Shown here one piece after another: positions 1 to 64,000 of a stretch of 64,000 nucleotides of DNA (the stretch's first letter is position 1; each line of letters opens with the position of its first letter). The notes beneath the pieces are model-generated. The model did no database searches. It saw only the letters and a list, made by a program, of their open reading frames with translations, and was not told the origin of the DNA. The stretch is from Bacteroidia bacterium (GTDB lineage Bacteria > Bacteroidota > Bacteroidia > B-17B0 > Aurantibacillaceae). The position numbers were made by a program, and so were the translations under genes. Location of the stretch: positions 186,001-250,000 of the forward strand of contig JAEUTP010000010.1 in the NCBI GenBank assembly GCA_016787705.1, given 5' to 3'.

Positions 1-3000
1 GAGATCTTAGAATTAAAAAACACCATTAATACCATGGTGGATCAATTAAATTCTTTCTCATCTGAAGTAACACGTGTAGCTTTAGAGGTAGGTACCGAAG
101 GAAAATTAGGTGGACAAGCACAGGTAAGAGGTGTTGCAGGAACGTGGAAAGATTTGACTGACTCTGTGAACCAAATGGGTTCTAATTTAACTGCGCAGGT
201 ACGCAATATTGCAGAGGTAACCACTGCCGTTGCTAAAGGTGACTTATCACGTAAAATCACGGTTGACGTTAAAGGCGAAATATTAGAATTAAAAAACACT
301 ATCAACACCATGGTAGATCAACTTAACTCTTTTGGCTCAGAAGTAACCCGTGTGGCACGTGAAGTTGGTAGCGAAGGAAAATTAGGCGGTCAGGCAACTG
401 TTGAAGGTGTTGGTGGAGTATGGAAAGATCTTACCGATTCAGTAAATCAAATGGGTTCTAACTTAACTGCACAGGTACGTAATATTGCAGAAGTAACAAC
501 CGCTGTTGCTAAAGGAGATTTATCACGTAAAATTACGGTTGACGTTAAAGGTGAAATTCTTGAATTAAAAAATACGATCAATACAATGGTTGATCAATTA
601 AATTCATTTTCATCTGAAGTAACTCGTGTTGCACGCGAAGTGGGTTCTGAAGGAAAATTAGGCGGGCAAGCTGCAGTAAAAGGTGTTGCCGGCGTGTGGA
701 AAGATCTTACTGATTCGGTAAATCAAATGGGTTCTAACTTAACAGCTCAGGTGCGTAATATTGCAGAAGTAACTACTGCGGTTGCTCGTGGGGACTTATC
801 CCGTAAAATTACTGTGGACGTGAAAGGGGAGATTTTAGAATTAAAAAAAACCATCAATACCATGGTGGATCAGTTAAATTCATTCGCATCTGAAGTAACG
901 CGTGTAGCACTAGAAGTTGGTACAGAAGGAAAATTAGGTGGCCAGGCAAAAGTAACCGGTGTAGGTGGAACATGGAAAGATTTGACTGATTCTGTAAATC
1001 AAATGGGTTCTAATTTAACATCACAAGTGCGTAATATTGCAGAGGTAACAACGGCTGTAGCCAATGGTGACTTATCGCGTAAAATTACGGTAGACGTTAA
1101 AGGAGAGATCTTAGAATTAAAAAATACAATTAACACGATGGTGGATCAACTGAACTCTTTTGGTTCGGAAGTAACCCGTGTGGCACGTGAAGTGGGTAGT
1201 GAAGGAAAACTGGGCGGACAAGCAACCGTTGAGGGCGTTGGCGGTGTATGGAAAGATTTGACAGATTCGGTAAACCAAATGGGCTCTAACTTAACAGCAC
1301 AGGTGCGTAACATTGCAGAAGTAACAACTGCCGTGGCGCGTGGCGACTTATCCCGTAAAATCACAGTAGACGTTAAAGGAGAAATTTTAGAATTAAAAAA
1401 TACAATTAATACCATGGTGGATCAGCTGAACTCTTTTGGTTCGGAGGTAACACGTGTGGCACGTGAAGTGGGTAGTGAAGGTAAATTAGGCGGACAAGCC
1501 GATGTACCTGGTGTTGGTGGAACGTGGAAGGATTTGACTGACTCGGTAAATAAAATGGCATCTAACTTAACATCGCAAGTTCGTAACATTGCAGAAGTAA
1601 CAACTGCGGTAGCGAATGGTGACTTAAGTCGTAAAATTGGTGTGGATGTTAAAGGTGAGATCCTTGAATTAAAAAACACGATTAATACCATGGTGGATCA
1701 ATTGCGCGGTTTTGCCTCGGAAGTAACACGTGTAGCAAGAGAAGTTGGTACGGAAGGAAAATTAGGGGGACAGGCTAACGTACCCGGGGTTGCCGGAACC
1801 TGGAAAGATTTGACTGACTCAGTAAATCAAATGGCCGGCAACTTAACATCACAGGTACGTAACATTGCCGAAGTAGCAATTGCTGTGGCAAATGGCGATA
1901 TGTCTAAAAAAATTACAGTTGACGTACGTGGCGAGATCTTACAATTAAAAGAAACATTAAACACCATGGTGGATCAGCTTCGCGCGTTCGCTTCTGAAGT
2001 AACACGTGTAGCCCGCGAGGTAGGAACAGATGGTAAATTGGGCGGACAAGCCTTTGTACCAGGCGTTGCTGGAACATGGAAAGATCTGACTGACTCCGTA
2101 AATCAAATGACATCTAACCTTACCGCGCAGGTGCGTAATATTGCAGAGGTAACAAAAGCAGTAGCATCGGGTAACTTATCTAAAACAGTTGCTATTGACG
2201 TAAAAGGAGAGATCCTTGATCTTAAAAACACCATCAATACCATGGTGGAACAATTAAATTCATTCGCCTTCGAAGTAACCCGTGTAGCAAGAGAAGTAGG
2301 AACAGAGGGAAAATTGGGTGGACAAGCAGAAGTAAAAGGTGTTGCGGGAACATGGAAAGATCTTACCGATTCAGTAAACATGATGGGTTCTAACTTAACA
2401 TCGCAGGTGCGTGGTATTGCAAAAGTGGTAACATCGGTTGCAACGGGTAACTTACGTCAAAAATTATCTATTGATGCAAAAGGTGAAGTGGCTCAGTTAA
2501 CAGAAACAATCAACGAGATGATCGATACATTAGCTGTGTTTGCAGACCAGGTAACGAATGTTGCCCGTGAAGTAGGTGTTGAAGGAAGATTAGGCGGGCA
2601 AGCCAGTGTGCCTGGTGCTTCAGGCATCTGGAAAAACTTAACAGAGAACGTAAATCAATTAGCTGAGAACTTAACTACTCAAGTACGTTCTATTTCTGAA
2701 GTAGCATCAGCCGTAACAAAAGGTGATTTAACACGTAACATTCGTGTAGATGCTAAGGGAGAAGTAGAAGCTTTAAAAGATACGATCAATCAAATGATCG
2801 CCAACTTACGTGAAACAACATTGCGCAACCAGGAACAAGATTGGTTAAAATCAAATCTTGCCAAGTTCACGCAAATGTTACAAGGCCAAAAAGATTTGAA
2901 TACCGTAACACAACGTATCCTTTCTGAGTTAGCACAGGTGGTAACCGCGCATTATGGTGCCTTTTACATTTTAAAAGGTGATGAAGAATCGCAAAGTGCT

Positions 3001-5625
3001 AAACTAAAGCTATTCGCATCGTACGCCTACAAACCACAAAAAAATATTCCAACAGAATTTGCCATTGGCGAAGGTTTGGTTGGACAATGTGCTTTTGAAA
3101 AAGAAAGAATTCTATTAAACAATGTGCCGGGTGATTATATAAAGATCAGTTCATCTTTAGGAAAAACAAAACCACTTAATTTAATTATTTTACCGGTTTT
3201 GTTTGAAAATGATGTAAAAGCGGTAATTGAATTAGCATCTTTAGATACGTTTAGCGTAACTCACTTAGACTTCTTAAGTCAGTTAACAGAATCGATTGGT
3301 ATCGTATTAAATACAATTGAAACTAACTCAAGAACAGAAGAACTATTAGCACAATCGCAATCATTAGCAGGTGAATTAAAAATTCAACAAGAAGAGTTAC
3401 GCAGAACAAATGATGAGTTACAGGACAAAGCACTATTACTTGTAAAACAAAAAGACGAAGTGGAAGCCAAGAATAAAGAGGTGGAAGAAGCCCGTCGTTC
3501 GTTAGAAGAAAAAGCAGAACAATTAACGCTAACTTCTAAATACAAATCAGAGTTTCTCGCAAATATGAGCCACGAGTTACGTACACCGTTAAACTCATTG
3601 CTAATTCTTGCACAGCAATTATATGAAAATGCTGAAGGGAATTTAAATGACAAACAAGTACGTTATGCAAAAACAATTCACTCATGTGGCGATGACTTAA
3701 TTCAATTGATTAATGATATTCTTGACTTATCTAAAATTGAATCAGGATTTATTTCTGCAAACTTTTCTAGCGTTCGATTTACTGAAATTGCTTCGTTTGT
3801 AGAAACTACATTCAAACCCATCTCGGAGGCAAAGCAGCTTAAATTCTCAATTGAGACAGATAGTACACTTCCGGATTTGATGGAGACCGATCTTCAACGT
3901 TTAAATCAAATTTTAAAGAACTTATTATCCAACTCATTTAAGTTTACAGAAAAAGGTGAAGTTAAATTACGCATAACCGAAGGCAAAGGTTGGAAAACCG
4001 GTATGATGGCCAGCCTGGACAATGCAAAAAAAGTTGTTGCCTTCTCTATTATCGATACCGGTATTGGTATCCCACAAGAAAAACAAAATATTATTTTTGA
4101 GGCATTCCAGCAAGCTGAAGGTTCAACATCGCGCAAATACGGTGGAACAGGGTTGGGTCTATCTATCAGTCGTGGTTTAGCCGAATTATTAGGCGGAACT
4201 ATTGAATTAGAAAGTTTACCGGGCAGAGGAAGTACATTTACATTATATCTTCCCGTAGAAAATGTACAAGGGCTTGTAACGATTGAAACTTCTTCTAATC
4301 CTGCTTACAAACAATTACAGTTAGCAGATGAAAATCCGAATCTTGATAAATTATTAAACTCGTTAAATATAGCAACTGAAGAATCAAAGAAGCTGAACAT
4401 TGTAAGTGAAATGATCAATGAAACCGGTGATGACAGACATAACATTCAACCAAGCGATAAAGTTATTTTAATTGTAGAGGATGATCTTCGTTTTGGCAAA
4501 ATATTAGTTGATAAAGCGCATACAAATGGCATGAAAGCCATAATTGCTATTAGTTACATTGAGGTGTTTGATTTTATCAACCGCTTTATGCCAGTAGCTA
4601 TTACGCTAGATGTGAAGTTACCTGACACCAGCGGTTGGAAAGTATTGGATCTTTTAAGAAATGACCTTAGTTACAGGCACATTCCTATTCATTTAATTTC
4701 CGGAGAAGAAAACAGAAATTTAGCATTGAAACGTGGCGCAAGAAGTTTCTTATTAAAACCATTAGAGAATGAAGCCATCGATGATCTATTTAAAGATATT
4801 CTTTCGTTCAGCGAAAAAGAAACAAATCGTGTTTTAGTTGTTGAGGATAATGAAATAGATTCATCACAAATTGTCAAAGTATTGCAAGGTGATAAGATAG
4901 AAGTAACAATTGCTTCAACCGGACACAAGGCACTTAAATTAGTTGAAGTCAATGATTATGACTGTATTATTTTAGATTATACATTACCGGACATTAAAGG
5001 TCCTGAATTACTTCAAAAAGTAACAGATGTAAAAAAGAAAATGACACCGGTTATCCTCTACTCTGCTAAAGATTTTACGCAGGGTGAATTACAGCAGGTA
5101 AATAATAATTCAAACACTGTAGTTGCAAAAGGTGTAAACTCTATTGAATATTTATTAGAAGAAACCGTTCTTCATTTACATATCAATCATAAGGAATTAG
5201 CGCCAGAGAAAAAGAAAGTGATCGAGAACATAAGAATGAAAGAAGATATTCTTACCGGCAAAAACATATTGGTTGTGGATGACGACGTTCGTAATTTATT
5301 TGCTTTAACTACAGTATTTGAACGTTTAAATATTAATGCAATTACCGCAGAATCGGGAAAAGAAGCCATCAATATCTTAAACGAAAATCCAAAAATTGAC
5401 ATGGTGTTAATGGATATTATGATGCCGGAAATGGATGGTTATGAAACCACACAAAAGATCCGTCGCGAACATAAAAACAGTTCATTACCTATAATTGCTG
5501 TAACCGCTAAAGCGATGAAGGGTGACAGGCAAAAATGTATTGAAGCCGGAGCATCGGATTATATTACAAAACCATTAAAAATAGATCAGTTACTATCATT
5601 AATGCGTATCTGGTTCTATAAATAA
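1..5625 (+). CDS. Poly-HAMP hybrid histidine kinase, 5' truncated by window edge
   Basis: The frame is open from base 1, so the true start and any sensor or membrane segment lie upstream. Numbering from the Met at 34: ten 92-residue HAMP-type repeats (about 1-920), a GAF-like domain (about 954-1099), a coiled coil (about 1105-1170), HisKA with motif [10 protein letters not shown] (phospho-acceptor His about 1180), an HATPase_c domain with the N box LLSNSFKF and the DTGIGIP and [10 protein letters not shown] motifs, then three receivers with likely phospho-Asp at about 1526, 1648 and 1794. The HAMP array plus HisKA/HATPase plus receiver order matches the group III (Nik1/Os-1) hybrid kinase architecture, known from fungal osmosensing and found in bacteria. 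The stimulus is unknown. No Hpt domain is visible. The next gene, 81 bp downstream on the same strand, is a REC-kinase that could share the phosphorelay. Confidence 0.95.
34..2793 (+). repeat. Ten tandem 276-bp in-frame repeats coding HAMP units
   Basis: Ten contiguous copies of a 92-codon unit, each beginning MVDQL or a close variant and containing [12 protein letters not shown], [16 protein letters not shown] and DVKGEI. Copies 1-6 are almost identical in protein and very similar in DNA; copies 7-10 diverge progressively, the last being the most different ([11 protein letters not shown]). The array continues past the left edge, because bases 1-33 are the end of another unit. The gradient suggests homogenisation or recent expansion of the 5' copies. 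Confidence 0.95.
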
Positions 5626-5706
5626 TGTTTGCGCAAAAAGTTTGTTTTTATTATTATTGAAACAGGCTTTTTGCTTAACAATTACAGAATTATTAAATAA
5701 AAATTT

Positions 5707-6945
5707 ATGCCTCCTAAAATATTATTAGTCGACGACAGAGAAGATAACCTTATGTCCATTGAAGCGATTCTGGGCACGGATGGCTATTCTTTTGTGAAAG
5801 CAAATTCGGGAAGGCAGGCCTTAAAGATATTATTGACAGAATTTGATTTTGCTTTAATATTAATGGATGTTAAAATGCCTAACCTAAATGGTTTTGAAAC
5901 TGCTGAACTTATTTACGAACGTGAGAAATTAAAACACATTCCCATTATTTTTATTACGGCCAATAATTTTGGTGATGAGAATATTTTTAAAGGTTACCGC
6001 AGCGGTGCAGTGGATTATATTTATAAGCCCATTAACCCCGAATTACTTCGTGCCAAGGTAAGCGTGTTTGTAGATCTTTATAAGAAAAATCATAAGCTTT
6101 TACAGCAGGAACAAACTTTAAAGAATGTTAATAAAAGTCTTGAATCTGAAATTAATGAACGAAAAGTTTCTGAAGAAAAAGTAAATGAACTTAACCATAA
6201 ATTATTACAAAATATAGAACGCCTTGAATCTGCCAATAAAGAATTAGATCGTTTTGCATTTATGGCCTCTCATGATCTCCAGGAACCCCTGCGTAAAATA
6301 ATCACTTTCAGTGACCGATTATCTTCAAAATATACAGGCAAGCTGGATGAAGAAGCAGACATGTATATTAACCGCATACAAAGTGCCGCAGAGCGCATGC
6401 GTGCACTTATAAAAGATATCCTGGCTTTATCAAAGATTGTTGCAAATAAAGATTCGTTTATTGAAACCAACCTGAATACGCTTGTAAACGAGGTGATTTC
6501 TGAAATGGATATGGGTATTAAAGAAAAAGAAGCTAAGATCCTGGTTGAGAAATTACCTTCTTTAGTTATTAACCCTGTATTAATGCGTTCGTTATTTCAA
6601 AACCTTATAAGCAACTCTTTAAAATATTCAAAGAAAAACATCAAACCAATTATCAGGATAAGTTCAGAAATAAGTTTTGAAAGAAGTAAAGATGAAAAAG
6701 ACGTAAAAGAAAAATACTGCCGCATTCATGTAACTGATAATGGAATTGGCTTTGATCAAAAAGACTCCGAGCAAATATTCAGTATTTTTAAACGTTTACA
6801 TTTTAATAATGAGTTTGAAGGTACAGGCATTGGCCTTGCTATTTGTAAAAAGATAACGGAACAGCACAATGGCTTTATTTCAGCTCGCAGCAAGGTAGAT
6901 GAAGGTTCTACATTCATTGTTTCATTACCGGTACAGTCCTTTTAA
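5707..6945 (+). CDS. Response regulator-histidine kinase (REC-HisKA-HATPase)
   Basis: 412 residues, no membrane segment. An N-terminal receiver (about 1-125; ILLVDDREDN acidic pocket, LILMDVKMP with the phospho-Asp) is followed by a coiled coil (about 130-185), HisKA with MASHDLQEPLRK and an HATPase_c domain (NLISNSLKYS, DNGIGFD, GTGIGLAICKK). A receiver placed before the kinase suggests a cytoplasmic relay protein activated by an upstream kinase rather than a direct sensor. It follows the poly-HAMP hybrid kinase by 81 bp on the same strand, so co-transcription and phosphotransfer between the two are likely but inferred. The output target is not visible. The ATG at 5707 follows an A-rich leader and is the natural start. 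Confidence 0.92.
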   Translation: MPPKILLVDDREDNLMSIEAILGTDGYSFVKANSGRQALKILLTEFDFALILMDVKMPNLNGFETAELIYEREKLKHIPIIFITANNFGDENIFKGYRSGAVDYIYKPINPELLRAKVSVFVDLYKKNHKLLQQEQTLKNVNKSLESEINERKVSEEKVNELNHKLLQNIERLESANKELDRFAFMASHDLQEPLRKIITFSDRLSSKYTGKLDEEADMYINRIQSAAERMRALIKDILALSKIVANKDSFIETNLNTLVNEVISEMDMGIKEKEAKILVEKLPSLVINPVLMRSLFQNLISNSLKYSKKNIKPIIRISSEISFERSKDEKDVKEKYCRIHVTDNGIGFDQKDSEQIFSIFKRLHFNNEFEGTGIGLAICKKITEQHNGFISARSKVDEGSTFIVSLPVQSF

Positions 6946-6955
6946 ACCATTAAAA

Positions 6956-6983
6956 AAGGCGTTAGGTTTAACCTAAACGCCTT
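6956..6983. terminator. Bidirectional hairpin between convergent genes
   Basis: Arms AAGGCGTTAGGTT and AACCTAAACGCCTT pair with one bulged base, with A-rich sequence before and T-rich sequence after. It sits between the stop of the plus-strand kinase and the stop of the minus-strand OmpA-like gene, so it can serve both. Confidence 0.7.
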
Positions 6984-7004
6984 CTACTTTATTATAACTT
7001 GTTA

Positions 7005-8153
7005 TTAGAGTTTTGAAATTGAATTAATCGAATACAAATAAATTTCAACTCGTCGGTTTCGACGGCTTTTTACTTTATCTACAATCGGATTACTACTTCC
7101 AAAACCTTCTGTAACAAGATTACTTTCTTTCACCCCTTTACTTACTAAATATTTTTTTACCGAATTAGCTCTGCTTACTGACAATGGATCGTTAATAACA
7201 TCAGTACCGGTTTTATCAGTGTAACCCGCTACAAAATAGGTCATATCAGGATGTTTAATCATCCATGATGCTACTCCATCCAATTCATTGTAATATCTAG
7301 GATCAATACTTGTACTTGCCAGTTCAAAACGAAGATCCATTAACTCTACATAATCAACACCAAACACAATTGCATCCATGTCAGGTTTAGCTATATAAGG
7401 GGTAACTGTTACATCTGTAACGTAATAATATGCTTTTCGTGAATCCATTTGTTCATGACCAACTACTTTTTCTGCTGTGAACAATTCATCTTTAAAACAA
7501 CCTATGGTAATGAATTTTTCTCCACCTTCTGCAATATAAGCACCATACATGGTTACCCAATTTGATGTGTCAGAAATTACCCTGTGAGAAATAAATTGAG
7601 GTGTTTGCGTTAAAAACGAATTCGATCTTTGCTCTACTTTATTTGTGCTTAACAATGCTCCTAAACACGATACAGCTCTGCCGCTTTTATCTGCAAGATT
7701 AACCTTAAAGGAAACCTGATAAACTTTACCGGCCACCATTGGTTCCGAAAATTCTGCCTGTAAATATTCGGAATAGTGTTTATATCCGTCTCTTAAACCA
7801 AATCTTGCATTTATTGCGCTATCTTCAATATTATTTGCCCCATCATCATAATAAGCTATAATACCTGCATAATTTTGACCGGTTTCAGATGTATTTTGAT
7901 AGCCCATGTAATTTTTTGGGATAGCATTGGCCTTATTACATTTAGATGATTTTTCCTTATCAAAAAGATCTACAGTTCCCCAATTAGCATTTGTCCATGT
8001 TTCTGTTTTAATTATTTGGCCATAACCCGTTGGTATACATTCCGCAGTAAGGGCTGAATTTGCGACAAGATTTTGAGAATAGCCCCAACTCAATCCTGCA
8101 GCAAGAAATAACAAAGTACAAACTGTTCTTTTACTATTATTTGATTGTTCCAT
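7005..8153 (-). CDS. OmpA-family envelope protein with N-terminal jelly-roll-like domain
   Basis: 382 residues with an N-terminal hydrophobic export signal ending near GLSWGYSQ. The middle (about 30-260) looks like a beta-rich carbohydrate-binding-type domain found in Bacteroidota OmpA-like proteins; that assignment is by general pattern only. The C-terminal 110 residues form an OmpA peptidoglycan-binding domain: VAGYTDKTGT, then LSVSRANSVKKYLVSKGV, GFGSSNP, and a closing RRNRRVEIYLY. It probably lies in the periplasm or on the inner face of the outer membrane, anchored to peptidoglycan. It is the second gene after the lipoprotein at 8212 (58-bp gap, same strand), and both carry OmpA C-termini, suggesting joint envelope function. 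Confidence 0.85.
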   Translation of the reverse strand: MEQSNNSKRTVCTLLFLAAGLSWGYSQNLVANSALTAECIPTGYGQIIKTETWTNANWGTVDLFDKEKSSKCNKANAIPKNYMGYQNTSETGQNYAGIIAYYDDGANNIEDSAINARFGLRDGYKHYSEYLQAEFSEPMVAGKVYQVSFKVNLADKSGRAVSCLGALLSTNKVEQRSNSFLTQTPQFISHRVISDTSNWVTMYGAYIAEGGEKFITIGCFKDELFTAEKVVGHEQMDSRKAYYYVTDVTVTPYIAKPDMDAIVFGVDYVELMDLRFELASTSIDPRYYNELDGVASWMIKHPDMTYFVAGYTDKTGTDVINDPLSVSRANSVKKYLVSKGVKESNLVTEGFGSSNPIVDKVKSRRNRRVEIYLYSINSISKL

Positions 8154-8211
8154 AATTTTTATTTTTTTATTATTGTTTAATTAGAGACAGCTAAATTCAT
8201 ACCAGCTATTT

Positions 8212-10281
8212 TTATTGCATAGATATGCTTGTAATTAATTTTGGATTACCCGAAACTTTAAAATCTACTTTGCGATTTAACTGATGTTGTGCTTCGCTAC
8301 ATTCTACCCCATCAACACAACCATTATCGATCATACTTTCGCCATAAGCAATTGTTGCTGTAACTCTCTTTTTTGAGATACCTTTATCAACATAATACTT
8401 TTTTACTGTATTTGCACGTTTTGCAGATAAATTTTTATTGTACTCGCTTGTACCTCTCGAATCGGAGTAGCCCATAATTACTAAGGTAAGATCATGGTTG
8501 TTTTTTAATACACTAATGTTTTGATCCAAGATACTTTTAGCATCTTCTCTCAGATCATATTTGTTATAATCAAAGTAATCCGGAGTTATATTCCAACCCA
8601 AAGCCTGAAGTTGGCTCTCATTTAATTCACCTTTAGAAGTATTTGCAGTAGCTTTGTTTGGTGTTGCTTCTATCTTACCATCGTTTACAGGCTCTGTATT
8701 AGCAACTAAAATATTCTGACCAATAATAATTTCTTTTTCAGCACACATTGCCAGCAAAGTTGGACATGTATCACAATACACAATTGCTTTTGCAGCTACT
8801 TTATAAGTGCTATTGCCAGGGAAAGAATATTGAACATTGTCTGTTGTTGCAGCTAATATCTCATCATTAACAGTCCAGCTAATTGATTTTACATTATTTT
8901 TATATTGCTCCGGTACATTCACAGCAAATGTATAAGACGTTTGACTATCAACGGCTGGTGTAGCAGTAATCACAAATAAAGTATCAATACTTTTACATTT
9001 TGGTATTTCCGCAGATACATAGTGCACATTATAAATATCCATATCACCGTAGCCGCCTTTTCTGCTTGAAGAATAATAACCATATGAACTATTTGGTTTG
9101 AGAGCCATGTAAATATCATCACCCGGTGTGTTAATTGGTTGTCCTAAATTTACAGGGTCTGTCCATTGCCCGTTTTCCATATGTGTTTTGTAAACATCGT
9201 AACCACCATAACCAGGATGTCCATTTGAAGCAAAGAACAACGTACCGTCTTCAGTTAAAAAAGGTGCATCTTCATTATAATCTGTGTTAATATTATATGG
9301 TAAAAGCGAAGGATCAGACCATTCTCCATTTTCTTGTTTAACAGATTTGTAAATATCTGTTCCCCCTCTTCCGTTTGGGGATTCAGCAGTGAACAATAAC
9401 ATTTTTCCATCACTTGTTATAAAAGCGTGTCCTTGCAAAGGAGAGAAATTGATATTACTGCTTAATTTTTTTTCGTTTTTTGTTGAATCGGTCATATCGG
9501 CTTCGTATAACTTTCCTCCTTTAAAAATGTATAGTGTTTTACCGTCAGCTGAAATAGATACCGCTGATTCTCCACCTTTGTGAAATTTAGAATTCGCTCC
9601 TTTATCTGGTAAGGTAAATCTTCTTGGAGAAGAAAAAGAGCCATTGTTTACGGTAGAGATATACATACTTTCAAAATACCTGCGATCTAAGCCATTTTTC
9701 TTTTCTTTGGGTGTATCTTTTCTTTTTGAAGTAAAGATCAATTTACCGTTAGTATATATTGGGCCATATTCAGGCATATCTGTATTAATAATGGAGCCTA
9801 AATTTTTTACAGATTGTAATTCAGATGGATTAACCTCTGGGTTTTCCATCGCAAATTTGCAATCTGCAATTCTTTTCGCTAAAAAAATATCATAGTCCGG
9901 GTGATCTTCTTTATTTTGTGAAGTAGCTTTTCCATAAAAATATAAGGCGCGTGGATAATTACCTATATAGTGATAACTTTTCCCCAAATCGTTATTTATC
10001 TTCATTGAAGTTTTTCCAGCACTTTTCTTATTAGCTTTTTCTAAATAAGGTATTGCCTTATCATACTTACCCATGTATTCAGAAAGCACAACGCCTTTTC
10101 CTGCATTTGCATAAAAATTATTACTGTCCTTTGCTAAAACCTGATCGTAATAAGATATAGCCTTATCATAATCATAAACATCTACTAAATTACTTGCTTT
10201 CCTGATCAACTTTTTTTCTTCAGAACAGGACACTATTAAAAGGGTATATAGTACTATTGGTATATAAATAACTTTTCTCAT
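8212..10281 (-). CDS. PorE-like lipoprotein: TPR, beta-propeller, PKD-like and OmpA domains
   Basis: 689 residues. The N-terminus has a lipoprotein signal with lipobox LIVSC (Cys about 19). TPR-like helices follow (about 30-165; YDKAISYYDQVL, GNYPRALYFYGKA), then PD40/WD40-like propeller repeats (about 170-430, e.g. DGKTLYIFKGG, EDGTLFFASNG), a PKD-like segment (about 440-540) and an OmpA peptidoglycan-binding domain (about 570-680; IMGYSDSRGT, LSAKRANTVKKYY, LNRKVDFK). This order matches PorE, a type IX secretion component in the Porphyromonas outer membrane, but many Bacteroidota encode several such paralogs, so a secretion role is inferred. No other type IX core gene is visible here. Confidence 0.87.
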   Translation of the reverse strand: MRKVIYIPIVLYTLLIVSCSEEKKLIRKASNLVDVYDYDKAISYYDQVLAKDSNNFYANAGKGVVLSEYMGKYDKAIPYLEKANKKSAGKTSMKINNDLGKSYHYIGNYPRALYFYGKATSQNKEDHPDYDIFLAKRIADCKFAMENPEVNPSELQSVKNLGSIINTDMPEYGPIYTNGKLIFTSKRKDTPKEKKNGLDRRYFESMYISTVNNGSFSSPRRFTLPDKGANSKFHKGGESAVSISADGKTLYIFKGGKLYEADMTDSTKNEKKLSSNINFSPLQGHAFITSDGKMLLFTAESPNGRGGTDIYKSVKQENGEWSDPSLLPYNINTDYNEDAPFLTEDGTLFFASNGHPGYGGYDVYKTHMENGQWTDPVNLGQPINTPGDDIYMALKPNSSYGYYSSSRKGGYGDMDIYNVHYVSAEIPKCKSIDTLFVITATPAVDSQTSYTFAVNVPEQYKNNVKSISWTVNDEILAATTDNVQYSFPGNSTYKVAAKAIVYCDTCPTLLAMCAEKEIIIGQNILVANTEPVNDGKIEATPNKATANTSKGELNESQLQALGWNITPDYFDYNKYDLREDAKSILDQNISVLKNNHDLTLVIMGYSDSRGTSEYNKNLSAKRANTVKKYYVDKGISKKRVTATIAYGESMIDNGCVDGVECSEAQHQLNRKVDFKVSGNPKLITSISMQ

Positions 10282-10604
10282 ATGTTAATTTTTTATATAC
10301 TACTGCAAACAGGTTGCCATATAAATAATAAAACTAGTATAAGTCCCGCTTTTACCATTTGAGCATTTAAAACCGCGAAAAGGGGAAATAATATTCACAA
10401 TTTTATTTAAAAGTCATGATTTTATACTGGCATATAGTTTATAATAGTAAAGTATCTTTCACTCAACATATAGGGAGGGGATGGATTTTATAAAAGAACT
10501 TGCTCGGGATAATGCAACTATTTAAATAAAGCCATCTCCTCCTTCCTTTTAGTAGCAAAGGAAATAAGGATACAAAAAAGGAACACTAAAATAATATTAC
10601 GAGC
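10282..10604. other. Intergenic region with a long inverted repeat
   Basis: 323-bp divergent gap between the PorE-like gene and the plus-strand small genes. It holds an 11-bp inverted repeat with one mismatch (GGAGGGGATGG at 10474-10484 and CCATCTCCTCC at 10532-10542) enclosing about 47 bases, which could fold in a transcript leader. A TGGCATA element lies near 10429. No further gene was found. Confidence 0.5.
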
Positions 10605-10796
10605 ATGCAGCAAATCTTATCTACACTTATAAAAGTCCAGGAACAAAAGATGTTTAAAATAGGGCAAAATCTTTTCTTTAATAAAAAAGCAAAATGTCCA
10701 CGTTGTACTACAAAGGTTTTTCTGCACCATACAGGTAGATCTAATAAAGTATGCTTCTTTTGTAACAATTGCCAGTGTTTGTTTGAAAAAAAATAA
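10605..10796 (+). CDS. Small zinc-ribbon-like protein
   Basis: 63 residues, or about 48 if translation starts at the Met of MFKIGQNLFF (10650). The C-terminal half contains CPRC and, about 20 residues later, CFFCNNCQC, a spacing typical of a small zinc ribbon. It is otherwise basic, without membrane segment or signal. It lies 24 bp before the lipoprotein at 10821 on the same strand and may be co-transcribed. I recognise no named family and function is unknown. The cysteine pattern argues that it is translated. Confidence 0.5.
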   Translation: MQQILSTLIKVQEQKMFKIGQNLFFNKKAKCPRCTTKVFLHHTGRSNKVCFFCNNCQCLFEKK

Positions 10797-10820
10797 AATT
10801 ATAAACCAAAAAAACTAATT

Positions 10821-11408
10821 ATGAAAAATTTATTACGAATTATTATTCTAACTGTTGCTACAGGTTTCATTTTTTCCTCTTGTAGTAACAAATTATCAAT
10901 CACCAAAAGAAAATATAATAAAGGCTATTATGTTAGCCATTCCCACAAAAAAAACTATCTAAAAGATAAGCAAACTAATGCTATAGTTAACCATGAAACA
11001 AATGAAACTATTAAGGCCATTAGAGTAAACCCTGAAAAACTAATTATTAACGAAGGTAAGAATGATGTATCATTATCAGCTTCGGCATCAAAACCTGTTG
11101 AGAGTAATTTTTCTTTAATTAAAAATAAACCAACAACATCAGATCCAATATTAAATAAAAAATACTATAAAGTGAAAAAATTAGAAAAACTAATGCCCTC
11201 TGATTCGTATAGTAAATTCATTAAGAACAGTTTAAGTGCAGATAGCAGCGATGAAGCTTTAAGCTTATTGTGGATAGTAATTGTAGTTGTTCTTATTTTA
11301 TATTTATTAGGATTACTTTTTGGTGGTTTCGGGCTTGGTGGTGCCATACACGTACTTGCAGTAATCGTTTTAGTTTTATTAATACTTTGGTTACTAAGGG
11401 TAATATAA
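10821..11408 (+). CDS. Lipoprotein with DUF5670-like C-terminal membrane hairpin
   Basis: 195 residues. A lipoprotein signal (FIFSSC) opens the protein, a basic low-complexity middle follows, and the last 50 residues form two membrane segments separated by a glycine-rich turn: LLWIVIVVVLILYLLGLLF, then GGFGLGGAIH, then VLAVIVLVLLILWLLRVI. That double segment matches the short lmo0937/DUF5670 membrane protein family, often stress-associated, here fused behind a lipoprotein domain. A role in envelope stress is inferred from family and neighbours only. A strong terminator follows. Confidence 0.8.
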   Translation: MKNLLRIIILTVATGFIFSSCSNKLSITKRKYNKGYYVSHSHKKNYLKDKQTNAIVNHETNETIKAIRVNPEKLIINEGKNDVSLSASASKPVESNFSLIKNKPTTSDPILNKKYYKVKKLEKLMPSDSYSKFIKNSLSADSSDEALSLLWIVIVVVLILYLLGLLFGGFGLGGAIHVLAVIVLVLLILWLLRVI

Positions 11409-11428
11409 TCTGAACGTACTCATTTAAA

Positions 11429-11457
11429 AAAGGTAGATCAGTTGATCTGCCTTTTTT
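11429..11457 (+). terminator. Intrinsic terminator of the lipoprotein gene
   Basis: Arms AAAGGTAGATCA and TGATCTGCCTTT (one G-T pair) with a 2-base gap, then a T run. It starts 20 bp after the stop at 11408. Confidence 0.8.
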
Positions 11458-11490
11458 ATTTATTCACGATTAAAATGAATAAAAAATACC

Positions 11491-11533
11491 AAAATAAAAA
11501 AGATCTTCCTGGTAGAAAGATCTTTTTTATTTT
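11491..11533. terminator. Second, long bidirectional hairpin
   Basis: A perfect 17-bp stem (AAAATAAAAAAGATCTT and its complement) with a 9-base loop and flanking A and T runs, about 35 bp beyond the first terminator. It could also end transcripts entering from the minus-strand DUF3606 gene. The rest of 11534-11743 shows no supported gene. Confidence 0.65.
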
Positions 11534-11743
11534 AGGGTAATTGGTCCGTATAAGGAGGTTAGTTTGGAATATGTATATATGTATAAGTTGTGTTTTATAA
11601 GGCAGTGACTAATTACCCAAACTCCGTTATTTATATTGCTAAAATTGTACCAAACTCAAAGCCTTGATATTACAGGATTTCATTTTTTAACATTGTGGCA
11701 ACAATGCCTCAAGTGTGGAATTTTGGGAATTTTTTTCAGGGAA

Positions 11744-11968
11744 TTATAACCTCATTGGGTTACTAAAAAGCTTTTGGATCCAATACGAAAAACTCCATAT
11801 TTCTCCTCTTTTTATAAGCCTGCTTTTAATATCCTGCAGCTTTAAACTTCCGGTATCTATAATAGCTTCATTGATCTGCTTAACATTAACGCCCCATTTT
11901 TTTGTCCAATAGGCCAAATCGTTTTTATCTTCCGGATGAATGATCAATCGTTTGGAAAAATAACCCAT
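11744..11968 (-). CDS. DUF3606-type small protein
   Basis: 74 residues, basic, no export signal. The core YWTKKWGVNVKQINEAI, followed by DTGSLKLQDIKSRL, matches the DUF3606 pattern (a small helical domain resembling a helix-turn-helix; function unknown). It is monocistronic on the minus strand between a terminator hairpin and the divergent NUDIX gene. A TGGCACG element lies 41 nt upstream of the ATG, in the same relation as at Dps, cphA and the coiled-coil lipoprotein, which suggests shared control. Confidence 0.75.
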   Translation of the reverse strand: MGYFSKRLIIHPEDKNDLAYWTKKWGVNVKQINEAIIDTGSLKLQDIKSRLIKRGEIWSFSYWIQKLFSNPMRL

Positions 11969-11994
11969 ACTATTTACTTTTAATTTTCTTTATC

Positions 11995-12010
11995 AATAAA
12001 AACCGTGCCA
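11995..12010 (-). promoter_or_regulatory. Putative sigma-54-like -24 element
   Basis: Reading on the minus strand, TGGCACGGTTTTTATT matches the -24 half of the sigma-54 consensus exactly; the -12 GC is absent. The element starts 41 nt before the DUF3606 start codon, giving a leader of about 17 nt if used. Confidence 0.4.
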
Positions 12011-12062
12011 TGTGAACATTTAAATTGTATTAAAATTGGCATAACTATTTAAATATAAGATT

Positions 12063-12485
12063 ATGATATTAAAAAGCTTTGTATTAATCGAAAAAGATGG
12101 CCGCTATTTATTGATTAAAGAAGCGGCCAAAAAATGGAGCGGTAAATGGTTTTTACCCGGCGGTAAAGTAGAATTAAATGAAACGCCTGAAAATGCCGCG
12201 CATCGCGAAGTAAAAGAAGAAGCAGGATGTGATATAAACATCAACGGTATTTTTTATTTCAGATATAATAAAGGGTTTTTAGATCACTACCTTTCTTTAT
12301 TCTTTTCGGCCAGCATAGCCGGCGAAGAAACGCTTAAACAGATTGCAGATAAACATTCGTTAGAAGTGAAGTGGTTTACTTTTGAAGAAATAAGACAATT
12401 GCCTCTACGTCAAAAACTATTGGATATTATTAAAAGCTATAACAGTAATAACATCATTCCGGTAGATAATTTTAAAATAATCTGA
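12063..12485 (+). CDS. NUDIX hydrolase
   Basis: 140 residues. The Nudix box is complete: GGKVELNETPENAAHREV continuing into KEEAG, which fits G-x5-E-x7-REUxEExGU, the metal-binding catalytic helix that hydrolyses nucleoside diphosphate-linked substrates. The N-terminus (LIEKDGRYLLIKEA) and the motif KWFLPGGK are typical of MutT-like housecleaning enzymes. The substrate cannot be read from sequence. It stands alone; the preceding 95 bp are a divergent promoter gap. Confidence 0.9.
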   Translation: MILKSFVLIEKDGRYLLIKEAAKKWSGKWFLPGGKVELNETPENAAHREVKEEAGCDININGIFYFRYNKGFLDHYLSLFFSASIAGEETLKQIADKHSLEVKWFTFEEIRQLPLRQKLLDIIKSYNSNNIIPVDNFKII

Positions 12486-12537
12486 TCTATTCTTTCTCAT
12501 CATTTTTCTGAGGTACATTTTCTTCAATAACATACAG

Positions 12538-12658
12538 TTATTTGCGCTTTTTTAATATCAGAGTGATAACAAGTACAGCCAACGCCACATAAAAAATAAT
12601 TTCAACACTTTTTTTATAAGTGGATCGAATTCCATATTTAATTTTTTTTATTAAACAT
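12538..12658 (-). pseudogene. Small membrane-peptide ORF with a frameshift at an A8 run
   Basis: The ATG at 12658 overlaps the stop of the preceding 52-codon ORF (TAATG), typical of translational coupling. As given it reads MFNKKN then stop. With one A fewer in the A8 run (T8 at 12642-12649 on the plus strand), it reads a 39-residue peptide: basic N-terminus (MFNKKIKYGIRSTYKKS), a single membrane segment (IIFYVALAVLVITLIL) and the tail KKRK. The feature length is 121 nt, one more than a multiple of three. Possible explanations are a sequencing error, ribosomal or polymerase slippage, or a recent inactivating mutation. Confidence 0.4.
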
Positions 12659-12816
12659 TATTTTTCTTCGTTACGCTCATTTTTCTCCTTGTTATCCAAT
12701 TCATCTGTTTTGTAAACCTGCGTATCTTTAAGATCTTGTTCCTCATAAATTTTTGAAAACAAAGTGCCTTCGCTTAAAAGCTTTTCAAGACAAGGAGGCA
12801 TCTCATTTATTTTCAT
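12658..12816 (-). CDS. Small acidic hypothetical protein
   Basis: 52 residues, MKINEMPPCLEKLLSEG at the N-terminus and a highly charged C-terminus (DELDNKEKNERNEEK). There is no signal or membrane segment and no recognised family. It is preceded by an AT-rich leader and followed, with a 1-base overlap, by the frameshifted membrane-peptide ORF, so the two look like a mini-operon. Support is the continuous charged protein-like sequence and the coupled stop/start. Confidence 0.4.
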   Translation of the reverse strand: MKINEMPPCLEKLLSEGTLFSKIYEEQDLKDTQVYKTDELDNKEKNERNEEK

Positions 12817-13110
12817 TTAACATATAAAAGCTAAATACTAACTCTTTTATTTATATTTTTTATTTTGTAAATAAAAAGGTAAACAAATGCCAAAAAACAG
12901 TCGCTTTTTTTCATGTTTTTTCCCCAACTTTTAAATTAATGGGGAGCAAGTTTCTCAATTCTATAAAGAAGCGTTTTTTTATTTAATTATAACTTACTGA
13001 TTTTCATTTTCTTAAAATCTCTTAAAATACGGCACTATTATTTCAATTATATATACGTAAACGAAAAACCCACAAGCTTACTTTGTGATATTTTATTAAA
13101 AATAAAAGTT
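12817..13110. other. AT-rich divergent intergenic region upstream of rpoN
   Basis: 294 bp with no gene. A GGCACTATTATTTCA stretch at 13031 resembles the -24/-12 spacing (GG, ten bases, then TC instead of GC) but is 80 bp before the rpoN ATG, so its use is uncertain. Otherwise poly-T and poly-A tracts. Confidence 0.4.
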
Positions 13111-14586
13111 ATGGCAATTATACAATCACAAACTCAGAAATTAACACAGAAGTTAACACACCAGCAAATTCAATTGATCAATATTTTGGGGTTACCCACT
13201 ATTGCACTAGAGCAACATATTGCTAATGAAATGGCAATTAATCCGGCTTTGGAATATGATACAGTTGAAAAAGAAAGTACAGAAGAAGAGAACCATGATT
13301 CAGAACCTGAAGTTGAGCAGTCTGAGGATCATATTTCAGAAGGAAAGTTAGGCGAAGATTATGATCATACTGATTATATGGATAGAGATGCTTTAGATGA
13401 TTATAAATATGAAGCAAACAACCATACTAAAGATGATGAAAAAAGAGAACAGGTATTTTTAGAAAGTCATGACTTTACAGTATCATTAATTTCACAACTC
13501 GATCTTTTGCCAATTACTGAAAAAGAAAAAGAAATTGGTGAATACCTTATAAACACTTTAGATAATGATGGCTACTTAAGAAGAGAGCTTTCTGATATTG
13601 CCGATGAGTTTTCGTTCGTACATGAATTTGTTACCGAAGAAGAATTGGAAAACGTTTTAAATAAAATTAAAACGCTCGAGCCGGTGGGTATTGGAGCAAA
13701 AGATCTTAAAGATTGTTTATTGATCCAATTAAATCATAAACGCGAAAAAACAAAAGACACTTACAATGCTATTAAAATTCTTGAAAGCCACATGAATGAA
13801 TTATCAGTTAAGAATTTTGATACGATTAAAAAAACCTTAAAGATCGATAATGAAGAATTACAGAATGCTTTGAGCGAAATTAAAAAACTAAATCCTATGC
13901 CTGCGGGAAGCACTAAAGAGTCTGCTGGTAAAGCCATCAGCATTGAGCCTGATTTTACGGTGATGGTTGAAGGTGATAAAGTAGAATTGTTTTTAAATTC
14001 AGCTAAACACCCTCCATTAAAAATAAGCGATGATTACACCGAGATGTTGAATACCTATTCAAAATCAAAAGATAAAAGCTTACGCGAAGCATCCAGCTTT
14101 ATTAAAAGCAAAGTTGAAAGCGCTAAATGGTTCATAGAAGCGTTACAGCAACGAGAAAAAGTAATGATCACGGTAGCAAAAGCAATTGTAAAACACCAAA
14201 AGAAATTCTTTTTAACCGGCGACGAAGCTGATCTGAAACCATTGATCCTTAAAACAATTGCGGAAGAAATCGATTCTGACATTTCAACTGTATCGCGCAT
14301 TGTAATAAGTAAATATATTCAAACTTCTTATGGTACTTTATTAATGAAACATTTATTTACCGAAGGCTTGAATACAACAAATGGTGAAATTGTAAGTACA
14401 AAAGAAGTGAAAAAAGTACTAATGGAATGTGTAAATGCAGAAGATAAAAACAATCCATTAAGTGATGAGCAAATTGCACATATACTTATTCAAAAAACAT
14501 ACTCAATTGCCAGAAGAACTGTTGCAAAATATCGGGAAGAGCTTAATATACCAAGTAAAAACTTTAGAAGAGCTGCTGCAGCATAA
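13111..14586 (+). CDS. rpoN: RNA polymerase sigma-54 factor
   Basis: 491 residues. The Gln-rich region I at the N-terminus (SQTQKLTQKLTHQQIQLINIL, here split as SQTQKLTQKL and THQQIQLINIL) is the activator-responsive part; an acidic region II spans about 50-115; core-binding repeats and a DNA-binding region follow; the RpoN box ARRTVAKYRE near the C-terminus reads the -24 promoter element. Length and order match the family. The product directs polymerase to -24/-12 promoters and needs an AAA+ activator such as the NtrC-like protein at 26819. It is monocistronic, with a terminator 30 bp downstream. Several nearby genes have -24-like elements. Confidence 0.97.
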   Translation: MAIIQSQTQKLTQKLTHQQIQLINILGLPTIALEQHIANEMAINPALEYDTVEKESTEEENHDSEPEVEQSEDHISEGKLGEDYDHTDYMDRDALDDYKYEANNHTKDDEKREQVFLESHDFTVSLISQLDLLPITEKEKEIGEYLINTLDNDGYLRRELSDIADEFSFVHEFVTEEELENVLNKIKTLEPVGIGAKDLKDCLLIQLNHKREKTKDTYNAIKILESHMNELSVKNFDTIKKTLKIDNEELQNALSEIKKLNPMPAGSTKESAGKAISIEPDFTVMVEGDKVELFLNSAKHPPLKISDDYTEMLNTYSKSKDKSLREASSFIKSKVESAKWFIEALQQREKVMITVAKAIVKHQKKFFLTGDEADLKPLILKTIAEEIDSDISTVSRIVISKYIQTSYGTLLMKHLFTEGLNTTNGEIVSTKEVKKVLMECVNAEDKNNPLSDEQIAHILIQKTYSIARRTVAKYREELNIPSKNFRRAAAA

Positions 14587-14615
14587 TTTATTACATTTTA
14601 ACCTTATTTTATATT

Positions 14616-14644
14616 GAAAATCCGGATATTTACTCCGGATTTTC
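14616..14644 (+). terminator. Terminator after rpoN
   Basis: A perfect 10-bp stem GAAAATCCGG/CCGGATTTTC with a 9-base loop, followed by a T-rich stretch, 30 bp after the rpoN stop. Confidence 0.75.
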
Positions 14645-14662
14645 TCTTTAATATTAAATTGT

Positions 14663-15907
14663 ATGGAAAAACAAAAGATCATCATTTTAGGCGGCGGTTT
14701 TGCAGGTTTACACCTTGCGCAAAAATTAAACAATAGTTTCTTTGATGTAATGTTGATAGATAAACTTAATCATCACCAATTTCAACCACTATTTTACCAA
14801 GTAGCAACAGCACGTTTAGAGCCCGCAAACATTTCATTTCCATTTCGTAAAATTTTTCAGCGTTCTAAAAACATCCAAATTCGCCTGGCAGAAGTTACCG
14901 ATATTTTACCTGCAACCAACACTGTTAAAACAACCGAAGGCAATTTTAATTACGATCACCTTGTAATAGCAACCGGCTGCAAGACCAATTTTTTCGGGAA
15001 TGAACAAATAAGCAAAAATGCCTTTTCAATGAAAAGCACGCAGGAAGCAATTAATATCAGGAATGAAATATTATTAAGCTTTGAACATTTTATTTCTTCT
15101 ACACAGGTAGAAAAAGAAGCACTTTTAAATATTGTTATTGTTGGTGCAGGACCAACCGGCGTTGAATTGGCCGGTGCTTTTGCCGAAATGAAAAAACATA
15201 TCCTGCCAAAAGATTATCCTAATATTGATTTTTCAGGATTAAAAATTACTTTGTTAGAAGGAAGTAAAAATACACTGAATAATATGAGCACTGCATCTCA
15301 AAAAGCATCAAGAGAATATGTGGAAAAGTTGGGTGTTATTCTTAAAACGGAAACTTTTGTTACCAATTATGATGGCACACTTGTTACGCTAAATACAGGC
15401 GAAATACTAAAAAGTAAAAATGTTATTTGGGCCGCCGGTGTTTCTGGAAATATTATTGATGGCTTAACGCCCGAGTCGTTAATTAGAAACAGGTATATTG
15501 TTGATCGTTTTAATAAATTAAAAAACTATTCGAATATTTATGCTATTGGCGATATTGCCTATATGGTAACACCAAAATATCCTAACGCACATCCACAACT
15601 CGCTAATGTGGCTATTAACCAAGGTAAAAACTTAGCAAATAACTTTTTTGCATTGCAAAAAGGCAGATCTTTGAAAGAATACGAATATAAAGACTTGGGA
15701 TCCATGGCAACTATCGGCACATACAAAGCAGTTGTGGATTTGCCGGGTTTTACATTTAAAGGCGTACTAGCCTGGTTTGTTTGGATGTTCTTACATTTAA
15801 TGCTGATATTAAGCGTTAGAAATAAATTTATAACCTTTATGAATTGGACCTGGAACTTTTTAGCAAAAGATTCTTCATTACGCTTAATTTTTAAAAACTC
15901 TAAATAA
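14663..15907 (+). CDS. ndh: Type II NADH:quinone oxidoreductase (FAD-dependent)
   Basis: 414 residues. N-terminal FAD-binding Rossmann motif IIILGGGFAGLHLA; second nucleotide-binding motif VIVGAGPTGVELAGAFAEM for NADH (about 155-175); the C-terminal FAD contact YAIGDIAYM; and a hydrophobic amphipathic end (GVLAWFVWMFLHLMLIL) typical of the membrane anchor of NDH-2 enzymes. It transfers electrons from NADH to quinone without proton pumping. It is transcribed alone after the rpoN terminator; its stop abuts the stop of the convergent gene with no spacer. The ATG at 14663 directly precedes the FAD motif. Confidence 0.92.
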   Translation: MEKQKIIILGGGFAGLHLAQKLNNSFFDVMLIDKLNHHQFQPLFYQVATARLEPANISFPFRKIFQRSKNIQIRLAEVTDILPATNTVKTTEGNFNYDHLVIATGCKTNFFGNEQISKNAFSMKSTQEAINIRNEILLSFEHFISSTQVEKEALLNIVIVGAGPTGVELAGAFAEMKKHILPKDYPNIDFSGLKITLLEGSKNTLNNMSTASQKASREYVEKLGVILKTETFVTNYDGTLVTLNTGEILKSKNVIWAAGVSGNIIDGLTPESLIRNRYIVDRFNKLKNYSNIYAIGDIAYMVTPKYPNAHPQLANVAINQGKNLANNFFALQKGRSLKEYEYKDLGSMATIGTYKAVVDLPGFTFKGVLAWFVWMFLHLMLILSVRNKFITFMNWTWNFLAKDSSLRLIFKNSK

Positions 15908-16645
15908 TTAATCAGTTATAAGATCTACTGCTGTTTCAACTGAGTTACTTTTTTTTCGATATCTTTTTTTGATTTTATATAAACGTATGTCTTTTAGTAT
16001 TTCTTTTAGATCTACATAAAGCCCAATAGATGTAAAAGGTCCATCAAGATAAAATTCATCTGCCTTATCTAATAAAGTTTTACGATAACCAACAATCCCT
16101 TTTATACCTAGGCAGCGTATAGGTTTAAATATGGCAGATAATCCAAACTCTGTTGAAAAAATAAAACCGGATTTTGTATCGTATACTGAACCGTCATTTA
16201 CATTTGTATATTGCAGTGTATTTTTTCCAAAACCAAAATCCAGTGGCATTCCTAATGAAAAGTAACGTGTATTTTTATATATAAATTCTGTATTTATGCT
16301 ACCATATTGAAGTTTAATATTTCTCTCGAAATCGATAGCATCTATTGTTCTTTTATAAGAATTTAATTCGCTGTTGAGCGAATAATAACCCAGCGTTAAT
16401 CGTAGCTTCTCCTTCAATAAAACGCCGCCATCAAAACCATAAACATTTAATGCCTGACCTTTAAAGAAAAAAGTACGGTTATCAATTCTCAATTGAGGCC
16501 GTATTAGTGGAGGTTTTACGATCTCAAGAGAATCTTTTATAAAAGCCCTTCGGGTATATTTTTTCTGAGAAATCTGAGAAAAATAAAAGAATGGAAGGCA
16601 TAAAATTATTACTATCAAAAAATACCTACTGACTTTATTAAGCAT
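15908..16645 (-). CDS. Hypothetical outer-membrane beta-barrel-like protein
   Basis: 245 residues. An N-terminal signal (FLIVIILCLPFFYFSQ) is followed by alternating polar and hydrophobic strands with frequent aromatics (KLRLTLGYYSLNSELN, GSINTEFIYKNTRYFSLGMP, GIKGIVGYRKTLL) and a basic C-terminal tail that does not end in an aromatic residue. The pattern fits a small outer-membrane barrel or barrel-associated protein; no family was recognised. It converges with ndh, stops touching, and is divergent from dps. Confidence 0.65.
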   Translation of the reverse strand: MLNKVSRYFLIVIILCLPFFYFSQISQKKYTRRAFIKDSLEIVKPPLIRPQLRIDNRTFFFKGQALNVYGFDGGVLLKEKLRLTLGYYSLNSELNSYKRTIDAIDFERNIKLQYGSINTEFIYKNTRYFSLGMPLDFGFGKNTLQYTNVNDGSVYDTKSGFIFSTEFGLSAIFKPIRCLGIKGIVGYRKTLLDKADEFYLDGPFTSIGLYVDLKEILKDIRLYKIKKRYRKKSNSVETAVDLITD

Positions 16646-16790
16646 ACAAACATTAAAACAATTATCATTCCGATTTATATCGCCTACAAATACCCGGTGT
16701 TTTCGTAGTAATTGTAGAAAAATAAACCCATTGTTTCCACACTTTTAAAAAATTCCCCACATAGAGATGTGCATGACTTACAAAATTTAT

Positions 16791-16806
16791 TGGCACGCTA
16801 TTGCTA
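16791..16806 (+). promoter_or_regulatory. Putative sigma-54-like promoter of dps
   Basis: TGGCACGCTATTGCTA contains both TGGCACG and TTGC, but GG and GC are separated by nine instead of ten bases. It lies 37-38 nt before the ATG at 16829. An AAAGTGTGGAAAC element (minus strand, about 16735-16750) lies upstream. Confidence 0.45.
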
Positions 16807-16828
16807 TATATGTATAAAAAAAGTATCC

Positions 16829-17311
16829 ATGAAAAAGAAAGAAAATAAAGAAAATCGCGATTCAAATCTTGTCGGAAAATTAAATAGCCTATTAGCATCC
16901 TATCAGGTGGCCTATTTTAATTTTCGTTCATCTCACTGGATGATAAAAGGAGAAAACTTCTTCGAGTTACATAAAGTTTTTGAAACCGCTTATAATGATG
17001 CTACTGAGAAAATAGATGAAATAGCAGAACGTATCTTAACATTAGGTGGAACACCATTACTCACTGCAACTGAAATGATAAAAAGATCAAACATCAATGA
17101 AAATGGTGAAAGTGGTAAACAGGAAAAATGTGTTGCTGATATGCTTCATGACCTAAAAGCATTAGCAGTTATTGAAAATCAAATCGTAAAACTGGCAGAC
17201 GAACAAGATGATGTGGTTACAGCAGATCAAATGACGAAGTACTTAGGTGAACAACAAAAAATATCATGGATGCTTTCTCAATTCTTAAATAAAAAATCTT
17301 CTATAAACTAA
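16829..17311 (+). CDS. dps: Dps/ferritin-like DNA-protection protein
   Basis: 160 residues from the ATG at 16829. An in-frame ATG at 16769 would add 20 residues but starts upstream of the TGGCACG promoter element, so the shorter start is preferred. The conserved ferroxidase signature is present: SSHWMIKGENFFELHKVFET and, downstream, IDEIAERILTLGG. Dps dodecamers oxidise and store iron and bind DNA under oxidative or starvation stress. The gene is followed 12 bp later by an outer-membrane protein gene and then a small lipoprotein gene, forming a likely operon. Confidence 0.93.
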   Translation: MKKKENKENRDSNLVGKLNSLLASYQVAYFNFRSSHWMIKGENFFELHKVFETAYNDATEKIDEIAERILTLGGTPLLTATEMIKRSNINENGESGKQEKCVADMLHDLKALAVIENQIVKLADEQDDVVTADQMTKYLGEQQKISWMLSQFLNKKSSIN

Positions 17312-17323
17312 AAAATTAAAACA

Positions 17324-17872
17324 ATGAAAAATTTTATCTTATCGTTGATCTTTGTAACACTTGCCACAGGCGCATTAAGATCTCAGGAAAAGTTCGGTAG
17401 AACTTTAAATATTGGAGCAGGCCTTGGTTATTATGGCTATTATTATGGTTATGCGCCTGCTTTGAATGTTAATTATGAGTTTGATGTATTTAAAAATTTT
17501 ACATTGGCTCCTTTTGCATCAGTGTTAACTTACAGAAGTTACCGCTATTGGGGCACGAAAGATTTTCCGTATAGGGATTATTATTATCGTGAAACAATTG
17601 TACCAATAGGCGTAAAAGGCTCATACTATTTTGACGAGTTATTGAATGCGGATGAAAAATGGGATTTCTACGCAGCCGCTTCATTAGGTGTTGCCTTTAG
17701 AACTGTAAGATGGGAAAACGGTTATTATGGAGAGCGCGTAGTGCGCCAATCCGCTAGTCCTTTGTATGGTGATCTTCACATTGGTACCGAATACCATTTT
17801 GCACCAAAAGCAGGATTGTTTCTTGATCTTTCTACAGGTTTATCAACTTTAGGCGTAGGTTTTCATTTCTAA
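17324..17872 (+). CDS. Small outer-membrane beta-barrel protein
   Basis: 182 residues. A signal peptide (FILSLIFVTLATGALRSQ) is followed by short beta strands rich in Tyr and Gly (GAGLGYYGYYYGYAPALNV, VPIGVKGSYYF, FYAAASLGVAF) and a C-terminal strand ending in Phe (TLGVGFHF), the typical last-strand signal for barrel insertion. It is probably an 8-strand OmpW/OmpX-like barrel; the specific role is unknown. It is 12 bp downstream of dps and 11 bp upstream of the 55-residue lipoprotein gene. Confidence 0.75.
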   Translation: MKNFILSLIFVTLATGALRSQEKFGRTLNIGAGLGYYGYYYGYAPALNVNYEFDVFKNFTLAPFASVLTYRSYRYWGTKDFPYRDYYYRETIVPIGVKGSYYFDELLNADEKWDFYAAASLGVAFRTVRWENGYYGERVVRQSASPLYGDLHIGTEYHFAPKAGLFLDLSTGLSTLGVGFHF

Positions 17873-17883
17873 TAAAAACAAAT

Positions 17884-18051
17884 ATGAAAAATATAGTTAA
17901 TTACCTGCTTGCCTTTATTATTCTAACAATTTTACCTTCATGTCAGGTAGTTGGTGGGATCTTTAAAGCCGGCATGATATGGGGGATCCTTCTTGTTGTT
18001 GGCTTTATTGCGCTTATCGTTTTTCTTATCTCAAAAGCAGGGAAAAAATAA
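17884..18051 (+). CDS. Small lipoprotein with one membrane segment
   Basis: 55 residues. A signal (NYLLAFIILTILPSC) with a lipobox ending in Cys20 is followed by QVVGGIFKAGM and a second hydrophobic stretch (GILLVVGFIALIVFLIS) with a basic tail KAGKK. Similar short Bacteroidota proteins exist and are sometimes mislabelled as phosphatidate cytidylyltransferase because of local similarity; this one is far too short for that enzyme. It ends the dps operon, 11 bp after the barrel gene. Confidence 0.7.
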   Translation: MKNIVNYLLAFIILTILPSCQVVGGIFKAGMIWGILLVVGFIALIVFLISKAGKK

Positions 18052-18088
18052 ATATAATCCAATTTGATTTTTTGATCAGATTTAAATT

Positions 18089-19942
18089 ATGTCTAACATA
18101 ATACCGGATATTTTAATAAAACGCAGATCATGGATCTGCGTTTTATTTTTTATTCTTTTTTCATTCACTGTTTTTTCACAGGAAAAAGATTCTGCAAAAA
18201 AAGACCCATTGCGCATTTACAAAAAAATAAAACATTTTGCTTACAAGCATAAAGCCACTGCATGGATGTATGATGCGGTGTTTGTAGATCCTGAACCAAA
18301 AGAATATCCTGTAGAACCGGCCTCGAAAGAAGAGAAAAACATAAATCCTTATTTAAAATATAAGGATCGCATAATTCGCGAAATTAATATTACTGTATAT
18401 GATCCTTTTGGTCATTCGATATATGATACAATGCCAAGAAATATAAATAATATACAACGATTAGGTAACCGTTTACATATTACAACCAGGCATTGGATAA
18501 TTATAAACCGTTTACTATTTCAAAAAAATGATACGATCGATGCGTTGGCTTTAAGTGAAACCGAAAGAATCCTTCGGCAATCGGTATTTATTAATGATGC
18601 ACGCATCTTTATTACTGAAACAAAAAGCAAAGATAGTATTGATGTAAATATTGTTTTACAGGATAAATGGCCCATAACCGTTCCCATATTAATTACAGAT
18701 GTGTCTGGAAATATTCGCTTCCGCAATCAAAATCTTTTTGGTGTTGGCCAACAACTCGAACACTATGTAGGATATAAACGACCAAATATTTTTGAGTTTA
18801 ATGGTTTTTATAATATTGCAAATATTGATAACACTTACATCTCATCTCAATTAGCTTATCGCACGGATATTAATGGAACACAAATAGGTTTGGGTTTTGA
18901 CAGGGGCTTTTTTTCACCTTTATCAAAATGGGCCGGTGGATTAAATTTTACGAGATATTGGCGCTATTATGGCTATACCGATCCTGTTGATTCTTTTCCA
19001 ACAAGAGCAGAACTTAATATTTTTAGTTATGATATTTGGGCCGGGCGAAGTTTTAAATTAAGCGATGAAAAAAGTTTATTTAACCAAAGCACAAACCTGG
19101 TAGCCGGTTTACGTTTTTACAATTCTACGTTTATTGAACGCCCTCCTTTCACAATTGATAAAGAAATGGGTAATCAAAATACTTCAGCAATCGTTGGTAA
19201 TTTAGGTTTTGCCATACAACAATATTATAAAGAAAAATATGTTTACCGTTTTGGTGCAACTGAAGACGTGCCCGAAGGTATAATTGTACAATTTATTTAC
19301 GGTGGTATAAAAAAAGAATTTAAAAAACTCCGTTATTACGCGGGAATGGAAATAGCGCGGGCAAAACATTTTAATTTTGGGTATTTGTCCACTACCCTAT
19401 CGCACGGAGTATTTTTTAACCGTTATGTTTCAAATGATATAACAACAAATTTAAAATTCTATTACTTTAGTGATCTTGCAAAAAGAGGCGATTGGTTTTT
19501 CAGGCAATTTTTAAGCCTGAATATAACACATGGTGAAAATAAATTGTCAAACGAAACATTAACGCTTTTGTCTGAAGAGTTATATGGTTTAGACGGCACC
19601 GGTCTTTCCGGAAATACAAAAGCCACCTTAAACTCTGAAACCGTTGCTTACATGCCTTATAATATTATTGGATTTAAATTTGCCCCAATTGTAATGATGG
19701 GGTTTGGTATGATAGGCGACCCGGCAAATAAAATTTCAAATAGTCGTTTATATCAATCCTACTCTATTGGTGTTATGGTACGTAATGAAAATCTTTTGAG
19801 CAGTACATTCCAAATCTCAGTAGGCATGTATCCGTTTTTACCTAATGGTGATAACTACGTTTTTAAATATAATCCCGTAACAAGCTTTACTTTACGTGTA
19901 AGGGTATTTTCAGTTTCGAGACCTGAATTTGTAAGCTATTAA
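18089..19942 (+). CDS. Omp85/BamA-like outer-membrane protein
   Basis: 617 residues. An N-terminal signal (WICVLFFILFSFTVFSQ), a POTRA-like segment (about 90-200; IREINITVYDPFG, LSETERILRQSVFINDARIFI, VNIVLQDKW) and a C-terminal beta barrel (about 215-617) rich in aromatic strand ends. This resembles the Omp85 superfamily of barrel insertases and translocators in a short form with one or two POTRA-like modules. The substrate is unknown. The signal-peptide coding region overlaps a strong hairpin at 18118-18144. The only ATG that includes the signal is at 18089. Confidence 0.72.
   Translation: MSNIIPDILIKRRSWICVLFFILFSFTVFSQEKDSAKKDPLRIYKKIKHFAYKHKATAWMYDAVFVDPEPKEYPVEPASKEEKNINPYLKYKDRIIREINITVYDPFGHSIYDTMPRNINNIQRLGNRLHITTRHWIIINRLLFQKNDTIDALALSETERILRQSVFINDARIFITETKSKDSIDVNIVLQDKWPITVPILITDVSGNIRFRNQNLFGVGQQLEHYVGYKRPNIFEFNGFYNIANIDNTYISSQLAYRTDINGTQIGLGFDRGFFSPLSKWAGGLNFTRYWRYYGYTDPVDSFPTRAELNIFSYDIWAGRSFKLSDEKSLFNQSTNLVAGLRFYNSTFIERPPFTIDKEMGNQNTSAIVGNLGFAIQQYYKEKYVYRFGATEDVPEGIIVQFIYGGIKKEFKKLRYYAGMEIARAKHFNFGYLSTTLSHGVFFNRYVSNDITTNLKFYYFSDLAKRGDWFFRQFLSLNITHGENKLSNETLTLLSEELYGLDGTGLSGNTKATLNSETVAYMPYNIIGFKFAPIVMMGFGMIGDPANKISNSRLYQSYSIGVMVRNENLLSSTFQISVGMYPFLPNGDNYVFKYNPVTSFTLRVRVFSVSRPEFVSY
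18118..18144 (+). terminator. Perfect hairpin plus T-run inside a signal-peptide coding region
   Basis: A 12-bp perfect stem AAAACGCAGATC/GATCTGCGTTTT with the 3-base loop ATG, followed by ATTTTTTATT. It looks like an intrinsic terminator for the dps-to-lipoprotein operon ending at 18051, yet it lies 30 nt inside the next coding sequence. It could act as attenuator or translational control for the Omp85-like gene. Confidence 0.6.
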
Positions 19943-20001
19943 TGGCATATAATTAGAAGAAGGATATTGATTGATTCATAAATAAATTAAAACAAATTAT
20001 C

Positions 20002-20508
20002 ATGGGAGAAATAAAAGATCTATCGCATACAGAAGCGATCAAAAAATTAAAAGAATTGGCCGAGGACATAAACATTTGCATGTTTTGCACCAAAACAGAA
20101 AAAATTCCATTTCAAACAAGGCCGATGGGCACGCAAAAAGTAGATGATAAAGGGAAGTTATGGTTTTTAAGCGCCGCAGGTAGTAATAAAAATGACGAAA
20201 TAAAGCAGGATGATGATGTGCAATTATTATACGCAAAAGCATCTGCCGCGCATTTTCTTTCGGTTACAGGAAAAGCAAGTGTTACACGCGATAAAAAGAA
20301 AATTGATGAATTATGGAATAAATGGGCAGAGGCCTGGTTTAAAGGCGGAAAAGATGATCCTCATTTAACGGCTATTTGTGTTGATCCAAGTGATGCTTAT
20401 TACTGGGATACAAAAAACGGTAAAATGATAACTTTACTTAAGATCGCCGTGTCTGCTTTTTCAGAAAAGAAAATGGATGGTGGAGTTGAAGGTAAAATTA
20501 AATTATAA
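20002..20508 (+). CDS. General stress protein, PNPOx-like split barrel
   Basis: 168 residues, cytoplasmic. The sequence matches the GsiB/YdaG-type general stress family with a pyridoxamine-phosphate-oxidase-like flavin-binding split barrel: CMFCTKTEKIPFQTRPM, KLWFLSAAGSNK, DVQLLYAKASAAHFLSVTG, then KWAEAWFKGGKDDPHLTAICV. Members bind FMN or F420 and some are stress-induced; the reaction is not established. It is monocistronic with a strong shared terminator downstream. A TGGCATA element lies 58 nt upstream. Confidence 0.88.
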   Translation: MGEIKDLSHTEAIKKLKELAEDINICMFCTKTEKIPFQTRPMGTQKVDDKGKLWFLSAAGSNKNDEIKQDDDVQLLYAKASAAHFLSVTGKASVTRDKKKIDELWNKWAEAWFKGGKDDPHLTAICVDPSDAYYWDTKNGKMITLLKIAVSAFSEKKMDGGVEGKIKL

Positions 20509-20523
20509 ATTTTATGATCAAAT

Positions 20524-20554
20524 AAAAAAGGCCTGTGATTTACAGGCCTTTTTT
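20524..20554. terminator. Bidirectional terminator between stress protein and cphA
   Basis: Stem AAAAAAGGCCTGT/ACAGGCCTTTTTT with a 5-base loop, 16 bp after the plus-strand stop and 8 bp from the minus-strand cphA stop. Confidence 0.88.
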
Positions 20555-20561
20555 ATTTGTT

Positions 20562-23213
20562 TTAATTTTGTTTTAAAATCAGATCCAACACTTTATTGTC
20601 TTCTTTTTCTTCTTCAATCCTGTTCTTTATATATTTAATGCTTTCATTTATTTCATCTGTACATAAAACAACAAATGCGCCTTTTGGTGCATGATCAATT
20701 GCGTATTGTATTGCTTCTAATTCATCAGAAATCACAGTTATTGCCATACTCTTATTTTCCTCATGAATTCCTTTAATTAATAGATCTGTTATTTCACTTT
20801 TCGGTCTTCCGCGCATATCTTTATCATGACGGATGATTATCTCATTAAACATTTTTCCCGAAAAAACACCAAGATTTTTAATATCCTCATCTCGTCTATC
20901 ACCTACCCCTGTAATAATACCAATCTTTGAAGTGGCCGGTGTTCTATCCATGAACGTTTTTAATTCCATAAAGCCACCGGTATTATGAGCATAATCCACC
21001 ATAAAATCAAAGTTCCTGAAATTAAAAATATTCATGCGTCCGGGTGTAAGCTCAGGAGAAGGTATAAATGTTTGTAATGCAGTACGAATATCTTCTATTT
21101 TAAAATTTTGAACAATGGCGGCAAGTACTGAAGCTAAAATGTTTTTAATCATACATTCCGCTCTTCCGTTAAACGATAAAGGAATTGCATCTATTTTACT
21201 TACACGTATCTTCCATTCTCCTTTACAAATGGTCAAATATCCTTTTTCAATAACAGCGGCCAGACCTCCGCTTTCACAATGTTTTTTAATACGTTCACTA
21301 TTAACATCCGTGCTAAATAAAGCAATATTGCAATCCAGTTCTTCCGTCATATTATAAACAAGATCATCGTCTGCATTTAATATTGAATAACCATGATCAA
21401 ATGTACTTCTTGCCACTACGGCTTTTACATCTGCCATTTCCTGCAGTGTACGAATGCCTTTTAACCCTAAATGATCTTCAGAAACATTCGTGATAATACT
21501 AATATCACAATGATCAAAAGCTAAACCCGAGCGCAATAAACCCCCACGAGCGCATTCAAGCACCGCAAAATCCACAGTTGGATCAGCTAAAATTGTAGTA
21601 GCGCTTTGCATACCGGTACAATCGCCGTAATTAATGGCATGATCACCAATATAAATTCCATCGGTAGTTGTATAACCAACATTATGACCGGCTGTTTTTG
21701 CAATGTGAGCAGTTAAACGGGTTGTTGTTGTTTTACCGTTTGTACCCGTTACTGCAATAATTGGTATGCGAGAATTTTTATTATTTGGGAATAACATTTC
21801 AATAACAGGCTCTGCAACATTTCTTGCAAGGCCTTTGGAAGGATTGAGGTGCATTCTGAAACCCGGACAGGCATTCACTTCAATAACACCACCATTATTG
21901 TTTAAATTTAAGGGAATCGAAATGTCTTTTGCAACTATATCAATACCACAGATATCTAAGTTCATTAACTTTGCCACTCTTTCGGCTAAAAAAACATTGG
22001 TTGGATGTACTATATCTGTAACATCTGTAGATGTGCCGCCGGTACTTAAGTTAGCTGTATCTTTTAAAAATAAGATCTCAGCAATTGGTAAAACAGTGTC
22101 AAGGGTTAAGTTCTTGCCTTTTAAAATTGCTTCGGTAACTTTATCAACTTTAATGGTCGTCAACACTTTTTCATGTCCGTCTCCTCTTTTAGGATCAGCA
22201 TTTGTATTATCAATTAATTGTTGAATAGTAGAAACGCCATCTCCCATGATCATAGCAGGCGTGCGCTTAGCAACCGCTACTAATTTATAATTGATCAGTA
22301 AAAAGCGATAGTCATCACCTTCAATATATTTTTCTATGATAATATCATCCGAAATTGTTTTTGCAATTTTAAATGCAGAAACAGCATGTTCTGGTGTTTT
22401 AATATTTGTAGTGATGCCCCTGCCATGATTTCCGTCAATAGGCTTTATAACTACCGGAAATCCAAGTTCATCAATTATTTCTTTTAAGCCATCTTCTGTA
22501 CTTGCAACCTCACCCGTGGGCACTGGAATATAAGCTTTGGCTAAGATCTTTTTCGTTTCTTCTTTATCACAAGCTGTTTCTACTCCCCAACTGCTGGTAT
22601 TGGATGTCATAGAAGCTCTTATCATTTTTTGATTTACGCCCTGACCTAATAAGATCAAAGAACCGTTTTCCATACTACGAAAAGGGATCTTCTTTTTCTT
22701 TGCTTCGTTAATAATAGATTGAGTACTTGGACCAAAACCTTTACGTATTTTAATTTGTTTCAATTTTGCAATATCCTCATTTATGTTATATGCTTCGCCT
22801 GAAACAATTTTTTCAGCAATACGAACCGCTGCTTCTGCCGCGTAAATGCCTGCTGCCTCAATTTCGTAAGAAAATACAACATTATAGGTAGCATAATCGC
22901 CGGTTGAACGTGTTCTTCCGTAACCACATTCCATACCGGCTAAAGATTGTATCTCTAATGCAATGTGTTCAATAACATGTCCTATCCAGGTTCCTTCTTT
23001 TACGCGTTCAAAAAAACCTCCTTCATAATTTTGAGAACAACGGTGCGTAAATAAAGAAGGGATCATAGCTTCTATTCGCTCAGAAAACCCAGCAACAAGG
23101 TTAGTTGGATATTCTTCCAATTCTCCAATATCTAATTTAAGTACAATAAGATTATGGCGGTAGTTTGACCAGTAATTTGGTCCTTTTAAGGTTTTGATCT
23201 CTAGAACTTTCAT
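20562..23213 (-). CDS. cphA: Cyanophycin synthetase
   Basis: 883 residues. An N-terminal domain (MKVLEIKTLKGPNYWS) typical of CphA1, an ATP-grasp domain (about 220-480; FPVVIKPIDGNHGRGITTN, EVNACPGFRMHLNP) and a C-terminal Mur-ligase-like domain with P-loop VTGTNGKTTTTR (about 490) and DYAHNTGGF. CphA1 makes multi-L-arginyl-poly-L-aspartate granules from Asp and Arg without ribosomes. Cyanophycinase (cphB) often adjoins this gene but is not visible here. A TGGCACG element is placed 44 nt upstream of the ATG. A convergent terminator ends it. Confidence 0.95.
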   Translation of the reverse strand: MKVLEIKTLKGPNYWSNYRHNLIVLKLDIGELEEYPTNLVAGFSERIEAMIPSLFTHRCSQNYEGGFFERVKEGTWIGHVIEHIALEIQSLAGMECGYGRTRSTGDYATYNVVFSYEIEAAGIYAAEAAVRIAEKIVSGEAYNINEDIAKLKQIKIRKGFGPSTQSIINEAKKKKIPFRSMENGSLILLGQGVNQKMIRASMTSNTSSWGVETACDKEETKKILAKAYIPVPTGEVASTEDGLKEIIDELGFPVVIKPIDGNHGRGITTNIKTPEHAVSAFKIAKTISDDIIIEKYIEGDDYRFLLINYKLVAVAKRTPAMIMGDGVSTIQQLIDNTNADPKRGDGHEKVLTTIKVDKVTEAILKGKNLTLDTVLPIAEILFLKDTANLSTGGTSTDVTDIVHPTNVFLAERVAKLMNLDICGIDIVAKDISIPLNLNNNGGVIEVNACPGFRMHLNPSKGLARNVAEPVIEMLFPNNKNSRIPIIAVTGTNGKTTTTRLTAHIAKTAGHNVGYTTTDGIYIGDHAINYGDCTGMQSATTILADPTVDFAVLECARGGLLRSGLAFDHCDISIITNVSEDHLGLKGIRTLQEMADVKAVVARSTFDHGYSILNADDDLVYNMTEELDCNIALFSTDVNSERIKKHCESGGLAAVIEKGYLTICKGEWKIRVSKIDAIPLSFNGRAECMIKNILASVLAAIVQNFKIEDIRTALQTFIPSPELTPGRMNIFNFRNFDFMVDYAHNTGGFMELKTFMDRTPATSKIGIITGVGDRRDEDIKNLGVFSGKMFNEIIIRHDKDMRGRPKSEITDLLIKGIHEENKSMAITVISDELEAIQYAIDHAPKGAFVVLCTDEINESIKYIKNRIEEEKEDNKVLDLILKQN

Positions 23214-23242
23214 AAGGAAATGTTATTATTTCAACATTAATT

Positions 23243-23258
23243 TGAAAATACCGTGCCA
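23243..23258 (-). promoter_or_regulatory. Putative sigma-54-like promoter of cphA
   Basis: On the minus strand TGGCACGGTATTTTCA: perfect -24 half, correct ten-base spacing, and TTTCA in place of TTGCA at -12. It starts 44-45 nt before the cphA ATG. Confidence 0.45.
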
Positions 23259-23482
23259 TTTTTTTCTAGGTTGATTTACAAGGCATACTTACATGATCAG
23301 TGTGGAATTTAAAATCTAAAAGTGTGGTTTGTAGAATTGATTCCCCGAAGTTTTTTCCCATTAATACTACCAGGCCGCTGTATCCAAAGGCTTTGGCAGA
23401 TTGGCATTAAGTTTTCGTATTACGTGTGGCATGTTATAAAAACATGGTACGATATAAATAAAAAAATTAAAAATAAATTATT
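23259..23482. promoter_or_regulatory. Divergent control region with repeated GTGTGG and TGGCA elements
   Basis: Between cphA and the coiled-coil lipoprotein gene. AGTGTGGAATTT (about 23303) and AAGTGTGGTTTG (about 23322) repeat a GTGTGG core that also occurs upstream of dps. Further on lie TTGGCAGATTGGCA (about 23391-23405), GTGGCATG (about 23426) and ATGGTACG (23444-23451), the last 37 nt before the ATG at 23483. The clustered copies suggest activator sites and -24-like elements serving both directions; this is inference. Confidence 0.4.
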
Positions 23483-24337
23483 ATGAAAAATTACATTTTT
23501 ATGGCAGCAGCTTCTTTAGTTATGATGACAGCTTGTAAAGACCCTCAAAAAGATGAAACAGTTGTACGTCAGCGCGACTCACTTTTAGCATTTATTGATG
23601 AGCGTGAAGCATCTGTAAACGAATTTATGACTTCATTTAATGAAGTTGAACGTAACCTGGATGAAGTTAGCACAAAGCAACACATCATTTTAATGAACTC
23701 TGACAAAGGTGATTTAAAAGCCGACCAAAAAGCACGTATTAATGCTGAGATCAAAGCCATTAATGATTTGATGGAAGAAAACAATAAAAAATTGGCACAG
23801 TTAAGCAAGAAACTAAATCGCTCTGATAAAAAGAATGCACAATTGGAAAAAACAATTGCTTTATTAAATGATCAGTTAAATCAAAAATATGCAGAGTTAA
23901 CAGATCTGAACGAAAGATTAACAGCTTTAAATGCGCAGGTTGCACAATTGCAAACATCTGTAGATACTTTATCTGCACAAAACATGGCACAATCACAAAC
24001 CATCAACGAAAAAACAACACAATTACATACAGCTTATTACATTGTTGGTCACTCTAAAGATCTTCAAAAATCAAATTTAATTGATAAGAAAGGTGGCTTA
24101 TTAGGCATAGGAAGAACTGCTCAGTTAAGCGATAATATTGATAATAGTATGTTTACAAAAATAGATTACACCGAAACAACAAGCATTCCGGTTAATAGTA
24201 AAGACGCTAAGCTGGTTACAACACACCCCGCAGACTCTTACTCATGGGATAAATCAGGAAAAACGATCAATAGTTTAATGATCACCGATCCTGAAAAATT
24301 TTGGAGTGCATCAAAATATTTAGTAATTGCCAACTAA
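23483..24337 (+). CDS. Coiled-coil lipoprotein, Cbp1-like
   Basis: 284 residues. A lipoprotein signal (SLVMMTAC, Cys about 18) is followed by a long coiled coil (about 30-180) with heptad leucines (LAQLSKKLNRSDKKNAQLEK, LNERLTALNAQVAQLQ) and a C-terminal domain beginning TAYYIVGHSKDLQ. The general layout resembles Bacteroidota proteins annotated as Cbp1-family collagen-binding adhesins, though that name is not evidence of adhesion here. It probably sits at the outer membrane. A TGGTACG element lies 37 nt upstream, and the gene ends at a UUCG-loop terminator. Confidence 0.75.
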   Translation: MKNYIFMAAASLVMMTACKDPQKDETVVRQRDSLLAFIDEREASVNEFMTSFNEVERNLDEVSTKQHIILMNSDKGDLKADQKARINAEIKAINDLMEENNKKLAQLSKKLNRSDKKNAQLEKTIALLNDQLNQKYAELTDLNERLTALNAQVAQLQTSVDTLSAQNMAQSQTINEKTTQLHTAYYIVGHSKDLQKSNLIDKKGGLLGIGRTAQLSDNIDNSMFTKIDYTETTSIPVNSKDAKLVTTHPADSYSWDKSGKTINSLMITDPEKFWSASKYLVIAN

Positions 24338-24385
24338 ATTGATTTTAAACTTGAGTTTTTTTAGTTAAGGTTTAAATTCAAAAAC

Positions 24386-24416
24386 AAAAAGAGCTGTCTT
24401 CGGGCAGCTTTTTTTA
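24386..24416. terminator. Terminator with a cUUCGg tetraloop
   Basis: Stem AGCTGTC/GGCAGCT closing the stable loop TTCG, flanked by A and T runs. It separates the plus-strand lipoprotein from the convergent serine hydrolase. Confidence 0.85.
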
Positions 24417-25457
24417 TTTTACATACTTAAGCTCGGTTAAGCGTTTTACAATGTTTTCAGAATAAGAAACAGAATTATTACTTACAGCAATAACAATAAT
24501 TTTTTCTTTTGGATACGTGATCACAGTGCTTCGGTAACCATTGTATATGCCATCATAACTTATTTTAGTATCTTTTTCTTTTGATTCAGAAATAAACCAT
24601 GCAAAGCCATGAATAGGCTTCAACGAACTTCTCCAGTTATCCGGTGTCCACAAAGTTGAAATTTGTTTTAACAATTCACAATCTAAAAAAACACATTCGT
24701 TAATAGCATAAATATATTTTCGCAGCTCACCAACCGAAATCCAAACATTTAACAGCTCATTCTTATCTAAATTTCTTTTTTTATATTTTACTAGCTTGTA
24801 TTTCTGCTTACTCTTTTTATAGCTTAAGGCTATTTTTTCTTCAACATAAAATTCCGGTATTTTTGTATGGATCATCCCCGCAGGTTCAAAAATATTTTTT
24901 TGAATAAACATGTGCCATTTATCGTTTGTAACTTTTTCAATAATCATTGTCATGATCTTATACGAAACCTCAGAATATTTATAATTACTACCCGGTTCAA
25001 ACTCAGGTTTATCAATCTTTTTTAGGATTTCTTTTTCATCTCCCTGCACATCAGGTAAACCCGCGGTATGTGTTAACAAATGTTTGATCTTTACAACGCC
25101 TGCTTCTTTTGAAAGATCATGTGAGAAAAACCTACTAATGCTATCTTCAATTGATAATTTACCTTGCTTTTGAAGTATTAAAATACCATAAGCAATAAAG
25201 GTTTTGGTAATGGAAGCTATATTTACATTTGTGTTTTCGTTGAATTTTTCTTTTGTTTTTAAATTCGCTAAGCCAAACGATTTTGAATACATGATCTGGT
25301 TATCTTTTTGAATAAAAATACTTGCACCTGGATCATTATCATGTATTTCTGAAAAAGCAGAATCCAGTCCTAAATTCAACAACACATGTTCATCGGTTTG
25401 CGCTGGTAAAATAGCCGTTAAAAAAAATAAGAAAAGTAGTATGTGAATGATTTTCAT
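24414..25457 (-). CDS. Serine hydrolase of the class C beta-lactamase fold
   Basis: 347 residues with a signal peptide (ILLFLFFLTAILPAQ). The SxxK catalytic motif is SITK (about residue 82). The usual YxN motif reads YSE in KYSEVSYK, so the Asn is replaced by Glu, which may alter activity. An LLTHTAGLPD segment is typical of the family (esterases, D-aminopeptidases, penicillin-binding-like proteins); the substrate is not readable. It is the first of three such proteins in this window (also 50726 and 59429). A 28-bp gap separates it from the upstream kinase gene on the same strand, so it may belong to that operon. Confidence 0.85.
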   Translation of the reverse strand: MKIIHILLFLFFLTAILPAQTDEHVLLNLGLDSAFSEIHDNDPGASIFIQKDNQIMYSKSFGLANLKTKEKFNENTNVNIASITKTFIAYGILILQKQGKLSIEDSISRFFSHDLSKEAGVVKIKHLLTHTAGLPDVQGDEKEILKKIDKPEFEPGSNYKYSEVSYKIMTMIIEKVTNDKWHMFIQKNIFEPAGMIHTKIPEFYVEEKIALSYKKSKQKYKLVKYKKRNLDKNELLNVWISVGELRKYIYAINECVFLDCELLKQISTLWTPDNWRSSLKPIHGFAWFISESKEKDTKISYDGIYNGYRSTVITYPKEKIIVIAVSNNSVSYSENIVKRLTELKYVK

Positions 25458-25485
25458 TAAAAATTAAATATAGAAAAAATCTGTT

Positions 25486-26829
25486 CTAAAATATAAGGCT
25501 AAATACAGTGCCTTCTCCATCAATTGATTGTACTTGAATGTTACCTTTGTGCAGCATCATTACCTGCTTACAAAGACTTAAACCGATACCACTACCGGTT
25601 TTTTTAGTACTGAAGAAAGGAATGAATATTTTATCGAGGATCTCCTGCTTTATACCTACTCCATTATCAGAAATTTTTATTGTTGTTTTTCCATTTATAG
25701 CTGTATCTGCAGAGATTGTCACTTTTGGTTGCTCCACATCTTTCACAGCATCAATAGCATTTAATAAAAGATTAATGAGCACCTGTTCAATTAAACTTGA
25801 ATCAGCTTCCAAAGTAAGAAACGGGTCCCGCAAAACGATCTCGAGATTTATTTTCTTTTTTTCTAAAGTTGGTTGCATCAATTGCTGCACATGTTCAAAA
25901 AGATCAATAAGCATAACTTTGGTCATGTTGGCTTTTGTAATCTTACTTAAACTACGGTAAGTTTCAGTAAATTTTAATAAGCCTTCGCTTCTTTTTTTTA
26001 TGGTACTTATACCCATTTCAATATCATTCAACGCTTCAGTAGAATTATCAGGTTGCGCAACTGTTTCCTGAATCCGGTTTTTAAGTGTCTCTGCCAATGA
26101 AGATATTGGTGCAACTGAATTCATGATCTCATGTGTCATAACACTTAATAATTTTTGCCATGCCTGTGATTCGGTTTCATCCAAAGCCTCATTAATATTT
26201 TGAAACGCTATAAGCTTATACTTTTTTTCTTCGTTTTGAAAAGTTGTGGCTGATAATAATATCTTATAGTTACTGTTATCCTTTGCAATAGAACTTACAA
26301 CATTACTCCCAGGTTCAAGGTCAATTACTTCTGCATATAGCGCAGGATTCCTTTTCTCGAGGGAACGAATCGTTTTTAAATAAGGTATCTGCAATAAATT
26401 TTTAAAAGATTCATTCATCCATAAAATTTCACCTGTTTCAATTTCATAAGATAAAATTCCGGTATCTACGATCTCAAGAATTGTTTTTAAATGAAGATAT
26501 TGCGTTTCCTTTTCTTTACTTATAACTTTAAAGGTAGAGTTTATCTCGTTAAAGCTTGTGCGAAAAGGCTGTAATTCAGAAGGCGCCCGCTTAACATCAA
26601 AGTAGCGTGAAAAGTCGCGATAATGAACAGATTCAACAAATTGTTCAATTTCGCTTTGTGCCTTTTTATGGTAATTATAATAATCATAAAACTGGAAAAT
26701 AATAACAGGAATTACAATTACTTCCAGCAAATACCATTCTTTAACTAAAGATAGTGAAGCTAAGAACAAAGTTGAAAAAACAAGCAGCGCCCTGATAAAT
26801 ATATTCCAGCCAAAGCGTTTAGATCTCAT
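25486..26829 (-). CDS. Membrane sensor histidine kinase, NtrY-like
   Basis: 447 residues. Two N-terminal membrane segments (RALLVFSTLFLASLSLV and WYLLEVIVIPVIIFQFY, about 12-50) with almost no periplasmic loop, a linker, a PAS-like domain (about 110-210; ILEIVDTGILSYEIETGEIL), HisKA with SVMTHEIMNSVAPISSLAE and HATPase_c (LINLLLNAIDAV, ISDNGVGI, GSGIGLSLCKQ). The short loop suggests sensing in the membrane or cytoplasm. The start overlaps the stop of the sigma-54 activator gene by 11 bp, a clear cognate pair. Confidence 0.93.
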   Translation of the reverse strand: MRSKRFGWNIFIRALLVFSTLFLASLSLVKEWYLLEVIVIPVIIFQFYDYYNYHKKAQSEIEQFVESVHYRDFSRYFDVKRAPSELQPFRTSFNEINSTFKVISKEKETQYLHLKTILEIVDTGILSYEIETGEILWMNESFKNLLQIPYLKTIRSLEKRNPALYAEVIDLEPGSNVVSSIAKDNSNYKILLSATTFQNEEKKYKLIAFQNINEALDETESQAWQKLLSVMTHEIMNSVAPISSLAETLKNRIQETVAQPDNSTEALNDIEMGISTIKKRSEGLLKFTETYRSLSKITKANMTKVMLIDLFEHVQQLMQPTLEKKKINLEIVLRDPFLTLEADSSLIEQVLINLLLNAIDAVKDVEQPKVTISADTAINGKTTIKISDNGVGIKQEILDKIFIPFFSTKKTGSGIGLSLCKQVMMLHKGNIQVQSIDGEGTVFSLIF

Positions 26830-28171
26830 ATTTGCTTAATCTTCGGTATAAAGCAGTACGCGTAATACCCAGTTCTTTTGCGGCTTTGGTAATATTGCCA
26901 TTATTTTTTTCGATCACTTTTAGTATTGTTTGTTTTTCTATCGTACTTAATTTCGTCTCACTTTCCTGTTCTGATAAAATTTTGCTTCCTGTTTCTAAAG
27001 GAGAAAAGATAAGATCGTTTGGCTGTAACATCTCTGAATCTGCCATGATCACTGCACGTTCGATTATGTATTGCAATTCGCGCACATTACCTGGAAAGTT
27101 ATATTCTTCTAATTTTAAAATTGCTTTTTCGCTCAACTGCATGTCGGGTTTAAAATACTTATTACCGTAAAATTTTAAAAAATGTTTTGCCAATAAGCTA
27201 ATATCGCTTTTACGTGAGCGCAAAGGCGGAACAATTATTTCGACAGTGTTAATGCGGTAAACAAGGTCTTTTCTGAATTTATTTTCGTTTGCCAGTTCAC
27301 TTAATGGCAAATTGGTTGCGCATATCAATCGTATATCCAAAGGTATGGTATTATTTGTACCTAATCGTGTAACCAGCCTGTTTTGCAAAACAGTTAATAA
27401 TTTTGCCTGTTGCTGTAAAGAGATGTTGCCGATCTCATCCATAAATAATGTACCACTGTTTGCCGCTTCAAAACGCCCTTCCCTATCTTCTTTGGCATCT
27501 GTAAATGCTCCTTTTTTATGTCCGAATAATTCACTTTCAAATAAACTTTCAGTTAATGCGCCAACATCTACTTTTATATAGGATTTTGAAGCACGAACAG
27601 ATCTTTGATGAATAGCCTTTGCAATAAGATCTTTACCGGTACCATTCTCTCCCAAAATTAAAATATTAGCATCGGTTGGCGCTACTTTTTCAATCTTACT
27701 GAATATTTCGCGCATTTGCTCGCTTTCGCCTATTAAGCCGAGTTCTTCATAATTTTGTTGCTTAGCCCAATTTTTCTCACCATCTTTTTTTGCCAAAATA
27801 TCTTCAATGGTTTCAATCAATTTCTGATTGTTCCAGGGTTTTACAACAAAATCAGAAGCACCTTCTTTTAACGAGCGTATTGCAAGATCGATATCTGCAT
27901 AAGCCGTTATCATAATAACACAAGTAGAAGGCCTTGTTTCCTTAACACGCTTTAACCAATAAATTCCTTCATTACCCGTATTAATAGATGCATTAAAATT
28001 CATATCTAATAAAATTAGATCGAAAGAATGCTTCTTTATTAGTGCAAATAAATTTTCCGGATTTTTTTCAGTTATAACCTCTTTAACTTCTTTTTTTAAA
28101 AGTAAATTAATAGCTGTTAAAACATCTTTATCATCATCTAATACTAATATGCTTGCCTGCTTTAAATTCAT
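26819..28171 (-). CDS. Sigma-54-dependent response regulator (REC-AAA+-HTH)
   Basis: 450 residues from the Met of MNLKQASILVLDDD; an in-frame ATG at 28207 adds 12 unlikely residues. Domains: receiver (LILLDMNF phospho-Asp), AAA+ ATPase with Walker A GENGTGKD, the sigma-54 contact loop GAFTDA (a frequent variant of GAFTGA), Walker B TLFMDEIG, arginine-finger region FRKDLVYRINTVEI, and a C-terminal Fis-type HTH (NGNITKAAKELGITRTALYRRLSKYEI, shown here in part: ITKAAKELGITRTALYRRL). It activates RpoN-dependent promoters when phosphorylated, and most likely drives the divergent export operon starting at 28498. Confidence 0.95.
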   Translation of the reverse strand: MNLKQASILVLDDDKDVLTAINLLLKKEVKEVITEKNPENLFALIKKHSFDLILLDMNFNASINTGNEGIYWLKRVKETRPSTCVIMITAYADIDLAIRSLKEGASDFVVKPWNNQKLIETIEDILAKKDGEKNWAKQQNYEELGLIGESEQMREIFSKIEKVAPTDANILILGENGTGKDLIAKAIHQRSVRASKSYIKVDVGALTESLFESELFGHKKGAFTDAKEDREGRFEAANSGTLFMDEIGNISLQQQAKLLTVLQNRLVTRLGTNNTIPLDIRLICATNLPLSELANENKFRKDLVYRINTVEIIVPPLRSRKSDISLLAKHFLKFYGNKYFKPDMQLSEKAILKLEEYNFPGNVRELQYIIERAVIMADSEMLQPNDLIFSPLETGSKILSEQESETKLSTIEKQTILKVIEKNNGNITKAAKELGITRTALYRRLSKYEI

Positions 28172-28262
28172 AAGAATATTGTAACCATAAATATACCAAG
28201 AACGCAATTAACTGGTTTAAAAAACATTATAAAAATACTGTTCATATAGAGTGTATCAAAAC

Positions 28263-28279
28263 CGAACACTTTATGTTCG
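28263..28279. promoter_or_regulatory. Candidate enhancer dyad for the NtrC-like regulator
   Basis: CGAACA-CTTTA-TGTTCG is a perfect 6-bp dyad with a 5-base spacer, about 80 bp upstream of the -24-like element at 28343. An AGTGT/ACACT pair overlaps it. The 326-bp gap between the regulator start and the adaptor gene contains no ORF. Location and symmetry fit an upstream activating site. Confidence 0.45.
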
Positions 28280-28342
28280 ACTACGTACAGGATTGATTTT
28301 TTTTACAACTATAAAAATTTGATTATCAATTAATTAAGATGA

Positions 28343-28358
28343 TGGCACGGTTATTCTA
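28343..28358 (+). promoter_or_regulatory. Putative sigma-54 promoter of the export operon
   Basis: TGGCACGGTTATTCTA has a perfect -24 half and correct ten-base spacing, with CT in place of GC at -12. It is divergent from a sigma-54 activator gene, the classical arrangement. The leader to the ATG at 28498 would be about 130 nt. Confidence 0.5.
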
Positions 28359-28497
28359 CTAATAAGGTGTTATGTTATTATGTTTTATAAATGCGTGGAT
28401 CGTTGTAAATAAAAAACTAGCTGCAAATTAGTATACAACATCCATGCATTTTATAGAATTATTAAATTGGTAGCATAACAAAAGCACTAAAAAAATT

Positions 28498-29757
28498 ATG
28501 GATAGAGTTATTGAAAAGAAAAAGTGGCCTGCAAAAAAAATAATAACGGTTAGCGCTGTTACAGCAATTGTTTTATTGATTGTTGCAAGTTTTTATTTTA
28601 CATCAGGTAAATCAAAATTAAATGTCGACACCGAACGTATTACAATTAGTGAAGTTTCCAAAGGTCCGTTCAGGGAGTTTATTCCCGTAAATGGAATTGT
28701 ATTACCTGTTACAACCATCTATTTAGATGCTTTGGAAGGTGGCCGCGTAGAAGAAAAATTTGTTGAAGATGGTGCTATGATGAAAAAAGGCGATCCTATT
28801 TTACGTTTATCAAATACAGACCTTGAACTTAGTCTTGCTAACCAGGAAACATCAGTGTTTAACCTGTTGACACAAATGCAGATCTCACGCAACGCGGCAC
28901 AACAAAACACCATTATGAAATTAAACCAAGGTTCAGATGTAGAAAGTTCGTTTATTGAAGCTGAAAGAACTTATAAATTAAACAAACAATTATACGATCA
29001 GCAGGCTATTTCGTTAATGGAATTTAAACAATCAGAAAACAATTATAATTATTACTTAAAAAAGAAAACGCTCACCGAACAAATCTTAAAACAAGATTCT
29101 TCTTCTGTTAAAACAGAATTAAGCCAGGCAAATGAATCTTATAAACGTACACAGGAAGCTTTAAAGATCATGCGTCGAAAAGTAGAAGATCTTGTTGTGC
29201 GTGCACCTATTGACGGGCAACTTACTGCTTTGGATGTTGAGATTGGTCAGAATAAAAATAAAGGTGAACGTTTGGGCCAGATAGATGTTACGAGTGGTTT
29301 TAAAGTACGTGTTGATATTGATGAACATTACATCTCAAGAATTTATAATGGTTTGATGGGGGAATTTAGTTTTGGTGGAAAAGATTACAAATTAAAAATT
29401 CACAAAGTATATACACAGGTAACTAACGGAAAATTTCAGGTAGATATGAAATTTGAAGGCGAATTACCTAAAGATGTTCGTCGCGGACAGACCTTGCAAA
29501 TACGTTTAGCCTTAAGCGATGAAACACAAGCTATACTGTTGCCAAAAGGCGGGTTTTATCAGCAAACGGGTGGTAACTGGATATTTAAATTAAATGAGGA
29601 CGGTTCGGTTGCTTATAAAATTGATATACAATTAGGAAGACAGAATCCTGAATATTATGAAATAATGCAAGGTTTACAGCCCGGCGATAAAGTGATCACC
29701 TCTGGTTACGATAATTATGAGAATACACAGGAGCTTGTTTTAAAAGAAAATAAATAA
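28498..29757 (+). CDS. HlyD/MacA-family periplasmic adaptor
   Basis: 419 residues. One N-terminal membrane anchor (about 17-35; IITVSAVTAIVLLIVASFYF), a split lipoyl/barrel-sandwich domain (YLDALEGGRVEEKFVEDGAMMKKGDPI and VRAPIDGQLTALDVEIGQ, quoted in part: VRAPIDGQLTALDVEIG), a coiled-coil hairpin (about 115-225) and a C-terminal beta-barrel/MP domain. It would bridge the inner-membrane ABC permeases to a TolC-like channel. The stop overlaps the next ATG (TAATG), so translation of the ATPase is coupled. It opens the large export operon. Confidence 0.92.
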   Translation: MDRVIEKKKWPAKKIITVSAVTAIVLLIVASFYFTSGKSKLNVDTERITISEVSKGPFREFIPVNGIVLPVTTIYLDALEGGRVEEKFVEDGAMMKKGDPILRLSNTDLELSLANQETSVFNLLTQMQISRNAAQQNTIMKLNQGSDVESSFIEAERTYKLNKQLYDQQAISLMEFKQSENNYNYYLKKKTLTEQILKQDSSSVKTELSQANESYKRTQEALKIMRRKVEDLVVRAPIDGQLTALDVEIGQNKNKGERLGQIDVTSGFKVRVDIDEHYISRIYNGLMGEFSFGGKDYKLKIHKVYTQVTNGKFQVDMKFEGELPKDVRRGQTLQIRLALSDETQAILLPKGGFYQQTGGNWIFKLNEDGSVAYKIDIQLGRQNPEYYEIMQGLQPGDKVITSGYDNYENTQELVLKENK

Positions 29758-30464
29758 TGGAAAATAGAAAATCAAAAACAGATAACATGATAAAAGTAAC
29801 AAACCTCGAAAAAATTTACCGCACAGAAGAAGTTGAAACTGTCGCATTGAATAAAATCTCTTTCGAAATTAAAAATGGCGAATTTGTTGCCATAATGGGT
29901 CCATCAGGCTGTGGTAAATCCACCTTATTAAATATTATTGGTCTGCTGGATGATTTGGATGAAGGCAGTTTTATATTTAATGACACCGAAGTTGCAAAAT
30001 TTAATGAGCGTAAACGTGCCGAAATGCGTAAACATAACATTGGTTTTGTATTTCAAAGTTTTAATTTAATTGATGAGTTGACCGTTTTTGAAAATGTAGA
30101 ATTACCATTAATATATACAGGCGTTAGTGCTTCAGAAAGAAAACGCATTGTTGATGAAGTATTGGATAAGATCCAAATCGCACATCGTCGTAACCATTAC
30201 CCACAACAGCTTTCTGGTGGTCAGCAACAACGTGTGGCAGTTGCACGCGCAGTTGTAAACAAACCAAAATTAATTTTAGCCGATGAGCCTACCGGTAATT
30301 TAGATTCACGTAATGGTAACGATGTAATGCAATTACTAACCGATCTTAATGAGCAAGGTACAACCATTATTATGGTAACACATTCTGAACATGACGCACG
30401 TTATACACACCGCGTTATAAATATGCTTGATGGTCAGATCGTAACACAAAACATTAAAGCCTAA
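29757..30464 (+). CDS. ABC transporter ATPase, MacB/LolD type
   Basis: 235 residues. Walker A GPSGCGKST, Q-loop VFQSFNLIDELTVFENVELP, signature LSGGQQQRVAVARA, Walker B LILADEPTGNLDS and H-loop VTHSE are all intact. This is the stand-alone nucleotide-binding subunit for FtsX-type permeases. Its start may be 29757 (overlapping the adaptor stop) or the Met of MIKVTNLEKIY at 29787; both are in frame. It is followed by the scar of a deleted permease and then five intact permeases. Confidence 0.93.
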   Translation: MENRKSKTDNMIKVTNLEKIYRTEEVETVALNKISFEIKNGEFVAIMGPSGCGKSTLLNIIGLLDDLDEGSFIFNDTEVAKFNERKRAEMRKHNIGFVFQSFNLIDELTVFENVELPLIYTGVSASERKRIVDEVLDKIQIAHRRNHYPQQLSGGQQQRVAVARAVVNKPKLILADEPTGNLDSRNGNDVMQLLTDLNEQGTTIIMVTHSEHDARYTHRVINMLDGQIVTQNIKA

Positions 30465-30472
30465 TTTTTATA

Positions 30473-30567
30473 ATGTTCAAAAATTATTTTATGCATTATG
30501 TACAATTAGTTTCCAGGCTGTAAAGGCAGCCATTGTAAATCTGGTTAAAAGTTTAAGAACAGAATAA
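30473..30567 (+). pseudogene. Scar of a deleted FtsX permease gene
   Basis: Nine bases after the ATPase stop, ATG begins MFKNYF, the usual first residues of the permeases in this array. Within 20 bases the homology jumps to the last codons of such a gene, read in another frame: FQAVKAAIVNLVKSLRTE then stop, closely matching the end of the intact first permease (FQAMKAAIANPIKSLRTE). About 2.3 kb of internal sequence is therefore missing. This is direct evidence that a sixth permease existed here. Confidence 0.85.
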
Positions 30568-30568
30568 A

Positions 30569-32968
30569 ATGATAAAGAATTATTTAAAAATAGCCTGGCG
30601 TAATTTGTGGAAGAACAAATTATTTTCGTTTATAAACATAATCGGTCTTGCAGTGGGAGTGGCTTGCTGCGTACTTATTTTTTTATATGTACAAAACGAA
30701 TTAAGTTACGACAAGTATAATGAAAAAGCGGACAGGATATACCGCATAACTTCTGTTATTTTCCAGGAGAACAAACAAGACCGCTTTGCACCTACTTCAC
30801 CCATTACAGCGCAAAAGATACAGGATGGTTTTCCGGAGGTGGAAAAAATTGTCCGTCTCAATTTTGCAGGCAGACTAATTTCTTATAAAGACAAAAAATT
30901 CTACGACACTAAAACCGTACTTGCCGATTCAACATTTTTTGATATTTTTTCGTTGCCATTACTGGAAGGAAATCCACAAAAAGCATTAACTACGCCTTAC
31001 AGCATTGTGGTGACAGAAAAAATAGCTAAAAAATATTTTGGTAACGAACCCGCTGTTGGCAAAATGCTCAACCTTTCTGACACTATCAATATTATGGTTA
31101 CTGGTGTTATGCAGGACATTCCTCTAAATTCTCACTTTAATGTTGATTGCATTATTTCAAGAAGTACTTTATTCGAACTAGCTAAGAGCAATCCAAACTT
31201 TAGTGAAGAAAACGAAAAGAACTGGCTAAATTGCGATTCTTACTCTTATTTACTTCTAAAAAATAAAGTAGATATTAAAGCTTTTGAATCAAAGGTCAAT
31301 AAATATTTAACCAAAGAAACCGCCGGCCTTAAAAAAGATATTGGCATGTGGATGAATGTGGCAATACAGCCATTGCTTGACATCCACTTAAGATCAAAGT
31401 TAGAACATGAATTCAGAGGCAGCAAGAACAGCGATATTTCTTATGTATACATTTTTTCTGCTACCGCTTTTTTAATTTTATTGATAGCCTGTTGTAATTT
31501 CATTAACCTTTCTACTGCTAAATCATTAAACCGTTCAAAAGAGATCGGTCTGAGAAAAGTAATTGGTGCAAAACGCAGACAACTTATTTCGCAATTTCTT
31601 GGCGAATCTATTTTATTTACAGTTATTGCCAGTCTCCTCTCTTTATTTTTGGTATTATTATTTATTCCTGTTTTTAATTCTTTTATAGAAACAACTTTAC
31701 ATTTTAATTTAAGCATTGTATGGCTTTACCTTGCAATTATTATTGGTGTTGGACTTCTTGCAGGTTTGTACCCTGCTTTATTAATGTCATCGTTTGCTCC
31801 TATACGCTCTCTAAAAGGAAAAATAAGTCATGGTCTTGCAGATATCATTTTCAGAAAAGGTTTGGTTGTTTTTCAATTCTCCATTGCCATCGTTCTTATT
31901 ATTGTTACTACTTTAATTTTAAGACAGCTTGACTTTATACAAAACCGGAACATTGGTTTAAATAAAGAGCAAGTATTAACTATTGAATTAAGAGGTATTG
32001 GTCCTCAAAAAGGCGAAATATTAATTGATGAATTACGCAAAAATCCTAAAGTAGTAAATACCTGCTTAACTAATTTCTCTTTCAAGGGTATTCCTGATAT
32101 TACTGTATTGCCGGAGGGCTTTGCGCAGAACGAAGTAACAGGCTGCCCTGTAATTTCTGTTGATGAAAGTTTTTTAAAAACAATGCAGATCGATCTTGCA
32201 GAAGGCCGTGATTTTTCAAAAGATTTTCCAACGGATGTGAACGAAGCTTTTATTGTTAATGAAGCAGCCGTAAAATTTTTCAGATGGAAAAATTCAAAAA
32301 ATGCAATTGGCAAAAAAGTAGACTGGGCCTATGGTAAAAGTGGTAAAGTAATTGGAGTAGTTAAAAATTTCAATTTCGCTTCTATGAAAGAAGATGTGAA
32401 GCCTTTACTTATTCATATTTTTAAACCATGGCATGGCACTGTTCTTACACGTCTAAAAACAAACGACCTTACTGAAACCATGAAGCAACTGGAAGCCACC
32501 TGGAAAACAATTGCAGGCGATGCACCGTTCAAAGCAACTTTTATGGAAGACGATTTTAATTCTTTATATCAGTCTGAACAAAACATGCGTACTGTTTTAG
32601 GTGCATTTACCTTTTTATCGGTTTTGGTTGCCTGCCTTGGATTATTTGGTTTAGCCGCATTCACAATTAAACAGCGTTTCAGGGAAATTGGTATTCGAAA
32701 AGTTTTAGGTTCAAACACATCGGGCATCGTTCAGTTATTATCAAAAGATTTCTTAAAACTCGTCGTTATTTCTATTTTAATCGCAGCACCTATCGCGTGG
32801 TATGCCATGTATAAATGGCTACAGGATTTTGCTTATAAAACTGAAATCAGCTGGTGGGTATTTGTATTGGCTGGTGCACTAGCTATATTAATCGCTTACA
32901 TCACTGTAGCCTTTCAGGCTATGAAAGCCGCAATAGCAAATCCAATTAAAAGTTTAAGAACCGAATAA
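30569..32968 (+). CDS. FtsX/MacB-type ABC permease 1 of 5
   Basis: 799 residues. It opens MIKNYLKIAWRNLWKNKLFS; first membrane segment about 20-42; periplasmic MacB-like domain; FtsX domain one (about 285-405) with IGLRKVIGAKRRQL; second membrane and periplasmic half; FtsX domain two (about 675-795) with EIGIRKVLGSNTSG; end KSLRTE. The duplicated halves make one polypeptide equivalent to a permease dimer, with no fused ATPase, so it must use a separate one. Such transporters act as mechanotransmitters that power export through the adaptor and TolC. The next gene starts one base after its stop. Confidence 0.93.
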   Translation: MIKNYLKIAWRNLWKNKLFSFINIIGLAVGVACCVLIFLYVQNELSYDKYNEKADRIYRITSVIFQENKQDRFAPTSPITAQKIQDGFPEVEKIVRLNFAGRLISYKDKKFYDTKTVLADSTFFDIFSLPLLEGNPQKALTTPYSIVVTEKIAKKYFGNEPAVGKMLNLSDTINIMVTGVMQDIPLNSHFNVDCIISRSTLFELAKSNPNFSEENEKNWLNCDSYSYLLLKNKVDIKAFESKVNKYLTKETAGLKKDIGMWMNVAIQPLLDIHLRSKLEHEFRGSKNSDISYVYIFSATAFLILLIACCNFINLSTAKSLNRSKEIGLRKVIGAKRRQLISQFLGESILFTVIASLLSLFLVLLFIPVFNSFIETTLHFNLSIVWLYLAIIIGVGLLAGLYPALLMSSFAPIRSLKGKISHGLADIIFRKGLVVFQFSIAIVLIIVTTLILRQLDFIQNRNIGLNKEQVLTIELRGIGPQKGEILIDELRKNPKVVNTCLTNFSFKGIPDITVLPEGFAQNEVTGCPVISVDESFLKTMQIDLAEGRDFSKDFPTDVNEAFIVNEAAVKFFRWKNSKNAIGKKVDWAYGKSGKVIGVVKNFNFASMKEDVKPLLIHIFKPWHGTVLTRLKTNDLTETMKQLEATWKTIAGDAPFKATFMEDDFNSLYQSEQNMRTVLGAFTFLSVLVACLGLFGLAAFTIKQRFREIGIRKVLGSNTSGIVQLLSKDFLKLVVISILIAAPIAWYAMYKWLQDFAYKTEISWWVFVLAGALAILIAYITVAFQAMKAAIANPIKSLRTE

Positions 32969-32969
32969 C

Positions 32970-35390
32970 ATGATAAAAAATTATTTTAAAATAGCTTGGC
33001 GCAATTTGTGGAAGAATAAACTATTTTCTTTTATCAACGTTACCGGCCTTGCTGTTGGTGTTACCTGTTGCATTTTAATATTTATGTATATACAAAGCGA
33101 ATTAAGCTTTGATACAGACTGGAATGATGCAGATCGCATTGTAAGAGTAAATCAAACCTTCTCTATCGGAGGAGTACCAGACCACTATGCTATCACAGCA
33201 TTTGGTGTGGCACCGGCATTAAAACAAGCCTATCCTGAAATTGAAGAAGCAGTTCGTATTGATGACTGGGGAACAGAAACTGTTTGGTTTGAAGATAAAA
33301 TGTTTGATATCGATAACCAGTATTTTGCGGATGCTGATTTTTTTAATGTGTTTAATTTTGAATTATTAAAAGGCAATTCTAAAACGTGCCTGGCTGAACC
33401 TAATTCTGTTGTGATATCTGAAGCAATGGCTAAAAAATTCTTTAACACTGCTGATCCTATAGGCAAAATGTTAAAGTATAGTGAAATGTTGTGCAAAGTT
33501 ACGGGCGTGCTCAAAGAAACTAACAAACAATCACGAATAAAACCCAACACTTTAATTTCATTAAGCTCGTATGGTACAGAAAAAATGAAGGGAATGGCCG
33601 AAAGCTGGTTTGGTGTTGGCTCCTCTACTTTTTTCAAAATAAGAGAAGGCACATCAATTGATCAGTTCAATAAAAAATTACTGCAATGGTCAAGAAAAGT
33701 TTTGATACCTGCTGCAAAAGCAGAAGGAATTGATGATGTGGTAACCTTAAATATCATGCCGCTATCTGAAACTTATTTTGATAAAAAATACAAATACGAC
33801 CAGTTTGAAAAAGGCGAAAAAAGTTACATTTATATTTTTGGATGGGTAGCAGTTTTTATGTTGCTAATTGCCTGCTTTAATTACATGAACCTATCTACCG
33901 CACGCGCAGTAAAACGAGCAAAAGAAGTAGGCCTAAGAAAAGTAGTAGGCGCCAGCCGCAAACAGTTAATTACACAATTCTTAAGTGAATCAACGCTTAT
34001 CTCTCTTAGTGCTTTAGTATTTAGTATTATTTTATTAATACTTTTATTACCGGCCTTTAATGCTATTACACAAAAAAGTATTGACTTGTGGAACACTATT
34101 GGTAATATAGGTTTCTGGACCGCGATTACCGCCATTATATTATTTATTTCGTTTGTTGGTGGAAGCTATCCTGCTTTTTATCTTTCCAACTTTCAGCCAG
34201 CAAAAGTATTAAAAGGAAAATTAATTGAATTGAAAAATATCTCATTTTTTGGGAAACTAAAGTTACGCCAGGTTTTAGTAGTGATGCAATTTACACTATC
34301 GATCATCATAATTATTTCCACTATTTTAATTTTTGACCAGTTAAACTATATGAAAAACAAAGACCTTGGTTTTAATAAAGACAAGGTAATTGTAATGGAT
34401 TATCCATCCGGAGACACGATCATTTCAAAACTTGTGCCTGCAATAAAAAATGATTTTCTCTCGAATCCTTCAATAGAAAAATTTACAACCGCCGACCAGG
34501 TTGTAGGTGCAGCATCGAGACGAGGTTTTTTTATAAAAAATAAGAAAGGGATAGAGCAAAATGTATTAAATTTAAGTGGTGTAGATTATGACTATTTTGA
34601 TGCCCTTGGAATAAAATTAAAATCGGGTCGTAATTTTTCAAAAGATTTTCCTACAGATAAACAGGCTTTTATTTTAAATGAAGCTGCGGTTAAACTTCTG
34701 GGGCTACAAGATCCTATTGGTGTAGAAATAAGTCTCGACCCAAAAGAAAATTTTGGTAAGGTAATTGGTGTAGTTAAAGATTTTAATTATAAGTCGCCAC
34801 ACACGCCTGTAGAACCATTAGCAATAGCTATATCTAATTTTGGCGGTGCACCGGGCTCAAAAATCATGATCAAAGTAAAAGCCAACACTATTTCAGAATC
34901 TGTAGATTTTATTGAACAAAAATGGAAACAATATTTTCCAAAATATCCGGTAAGATATTTCTTTTTAGATGATGAGTTTAATAAACAATATCATAAAGAT
35001 AATACCATGCTTACCATTTTTAGTTATTTTTCAGGCCTTACTATTTTAATATCGTGTTTAGGATTATTTGGCCTTGCCTCATTTACAACAGAACAAAGAA
35101 CAAAAGAAATTGGGATTCGTAAAGTTTTAGGTGCTTCAGTGGCCAACGTTACTTACATCATTTCAAAAGATTTTATTTTATTAGTATTAATTGGTATTGC
35201 TATAGCATCACCAATAGCTTATTACGCCTTAACCAAATGGCTGCAAAATTATGCATACCATACAAATTTAACTGCAGGTGTTTTTATTATTGCGGGTTGC
35301 CTGGCGCTTTTAGTAGCCATTCTTACTGTAAGCTCACAGGCAATTAAAGCAGCACTTACAAATCCAACAAAAAGTTTAAGAACCGAATAA
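32970..35390 (+). CDS. FtsX/MacB-type ABC permease 2 of 5
   Basis: 806 residues with the same plan as permease 1 (start MIKNYFKIAWRNLWKNKLFS, FtsX loops VGLRKVVGASRKQL and IGIRKVLGASVANV, end KSLRTE). Its periplasmic domain is different from permease 1 and looks closest to permease 5: both have SEAMA followed by KFF, a KVTGV-KET segment and SFVGGSYPAFYLSNF or its near copy. This suggests a duplication inside the array. A 12-bp gap separates it from permease 3, the largest gap among the five. Confidence 0.93.
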   Translation: MIKNYFKIAWRNLWKNKLFSFINVTGLAVGVTCCILIFMYIQSELSFDTDWNDADRIVRVNQTFSIGGVPDHYAITAFGVAPALKQAYPEIEEAVRIDDWGTETVWFEDKMFDIDNQYFADADFFNVFNFELLKGNSKTCLAEPNSVVISEAMAKKFFNTADPIGKMLKYSEMLCKVTGVLKETNKQSRIKPNTLISLSSYGTEKMKGMAESWFGVGSSTFFKIREGTSIDQFNKKLLQWSRKVLIPAAKAEGIDDVVTLNIMPLSETYFDKKYKYDQFEKGEKSYIYIFGWVAVFMLLIACFNYMNLSTARAVKRAKEVGLRKVVGASRKQLITQFLSESTLISLSALVFSIILLILLLPAFNAITQKSIDLWNTIGNIGFWTAITAIILFISFVGGSYPAFYLSNFQPAKVLKGKLIELKNISFFGKLKLRQVLVVMQFTLSIIIIISTILIFDQLNYMKNKDLGFNKDKVIVMDYPSGDTIISKLVPAIKNDFLSNPSIEKFTTADQVVGAASRRGFFIKNKKGIEQNVLNLSGVDYDYFDALGIKLKSGRNFSKDFPTDKQAFILNEAAVKLLGLQDPIGVEISLDPKENFGKVIGVVKDFNYKSPHTPVEPLAIAISNFGGAPGSKIMIKVKANTISESVDFIEQKWKQYFPKYPVRYFFLDDEFNKQYHKDNTMLTIFSYFSGLTILISCLGLFGLASFTTEQRTKEIGIRKVLGASVANVTYIISKDFILLVLIGIAIASPIAYYALTKWLQNYAYHTNLTAGVFIIAGCLALLVAILTVSSQAIKAALTNPTKSLRTE

Positions 35391-35402
35391 ATTCTATACA
35401 TC

Positions 35403-37802
35403 ATGTTTAAAAATTATTTTAAAACCGCTTTCAGAACATTGCTTCGTAACAAAACTTACGGCATTATAAATATTGCAGGGCTTTCTATAGGTATTGCGGC
35501 TTGTCTTTTATTATTTATGGTTATTCGTTATGAGCTGAGCTACGATAAATTTCAGCCTAATTATTCAAATATTTATAATATAGTAACAAAAGATACTTAT
35601 TCGGATGGAGTTGATTATACTCCCGGCGTTCCTTATCCTGCGCTGAATGCCTTCAGGCAAGATCTTCCTGAACTAAAAACAGGGGCGATCTATTGTAATT
35701 ATGGCTGCCAGGTTACAATCACTAAAAATTCAACTGATACAAAATTTCTTGAAGAAATGGGTGTGTTTTTTGCGGACCCCGAATTTTTTGAAATATTTAA
35801 ATGCAAATGGCTGATTGGTAGTGAGAAGCTATTGAACGTACCAAATACAATCTCTTTAACAAAAAAAACGGCAGAAAAATATTTTGGCGAATGGAAAACC
35901 GCAATTGGAAAATACATTAAAATGGATAATCTTCTTACCCTACAGGTATCCGGCATCTTGGAAGATGTACCCGCAAATACAGATTTTCCGATTAGAATGG
36001 TAGGTTCTTTTAAAACACTACAAGATAATCCTGTTTATGGTTATTCAACAGAATGGGGCCACACAACCAGTAATTTTCAGGTTTATACATTGTTACCAAA
36101 TAATATCACCAAAAAAAATATCGAAAATCAATTAAGACTCTTAGCAAAAAAATATTACAAAAATCAAAACGGTGAAGAAAGAATAAATGAATTACGGGCT
36201 TTAAGTGATATGCATTTTGATGTCGCGATTGGAAATTTAGGAACACACACAATAAGCCGAACGAGTTTAACAACATTATCATTTATAGGATTTTTAATAA
36301 TACTAATGGCCTGCATTAATTTTATTAATCTATCAACTGCACAGGCTGTTGGTCGCTCAAAAGAAGTAGGCGTTCGAAAAGTACTTGGCGGAAGAAGAAT
36401 GCAGCTTTTCTGGCAAATGCTCGGAGAAACAAAGATCATTGTTTTGATAGCTGCTTCATTTGCATTGATCATTGCACAATTTGCTACACCTTATATTAAA
36501 CATGTAATTTCAATACAGGAGGAACTTAGTATTTTTACATTAGAGAGTATGTTGTTCTTTATTTTAATAATTATCACTGTAACCTTGTTGGCCGGCATAT
36601 ATCCATCATTGATATTATCGGGGTTTAAACCGGTTATAGCTTTAAAAAATAAAATAAACTCAACTACCATTGGTGGTATTTCTCTTAGAAGAGGATTAGT
36701 AGTTGTACAATTTGCTATCTCGCAAATACTGATCATTGGAACTATAGTGTCAGTATCTCAAATGAATTTTATTAAAACTGCCGACCTGGGATTTAATAAA
36801 GAAGCCACTTTACTATTATACGGTAGTACGGATAGCGTAGTTCTTTCAAAACAAAACGCTTTTAAAGAAAGTCTTTTACAAATTCCAGGCGTAAAATTAG
36901 TTTCCTATAATAGCGATGCGCCATCATCCGACAACAACTGGGGTTCTAATTTTGCTTTTGATCACAAACCGGATGAAAAGTTCTCGGTATTTCTTAAAGC
37001 AGTTGATGAGAATTATTACAATACGTTTGGCCTCGAATTTATTGCAGGAGAGACTTACACAAAAGCCGACAGCGCTAAAAAAGTAGTAATAAATGAAACA
37101 TTACTTAATAAACTAAATATAAAAAACGCTCATGAAGCGCTTGGAAAACCTATCCGCACGGGCGGCCAAAAATGGAAAACGATTTGTGGTGTGGTAAAAG
37201 ATTTTAAAACCAACTCGTTAAGAGACGAAATAAAACCTATTATTTTATTTCCAAATAAAATGCATTATAATAAAACAGCGGTAAAACTTCATTCAGCTAA
37301 TATTTTACAAACTCAAAAAGCAATACAACAACAATGGGAAAAATTCTTTCCGGAAAATGTATATGCCGGATTTTTTATGGATGAATTAATAGAGGATTTT
37401 TATCAGCAGGAAACCCAAATGGCTTTATTGTATAAACTCTTTGCAGGCTTAGCGATATTTATTTCTTGTCTTGGTTTGTATGGTTTGATTTCTTTTATGG
37501 CTGTTCAAAAAACAAAAGAAGTAGGTATACGAAAGGTTTTAGGTGCCAGCGTTAGCAGTATAGTATATTTATTTTCAAAAGAATTTACACTATTAATTGG
37601 TATTGCTTTTTTAATTGCTGCGCCTTTAGCATGGTATTTTATGAATGAATGGTTACAAAGTTTTGTATTTAGAGTGAACATTGGTATTGGTGTATTTATT
37701 GTTGCAATACTTACCTCTATGTGCGTTGCGTTTATAGCAGTTGGCTATAAAGCAATAAGAGCAGCAATAGCTAACCCTGTAAAAAGTTTAAGAACCGAAT
37801 AA
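35403..37802 (+). CDS. FtsX/MacB-type ABC permease 3 of 5
   Basis: 799 residues, start MFKNYFKTAFRTLLRNKTYG, FtsX loops VGVRKVLGGRRMQL and VGIRKVLGASVSSI, end KSLRTE. It is the most divergent of the five in its N-terminal third and shares its MFKNYF start with the deletion scar at 30473. The first periplasmic domain contains the distinctive Cys pair segment YCNYGCQVTI. Gap to the next gene is one base. Confidence 0.92.
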   Translation: MFKNYFKTAFRTLLRNKTYGIINIAGLSIGIAACLLLFMVIRYELSYDKFQPNYSNIYNIVTKDTYSDGVDYTPGVPYPALNAFRQDLPELKTGAIYCNYGCQVTITKNSTDTKFLEEMGVFFADPEFFEIFKCKWLIGSEKLLNVPNTISLTKKTAEKYFGEWKTAIGKYIKMDNLLTLQVSGILEDVPANTDFPIRMVGSFKTLQDNPVYGYSTEWGHTTSNFQVYTLLPNNITKKNIENQLRLLAKKYYKNQNGEERINELRALSDMHFDVAIGNLGTHTISRTSLTTLSFIGFLIILMACINFINLSTAQAVGRSKEVGVRKVLGGRRMQLFWQMLGETKIIVLIAASFALIIAQFATPYIKHVISIQEELSIFTLESMLFFILIIITVTLLAGIYPSLILSGFKPVIALKNKINSTTIGGISLRRGLVVVQFAISQILIIGTIVSVSQMNFIKTADLGFNKEATLLLYGSTDSVVLSKQNAFKESLLQIPGVKLVSYNSDAPSSDNNWGSNFAFDHKPDEKFSVFLKAVDENYYNTFGLEFIAGETYTKADSAKKVVINETLLNKLNIKNAHEALGKPIRTGGQKWKTICGVVKDFKTNSLRDEIKPIILFPNKMHYNKTAVKLHSANILQTQKAIQQQWEKFFPENVYAGFFMDELIEDFYQQETQMALLYKLFAGLAIFISCLGLYGLISFMAVQKTKEVGIRKVLGASVSSIVYLFSKEFTLLIGIAFLIAAPLAWYFMNEWLQSFVFRVNIGIGVFIVAILTSMCVAFIAVGYKAIRAAIANPVKSLRTE

Positions 37803-37803
37803 T

Positions 37804-40215
37804 ATGATAAAAAATTATTTTAAAATAGCATTAAGAAATTTATTTAAGCATAAAGTATTTTCATTCATAAATATTTTTGGCTTGTCAATTGGTATCGCTG
37901 CGTTTTTGCTCATCGTTCAATTTGTAAGCCATGAAACAAGCTATGATAAATTTGAAGAGAACGGCGACCGTATTTATCGCTTACAGCAAAACCGTTACAA
38001 TAGTGGGAAGCTTACAACACAATGGGCTGCGGGTGCAGCAGGCGTTGGCAAAGCGGTTAAAGACGCTTTTCCTGAAGTGGAGGCAATGGCAAAATTAACA
38101 CCTGAAGAAGGTGTTATGTCTTACGGAGAAAAAAAGTTTAAAGAAAAAAGAATGTTCTTTGCCACCAATTCCTTCCTGCCAATGTTTTCATACAAAGTAA
38201 CAAAAGGAAAGTTAGATAATGCTTTGACCGATCCTTTTACCTCTGTAATAACAGAATCTACTTCTAAAAAATATTTTGGCAACGAAGATCCTATCGGGAA
38301 ATTAATAAGCTATAATAAAATAGATAATTACAAGATCACTGCTGTTGTGCCCGATGTTCCTGAGAATTCGCATTTAAAATTCGATCTGCTTTTTTCTTTC
38401 TCAACCTTTTTAAAATTTGCCGGACCCGAATCAGAAACCACTTTTGACTGGGACGGATATTACACTTACATAAAAGTAATACCCGGTACGAATGCACAAC
38501 GCCTGGAAAATAAAATTAAAGTATACATAGATAAAAAAGTTGGTCCTGAATATAAAAAAAGGAATGAAAGCGTTGAATACAAATTGCAACCACTTCATGA
38601 TATTCACTTATATTCTTCTTATATGATGGAGGCAGAAGTAAATGGCAATGGCCAGTCGGTTTATTTTTTGCTGATCATTGCTGTATTTATTATTATCATT
38701 GCCTGGATCAATTATATTAATCTTTCAACAGCAAGGGCAATTGACAGGGCAAAAGAAGTAGGTGTAAGAAAAGTAATGGGTTCATACCGTTCACAGCTTA
38801 TTGCGCAATTTATGTTCGAAGCTCTGCTCATCAATTTATTTTCTGTTGTTTTTGCTTTTGTTTTGGTTCTGATCTCTCTGCCTTTATTTAATTCGTTAAC
38901 AGGAAACGAATTAAATTTTTCGCTACTTCTGCAGTGGCAGTTTTGGTTAACGCTTGTTTTATTGTTTGCAGGTGGTACTTTACTGGCAGGTTTATACCCG
39001 GCATTTATCATGTCTTCCTTTAAACCAATAACTGTATTAAAAGGAAAATTCACCCGCAGCAAACAAGGCACTTTATTGCGCCAATCACTAGTGATCATTC
39101 AGTTTGCAGCATCCGTAATTTTAATGGTAGGTACGTTTTGTGTTTATAAACAAGTAAACTTTATGCAAAGCCAGGAACTTGGTGTGAACATTGAAAAAAC
39201 GCTTGTATTTGGCGGCCCTAACGTAATTGATACAGCTACCTATAAAAACCGTTTAAAAACATTTAAAACAGATCTGTTAAGTGTGCCAGGCATCCACAAA
39301 GTCATAACCTCTACCGCTGTGCCGGGCAAAAAACCCGGTTGGAACGCAGGAGGCATTAAGCTGGTGGAAGATGGTGATGAAAAAGGCAACCAATACAGAA
39401 TAATTGGTATAGATTACGATTTTTTAGAGGCTTATGGTATACAGGTTTTAAAAGGAAGAGCTTTTTCAGAACAGTTTCCTACCGACAAAAAATGTGTTCT
39501 ATTTAACGAAGAAGCCATAAAATTAATGGGCTTTAAAAACGCCGAAGAGGCGCTAAACCGACGTATTGATTTTTGGGGAGACCAATACACTATTATTGGT
39601 GTTGTTTCCAATCATCACCAGGAGGGACTTAGACAGCCCTACGACGCTCATATATTTAGATTAACACCCAACACCAGCAGTTATTTTTCTTTGAAAATAG
39701 AAAAGAACAAAGATCCGCAGGAGATCATACAAATTGCAGAAAAAAAATGGGCAGAGTTTTTTCCCGGTAACCCGTTTGAATATTTCTTTTTAGATGATCA
39801 TTATGAAGAACAATATAAAGCCGATAAACAATTCGGAAAAACATTTGGTCTTTTCGCTCTACTTGCAATTATTGTAGCCTGTTTGGGTTTATTGGGCCTT
39901 GCATCTTTTGCAACCACACAGCGTACAAAAGAAATTGGTATCAGAAAAATATCAGGTGCATCTATTCCACAATTATTAATGCTGCTAACCAAAGATTTTA
40001 TAAAACCTGTTCTAATTTCTTTTATAATTGCTGTACCCGTTACTTATTACTTACTTCAAAAATGGCTACAGAATTATGCGTTTAAAATAAATCTTAGTCC
40101 ACTTTTATTTATTTTACCTGCCCTACTGATATTGATAATTGCCATTATAACCATAAGCACACAAACGCTAAAAGCTGCAAACGCCAATCCAGTTAAAAGT
40201 TTAAGAACAGAATAA
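37804..40215 (+). CDS. FtsX/MacB-type ABC permease 4 of 5
   Basis: 803 residues, start MIKNYFKIALRNLFKHKVFS, FtsX loops VGVRKVMGSYRSQL and IGIRKISGASIPQL, end KSLRTE. Periplasmic halves carry motifs found in the SusC-neighbour type of Bacteroidota permeases (KYFGNEDPIGKLI, VVPDVPENSHLKFDLLFS). It has the usual eight predicted membrane segments. The next ATG follows the stop by one base. Confidence 0.92.
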   Translation: MIKNYFKIALRNLFKHKVFSFINIFGLSIGIAAFLLIVQFVSHETSYDKFEENGDRIYRLQQNRYNSGKLTTQWAAGAAGVGKAVKDAFPEVEAMAKLTPEEGVMSYGEKKFKEKRMFFATNSFLPMFSYKVTKGKLDNALTDPFTSVITESTSKKYFGNEDPIGKLISYNKIDNYKITAVVPDVPENSHLKFDLLFSFSTFLKFAGPESETTFDWDGYYTYIKVIPGTNAQRLENKIKVYIDKKVGPEYKKRNESVEYKLQPLHDIHLYSSYMMEAEVNGNGQSVYFLLIIAVFIIIIAWINYINLSTARAIDRAKEVGVRKVMGSYRSQLIAQFMFEALLINLFSVVFAFVLVLISLPLFNSLTGNELNFSLLLQWQFWLTLVLLFAGGTLLAGLYPAFIMSSFKPITVLKGKFTRSKQGTLLRQSLVIIQFAASVILMVGTFCVYKQVNFMQSQELGVNIEKTLVFGGPNVIDTATYKNRLKTFKTDLLSVPGIHKVITSTAVPGKKPGWNAGGIKLVEDGDEKGNQYRIIGIDYDFLEAYGIQVLKGRAFSEQFPTDKKCVLFNEEAIKLMGFKNAEEALNRRIDFWGDQYTIIGVVSNHHQEGLRQPYDAHIFRLTPNTSSYFSLKIEKNKDPQEIIQIAEKKWAEFFPGNPFEYFFLDDHYEEQYKADKQFGKTFGLFALLAIIVACLGLLGLASFATTQRTKEIGIRKISGASIPQLLMLLTKDFIKPVLISFIIAVPVTYYLLQKWLQNYAFKINLSPLLFILPALLILIIAIITISTQTLKAANANPVKSLRTE

Positions 40216-40216
40216 T

Positions 40217-42619
40217 ATGCTTAAAAATTATTTAATAGTCGCATGGCGAAATTTAATGAGAAACAAAGTGTTTTCATTTATAAATATTTTTGGCCTTTCA
40301 CTTGGCATTACTTCCTGCATATTTATTTCGCTATATATATTAGAGGAAATAAGCTATGATAAGCATTGGAAAAACGCAGATGCAATTATTAAAATTAATT
40401 GGGAGGAAACAGGAAATGGAATTACAGATCCATACGCCGTATCGGCTTTTGGAACAGGTCCTTCTTTAAAGAGAAATTTTCCGGAAGTAGAAGAGTTTTT
40501 AAGAATTATGCCAGCAAACAATCTGACAGTCTCTTATAATAATAAGTATTTTAATGAGAATAAAAATTATTTTGTAGATAGCACCTTTTTTAATGTATTT
40601 AATTATGAATTATTATACGGTGATTCGAAAAACTGTTTAAGAGAGCCAAACTCTATTGTTATTTCGGAAGCGATGGCTGCTAAATTTTTTGGTAAAAACA
40701 ACCCATTAGGCCTGATCCTTAAATACCCAAAAAATTCGTATAAAGTAACCGGTGTAATTAAAGAAACTCAGCAAAAATCTCATTTATCACCAAATGCATT
40801 ATTACGGATAAATTATTCTGACAAAGAGATAATAGAGCAACAAGAAGGTTGGTTATGGATAAATACATACACATATCTAAAATTGCGTACTCCTTTAGAC
40901 GCTGTGGCGTTTGATGAAAAGTTAAAAATATGGGCAAAAAAAACGCTTGAACCAGTATTAAAAAAAGAAAATGTAGGGTATAAAATAGAATTAAAAAGCA
41001 AAGTCGTTTCTCAAGTTCATTTTGATAATTACCACGCAGATGAATTTGAAAAATCAGATAAAAGCAATGTATATTTTTTTGGGCTTATCTCTTTTTTCAT
41101 ACTATTAATTGCTTGCTTTAATTACATGAATCTTTCTACAGCAAAAGCAACAAAACGAGCTAAAGAAGTAGGTATGAGAAAAGTAATTGGCGCTTTAAGA
41201 AAGGAAATTATATTTCAATTTCTAGGCGAATCATTCATTATTTCTCTCATCTCTTTTATATTTTCTTTGGCACTATTGGTTATATTTATTCCTGCGTTTA
41301 ACGCTCTTACATCAAAAAATATTATATTTCTAAATATCTTAGCTGACTTTAACTTCTGGGCAATATCATTACTTATTATCCTATTTATTTCTTTTATTGG
41401 TGGTAGTTATCCTGCATTTTACCTATCAAATTTTAAACCAATACATATACTTAAAGGTAACTTAAACCTATTTAAGAGTCCTATATTATTTAGAAAAATA
41501 AAATTCAGACAATTATTGGTAGTAGCGCAATTTGCTATTTCTATTATCATTATTATAGTTACTATACTAATTTACGATCAACTTAAACTACTAAAGAATA
41601 AAGACCTTGGATTTAATAAAGATCAGGTATTAGTATTACGAATGCCGGGATTAGATTCACTAGGTAACACCAAAGTATCTTCATTAAAAAATGAACTTTT
41701 GCTAAGCCCTTTAATTAAGAAATTTTCAACTGCAAATCAAATTATTGGTGTTGAAGGAAATATACTCTTTAGAACCAAAGATAAGGGTCAAATGGGACAG
41801 TCGTCGTTAAACGTTAATTCAGGGGATTATGAATACCTTGATCTTTTAGGCGTAAAATTTGTTGAAGGAAGAAATTTTTCTAAGCAAATAACGGGAGACG
41901 GCAACAATTTTATTATTAATGAAGCTGCTGCCAAATTTTTACAACTAAAAAATCCGCTAAGTGCAGAGCTTGGTTGGGACGAACAACATCTTGGGAAAAT
42001 AATAGGAGTTGTAAAAGATTTTAATTACAATTCTTTACATACTAAAATAGACCCATTGGTTCTTGCATTAAGAAATTCAGTAGGATTGTATGCACTTATT
42101 AAATTATCTTCTGATAATGTGAAGCAAAGCGTAGATCTTATTACAGAAAAATGGAAAGTATTTTTTCCTCAAAATCCGATCTCTTACTTCTTTATGGATG
42201 AAGGATTTAACAAGCAATATAGTAGAGACGATGTGATGTTAATTATTTTTGTTTGCTTCGCAGGTCTTACGATTTTAATTTCATGTTTAGGGTTATTTGG
42301 TCTTGCTTCCTATAGCACAGAGCAACGTACTAAAGAAATTGGTATACGAAAAATAATAGGCGCCTCTGTTACAAATATCATTAAGCTAATTTCAATTGAT
42401 TTTCTTTTTTTAATACTCGTTGCTATTATTATCGCTTCACCAATAGCATACTTTTTTATAAAATCCTGGTTACAAAATTTTGCCTACAAAACCGAGATCA
42501 GTTTTTGGGCTTTTTTACTTGCTGGAATCTTAACAATATGCACTGCATTTTTAACTGTTTTTTATATTGCACTAAAAGCAGCATTTACTAATCCAATTAA
42601 AAACTTAAGAACAGAATAA
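40217..42619 (+). CDS. FtsX/MacB-type ABC permease 5 of 5
   Basis: 800 residues, start MLKNYLIVAWRNLMRNKVFS, FtsX loops VGMRKVIGALRKEI and IGIRKIIGASVTNI, end KNLRTE. Resembles permease 2 over its whole length by eye. The base composition seems a little more AT-rich than its siblings, with more ATA and TTA codons, possibly reflecting a different history. It is followed after 10 bp by the second ATPase gene. Confidence 0.93.
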   Translation: MLKNYLIVAWRNLMRNKVFSFINIFGLSLGITSCIFISLYILEEISYDKHWKNADAIIKINWEETGNGITDPYAVSAFGTGPSLKRNFPEVEEFLRIMPANNLTVSYNNKYFNENKNYFVDSTFFNVFNYELLYGDSKNCLREPNSIVISEAMAAKFFGKNNPLGLILKYPKNSYKVTGVIKETQQKSHLSPNALLRINYSDKEIIEQQEGWLWINTYTYLKLRTPLDAVAFDEKLKIWAKKTLEPVLKKENVGYKIELKSKVVSQVHFDNYHADEFEKSDKSNVYFFGLISFFILLIACFNYMNLSTAKATKRAKEVGMRKVIGALRKEIIFQFLGESFIISLISFIFSLALLVIFIPAFNALTSKNIIFLNILADFNFWAISLLIILFISFIGGSYPAFYLSNFKPIHILKGNLNLFKSPILFRKIKFRQLLVVAQFAISIIIIIVTILIYDQLKLLKNKDLGFNKDQVLVLRMPGLDSLGNTKVSSLKNELLLSPLIKKFSTANQIIGVEGNILFRTKDKGQMGQSSLNVNSGDYEYLDLLGVKFVEGRNFSKQITGDGNNFIINEAAAKFLQLKNPLSAELGWDEQHLGKIIGVVKDFNYNSLHTKIDPLVLALRNSVGLYALIKLSSDNVKQSVDLITEKWKVFFPQNPISYFFMDEGFNKQYSRDDVMLIIFVCFAGLTILISCLGLFGLASYSTEQRTKEIGIRKIIGASVTNIIKLISIDFLFLILVAIIIASPIAYFFIKSWLQNFAYKTEISFWAFLLAGILTICTAFLTVFYIALKAAFTNPIKNLRTE

Positions 42620-42629
42620 AAATAATTGT

Positions 42630-43295
42630 ATGATAGAACTAAAGAACATTTTTAAATGGGTAAACCAGGGGGCAAACAAAACATTTTTGTTACGCGACAT
42701 TAATTTAACTATTAACGAAGGAGAATTAATTTCCATTATGGGCCCTTCGGGTTCAGGAAAATCGACCCTGCTAAATGTAATAGGCATGCTGGATGGCTTT
42801 GATGAAGGAGAATATTCTTTTATGGGAAATTCGGTAAAGGGTTTAAAAGAAAAACAACGCTCACAATTGTATAAAGAACATATTGGATTTGTTTTTCAGG
42901 CTTATCATTTAATTGATGAGTTGACAGTTTTCGAGAACATCGAAACTCCCCTCCTTTACCAGGATATGAAATCTTCTGAAAGAAAAGCTTTAGTTGCCGA
43001 TGTGCTCGACCGTTTTAATATTGTTGGCAAAAAAGATCTGTTTCCAACACAACTATCCGGCGGGCAGCAGCAATTGGTTGGTATTGCAAGAGCTTTAATA
43101 GGAAAACCAAAATTATTGCTGGCCGATGAGCCAACAGGAAACTTGAATTCAAAACAAGGCGAAGAAATCATGGAACTTTTTAAAAAATTAAATAAAGAAG
43201 ATGGCGTTACGATCATACAAGTAACACACTCAGAAAAAAATGCAGAGTATGGATCGCGTATAATTAATTTATTAGATGGTAGAATTGAAAAATAG
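42630..43295 (+). CDS. Second ABC ATPase of the export operon
   Basis: 221 residues. Walker A GPSGSGKST, Q-loop VFQAYHLIDELTVFENIETP, Walker B LLLADEPTGN, H-loop VTHSE. Two places deviate from the first ATPase: the signature reads LSGGQQQLVGIARAL (Leu where Arg is usual) and the D-loop reads NLNS instead of NLDS. These changes could affect dimerisation with the partner ATPase or its hydrolysis cycle. It may pair with the first ATPase as a heterodimer or serve a different set of permeases; neither can be decided here. Confidence 0.92.
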   Translation: MIELKNIFKWVNQGANKTFLLRDINLTINEGELISIMGPSGSGKSTLLNVIGMLDGFDEGEYSFMGNSVKGLKEKQRSQLYKEHIGFVFQAYHLIDELTVFENIETPLLYQDMKSSERKALVADVLDRFNIVGKKDLFPTQLSGGQQQLVGIARALIGKPKLLLADEPTGNLNSKQGEEIMELFKKLNKEDGVTIIQVTHSEKNAEYGSRIINLLDGRIEK

Positions 43296-43299
43296 AATA

Positions 43300-44718
43300 A
43301 TGAAGAAAATTGCGCTTACAATATTACTTTTTTTTACCTTAAAAAATATTGCGCAGGATAGCACCGTTTATACACTAAAACAATGTGTTGAAATTGGGTT
43401 GCAAAATAATTTAAATGTAAAAATGGCCGAATTTGCAATGGAAAGTAATGATGCGAGATTACAGCAATCACGTACTAATTCGTTCCCAAATATTTCTGCC
43501 TACGCCAATCAGGGCATCAACCAGGGTAAAAGTATCAACCCATATACCAATACATTTATCAACCAAAAAATAAATACCGGTCAGTATGGTTTAAATGGCA
43601 GCATGACGTTGTGGAGTGGCTTTAATAATTATAATATCATGCGCCAAAATGCATTTGCATACCAGGCAGGTAAAATGGATTATGAACAGTCAAAAATGGA
43701 TATTACAATAGGTGTAATGTTGGCGTACTTACAAGTTTTGAGTAACGAAGAGCAGCTTAAACAAGCTGCTTCGCAGGTTGAAGTAAGTAAAGCACAAACG
43801 GAACGTTTAAATGTTTTGGATAAAAGCAATGCTGTGTCGCCTTCTGTATTATACGATACAAAAGGGCAATTAGCAAATGATAAAATAAACTACATAAATA
43901 CAAAAGCAGCATTGGCAAGTGCTAAAATTACCTTAGGACAATTACTCAATTTAAACTTCGCCCCTACTGCAAAATTTGAGAAAATTAATGCCGAAGCAGA
44001 GATCAAAGTTTATGAAACAAATACTGATGCCATTTATGCCGAAGCAACAAAGAATTTGCCAATGATCAAAGCTGCAGAATACCGTAGAATTAGCGCTGTA
44101 AAAAACCTTCATGCCTCAAGAGGATCACTATTTCCGACGCTATCCTTAAATGGCAGTATTGGCACTAACTATTCTGATGCAGCACTTAATCAAAGAATAA
44201 CTGGAGTTTCGGATGCCGGTACAGATAGTTATGTACTTATTAATAACACCCCTGTAACTGTTTATTCTCCACAATATAACTTCAGCAATGAAAAGATCTC
44301 GTTTAATGAACAGTTTAAAAATAATTTAAATTCTTATGTTGGTTTAAGCTTACAGTTTTCAATTTTTAGTTCGCTAAGAACTAAAACACAAATTTCACTT
44401 GCAAAAATAAATAAAGAGCAATCGGAAGTACGGCAAAAAAATACGAATATAGTTTTAAAAGCAGCTATTGACCAGGCAAAAACAGATATGGCGGCCGCTT
44501 ACGAACGTTACCTGATTTTACAGGAACAAGTTCAGGATTATACCGCGTCTTTTAAAATAGCAACGGTAAAATTTGAAAAAGGCGCTATAACAACCGTTGA
44601 TTATGTAATTGCAAAAAGCAATAATGATAAAGCACAAATGAATTTTATAGCTGCAAAATATGATTACATCTTAAAAAGCAAAGTATTGGATTATTACAAT
44701 GGTAAACTGCCCATGTAA
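43300..44718 (+). CDS. TolC-like outer-membrane efflux protein
   Basis: 472 residues from the ATG at 43300 (an in-frame ATG at 43276 lies inside the ATPase gene and before the signal peptide, so it is rejected). Signal IALTILLFFTLKNIAQ, then the first OEP repeat (YTLKQCVEIGLQNNLNVKMAE) and a second one (about 250-460) with long helices and a strand insertion. It would form the trimeric exit channel for the adaptor and permeases. It is the last gene of the operon; no clear terminator hairpin follows. Confidence 0.92.
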   Translation: MKKIALTILLFFTLKNIAQDSTVYTLKQCVEIGLQNNLNVKMAEFAMESNDARLQQSRTNSFPNISAYANQGINQGKSINPYTNTFINQKINTGQYGLNGSMTLWSGFNNYNIMRQNAFAYQAGKMDYEQSKMDITIGVMLAYLQVLSNEEQLKQAASQVEVSKAQTERLNVLDKSNAVSPSVLYDTKGQLANDKINYINTKAALASAKITLGQLLNLNFAPTAKFEKINAEAEIKVYETNTDAIYAEATKNLPMIKAAEYRRISAVKNLHASRGSLFPTLSLNGSIGTNYSDAALNQRITGVSDAGTDSYVLINNTPVTVYSPQYNFSNEKISFNEQFKNNLNSYVGLSLQFSIFSSLRTKTQISLAKINKEQSEVRQKNTNIVLKAAIDQAKTDMAAAYERYLILQEQVQDYTASFKIATVKFEKGAITTVDYVIAKSNNDKAQMNFIAAKYDYILKSKVLDYYNGKLPM

Positions 44719-44760
44719 TATTTTTGTAACTTGAATACACTTAGCCTCACCTTTTTAAAC

Positions 44761-45024
44761 TTATTTTTTTTTACCAGTCTTATTGGTTTGATATAAAGAC
44801 CATGTAGTGGTTGGTGCTGAAGGAATTGGCACCTGCCATTTTATGGGTACTACTTTTTTTCTGTTTATTGGCTTTGCCAAGGTTATATTAACACCTGGAT
44901 TAACCGAAGCGCAAGGGCCACAGTTCTCACCAGTAAATTCTTCAACCAGCGCTAAGCGTGGTGTTTGTGCAAAAATAGCTGCGGTTAAAAGAGCAAAATT
45001 TAAAAGCAACAGATCTTTTTTCAT
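44761..45024 (-). pseudogene. Truncated Omp28/thioredoxin-like secreted protein
   Basis: 87 residues: signal peptide (LLLLNFALLTAAIFAQ), then LALVEEFTGENCGPCASVNPG with a CxxC thioredoxin-type motif, then VVPIKWQVPIPSAPTTTWS and YQTNK, ending abruptly in TGKKK. In full-length relatives the fold continues for several hundred residues after this point. Upstream sequence looks intact and downstream sequence (to 44719) shows no continuation, so most of the gene appears to have been lost. It may still be expressed as a small secreted CxxC peptide. Confidence 0.65.
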
Positions 45025-45190
45025 GGGAATTAATTTTACATGTAATATATTTAACCTTACAGCTAAAATAGATTTAGGTTGGGTAAAGATAAAATTTTAA
45101 AACGACAAAATATTACCTCAACCACACTCTATTTCTTCTTGCTGTGTGCGTGCCTCTTGTGGCAATTAATAAACTCAGTTATATTTTCGC

Positions 45191-45589
45191 CTATATTTCT
45201 TGCCTTTTTATTCTACCTATTGTTATAAAAACTGCCATAAGCAAGCATATAATATTAAAACCAATAACATTAGCCTCCCCTCTGCAAATGTGAAAAACAA
45301 TAGCGCTAAGCATTAAAATGCTTATTCCTGCACAAGCCCAGATAACTAAAACAGGCTTTATGTGCAACAAACCCGGCAGTAGCAATCCCAGCGCACCTAG
45401 CAGATCGATCATGGCAAGAAGTCTTAATAAAAATACCGGCACTTGTCCGGTCCATGGCATCATAACAGAAATCTTTTCAACCGGCATAAATTTCATAGCT
45501 GCTCCTGAAAGTAGTAGAATTGCAAGAATGCTCTGCGCTATCCAAAGCATTACGTTTAATGTTCTTGAAGTTTTTTGTTTTTTTATCAT
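45191..45589 (-). CDS. DoxX-family membrane protein
   Basis: 132 residues from the Met of MIKKQKTSRTLNV; an upstream in-frame ATG (45610) would add seven residues. Four membrane segments (MLWIAQSILAILLLSGAAMKF, quoted in part as IAQSILAILLLSGAAMKF; LLAMIDLLGALGLLLP; VLVIWACAGISILMLSAI; VIGFNIICLLMAVFITI). DoxX-like proteins are linked to quinone or thiol redox processes; the activity is not shown here. It is divergent from an HxlR regulator across palindromic operator-like DNA, a common pairing. Confidence 0.85.
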   Translation of the reverse strand: MIKKQKTSRTLNVMLWIAQSILAILLLSGAAMKFMPVEKISVMMPWTGQVPVFLLRLLAMIDLLGALGLLLPGLLHIKPVLVIWACAGISILMLSAIVFHICRGEANVIGFNIICLLMAVFITIGRIKRQEI

Positions 45590-45624
45590 AAGAGTGTTTT
45601 GATATAACAAAAGTATTTACATTT

Positions 45625-45678
45625 ACTATCTGTCAGATAGTACTTCCATTTTAGATAGTACTATCCAAAATGGAAGTA
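45625..45678. promoter_or_regulatory. Nested palindromes, likely HxlR operators
   Basis: Two symmetric elements share the half-sites ACTATC/GATAGT. First, ACTATCTGTCAGATAGT (45625-45641) is a perfect 8-bp dyad around one base. Second, 45641-45678 is a 38-nt palindrome: TACTTCCATTTT at its left end pairs with AAAATGGAAGTA at the right, around a core GATAGTACTATC, with only one mismatched pair. They sit in the 106-bp gap between DoxX and HxlR starts. Confidence 0.8.
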
Positions 45679-45695
45679 AAGCAAAATAAAAATAT

Positions 45696-46034
45696 ATGTT
45701 AACAACAGATGATTGTCCGAAGAATATTCTTGCCATTAAAGATGCATTAGAAGCTGTTGAAGGAAGATGGAAATTGCTGATTATTCTTTCTCTTTCAATG
45801 GGCAATAAACGATTTACCGAAATTGCAAAAGAGATACACGCAATAACAGATAAAACATTATCAAAAGAATTAAAACACCTTGAAACCAATAAGCTCATTA
45901 AAAGAGAAGTGTACGAAACTTTTCCGCCTAGGGTCGAATACTCAATAACAAAACATGGCAAGTCCTTGCAAAGCTTATTGGATGAGCTTTATAAATGGGG
46001 TAAGAAGCACCGTAAAGAGGTAATTGGCAATTGA
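45696..46034 (+). CDS. HxlR-family transcriptional regulator
   Basis: 112 residues, a winged helix. The N-terminal Cys in TTDDCPKNI matches the conserved Cys near the start of many HxlR proteins that sense electrophiles or redox change. Core: EGRWKLLIILSLSMGNKRFTEI split as EGRWKLLIILSL and MGNKRFTEI, then TDKTLSKELKHLETNKLI and PPRVEYSITKHG. It is divergent from the DoxX gene and probably represses both genes by binding the palindromes between them. Confidence 0.93.
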   Translation: MLTTDDCPKNILAIKDALEAVEGRWKLLIILSLSMGNKRFTEIAKEIHAITDKTLSKELKHLETNKLIKREVYETFPPRVEYSITKHGKSLQSLLDELYKWGKKHRKEVIGN

Positions 46035-46086
46035 TTAGTAAATATGTTTTGTTAAAAAAATGAAATACACTAAAATTCTGATAAAA

Positions 46087-46106
46087 TTATCGTAATATTA
46101 CGATAA
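46087..46106. promoter_or_regulatory. ArsR operator, perfect 20-nt palindrome
   Basis: TTATCGTAATATTACGATAA is fully self-complementary and ends 12 bp before the arsR ATG. A degenerate copy of its ATCG/CGAT half-sites occurs at 46645-46664, before the DUF6428 gene. Confidence 0.85.
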
Positions 46107-46118
46107 ATATATTATCTG

Positions 46119-46451
46119 ATGGGATTAACCAAAACCGAAGAATTTACCGTTAAGCAAAACAAAATTGCAAAATACATGAAGGCACTTGGGCATCCTGCAC
46201 GTATTGCCATACTAGAGGTATTAATTAAAAAAGATGCTTGTATGTGTGGTGATATTGTAGATGAATTACCTCTTTCTCAAAGTACAGTTTCTCAACATTT
46301 AAAAGAACTGAAAGAAGCCGGACTTATTAAGGGTGATATTGAAGGAACAAAAGTATGTTATTGTATTGATGAGAAAGAATGGGAAATTGCTAAAACTTAT
46401 CTCAATACTTTTTTGGGTAATTATACTGCTTCTAAAAAAAAATGCTGCTGA
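46119..46451 (+). CDS. arsR: ArsR/SmtB-family metalloregulator
   Basis: 110 residues, winged helix: ALGHPARIAILEVLI, SQSTVSQHLKELKEAGLI recognition helix, then the wing DIEGTKVCYCID. Cysteines in the helix before the recognition helix (DACMCGDIV) fit the arsenite-sensing CxC position of ArsR; further Cys occur in VCYC and the terminal KKKCC. It likely represses the downstream arsenic genes until arsenite binds. It is followed by an overlapping small ORF and the DUF6428 gene. Confidence 0.92.
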   Translation: MGLTKTEEFTVKQNKIAKYMKALGHPARIAILEVLIKKDACMCGDIVDELPLSQSTVSQHLKELKEAGLIKGDIEGTKVCYCIDEKEWEIAKTYLNTFLGNYTASKKKCC

Positions 46452-46627
46452 TGGAGATCGTTCCACTTTTAAATATTCATTATCTTGACTTAGTAAGCAT
46501 CGACCATGAATTTATTGCTACACATCAGGCAACATTTCAAATTGATGCACTAAGTTGTAAAATTGGTAATATTTGGAGACATACAATTTTATTAGAACGC
46601 CGCAGTTCAACAACAGACAAGGATTAA
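46442..46627 (+). CDS. Uncertain small ORF overlapping arsR
   Basis: 61 residues (about 58 if started at MEIVPLLNIH). Its start overlaps the arsR stop by 10 bp in another frame, as in translational coupling. It has no signal, no membrane segment and only one Cys. It fills the space between arsR and the second operator. I do not recognise it, and it may be spurious. Confidence 0.3.
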   Translation: MLLMEIVPLLNIHYLDLVSIDHEFIATHQATFQIDALSCKIGNIWRHTILLERRSSTTDKD

Positions 46628-46644
46628 AAAAAATTTAACTATAA

Positions 46645-46664
46645 TCATCGGTAAATAACGATAA
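46645..46664 (+). promoter_or_regulatory. Imperfect ArsR operator copy
   Basis: TCATCGGTAAATAACGATAA keeps the ATCG and CGAT half-sites of the perfect palindrome at 46087 with the same spacing, 10 bp before the DUF6428 ATG. It suggests a second ArsR-controlled promoter. Confidence 0.6.
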
Positions 46665-46674
46665 AATAAACAAT

Positions 46675-47148
46675 ATGAAATTATCTGAATTAAAAAACAA
46701 ACTTGCCAATCTAACTGAACTGAATTTTCAATTACCTAATGGCACTTATGTTCCAAAACATTTTCATGTAACGGAAGTCGGACAAGTAAATAAACACTTT
46801 ATTGATTGCGGGGGCATAGTACGCCGTGAAAAAGCAATCAACTTCCAATTATGGGAAGCCGGTGATTTTGATCATCGCTTAGCACCTAAAAAGCTGGTTG
46901 ATATTATTGCTCTTTCTGAAAAAATACTGGCTATTGAAGATGCTGAGATCGAAGTGGAATATCAAAGTGACACCATTGGTAAATATGGTTTGGATTTTAA
47001 TGGTAAAGATTTTATGCTTACTCAAAAACTAACTGCTTGCCTTGCGCTCGATCAATGCGGCATTAATACCGAAAAACAAAAAGTAAAATTGTCCGATCTT
47101 CAAAACAATAACAGTTCTTGTTGTGACCCTAATTCTAAATGTTGCTAA
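46675..47148 (+). CDS. DUF6428 family protein with cysteine-rich tail
   Basis: 157 residues, cytoplasmic. HFHVTEVGQVNKHFIDCGG is the hallmark of a family regularly found with arsR/arsC in Bacteroidota; its function is unknown. The C-terminus NNSSCCDPNSKCC adds four cysteines in 13 residues, which may bind arsenite or a soft metal. It precedes the 41-residue membrane peptide by one base. Confidence 0.82.
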   Translation: MKLSELKNKLANLTELNFQLPNGTYVPKHFHVTEVGQVNKHFIDCGGIVRREKAINFQLWEAGDFDHRLAPKKLVDIIALSEKILAIEDAEIEVEYQSDTIGKYGLDFNGKDFMLTQKLTACLALDQCGINTEKQKVKLSDLQNNNSSCCDPNSKCC

Positions 47149-47149
47149 A

Positions 47150-47275
47150 ATGATGGATTTTTTAGTGAAGTATAAAAAGCCAATAGTCATAACCTCTTCT
47201 GTGGTTATTCTTCAGTTAATTTTCGGCTTCGATCCCAAGTTCTGTATTATTAATATAGTTTGGTTGTTTGTTTAA
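47150..47275 (+). CDS. 41-residue membrane peptide of the arsenic cluster
   Basis: Reads MMDFLVKYKKPIVITSSV and continues with one long hydrophobic stretch (VVILQLIFGFD) and a second (FCIINIVWLFV). The stop at 47273-47275 is one base before the arsC ATG at 47277, and the start is one base after the DUF6428 stop, so all three are coupled. Tight spacing and a basic-then-hydrophobic design support a real membrane peptide. No family is recognised. Confidence 0.6.
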   Translation: MMDFLVKYKKPIVITSSVVILQLIFGFDPKFCIINIVWLFV

Positions 47276-47276
47276 T

Positions 47277-47696
47277 ATGGAGCAGAAAAAAATATTAGTG
47301 CTTTGCACAGGCAATAGTTGCCGCAGCCAGATTGCTGAAGGTTATCTGCGGAGTTTTGCAGCAGGTCGAGCTAAAGTATACAGCGCGGGCGTTGAAACGC
47401 ATGGTGTAAATCCTAAAGCCATTGCTACCATGAAAGAGGATGGCATTGATATAACTTCTCACACGTCTAATAATGTGGATGAATATCGGGACATTGAATT
47501 TGATTTTATTATTACAGTATGTGATAATGCTAAAGAGCGCTGCCCTTATTTTCCCTTTAAAGCTAACCGTTTTCATTATAATTTCCCTGATCCTGCAAAA
47601 GCAAATGGTACTGAAAAGGAAATTGAAGAAGAATTTAAAAGAGTTAGAGAGTTAATAAAAGACTATTGTAAAAAATTTATTGAAGAAAATATTTAA
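47277..47696 (+). CDS. arsC: Arsenate reductase, LMW-phosphatase (thioredoxin-coupled) type
   Basis: 139 residues from MEQKKILVLCTGNSCRS; an in-frame ATG at 47268 lies inside the previous gene and is less likely. The P-loop CTGNSCRS carries the nucleophilic Cys; VCDNAKERCPYF supplies the two further redox cysteines; FPDPAKANG provides the general-acid Asp. It reduces arsenate to arsenite by an intramolecular disulfide cascade recycled by thioredoxin. The arsenite product would normally be exported by ArsB or Acr3, which is not present in the window. Confidence 0.93.
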   Translation: MEQKKILVLCTGNSCRSQIAEGYLRSFAAGRAKVYSAGVETHGVNPKAIATMKEDGIDITSHTSNNVDEYRDIEFDFIITVCDNAKERCPYFPFKANRFHYNFPDPAKANGTEKEIEEEFKRVRELIKDYCKKFIEENI

Positions 47697-47722
47697 ATAA
47701 AAGCAAAAATTTATTTATAGAC

Positions 47723-48262
47723 ATGAATACGGAAAAAATCTGGTTTGATTATAATAAAGATTTAAAAAAATTTATTCTTTCTAAAGTAAAGGATAAGGAT
47801 GTGAGCAATGATATTTTGCAGGATGTGTTTATAAAAGTGCATTTAAAGATCACTGAACTTGAAAATAAAGATAAATTAAAGCAATGGATATATCAAATTA
47901 CCCGGAATACAATCAATGATCATTTCAGAAAAAACAAATTAACCCTTGATGCAGATAAAATAGATTTACCGGAAGAGACTACGGAACCAAAACCTAACAG
48001 GCAATTTGCCAAATGCTTAACTTCTTTTATTAAAAGTCTGCCAAAAAAATATAAAGAAGCAATTACCCTTGTTGAATTAAATAATATAAGCCAATTAAAG
48101 CTTGCGGAGAAATTACAGATCTCATACTCCGGTGCTAAAAGCAGAGTGCAAAGAGGAAGGGAATTATTAAAGGCTCATTTCTCTGATTGTTGTGATGTAA
48201 AAACAGACAGATATGGAAATATTGTATCTCATAAAAGCAATTGCAGCACTTGTCAAATTTAA
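47723..48262 (+). CDS. sigZ: SigZ-type RNA polymerase sigma factor with Cys-rich tail
   Basis: 179 residues: sigma region 2 (DVSNDILQDVFIKVHLKI, KQWIYQITRNTINDHFRK) and region 4 (LPKKYKEAITLVELNNI, QLKLAEKLQISYSGAKSRV), then a C-terminal tail with SDCCDV, DRYGNIV and NCSTC. That tail is characteristic of the SigZ group. No anti-sigma gene adjoins. It lies 26 bp after arsC on the same strand and ends at a strong terminator, so it is probably expressed with the arsenic genes; the tail cysteines could tie its activity to metal or redox state (inference). Confidence 0.88.
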   Translation: MNTEKIWFDYNKDLKKFILSKVKDKDVSNDILQDVFIKVHLKITELENKDKLKQWIYQITRNTINDHFRKNKLTLDADKIDLPEETTEPKPNRQFAKCLTSFIKSLPKKYKEAITLVELNNISQLKLAEKLQISYSGAKSRVQRGRELLKAHFSDCCDVKTDRYGNIVSHKSNCSTCQI

Positions 48263-48266
48263 AAAT

Positions 48267-48296
48267 AAAGCGGGATACTTACTATCCCGCTTTTTT
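48267..48296. terminator. Bidirectional terminator after sigZ
   Basis: Stem AAAGCGGGATA/TATCCCGCTTT with a 5-base loop and six Ts, 4 bp after the sigZ stop and 1 bp from the convergent metallothionein-like stop. Confidence 0.88.
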
Positions 48297-48297
48297 G

Positions 48298-48372
48298 TTA
48301 ACAGCAGCTTGAGCCGCATGTACAGGTGCAGGTGCCACCGCAATTACAACCCGAATTTTTGTTATTTTCCAT
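48298..48372 (-). CDS. 24-residue metallothionein-like peptide
   Basis: Start ATG at 48370-48372, stop TAA at 48298-48300. The peptide begins MENNKNSG and then has cysteines at residues 9, 11, 15, 17, 19, 23 and 24: seven Cys in 24 residues, in CxC, CxCxC and CC patterns, with Gly, Thr and Ser between them. This composition is that of a soft-metal-binding peptide. It lies next to sigZ, arsC and the DUF6428 gene with its Cys-rich tail. Short ORFs can arise by chance, but a Cys density this high is unlikely to. Confidence 0.6.
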   Translation of the reverse strand: MENNKNSGCNCGGTCTCTCGSSCC

Positions 48373-48463
48373 AACTTTTAGCTTTATATTACAATCAATA
48401 TTAACTGCATTAAATAGACGTAACACATTTTAAAAAGACGCAAAAATTGTTCTTTCATGATTA

Positions 48464-48850
48464 TTAAGGTTTTTTGCCTTTACCAATTATGCCAAGATGT
48501 GTGTTTGAAAAAGAATCAGAATGTTTTAGACCATAACCAAAAATCCTATCAAAAGATATATGTGCAAATAAGATTATTGCCATTAATTTCCAATTTTCAC
48601 TGCCAGATGTAAAAGCATAAACAGCAATACCGGCTGCTAGCAAACGATGATGCATAACATTATACGTTAAGGCCCCTACCTTTGGATTTATTAAATAGCC
48701 TATCATTCCGATATCTGGAATAAGTAATAATGCAGGAAACCACCACCATGCAAAGTTTAATTTGCTAAATAAAAATACACATAATGCAAATACTGCCATT
48801 TCTTCTAATTTTAAAACAAAACTCATCTTCATAGTAATATTATTTATCAC
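48464..48850 (-). CDS. DUF4260 family membrane protein
   Basis: 128 residues, four hydrophobic segments (VFALCVFLFSKLNFAWWWF, PALLLIPDIGMIGYLI, LLAAGIAVYAFTSG, LMAIILFAHISFDRIFGYGL, each quoted alone). The pattern WWWFPALLLIPDIGM and AHISFDRIFGYGLK is typical of DUF4260, a membrane family of unknown function. A perfect TTGAT-N4-ATCAA box lies 30 bp upstream, directly next to a Crp/Fnr-family gene, so it is a likely target of that regulator. The start could also be the Met of MKMSFVLKLEE, six residues in. Confidence 0.85.
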   Translation of the reverse strand: MINNITMKMSFVLKLEEMAVFALCVFLFSKLNFAWWWFPALLLIPDIGMIGYLINPKVGALTYNVMHHRLLAAGIAVYAFTSGSENWKLMAIILFAHISFDRIFGYGLKHSDSFSNTHLGIIGKGKKP

Positions 48851-48879
48851 AAAGATGAGGAGAAGAAAAACAGATCCTC

Positions 48880-48893
48880 TTGATATAGATCAA
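48880..48893. promoter_or_regulatory. FNR/CRP-type box
   Basis: TTGATATAGATCAA is an exact match to the FNR-type consensus TTGAT-N4-ATCAA, extended to CTTGAT/ATCAAG. It lies between the Crp/Fnr gene and the DUF4260 start, 30 bp upstream of the latter. Confidence 0.7.
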
Positions 48894-48897
48894 GAAT

Positions 48898-49464
48898 TTA
48901 AGTTTTTGCTTTTCGGATCCTGCTAAGGGTTTCAGGGGTCATTCCCAACATGGAAGCTATATATTGCAATGGCACCTGGTTAAAAAGTTCTTTATTGCTT
49001 TCATAAAAGAAATCAAAACGCTGTTCTGCCGACATTGAAAGATGATTGTGTATCCTCTCTTCCATATAAATAGCGCATTTGGCTATAAAATTCTTTTCGA
49101 ATTCATGCCAATTAGAAATTTCCTTACAAACTTTTATATAGTCTTCACGATTGATTGTGTGTAGCTCAACATCTGTTAGCGCTTGCATGTTCCATCTTGA
49201 AGGTATTTGGTATATCCAACTTGACAGATCTGTCATAAAGCCATTTGTTGCTATCCACTGCGTTACCTCTGTTTCATCACTTACACGGTATATTCTTAAA
49301 GCACCCGAACTAATGAAACTTAGTTTCTCACAACGCCTGCCATATTCCAAATGAAATTCGCCTTTTTTAAGCAAAGAAGGCTTAAAATAGGAAACAATTG
49401 ACTTTACTTCGCTTTTAGATAATTCTCCAAAATAACTGACAATGTTTTCTTCAAGTATTTGCAT
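48898..49464 (-). CDS. Crp/Fnr-family transcriptional regulator
   Basis: 188 residues: a cyclic-nucleotide-binding-like beta roll (about 20-120; KKGEFHLEYGRRCEKLSFISSG quoted in part as FHLEYGRRCEKLSFISSG) and a C-terminal winged helix (VPLQYIASMLGMTPETLSRIRK). No N-terminal Fe-S cysteine cluster is seen, so it is not an oxygen-sensing FNR by that mechanism. Such short regulators are common in Bacteroidota; the effector is unknown. It is 13-18 bp from the TTGAT-N4-ATCAA box before the DUF4260 gene. Confidence 0.9.
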   Translation of the reverse strand: MQILEENIVSYFGELSKSEVKSIVSYFKPSLLKKGEFHLEYGRRCEKLSFISSGALRIYRVSDETEVTQWIATNGFMTDLSSWIYQIPSRWNMQALTDVELHTINREDYIKVCKEISNWHEFEKNFIAKCAIYMEERIHNHLSMSAEQRFDFFYESNKELFNQVPLQYIASMLGMTPETLSRIRKAKT

Positions 49465-49621
49465 AAATCTATATTATTATACGCCTTTTCAAAGGTAGCC
49501 AATTAGATTTAATGAGATCAACTACATTAATATTCTAATATATCAAATGTCATGATGTAAAAGTCATGTTGCATCTTGACTTAATTTCACTAAAAGTAAA
49601 CTTTCGCTCATTCAATAAAAA

Positions 49622-49650
49622 ACAAAAAGTCCCACCGTTTAGGCAGGACT
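49622..49650 (-). terminator. Terminator downstream of tmRNA
   Basis: On the minus strand AGTCCTGCC, a 5-base loop and GGTGGGACT pair over nine positions including two G-U pairs, followed by TTTTTG and more Ts. It lies about 15 bp after the tmRNA 3' end. Confidence 0.75.
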
Positions 49651-49664
49651 CTTGCATTTATTAG

Positions 49665-50030
49665 TGGACCCGGAGAGATTCGAACTCTCGTCCAAATAAG
49701 GAAAAAATAAGCTTTCTACATGTTTAGTTATAACTTGATTGTAGGCTAAAGGCAGGCGTTATATCAAACCAAACTTTAACTTAGTTGCTAATATTGTTTT
49801 ACTTAACAACATCGGTAAAACAAACTACACATTTATGATGCTTTACCCAAGGCGCAGAGCAGCTTAGCTCCCTGGAAAGCAAAGGTTACTTAATTCTAAA
49901 TTAAGCAGCCATAGCGTAAGAGTTATCTTCGCCAAATAAAAGTTTTGAAAGTTCAGTTTAAAGAGCTCGTCTTACAACGCTCTACATGCTTACCTATCTT
50001 ATGCGCTTACTGTCAAAACCGGTCGGGCCC
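49665..50030 (-). ncRNA. ssrA: tmRNA
   Basis: On the minus strand it starts GGGCCCGACCGGTTTTGACAG and ends CGAATCTCTCCGGGTCCA; the 5' GGGCCCG and 3' CGGGTCC pair as the acceptor stem. The T-arm GTTCGAATC is present. The CCA tail is not genome-encoded (CTA follows the discriminator A), so it must be added. The tag reading frame (49901-49933) gives GEDNSYAMAA then stop. It rescues stalled ribosomes and marks products for proteolysis. Confidence 0.96.
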
Positions 50031-50185
50031 ATTTCAATTTAAGATTCAAGATTGCAGATTTAAAATTTAAATAAGCATAAAAAAATCATTAAATTGTTCA
50101 AAGAACATTATGTAAAGTTACTATAATTTGTATCTAAAAACTAAGTTTTTATTTATATTTAACTAATATTTTAAAATTGTATATC

Positions 50186-50716
50186 ATGAAAAAGACCTTT
50201 GCCGCTTTATTTGTAAGCCTTGCTATTACAACTGCTTCGGTAGCCCAAACTTTTAAATCAAAACCCCTTAAATTAAAATATACGCCACCTTCAGGCTGGG
50301 TAGCAGAAGAATTTGGTGACGCGACGGACTGGGAAAAATCGGGCAATGCTTTATGCAAATGCTCAGGTGTAAAATTCAGCAAACAACATAAAGATGGTAA
50401 AATGAATGTATTGGTATATCCAAGCACACAATCAGGACTGGATTCTACCAAACGTAATTTTGTTGGATCGCTTGTATTTACTGACGTTCAAAAATATGAT
50501 AAGACAAAAAACAAATTTTTCTCTTTTGAAAGAAAGAAATCAAATTTTGCCGATGCTAAAAAAAATAACGAAAAATCGTTTGACGTGATTCGTTACCAAA
50601 CAAAAGTAGACGATCATTTTTACATTATTTATGCCTGGCAGGAAAACAAACAATTAATGAGTCCACAAATTGAAAAAGAATTGTTTGAAATGATAAATGC
50701 TATAGAACCACTTTAA
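50186..50716 (+). CDS. Secreted protein of unknown function
   Basis: 176 residues from MKKTFAALFVS (a TTG at 50177 would add three residues and is rejected). Signal AALFVSLAITTASVAQ, then a compact domain with KYTPPSGWVAEEFGD, a CKCSG pair of cysteines and the final strand DHFYIIYAWQENKQ. No family is recognised. It is plus-strand, flanked by the tmRNA promoter region on one side and a convergent serine hydrolase 10 bp away on the other. Confidence 0.75.
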   Translation: MKKTFAALFVSLAITTASVAQTFKSKPLKLKYTPPSGWVAEEFGDATDWEKSGNALCKCSGVKFSKQHKDGKMNVLVYPSTQSGLDSTKRNFVGSLVFTDVQKYDKTKNKFFSFERKKSNFADAKKNNEKSFDVIRYQTKVDDHFYIIYAWQENKQLMSPQIEKELFEMINAIEPL

Positions 50717-50725
50717 TTAGCGGTT

Positions 50726-52216
50726 CTATTTTTTTGTAAAGAAATAAGAATCCATATCCAGCTCGGCATTCACTTTTATTTCGATGGTTTTTTCATCGCA
50801 TTTTATTTCATGAATACCTAAAGTAGGATCCATGTAACTTATCATTGCTGTACCCTGGCCACTAAATTGAACTTTAGCCTTGTACATAGGATGAAACTCA
50901 AAATCTATTTCTGCATGCTTTTCTTTTGCCACTACTATTATTTTACCATACTGCGCATTATAAAAAACGCCTTCTAATTTTTTATAATCATTGGCATTAC
51001 TGCTATAAACCCTTACTTTTTCGCGTAGCGCATTTAAGATCTTTTGCTGACTTAAAGATTTGTCTTTAAAATAGCTGTAATAGTTTTTACTGTAATCCTG
51101 AAATTTTTGTTCTGTAATGTCACGAATCAATACTTTTGTTAAGGCCTCAAAAAAATATTGTGCATCACTATTTGTAAGAATAACAAATCCTGCATTTTTT
51201 TCGGGAACTAAAACAGTATTACTTAAAAATCCGCTTACACCACCTGAATGTAAAACCACTTTTTTAGAACCTTCATCTTTTAAGAACCAACCCAAACCAT
51301 AGGTCTCAAAATTATTTCCATTCCCTTCTCCATCGGCAACAATTGTATTTGATTCGCGCGTAGCTTCAATTACTTCGGCCGGTACTATTTGTTTGTTATT
51401 ATATTTGCCATTATATAATTGCATAATTAGCCATTTGCTCATATCATTTACTGATGATGAAATAGATGCCGAAGCGCTCATGTTATCAAGATGCATAGCT
51501 TCCACCTCAACAATTGCAGTATCAAACATTGAATAAGCTTTAGACGCATTAGAAGCCGCAAAAAAATCTTTTTGAAGTGTAGAAGTATTTTTCATATCTA
51601 AAGGAATAAAAAAATGATGTTTCAAATAATCATCCCAACTTGTATCACAAACAGCCGGAATGATCTCTCCGGCTGTTACAAAACCCATATTGCAATAGCC
51701 ATAGGCTTCACGCAAGCCATGTTTAGGTTTTATAAGCGCCATGTTCTCAATTAGCTGTTTTCGTGATTTGGTAGAATTAAAATTTATAAAATCGCTTTGA
51801 AAAGTACTAAAGCCAATTCGGTGCGATAAGGCATCGCGAATAGTTACCTGCTGCGTTAAGCACTCTTCATTCAATTTAAAATAAGAAAGGTGTGTTTTTA
51901 CCTTGTCATCTAATTTCAACTTTCCATATTTTTCTAATAAAGCTAAAGATGCACCTGTAAAGGCTTTAGTACAAGAGGCTATTTGAAAAATAGTGTTTTC
52001 GTTCACCATAGTTTTTTTTGCTTTATCAGCATAACCATAGCCTTTCATAAAAATAACCTTTCCATCTCTTACAATAGCAACGGCCATACCGGGCAAACGC
52101 CAGCGTTTCATTTCACGCTTAATATAAATATCAAGGCTATCATTAATAAAATTAATCTGCGCAAAACCGCTATCAACAAGCAAAAGCAGAACAAGTATCT
52201 TTAAAAATTTTTTCAT
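50726..52216 (-). CDS. Serine hydrolase of the class C beta-lactamase fold with C-terminal extension
   Basis: 496 residues. Signal LKILVLLLLVDSGFAQ. Motifs: SxxK as SCTK (about 82), YxN as YCN in YGYCNMGFV, and LHSGGVSGF near the active site, so catalysis is likely intact. The last 120 residues look like the DUF3471-type beta domain often fused to this family (LEGVFYNAQYGKIIVV). Substrate unknown (D-amino peptides or esters). Its ATG overlaps the TGA of the S41 protease gene upstream, so the two are translationally coupled. Confidence 0.9.
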   Translation of the reverse strand: MKKFLKILVLLLLVDSGFAQINFINDSLDIYIKREMKRWRLPGMAVAIVRDGKVIFMKGYGYADKAKKTMVNENTIFQIASCTKAFTGASLALLEKYGKLKLDDKVKTHLSYFKLNEECLTQQVTIRDALSHRIGFSTFQSDFINFNSTKSRKQLIENMALIKPKHGLREAYGYCNMGFVTAGEIIPAVCDTSWDDYLKHHFFIPLDMKNTSTLQKDFFAASNASKAYSMFDTAIVEVEAMHLDNMSASASISSSVNDMSKWLIMQLYNGKYNNKQIVPAEVIEATRESNTIVADGEGNGNNFETYGLGWFLKDEGSKKVVLHSGGVSGFLSNTVLVPEKNAGFVILTNSDAQYFFEALTKVLIRDITEQKFQDYSKNYYSYFKDKSLSQQKILNALREKVRVYSSNANDYKKLEGVFYNAQYGKIIVVAKEKHAEIDFEFHPMYKAKVQFSGQGTAMISYMDPTLGIHEIKCDEKTIEIKVNAELDMDSYFFTKK

Positions 52217-53676
52217 TTGATTTTAATTAATTCTTTTACTTTTAGCATTTCAAGATCTTTTTTAGCTAGAATATCTTTTATAGTATAACTTACCTGATGA
52301 TCGGGCATAATACCATGACCGGTTATTTTAGGGCATACATCATGCACAATTCTAAAAGCAGGCATACGTATCTTTGCTTTGGTATTTGGCAAAATATAAT
52401 ATGGAGTAATGCCGGCATTACAGCCTTCCATGGCACCTGCTGTTTCTTCACCAATAAAAACTGTTCGTTTATTCATTTTTAAATACGCAGCAACCAAACA
52501 TGAAGCAGAAAAAGACCCGCCATTTATCAAAACATACACCTTATTATTAAAATGGTTTTTCTTTCGCGGTTTAATAGTATAAACAAAATTATCGGTATCA
52601 TTAACAGTTCTTTTTTTTGCGATCATCGAAAATCCAAAACGCATTAATTTAAAAAATACATTACCGTGTGTGTGTGTTTTATATGGATAGGATCGAATGC
52701 CTGTTCGCAAAGTTTGTGTTTGAGCGGTATCAATCAAATAACTTAATAGATTATATGAGTTTTCTAAACTACCGCCACCATTGTTACGCAGATCGATAAT
52801 AAGATTCTCGGTTCCATTCTTTTCTAGTTTTCTGAATATTCTACGGTAAGCCTTATTTGTGCGCTTTCTTGAAAATGCATCTATCTTTAAATGAAAGCTT
52901 TTTTTATCTGTATCCAAATAATTAAAACGCATCTTCGCTAACCTGTAGTGCGAATAGGTGCTGTCTGTTTTAGGGCCAATAGGTAACGGTGGAATTGTTT
53001 TTAATTTTATTGCCGGATATTTTACGGTTCTAACATTTTTGCCTGATAAATATTTTACTGTAAAAGTATCCGGTCTGCCAAATAAGGAAAGATAATAGGC
53101 ATTAAAGCCCAGTTGCACATAATGATCTTTACCTGTTTCATTAAAACCATCGGTACTAATTATACGTTTACAATAACGGAGCATTGAATCAACTGCTATG
53201 CCATTTATTTCTACTATTTCTGTACCTTTCTTTAAAAGGGTATCCTTCTTTTTATCAATACCTGCTAAAACAAATACTTTTTCTTTTACTGGGATAAAAA
53301 AATAAGGAGAGAAGTTGTAAGACAATTTTGCCGCTGCTTTATAATATGCTTTAGATAAAATGGCTTCGGTATGGCCACAATGAATATCATCAATTAACAG
53401 CTTAGTTCTTATCCTGAACTGTTTTTCGGTTAAACTATCGTTTAATTCATTTATAAAATTATTAAATTGATTTTCGTAATGCGATCTTGTATTATATATG
53501 CCAATAGCAGGATGCATGGCCAGGGTTACATTTTTAAGAATCTCAGCATCAGCTTTTAATTGGGCAGGAGTATATTTTACAGTTAAAGGTGATTGTTTTT
53601 CTTGCTGCGACAGTACGGGCAGGCTAAGAAAAAAAACATAAAAAATAATAAATGAAAGCTCCTTTAAAAATGGCAT
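52213..53676 (-). CDS. S41-family (C-terminal processing) peptidase, secreted
   Basis: 487 residues from the Met of MPFLKELSFIIFYVFF at 53676; a longer reading from 53841 runs into the divergent gene and is rejected. A signal (FLSLPVLSQQ) is followed by an N-terminal helical domain, a PDZ-like segment (KKGTEIVEINGIAVDS) and the S41 fold with LIIDLRNNGGGSLENS and NGGSFSASCLVAAYLK (nucleophile Ser) and GEETAGAMEG. It probably cleaves periplasmic proteins. It is divergent from the dehydrogenase gene and coupled to the serine hydrolase downstream by an ATGA overlap. Confidence 0.88.
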   Translation of the reverse strand: MPFLKELSFIIFYVFFLSLPVLSQQEKQSPLTVKYTPAQLKADAEILKNVTLAMHPAIGIYNTRSHYENQFNNFINELNDSLTEKQFRIRTKLLIDDIHCGHTEAILSKAYYKAAAKLSYNFSPYFFIPVKEKVFVLAGIDKKKDTLLKKGTEIVEINGIAVDSMLRYCKRIISTDGFNETGKDHYVQLGFNAYYLSLFGRPDTFTVKYLSGKNVRTVKYPAIKLKTIPPLPIGPKTDSTYSHYRLAKMRFNYLDTDKKSFHLKIDAFSRKRTNKAYRRIFRKLEKNGTENLIIDLRNNGGGSLENSYNLLSYLIDTAQTQTLRTGIRSYPYKTHTHGNVFFKLMRFGFSMIAKKRTVNDTDNFVYTIKPRKKNHFNNKVYVLINGGSFSASCLVAAYLKMNKRTVFIGEETAGAMEGCNAGITPYYILPNTKAKIRMPAFRIVHDVCPKITGHGIMPDHQVSYTIKDILAKKDLEMLKVKELIKIK

Positions 53677-53682
53677 AAATGT

Positions 53683-53690
53683 TATCTTTG
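53683..53690 (+). promoter_or_regulatory. Bacteroidota -7 element TATCTTTG
   Basis: Exact match to TAnnTTTG, 17 nt before the ATG at 53708. No clear -33 TTG is seen. It would serve the dehydrogenase gene. Confidence 0.5.
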
Positions 53691-53707
53691 TAAAAATACA
53701 AAATAGT

Positions 53708-54913
53708 ATGCAAAGAATTAAGATAGGAGTTTTACGTGAAGAAAAAAGTCCACCGGATAAGCGTGTACCCTTAACCCCACTTATTTGTTCAGACCTGACA
53801 AGAAAATACCCTAATATTGAAATTGTAGTACAACCCAGCAAAATAAGATGCTACAGCGATGATGAATACACATCTTTTGGTATAACTTTACAGGAAGACT
53901 TAAGCGATTGCGACGTATTGATGGGTGTTAAAGAAGTGCCCGCCAACCTTATTATACCAGGTAAAAAATATTTTTTCTTTTCGCATACTATTAAAAAACA
54001 GCCTCATAATAAGAAGCTGATGAAAGCTATTATTGAGAAGAAAATTCAAATGATAGATTACGAAACGCTCACTGATAAGAATCACAACCGTATTATTGGT
54101 TTTGGGCGTTATGCCGGTGTTGTTGGCGCTTACAATGGTATTTTAGGCTATGGCTTAAAATATGATCTGTTTCGTTTAAAGCCCGCTAATCTTTGTCGCG
54201 ACAGGGCCGAGATGGAAGAAGAATTAAAGCGTGTAAAATTGCCGAATATAAAAATTGCATTAACTGGTGGTGGCCGCGTGGCTAACGGTGTTATTGAAAC
54301 ATTAAGTGCTTTGCGTATCAGAAAAGTAACACCTGAAGAATTTTTAATGGCCTCTTTCCGCGAGCCGGTGTATTGCCAGCTGAATCCGCGTGATTATGTA
54401 GAAAGGCCGGATGACCACAATTTTGACCTCAACGACTTTTTTAAACACCCTGAGCATTTTGTATCGAAGTTTACGCCGTTTACTAAAATAACCGATCTTT
54501 TTCTTTCTGCTCATTACTGGGATCCACGCTCGCCAAAAATGTTCACGGTTAACGATATGAAAGAAAGTGATTTTCACATGTCAGTAATTGCCGATATTAC
54601 TTGTGATATTGATGGCTCGGTGCCAACCACATTACGTGCCAGTACTATTGCGCAGCCTTTTTATGGTTATAACATTGTTACAGGTAAAGAAGATCTGCCT
54701 TTTAATAAAGATACCATTTGTATTATGGCCGTAGATAATTTGCCTTGCGAATTACCACGTGATGCCAGCGATGATTTTGGGAAAGACCTAACGGAACGCG
54801 TATTGCCGTTTTTAGTAAGTGAAGATAAAGACAAAATTATTGAGCGCGCCAGTATTGCCATTGATGGCAAGCTGACCAAGCCTTTTGAGTATTTGAGTGA
54901 TTATGCTTATTAA
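53708..54913 (+). CDS. NAD(P)-dependent saccharopine/alanine dehydrogenase-like enzyme
   Basis: 401 residues, cytoplasmic. N-terminal AlaDH/PNT-like domain (KIGVLREEKSPPDKRVPLTP) with the VKEVP segment, then a nucleotide-binding core (KIALTGGGRVANGVIETLSAL) and a long C-terminal part with ADITCDIDGSVPTTLRAST and GYNIVTGKEDLPF. This pattern fits the lysine-forming saccharopine dehydrogenase (Lys1-type) group in Bacteroidota, active in lysine metabolism, but the exact substrate is inferred. Monocistronic, with a perfect terminator. Confidence 0.85.
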   Translation: MQRIKIGVLREEKSPPDKRVPLTPLICSDLTRKYPNIEIVVQPSKIRCYSDDEYTSFGITLQEDLSDCDVLMGVKEVPANLIIPGKKYFFFSHTIKKQPHNKKLMKAIIEKKIQMIDYETLTDKNHNRIIGFGRYAGVVGAYNGILGYGLKYDLFRLKPANLCRDRAEMEEELKRVKLPNIKIALTGGGRVANGVIETLSALRIRKVTPEEFLMASFREPVYCQLNPRDYVERPDDHNFDLNDFFKHPEHFVSKFTPFTKITDLFLSAHYWDPRSPKMFTVNDMKESDFHMSVIADITCDIDGSVPTTLRASTIAQPFYGYNIVTGKEDLPFNKDTICIMAVDNLPCELPRDASDDFGKDLTERVLPFLVSEDKDKIIERASIAIDGKLTKPFEYLSDYAY

Positions 54914-54914
54914 C

Positions 54915-54946
54915 AAAAAAGCCACATTTTAAATGTGGCTTTTTTG
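54915..54946. terminator. Terminator after the dehydrogenase gene
   Basis: A 9-bp palindromic stem centred on TTTTAAA (GCCACATTT/AAATGTGGC) flanked by six As and six Ts. Confidence 0.88.
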
Positions 54947-54992
54947 TTTTTTGTAAAAGTCCTTCTCCCTTGGAGAAGAATTTAGGATGAGG

Positions 54993-56042
54993 CTATTTAT
55001 CCCTTGCAGCTAACCATTTCGTTACAGCAGGTGCTAATTCTTTTTGAGATTTACCACCAACAAATACACCAATGTGCCCGCCTTTAAAGCTGTATAATTC
55101 TTTATCCTTGCTTCCAACGTAATCGTTTAACGGAATGGTTGCAGCAGGAGGTACCAAATGATCTTCGGTTGCATAAATATTTAATAAAGGCGAAGTGAGA
55201 TTTTTTAAGTTCACTTTTTTACCGCCTACTTCCAATTCACCCTTTACTAATTTGTTTTGCTGGTACAATTCTTTCATGAACTGACGGAAGCATTCACCTG
55301 CCTGATCAGGACTTTCGCTGATCCATTTTTCCATACGTAAAAAATTCATTAGTTTATCTTTATCATCTAAACTATTACTTAACGTTTGTTGCTTCTGCAC
55401 TTTCATCATTGGCTTAAGCATATCAAAGCCCTGGTTTAAGAAATCGCCGGGAACCAAGCCATGATTGGCATCTACCAATTTATCAAAATCCATATCGCGG
55501 CTCCATTTAAATAATAAACCGTCGTTAGTGCTAAAATCAATTGGCGTTACATGCGTAACTAAGTTCTTTATTTTGTTTGGAAATAAAGAAGAGTAAATAA
55601 CGCTTAAGGTTCCGCCCTGGCAAATACTTAAAATATTTATTTTTTCGATGCGGTTCTTTTTGCGGATAAAGTCAACACAATTATTTATGTAACCATTTAC
55701 ATAATCATCCATACTTAAAAAACGATCGGCTTTGCTCGGGTAGCCCCAGTCAATTAAATACACATCAAAACCGGCGTTCAATAAATTTTTAATGTAACTA
55801 CGATCCGGCTGAATATCCAGCATTTTATAAGTGTTTACCAAAGCATACACAATTAAAATGGGCGTTTTATATGTAGCATCTGTATCGCGGTTATAACGGT
55901 ACAGGGTTAACTTATCTTCGTTATAAACCGCTGTTTTTGGCGAGGTGGCAATATCCACTTCGTGAATGTTCTTTAAAGTTTCGTAGCTCTTTAAAACTTT
56001 TTGGCTCATATCGGCCATTTCTTTAATAATGTTTGTTTCCAT
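54993..56042 (-). CDS. phaC: Class III polyhydroxyalkanoate synthase, PhaC subunit
   Basis: 349 residues from METNIIKEMADM; the open frame up to 56096 crosses a terminator hairpin and is rejected as coding. Alpha/beta-hydrolase fold: lipase-box-like SICQGG with the catalytic Cys, Asp in TEDHLVPP and His in GGHIGVFVGG. DVYLIDWGYPS is also typical. The length of about 350 and the partner PhaE upstream define class III. It polymerises 3-hydroxyacyl-CoA into PHA granules. It lies after phaE with an internal terminator-like hairpin between. Confidence 0.95.
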   Translation of the reverse strand: METNIIKEMADMSQKVLKSYETLKNIHEVDIATSPKTAVYNEDKLTLYRYNRDTDATYKTPILIVYALVNTYKMLDIQPDRSYIKNLLNAGFDVYLIDWGYPSKADRFLSMDDYVNGYINNCVDFIRKKNRIEKINILSICQGGTLSVIYSSLFPNKIKNLVTHVTPIDFSTNDGLLFKWSRDMDFDKLVDANHGLVPGDFLNQGFDMLKPMMKVQKQQTLSNSLDDKDKLMNFLRMEKWISESPDQAGECFRQFMKELYQQNKLVKGELEVGGKKVNLKNLTSPLLNIYATEDHLVPPAATIPLNDYVGSKDKELYSFKGGHIGVFVGGKSQKELAPAVTKWLAARDK

Positions 56043-56072
56043 AATTAAGATTGTATCTGTAATATAAACAAA

Positions 56073-56109
56073 AAAAGCCGCCCTGCAAACACACAAACGG
56101 ACGGCTTTT
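56073..56109 (-). terminator. Hairpin between phaE and phaC
   Basis: On the minus strand AAAAGCCGTCC and GGGCGGCTTTT pair with one mismatch around a loop of about 15 bases, followed by TTTTTTTG. It sits 21 bp after the phaE stop and 31 bp before the phaC ATG, so it can reduce phaC transcription relative to phaE. Confidence 0.7.
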
Positions 56110-56129
56110 AGGGTTCTTAGCTATAAGGA

Positions 56130-57488
56130 CTATTTTTTCTTTTTAGAATTTTTATCGTCTTCAAACAACTCAGCACTTCCGTTTGCTAATTTTGATTGAA
56201 GGTCTTTTACTTGCTTTTTTAATTCGTAAATGGTCTTTTGCATTTCAGTTACTTCCGATTTAAAAACCACAGGGTAGTTTTCAAATACATGTTCAAATTG
56301 AGATTCGAAATGTTTTTTAACGTCCATGCTTAAATTTAAAGCTTCGCCTTTTATTTTGCTGAATTCGTCAGTTGCAAATAACTCGGTAAATAATTGCTCG
56401 TTTACTTTTACCCACTCATTATACATTTCTTGTGCATTAGGCACCTGGGTTAAATTAGCAGAATCTTTAAATTTATCAGCGTATTGTTGCGCTATTTTCT
56501 CAATGCTTTTTTGAGTTGTAGATTGTAACTGAATTTGTAATTCTGATTGTTTAATGCTGTACTCTGTCATTTTATCCATTAAAGCAATTGTAGCTTCAAC
56601 GTTTTCTTTTTCTTTACCAGGGTTAGCTAATTTTAAAATAGGCTCAAAAGTTTTACCAAAAATATTATTGGTTTTATTATAAAGCTCTTTTAAAGCAGCT
56701 AAGTTAGAAGAATCACCGGCAAAAGCATTTGGAAACTCTTTTGACATGCTTTGTACCTGTGCATAATATTCTTTAGCTAAATTATTGTTGTTAGTAAAGA
56801 AGCTTTGCACTTGTTTCATACCATTATCATATACTTCTTTTAAAGAAGCACCGTTATAAAAATTACCAAACATTTGCTTTGTTAAATTACTGTAGCTATC
56901 TGCAGTAAAATAATTTTTAAAAGCATCCATGTTAAACTGGCCTTTTTTCATTGCCTCAGCCATTGGCTGAAAAAACTCCTGCATTTTAGCATACATTTGG
57001 TTGCCTTGCATAAAGTTGCTGAATACATCTTTATTAAAAGCACCATTCATGTTTTTGCTCATTGCATCGTAAGATGAATTTAATGTATTCATCCATGAAT
57101 TGTAAATGTTTGTAAAGGCAGTATTTGTTTGGCCAAAATTGCTCATATAATCCTGAGCAGGTTTACCAAAACTTTGAAAGCTGTTGTTGATGCTTTGGTT
57201 AAAATCTGCCATTTGCTTAGCATAGGTAGATTGTTGGTTGAACCAATTTTTGAAAAAATCCTGAGGATTAGTTTCATTGGTATTAAACATGTTTGCAGAT
57301 GATTGTTGCATACCGTTTAAAATAGACATTTGTTTCTCTAACCATTCTTTATAAATATTTTGACCTTCATGAGCAATGTTACCATTGCTAAGAGCTGTTT
57401 GCATTTTTTTTGCAGAGTCCATCCAAGTATTTAAATACTGGGTTTGGGTTTCAACCATCGTGTCGATGAAGGGATTTGATGTTTTCAT
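56130..57488 (-). CDS. phaE: PHA synthase subunit PhaE
   Basis: 452 residues, soluble, rich in Asn, Gln, Met and Phe, with aromatic-Met repeats (NWFNQQSTYAKQMADF, FFQPMAEAMKKGQFNMDAF) and a C-terminal coiled coil (TEMQKTIYELKKQVKDLQSK) ending in a Lys tail. This matches PhaE, which activates PhaC and recruits it to the granule. PhaE proteins vary in length and this one is at the long end. It precedes phaC on the same strand, with a terminator-like hairpin between. Confidence 0.88.
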   Translation of the reverse strand: MKTSNPFIDTMVETQTQYLNTWMDSAKKMQTALSNGNIAHEGQNIYKEWLEKQMSILNGMQQSSANMFNTNETNPQDFFKNWFNQQSTYAKQMADFNQSINNSFQSFGKPAQDYMSNFGQTNTAFTNIYNSWMNTLNSSYDAMSKNMNGAFNKDVFSNFMQGNQMYAKMQEFFQPMAEAMKKGQFNMDAFKNYFTADSYSNLTKQMFGNFYNGASLKEVYDNGMKQVQSFFTNNNNLAKEYYAQVQSMSKEFPNAFAGDSSNLAALKELYNKTNNIFGKTFEPILKLANPGKEKENVEATIALMDKMTEYSIKQSELQIQLQSTTQKSIEKIAQQYADKFKDSANLTQVPNAQEMYNEWVKVNEQLFTELFATDEFSKIKGEALNLSMDVKKHFESQFEHVFENYPVVFKSEVTEMQKTIYELKKQVKDLQSKLANGSAELFEDDKNSKKKK

Positions 57489-57843
57489 TTTTACTTTATT
57501 TTATTGTTATTATATTGTTATTCAGAATATTACTTGTAATTAATTGAAATTCAGTTTTTTACAAGCGTTTTTAAATTCCGGTGCAAATATCGGAAATTAA
57601 TCGCTCTAAAACCAAACTTTGTCGATTAAATTATTGTTAAAATTACAAAAAGCCATGTTTAACGATTTAGATTTAAGCTTTTTAGCGTAGATTTTCAAAA
57701 ATCTGTAAATACTTTGCCACAATTTCGCCGACTACACAGATATTTTAAACTTGAACAATAAATAAAACAATCTGCAATATCTGTGTAATCTGTGGCTTTT
57801 ATAACATAGCTACCTATAATCTTTACTTTATATCTTTGTTCTC
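57489..57843. other. Divergent intergenic region with a long-armed inverted repeat
   Basis: 355 bp between phaE and queG. TACACAGATATT (57733-57744) and AATATCTGTGTA (57776-57787) form a perfect 12-bp inverted repeat around 31 bases, with a further ATCTGTGG just after, a type of repeat often scattered in Bacteroidota genomes. TATCTTTG (57831-57838) is a -7 promoter element placed 5 bases before the queG start. No gene is visible. Confidence 0.6.
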
Positions 57844-58779
57844 TTGAGTTTAACGTTAAATAATTATTCTGGTTTCATAAAAAAAGAAGCAAAACGTATC
57901 GGTTTTGATTTTTGTGGCATAAGCAAAGCAGAGTTTTTGGAAGAAGAGGCTTCGCGTTTAGAAAAATGGCTGAAAGAAAATAAACACGGCCAGATGAAAT
58001 ACATGGAAAATTATTTCGATAAACGTTTAGACCCTCGTTTACTGGTTGATAATGCCAGATCGGTTATTTCTTTATTATACAATTATTATCCCGAACAAAA
58101 ACAAAACACTTCATCACCAAAAATAAGCAAGTATGCTTATGGAAAAGATTATCACGAAGTAATAAAAGATAAGCTCAACGAATTTTTGTTTTCTTTAAAA
58201 CAGGAGATAGGAAATATTAGCGGAAGAGCTTTTGTTGATAGTGCACCAGTAATGGATAAAGTGTGGGCCGCAAAAAGCGGTTTGGGCTGGGTTGGCAAAA
58301 ATTCTAATCTTATTAATAAAGAAAAAGGTTCTTTCTTTTTTATTGCAGAATTAATTGTTGATTTAGAATTAGACTACGATGGACCAATAAAAGACTATTG
58401 CGGCACCTGCACCAAATGTATTGATGCCTGCCCAACTGATGCTATTGTAGCACCGTATATTGTAGATGGCAGCAAATGCATTAGCTATTTGACCATTGAA
58501 TTAAAAGAAGCTATACCAACCGAATTTAAAGATAAAATGGACGGTTGGGCCTTTGGTTGTGATGTTTGCCAGGATGTTTGCCCGTGGAACAGTTTTAGCA
58601 CTCCGCATAAAGAGGATCAATTTAAAAATACTAACGGTTTGCTCAGTTACACAGAAGCTGAATGGAACGATATTACCGAAGAGACCTTTAACACTGTATT
58701 TAAAAACTCTGCCGTAAAACGAACAAAATACAAAGGGCTGAAAAGGAATTTGATGTTTTTGAAAAAACAGAACAATTAA
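57844..58779 (+). CDS. queG: Epoxyqueuosine reductase
   Basis: 311 residues with a TTG start at 57844, no in-frame ATG being available before residue 50. The N-terminus [21 protein letters not shown] is the family start, so 57844 is close to correct. Cobalamin-binding region ([19 protein letters not shown]), then two 4Fe-4S clusters: [17 protein letters not shown] and [11 protein letters not shown]. It reduces epoxyqueuosine to queuosine in tRNA. The TATCTTTG element ends 5 bases before the start codon, so the mRNA may be leaderless. It converges with the next gene with a 4-bp overlap of stops. Confidence 0.92.
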
Positions 58780-59354
58780 CCCCTCCCATGCCCGATCAAA
58801 TTTACAACCACCTGGTCGAGAAAAAACAATAAGGCAAAAACAATTACAACGGATAATAACTTGTAAACTTTAAGTTTTACATCTTTATCATAATCTGAAG
58901 TTGAAGAAAAATTGGTAAGTGATCTGAACGCCATAACTACTCTTTCTTTATTAAAAAAGAGGATAAATAACAACATCGCAAAATATATGAGTGCACTGGC
59001 CAGAGCGCCATATTTATCTAAAAAAATAATATCAAACACAACTATATTAATTATTACAGGCAATAAAATAGCGGTGCCTAAAAGTTTTGTTTTATTAAAC
59101 AATAACATAAATGCCCCAATTATTTGAGTTATTCCTATAAATAAAATGTAATTGTAAGAATGGCCCATAAATGTCCAGGCAAGGTCAAAACTCTCGGCCT
59201 TACCAAGCGGCGTTGCCGCAACATTTTCAGGCATTCGTTGCGGTGTATAAAATTGGCCGCCCATTATTTTACCAAGACCATACAGGCACATAAAAACAAA
59301 AACATACCATCTAAAAACAAGTTCTAATATTTCTTCTATATATTTTTTTCGCAT
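58776..59354 (-). CDS. DoxX-like membrane protein
   Basis: 192 residues with about five hydrophobic segments ([88 protein letters not shown], each quoted alone). General layout resembles DoxX/DoxD-like proteins, but the family match is loose and the function unknown. It overlaps the queG stop by 4 bp on the opposite strand. A terminator separates it from the serine hydrolase upstream. Confidence 0.65.
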
Positions 59355-59370
59355 AATTTTAATTTAAAAA

Positions 59371-59408
59371 AAACCGCAATCCTAATTTGCAGCAAGGCAT
59401 TGCGGTTT
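59371..59408 (-). terminator. Terminator after the third serine hydrolase
   Basis: 10-bp perfect stem AAACCGCAAT/ATTGCGGTTT with an 18-base loop and a T-run on the minus strand, placed 21 bp after the hydrolase stop. Confidence 0.75.
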
Positions 59409-59428
59409 ATGGTACACACATGAAAAAA

Positions 59429-60775
59429 CTATTTTATTTTTTTTGCAGGCATATCTGCTCCGCCCTGGTGAAGTATTAAAGAACTGATATTGCCTTTATC
59501 ATCTTTATTAAATTCCAACTGTGCATCTACAATTTTTAAAAAATACTTGTATTCTCCTTCAGGATAGATCTCAAATTTATCCTGACCTGTTGCCTGCGAA
59601 TAAATATTAATGCCATCTGTAGTAATACTTAATACAAAATCTTTTTCCAGTTCATAATCACCAGCAAGTGTCTTATAAATATGTTTATCTACCGTTGCAA
59701 TTTTATGTTCGGATGGAAGATCGAATTTTTCTCCAAACATAATTGCTGTGGCCATTTTATTAGCATTAAATAGCTGATAATTGTCAACGTTCTTTAAAAT
59801 GATAATGCATAGTTCATCATCTGTAAAACGATTGATAACCGTATTAAAACCTTCAATGCCACCGCCATGAAAGAATTTTTTATGCTCTTTATATTTGGTA
59901 AACATCCAGCCATAAGCATAATTATCTTTATAAACTGTCATTATTTTTTCCATAGTTTCTTTCTTCACTAATTTCTCTGTATACAAAGCCTGGTCCCATA
60001 AAAAAAGATCTTCTACTGTAGAATACAACGCCCCAGCCCCTGAAGGAATGCTCATATCTATATAAGGCGCTTCTACCAAACCCTCATTTGCTTCTGTATA
60101 GCCAATTGCTGAATTTTTTAAAGTGCCTGTTGGTGGGTATAACCCCGAGTTTTTCATTCCTAAAGGATCAAAAATCACTTCTTTCAGATAGTCTTCATAT
60201 TTTTTTCCCGAAGCATTTTCAATTATGTAGGTTAATAATATGTAACCGGAATTACTATAATTAAATTTAGAGCCGGGCTCAAATTCTAAGGGCTTATTTT
60301 TTGTAAGCGCAATGGTTTGTTCTAAAGTATGTGACTTAACTTTCATAGTATCAAACACCGGTAATGCTGTTACGTTTGGAATACCCGAAGTATGTGTAAG
60401 CAAATGATGTATTGTAATCTTATCACCATTTGGATAATCGGGGATATATTTAGTTAGCTTATCTTCGGTGCTTAACTTTCCTTTTTCCTGCAATATCATA
60501 ATAGCCATTGCAGTAAATTGTTTAGAAACAGATGCCAGCTTAAATTTTGTAGTTGGCAAATTAGAAACAGAATGCGTGGTGTTGGCCAAACCATACCCTT
60601 TGCTTAATAGCACTTTTCCTTTTTTAGCAATAAGTACTGAACCACTAAACATATTCTTTTTTGTGTAAACACGAAGCATCAGATCTATACGTGCGGCTTT
60701 TTCTATATCGCTTTGTGCGTTGTTATTGCTAAAAATCAGGCATAGCAATAGCAGGATGAATAAGTGTTTTTTCAT
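59429..60775 (-). CDS. Serine hydrolase of the class C beta-lactamase fold
   Basis: 448 residues. Signal FILLLLCLIFSNNNAQ. SxxK as SVSK (about 84), YxN as YSN in NYSNSGYILLTY, LLTHTSGIPN and the HGGGIEGF region (usual HxG-type motif) are all present, so the active site looks complete. A C-terminal beta domain (LAGDYELEKDFVLSITTDG) follows. It is one of three paralogous secreted hydrolases in this window, each with a different neighbour. Monocistronic. Confidence 0.9.
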   Translation of the reverse strand: MKKHLFILLLLCLIFSNNNAQSDIEKAARIDLMLRVYTKKNMFSGSVLIAKKGKVLLSKGYGLANTTHSVSNLPTTKFKLASVSKQFTAMAIMILQEKGKLSTEDKLTKYIPDYPNGDKITIHHLLTHTSGIPNVTALPVFDTMKVKSHTLEQTIALTKNKPLEFEPGSKFNYSNSGYILLTYIIENASGKKYEDYLKEVIFDPLGMKNSGLYPPTGTLKNSAIGYTEANEGLVEAPYIDMSIPSGAGALYSTVEDLFLWDQALYTEKLVKKETMEKIMTVYKDNYAYGWMFTKYKEHKKFFHGGGIEGFNTVINRFTDDELCIIILKNVDNYQLFNANKMATAIMFGEKFDLPSEHKIATVDKHIYKTLAGDYELEKDFVLSITTDGINIYSQATGQDKFEIYPEGEYKYFLKIVDAQLEFNKDDKGNISSLILHQGGADMPAKKIK

Positions 60776-60841
60776 TCAATTTGTTTTTTAATAATTTATA
60801 CTAAGACGTTAGAACTTTTAAAAAGTTACAGGTAGTAGGTT

Positions 60842-62650
60842 TTATTTTTCTCCTTTATCACCTTTCTCTCCTTTGTTGCCTTTTGTATCCGGCTTTTCAG
60901 GAACTTCAGGTATTTCAGGGTCTTTAGAGTCTTTTGGCGTTTTTATTTTAATACCGTTTTCATCTATTTTAATTTCAGCATTGGTGCCATTTACTTTAAT
61001 ACCATCTTCGTTAATGGTAATATTCTTTGTTTTTATGTGGTGACCATGATGATCATCAAAATCTTCATCCAGCTCATCCAAACCTTCACAATCAATACAC
61101 TCTAAACCACGGTCGGTCATTTTCCATCTGCGGCCAACCATATTTCCATCCCAGGTATTAGTTGTATTTTCAACATCGTCTAAAAGGTATTTTACACTTT
61201 TATCAAAATAAATAACTTTTCCTTTTGGTAATTTAAGTTTGATATTTACTTCTTGCGCGCGGAATTTTGTACCTGCCAAAACTGTAAACACCTGGTCAAA
61301 AATCAATTCATTATTATTTTGTGTGTAAGCATATTTAATTGATTTTGCATTTTCGTTTGCTTCACGTTTTGTATTACCTCTTGCTTCGTAATTGATCACT
61401 AACTCAATACTATCCGAATTACTTTGTATAATATCAAGCCCGGCAGTACCGATAATACTTAGTTTTTTGTTAAGATCGCCAAACTGGTAATCGCTGTTAT
61501 TTCTTCCAAAGTGAGCGTCCAGATCATCTGCATTATCATAACCAAAAGGTTTTAAGGTTGTCATAGCCGGATTTAATTTTACTACAATTGTATCGCCCGT
61601 GCTATGTAACACTGAAGTTTCTTTTACTTTTGAACCTTCGTTAAATTGTTTTACTGTCGAAACAGTTACATATAAACCAATTATTAATCCTAACACCCAT
61701 GTAAGGCCAAGGCTTAAATTTAACCAACGGTTGCTATATTTAATTTTGAAAAGTAATTTAATTCCTCCATATAATACCATAAATACAGGTATGCCCGCAA
61801 CAATTATAAACGAAAATACTGCGAGTGCATAATCGGCAGATGAGCTAAATATCACTGATTTCCAGTTTGTGAGATCAGAATTTGAATCTGCAAACGAAAT
61901 ACCAAACAAAGATGTAACGTAACCGAATAAAAATGCACATCCAATTATCACTAAAAATAATCCTATTAAACGGCCAATAACATTAAAAATACCATTTAAA
62001 ACTACTGATACATTACTGCGCACATTGTTACCGTATGAATTATTCTTAAAACGGTTCTTTACATCTTCTGCTTCATCTTTAAACGATTTAAAAATGTTAT
62101 TGATGTTGGCCGATTCGCCACGCATAGCAAATTTATCGGCAGTGGTTTTAGCTTCGGGAATAATGATCCATAAAATAATATATACCCAAAGACTTAAGCC
62201 GCCAAAAAATATTAATAAAAACATAGCTAAACGAATCCAAACGGTATCTACATCAAAATAAGCTGCTAAACCGCTACAAACGCCACCTACGGCTTTGTCA
62301 TCAGGATTACGGAATAAACGACGTTTTATTTTTTCTTCAGAAAAATCGTTTTGATTTTCTTGTTTTTTATTTTCCGTTTTGGTTTGTTCACCACCAAAAT
62401 CTTCTGGCTTGCCCATTACTGATTTTACATGATCAACGTCTGCCATTAAAACAACTTGTTTTACAGCATTAATTTTTTCCTGTAATAGTTCAGCAATACG
62501 AGCTTCTATGTCGCTCATAATTTCGTTGCCGCCATCAGTATTACTAAAGTATCCTTTTATTGTAGCCAGGTATTTACTTAAGCTATCGTACGCATCCTCT
62601 TCTATATGAAAGATAATGCCGCTAATGTTTATGGTTACTGTTTTATTCAT
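60842..62650 (-). CDS. PspC-domain membrane protein with collagen-like tail
   Basis: 602 residues. A cytoplasmic N-terminal domain (TVTINISGIIFHIEEDAY, SDIEARIAELLQEKI) leads to the PspC domain (about 110-175; RRLFRNPDDKAVGGVCSGLA with AYFDVDTVWIRL and a membrane segment), four further membrane segments (about 220-340), a beta-rich part, and a low-complexity end with GNKGEKGDKGEK and Pro-rich PEIPEVPEKP. PspC-type proteins respond to envelope stress. It is downstream of a PadR regulator (11-bp gap) in the usual pairing. Confidence 0.9.
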   Translation of the reverse strand: MNKTVTINISGIIFHIEEDAYDSLSKYLATIKGYFSNTDGGNEIMSDIEARIAELLQEKINAVKQVVLMADVDHVKSVMGKPEDFGGEQTKTENKKQENQNDFSEEKIKRRLFRNPDDKAVGGVCSGLAAYFDVDTVWIRLAMFLLIFFGGLSLWVYIILWIIIPEAKTTADKFAMRGESANINNIFKSFKDEAEDVKNRFKNNSYGNNVRSNVSVVLNGIFNVIGRLIGLFLVIIGCAFLFGYVTSLFGISFADSNSDLTNWKSVIFSSSADYALAVFSFIIVAGIPVFMVLYGGIKLLFKIKYSNRWLNLSLGLTWVLGLIIGLYVTVSTVKQFNEGSKVKETSVLHSTGDTIVVKLNPAMTTLKPFGYDNADDLDAHFGRNNSDYQFGDLNKKLSIIGTAGLDIIQSNSDSIELVINYEARGNTKREANENAKSIKYAYTQNNNELIFDQVFTVLAGTKFRAQEVNIKLKLPKGKVIYFDKSVKYLLDDVENTTNTWDGNMVGRRWKMTDRGLECIDCEGLDELDEDFDDHHGHHIKTKNITINEDGIKVNGTNAEIKIDENGIKIKTPKDSKDPEIPEVPEKPDTKGNKGEKGDKGEK

Positions 62651-62661
62651 TGTTTAATATT

Positions 62662-63045
62662 TTAAATGTTATTTTTTCCTTTTTCAATTGTTTTATTAAC
62701 GGCATCAACTAATTCTGCCCAGGATAGTTGAAGTTCTTTTAAATACTGTTCTCCTATTTCTGTGAGCTTGTAGTATTTTCTTGGCGGACCGCTGGTGCTT
62801 TCTTCCCATCTGTATCCTAAAAGCCCGGTGTTTTTTAATCGTGTAAGCAATGGGTATAAGGTTCCTTCAACTACTACTAACTTAGTATCTTTTAGCTTAT
62901 CTATTATTTCTGTTGGATAAGCATCTCCTTGCAAGAGGATAGAAAGTATGCAGAGTTCAAGAACACCTTTTCGCATTTGGGCCTGCGCTGTTGCTGCCCG
63001 TTCTACCCCCCCATCGGGTTTATCTGTATTCTCTGAGTTTCCCAT
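62662..63045 (-). CDS. PadR-family transcriptional regulator
   Basis: 127 residues. MRKGVLELCILSILLQGDAY (an alternative start at about 62976) is the canonical PadR opening; the wing and recognition segment LVVVEGTLYPLLTRLKNTGLL and ESTSGPPRKYYKLTEIG follow. It likely represses the PspC gene and itself until a ligand binds. It is followed after 11 bp by the PspC gene; the secreted protein gene 32 bp upstream may be part of the unit. Confidence 0.92.
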   Translation of the reverse strand: MGNSENTDKPDGGVERAATAQAQMRKGVLELCILSILLQGDAYPTEIIDKLKDTKLVVVEGTLYPLLTRLKNTGLLGYRWEESTSGPPRKYYKLTEIGEQYLKELQLSWAELVDAVNKTIEKGKNNI

Positions 63046-63076
63046 GTTCTGTTTTAATTTTTTTTATTAATACTGA

Positions 63077-63427
63077 TTAAACTGTTTTAATATTTAATGT
63101 AATGCTGTGCACAACATTACTTTTAATTTTTTCGAGATTTAATTTTAAAAACTGTTTTTCGATCTCGGTTTTTAAATATTGATCGTTTGTTTTGGCAAGT
63201 ACAAAATCCACATGTCCGTTTGTATTAGTTGTAAAAAGAACTTCTACTTTTTGCGACTCATTAACAGGGATTACAATTTGTGGAAATTTAAAATAATCTT
63301 TAATCGTTTTTTCTGTTTCAATTGCTTCCGGATTTAATCCTGTTTTTGTATTTGGCTTTACCGTTAGTGAGATCATTAATAAACCTCCCATTAGTATAAG
63401 TGTTGTAATTTTATTTCTTGTTTTCAT
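63077..63427 (-). CDS. Small secreted hypothetical protein
   Basis: 116 residues with an N-terminal signal (ITTLILMGGLLMISLTV), then a compact domain with KDYFKFPQIVIPVNESQKVE and HSITLNIKTV at the end. It resembles a TonB-C-like or periplasmic beta-alpha-beta fold in outline, but I cannot assign it. It is the first gene of the apparent PadR/PspC unit and may be a periplasmic partner. Confidence 0.7.
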   Translation of the reverse strand: MKTRNKITTLILMGGLLMISLTVKPNTKTGLNPEAIETEKTIKDYFKFPQIVIPVNESQKVEVLFTTNTNGHVDFVLAKTNDQYLKTEIEKQFLKLNLEKIKSNVVHSITLNIKTV

Positions 63428-63601
63428 TTTATTTAAATTTTTAATTTCTATATCAGTACTTTCAAACCATAGCTATTTGGCGATACAAACATACGTAAAT
63501 TATTAAGTACCTTGCAACGCATAGTACTAAATATTTTGTTAAAAAATATAACTATTTGATTCTCAATAGTAAAATTTAATATATTAATTCTTAAAATTTG
63601 G

Positions 63602-63609
63602 TATCTTTG
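63602..63609 (+). promoter_or_regulatory. Bacteroidota -7 element TATCTTTG
   Basis: Exact TAnnTTTG match ending 16 nt before the ATG at 63626. It is the likely promoter of the TerC-family gene. Confidence 0.5.
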
Positions 63610-63625
63610 TGTGAAATTTTATAAA

Positions 63626-64000
63626 ATGCACAGTTGGTCTGCGGATTTTGCCGCTTTACTTTCACTAAATGGTCTTATTGGTTTATTAACTCTTTCAGTT
63701 TTAGAGATAATATTAGGTATAGATAATATCATCTTTATATCTATTGCTGTAAATAAACTTCCTGTATCTCAACAAAAAAAGGCCCGCACTATAGGCCTTA
63801 CTCTGGCGCTGGTTGTGCGCTCAATACTTTTATTATTTATTGGATGGATAGCCGGTTTAAAAGCCGCTCTTTTTCATATTGGCGATTGGGGTGTTAGTGG
63901 TAAGGGACTTATCTTAATTGGCGGTGGCGTTTTTCTTTTAATAAAAACCTGGCAAGAGATAATGGAAAAGATCTATACCGATGAAGATGAGATAGAACAT
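63626..64000 (+). CDS. TerC-family integral membrane protein, 3' truncated by window edge
   Basis: 125 residues are visible with no stop before the edge. Membrane segments LIGLLTLSVLEIILGIDNII and GLTLALVVRSILLLFIGWI, then GLILIGGGVFLLIKTWQEI. The motif EIILGIDNII with acidic residues in the membrane is characteristic of TerC, which in bacteria is linked to manganese export and tellurium resistance. It is on the plus strand, divergent from the secreted-protein gene. Confidence 0.9.
   Translation, partial: MHSWSADFAALLSLNGLIGLLTLSVLEIILGIDNIIFISIAVNKLPVSQQKKARTIGLTLALVVRSILLLFIGWIAGLKAALFHIGDWGVSGKGLILIGGGVFLLIKTWQEIMEKIYTDEDEIEH

Follow-up and report, generated by a model that had tools for sequence, protein, structure and literature searches.

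The closest described systems are tripartite exporter operons of the MacB type and duplicated permeases of about 800 residues, namely the ADOP permeases (NCBIfam TIGR03434) and the darobactin exporter DarB/C/D. The operon described here resembles them in its adaptor, its ATPase and the 800-residue length of its permeases, which have two MacB_PCD/FtsX stretches. In full-length alignment, an array permease scored 311 bits against ADOP and 147 bits against DarB, below the curated cut-offs of 622 and 700; at 311–318 bits against the cut-off of 622, the two permeases scanned do not qualify as members of ADOP. The operon differs from both systems in combining several divergent permeases and two ATPases, in the order adaptor, ATPase, five permeases, ATPase and outer-membrane protein. 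Between its first ATPase and its first intact permease lie 95 bases that are, with high confidence, a deletion pseudogene. In this reading a first permease, most likely of the A type described below, once stood here, and an internal loss of about 2.26 kb spared only its two ends. The relevant features of the window, by which we mean the whole 64-kb stretch of DNA analyzed, are as follows.

28498..29757, + strand: periplasmic adaptor of HlyD_3/RND_mfp type, first gene of the operon (Pfam HlyD_3, E 1.7e-12; NCBIfam RND_mfp above cut-off)
29757..30464, + strand: MacB/LolD-type ABC ATPase, directly 5' of the remnant (Pfam ABC_tran, E 2.1e-36)
30473..30491, + strand: head of the remnant, ATG and MFKNYF codons plus one extra base of a permease start (top start-matrix match in the window; 15–18 of 19 bases shared with the five array permease starts)
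30491..30493, + strand: deletion junction, probably with about 2.26 kb missing (from comparison of array gene starts, which places the exact join only by inference)
30493..30567, + strand: tail of the remnant, a permease's final 24 codons with their stop, not in the frame of the head and with a near-invariant Pro changed to Leu (tail matrix 61 bits; column counts over 210 permeases)
30569..32968, + strand: first intact permease, clade B, ortholog of the second permease in relatives that keep an A-type first one (tree; MacB_PCD and FtsX domains, two stretches each)
32970..42619, + strand: four more intact permeases, at 32970–35390, 35403–37802, 37804–40215 and 40217–42619 (ORFs; Pfam)
42630..44718, + strand: second ABC ATPase and TolC-like outer-membrane protein, end of the operon (Pfam ABC_tran and OEP)

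Beside the operon and divergently encoded are a histidine kinase and a sigma-54 response regulator (25486–28207, − strand), which may be candidate regulators of the exporter operon.

A gap of 104 bases separates the ATPase from the first intact permease. The ATPase stop codon (30462–30464) is followed by the 8 bases TTTTTATA and an ATG at 30473, where the 95-base remnant (30473–30567) opens with the permease start ATGTTCAAAAATTATTTTA; its tail stops with TAA at 30565–30567, and after a single base the first intact permease begins with its ATG at 30569. Read from the ATG at 30473, the head frame encodes the 16 amino acids MFKNYFMHYVQLVSRL before a stop, whereas the tail lies in a different frame, in which 24 codons give ALCTISFQAVKAAIVNLVKSLRTE and a stop and no start codon of its own is present. 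Direct reading confirmed the original prediction that an MFKNYF start runs, with a break in frame, into the final 24 codons of a permease, although the peptide quoted there covers the last 18 of these codons and the count of 24 is right when the preceding six, ALCTIS, are included. The array genes continue from their starts with AAATAGC or similar, but after base 30491 the remnant has TGCATTA, running into TGCATTATGTACAATTAGTTTCCAG. A search for direct repeats at this junction had been suggested; the family codons give no overlap between head and tail at the join after TTATTTTA and make no repeat evident, a comparison that is weak because the parent sequence is lost. The tail carries Leu at a site where 206 of the 207 intact aligned permeases have Pro and one other has Leu; apart from this change its conserved residues are well kept, over a length too short for a rate test.

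Both parts had been said to match the array, and they match permease ends far beyond chance. We derived a 19-base start matrix from 150 permeases found in other genomes and ran it over the two strands of the 64-kb window: position 30473 ranks first (23.9 bits), ahead of the five real gene starts, whereas among ten Markov-simulated windows the highest score was 19.9 bits (+ strand only). The tail scores 61 bits against the tail matrix, within the range of 48–72 bits for the real array tails and above one intact tail (48 bits), and the ten simulated windows gave at best −15 bits. The homology to an intact family that marks a pseudogene is therefore significant at the head and at the tail. The coding sequence is mostly missing and its frame broken, as only 95 of about 2360 bases are left and the tail is out of frame.

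We compared the window with eighty loci with the same adaptor from named genomes and with the arrays of same-genus genomes. When 41 permeases of the window and its nearest relatives were placed in a tree, a clade B, which includes the first intact permease of the window, separated from an A group. Four loci on single contigs (L025 in G010, L026 in G032, L049 and L051) have the order ATPase, A, B, their A-clade permease starting −1 to 4 bases past the ATPase stop; the B-type permease next to it is 53–68% identical to the window's first intact permease and orthologous with it. The window has the order ATPase, remnant, B, which bears out the expectation that the remnant occupies the site of a first permease directly after the ATPase. 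Two further loci lie on short contigs that do not show the B neighbor: L027 (G009) has an intact A-type gene in the first slot, and in L050 (G022) an A-type gene starts 134 bases after the ATPase, its start being 77% identical to the A-type gene of L027 over 60 amino acids. An intact homolog is thus found at the site of the remnant in L025, L026, L049, L051 and L027, and the start of one in L050. Not all relatives share this arrangement: G001 and G021 have the ATPase without an adjoining A, and in G030 an A-group gene is located after B. A larger permease tree, whose deeper forks are weakly supported, shows a broad A group with members that often come first in their arrays. In the locus tree the window falls within lineages that carry A: L026 is its sister (weak support), and the basal L049 also has the order A–B. 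A loss in the window's lineage is therefore the simplest history. An A-type protein search of the window's own genome found no A-type permease; it contains exactly five such permeases, all in the array and 35–39% identical to the query.

Split permease genes, in which two ORFs jointly cover a full-length permease, were seen in three loci of the comparison set (L049, 6952–9489; L076, 15209–17626; L087, 3072–5432) and reflect frameshifts or stops that are either real or sequencing errors.

The tail is identical to each of the window's five permeases at 49–51 of 75 bases and to distant permeases at up to 57. We therefore rejected a recent duplicate of a window permease as the parent: the tail is no closer to its neighbors than to many distant permeases, making a recent neighbor copy unlikely. 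The last 21 bases of the remnant are identical to those of permease 4, but as the 3' codons of permeases are biased, this is no sign of a recent event. Attempts to assign the tail to a clade by sequence failed, as the ranges for A-type (45–56 of 75 bases) and B-type permeases (49–53) overlap and the tail is too short; it is the position that makes an A-type gene the most likely parent. The A-type first permeases of relatives measure about 2355–2364 bases, and about 2.26 kb would thus have gone, close to the roughly 2.3 kb given in the original prediction, provided that one A-type gene was lost.

The same arrangement could be read as a working part of the operon, with either the 16-codon ORF or the tail serving as a leader peptide or as a translation-initiation region through which the first permease is coupled to the ATPase. 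The tight spacing, with an ATG 8 bases past the ATPase stop and a tail ending one base ahead of the next ATG, fits such a role, and so does the synonymous bias in the last codons of permeases, where TTA was observed 47 times against 17 expected and AGA 37 times against 16 when the next gene follows within less than 25 bases; given this bias, the tail may aid the start of the gene that follows. However, the bias is also found at distances of more than 60 bases to the next gene and need not be a start signal, none of the relatives searched has the fragment, and several relatives pass from ATPase to permease within a few bases. A leader peptide would be expected as a short ORF conserved in place, and the finding of the same short fragment in relatives had been named in advance as the result that would overturn the fossil reading. 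We found no match spanning the junction in the other genus genomes searched or in the named loci, and DNA matches in the genus genomes cover only the ATPase end, or the tail and the next start. As Leu replaces the near-invariant Pro and the parts are out of frame, a conserved leader peptide is ruled out, and a functional element of any of these kinds is very unlikely.

If the remnant is a deletion pseudogene, its two parts may still come from different genes, the head from one permease and the tail from another, with at least one whole gene lost between them. The head and tail are too short to prove a common gene, and related arrays range from 2 to at least 6 permeases. On the other hand, in the relatives with A first that gene alone separates the ATPase from the clade-B permease, so that the loss of one gene suffices, and we consider a multi-gene deletion improbable. 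The gene boundaries of the array are repetitive, and the collapse of repeats in a tandem array of similar genes might have produced an assembly artifact. Such a collapse joins matching positions, though, whereas here a gene start meets a gene end without shared sequence, and similar remnants are found in independent assemblies, isolate genomes included; an artifact is therefore extremely unlikely. A small conserved gene in the gap was also tried and rejected: G001 (L024) and G030 (L029) have an ORF of about 100 amino acids there, which has no relation to permeases and is missing from the window. This ORF, at 1923–2247 in L024 and in the gap of L029, has a hydrophobic segment and a common I(Q/K)PFT(S/A)L motif; the G030 copy gave no NCBIfam match.

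The 95 bases, read as a deletion pseudogene, share with other bacterial deletion pseudogenes in operons the presence of both family ends, the near-complete loss and broken frame of the gene, an intact counterpart at this site in relatives and the lack of conservation of the scrap itself. They differ in being unusually short while both ends are complete (19 bases of head, 24 codons of tail), and in having counterparts in other families, where like remnants are again found in this slot of such operons. We looked for stretches of permease lying outside intact genes and checked the hits by eye; this search, together with a later one that was blind to internal gaps and added L154 as the sixth case, gave the following remnants in the gap between ATPase and first permease, besides that of the window.

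L098: in-frame fusion of a 33-codon head and a 29-codon tail
L056, Filimonas zeae: in-frame fusion of a 149-codon head and a 60-codon tail
L080: 20-codon head only
L075, Mucilaginibacter sp. Bleaf8: 93-codon tail
L154: 51-codon tail

In L075 a small ORF with a signal-peptide-like start (12096–12600) lies between the ATPase and the permease tail. With the window included, there are six remnants in first gaps and two in internal gaps (L064 and L078). The first slot appeared enriched (5 of 80 first gaps vs. 2 of 186 internal gaps, Fisher P = 0.027), but this comparison was made post hoc, counts the window and involves first gaps that are longer, and we treat it as a lead only. It is tempting but doubtful that the first slot is a turnover hot spot across Bacteroidota, in which repeated near-complete internal deletions spare the ends carrying the operon's translation signals; we find the recurrence mildly interesting.

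The most likely course of events is that, with several related permeases in the operon, the first one was no longer needed and its gene was removed by one or more internal deletions. The ends most likely survived because longer deletions would damage a neighbor, either the ATPase or the region in which the next permease starts: that start lies one base after the remnant stop, and with operon genes only a few bases apart there would be little room for a wider deletion. We infer that the scar was made by a single deletion and not by a series, although by our estimate only about 0.2% of uniformly placed breakpoint pairs would spare no more than 95 of the roughly 2360 bases, a figure that hints at serial deletions or selection and not at one random event. 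Likewise, the shortness of both ends suggests either repeated erosion or selection keeping the boundaries only. The scar is probably without function.

Taken alone, the remnant of the window is a routine pseudogene, an ordinary product of deletion with an unusually clear comparative record. It documents the loss of a member from a multi-permease exporter operon with the intact counterparts in place, and our literature searches returned nothing on remnants in such arrays. The set of remnants in one operon type provides material for studying deletion boundaries and the need for operon spacing.

The last codons of the permeases, often AAA AGT TTA AGA AC. GAA TAA (e.g., 32936–32968 of the window), show a synonymous bias well beyond the genes' own codon use, and the bias to AGT TTA AGA persists with the next gene more than 60 bases away.

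Both birth and death of genes had been read from the remnant. Gene death in the array agrees with the fossil reading supported here, but the fossil itself does not show birth, the sign of which comes from a separate pair of permeases. The genes at 32970–35390 and 40217–42619 are nonadjacent and 51% identical, and among the sampled relatives they pair only in the window (100/100 support), which suggests a lineage-specific duplication.
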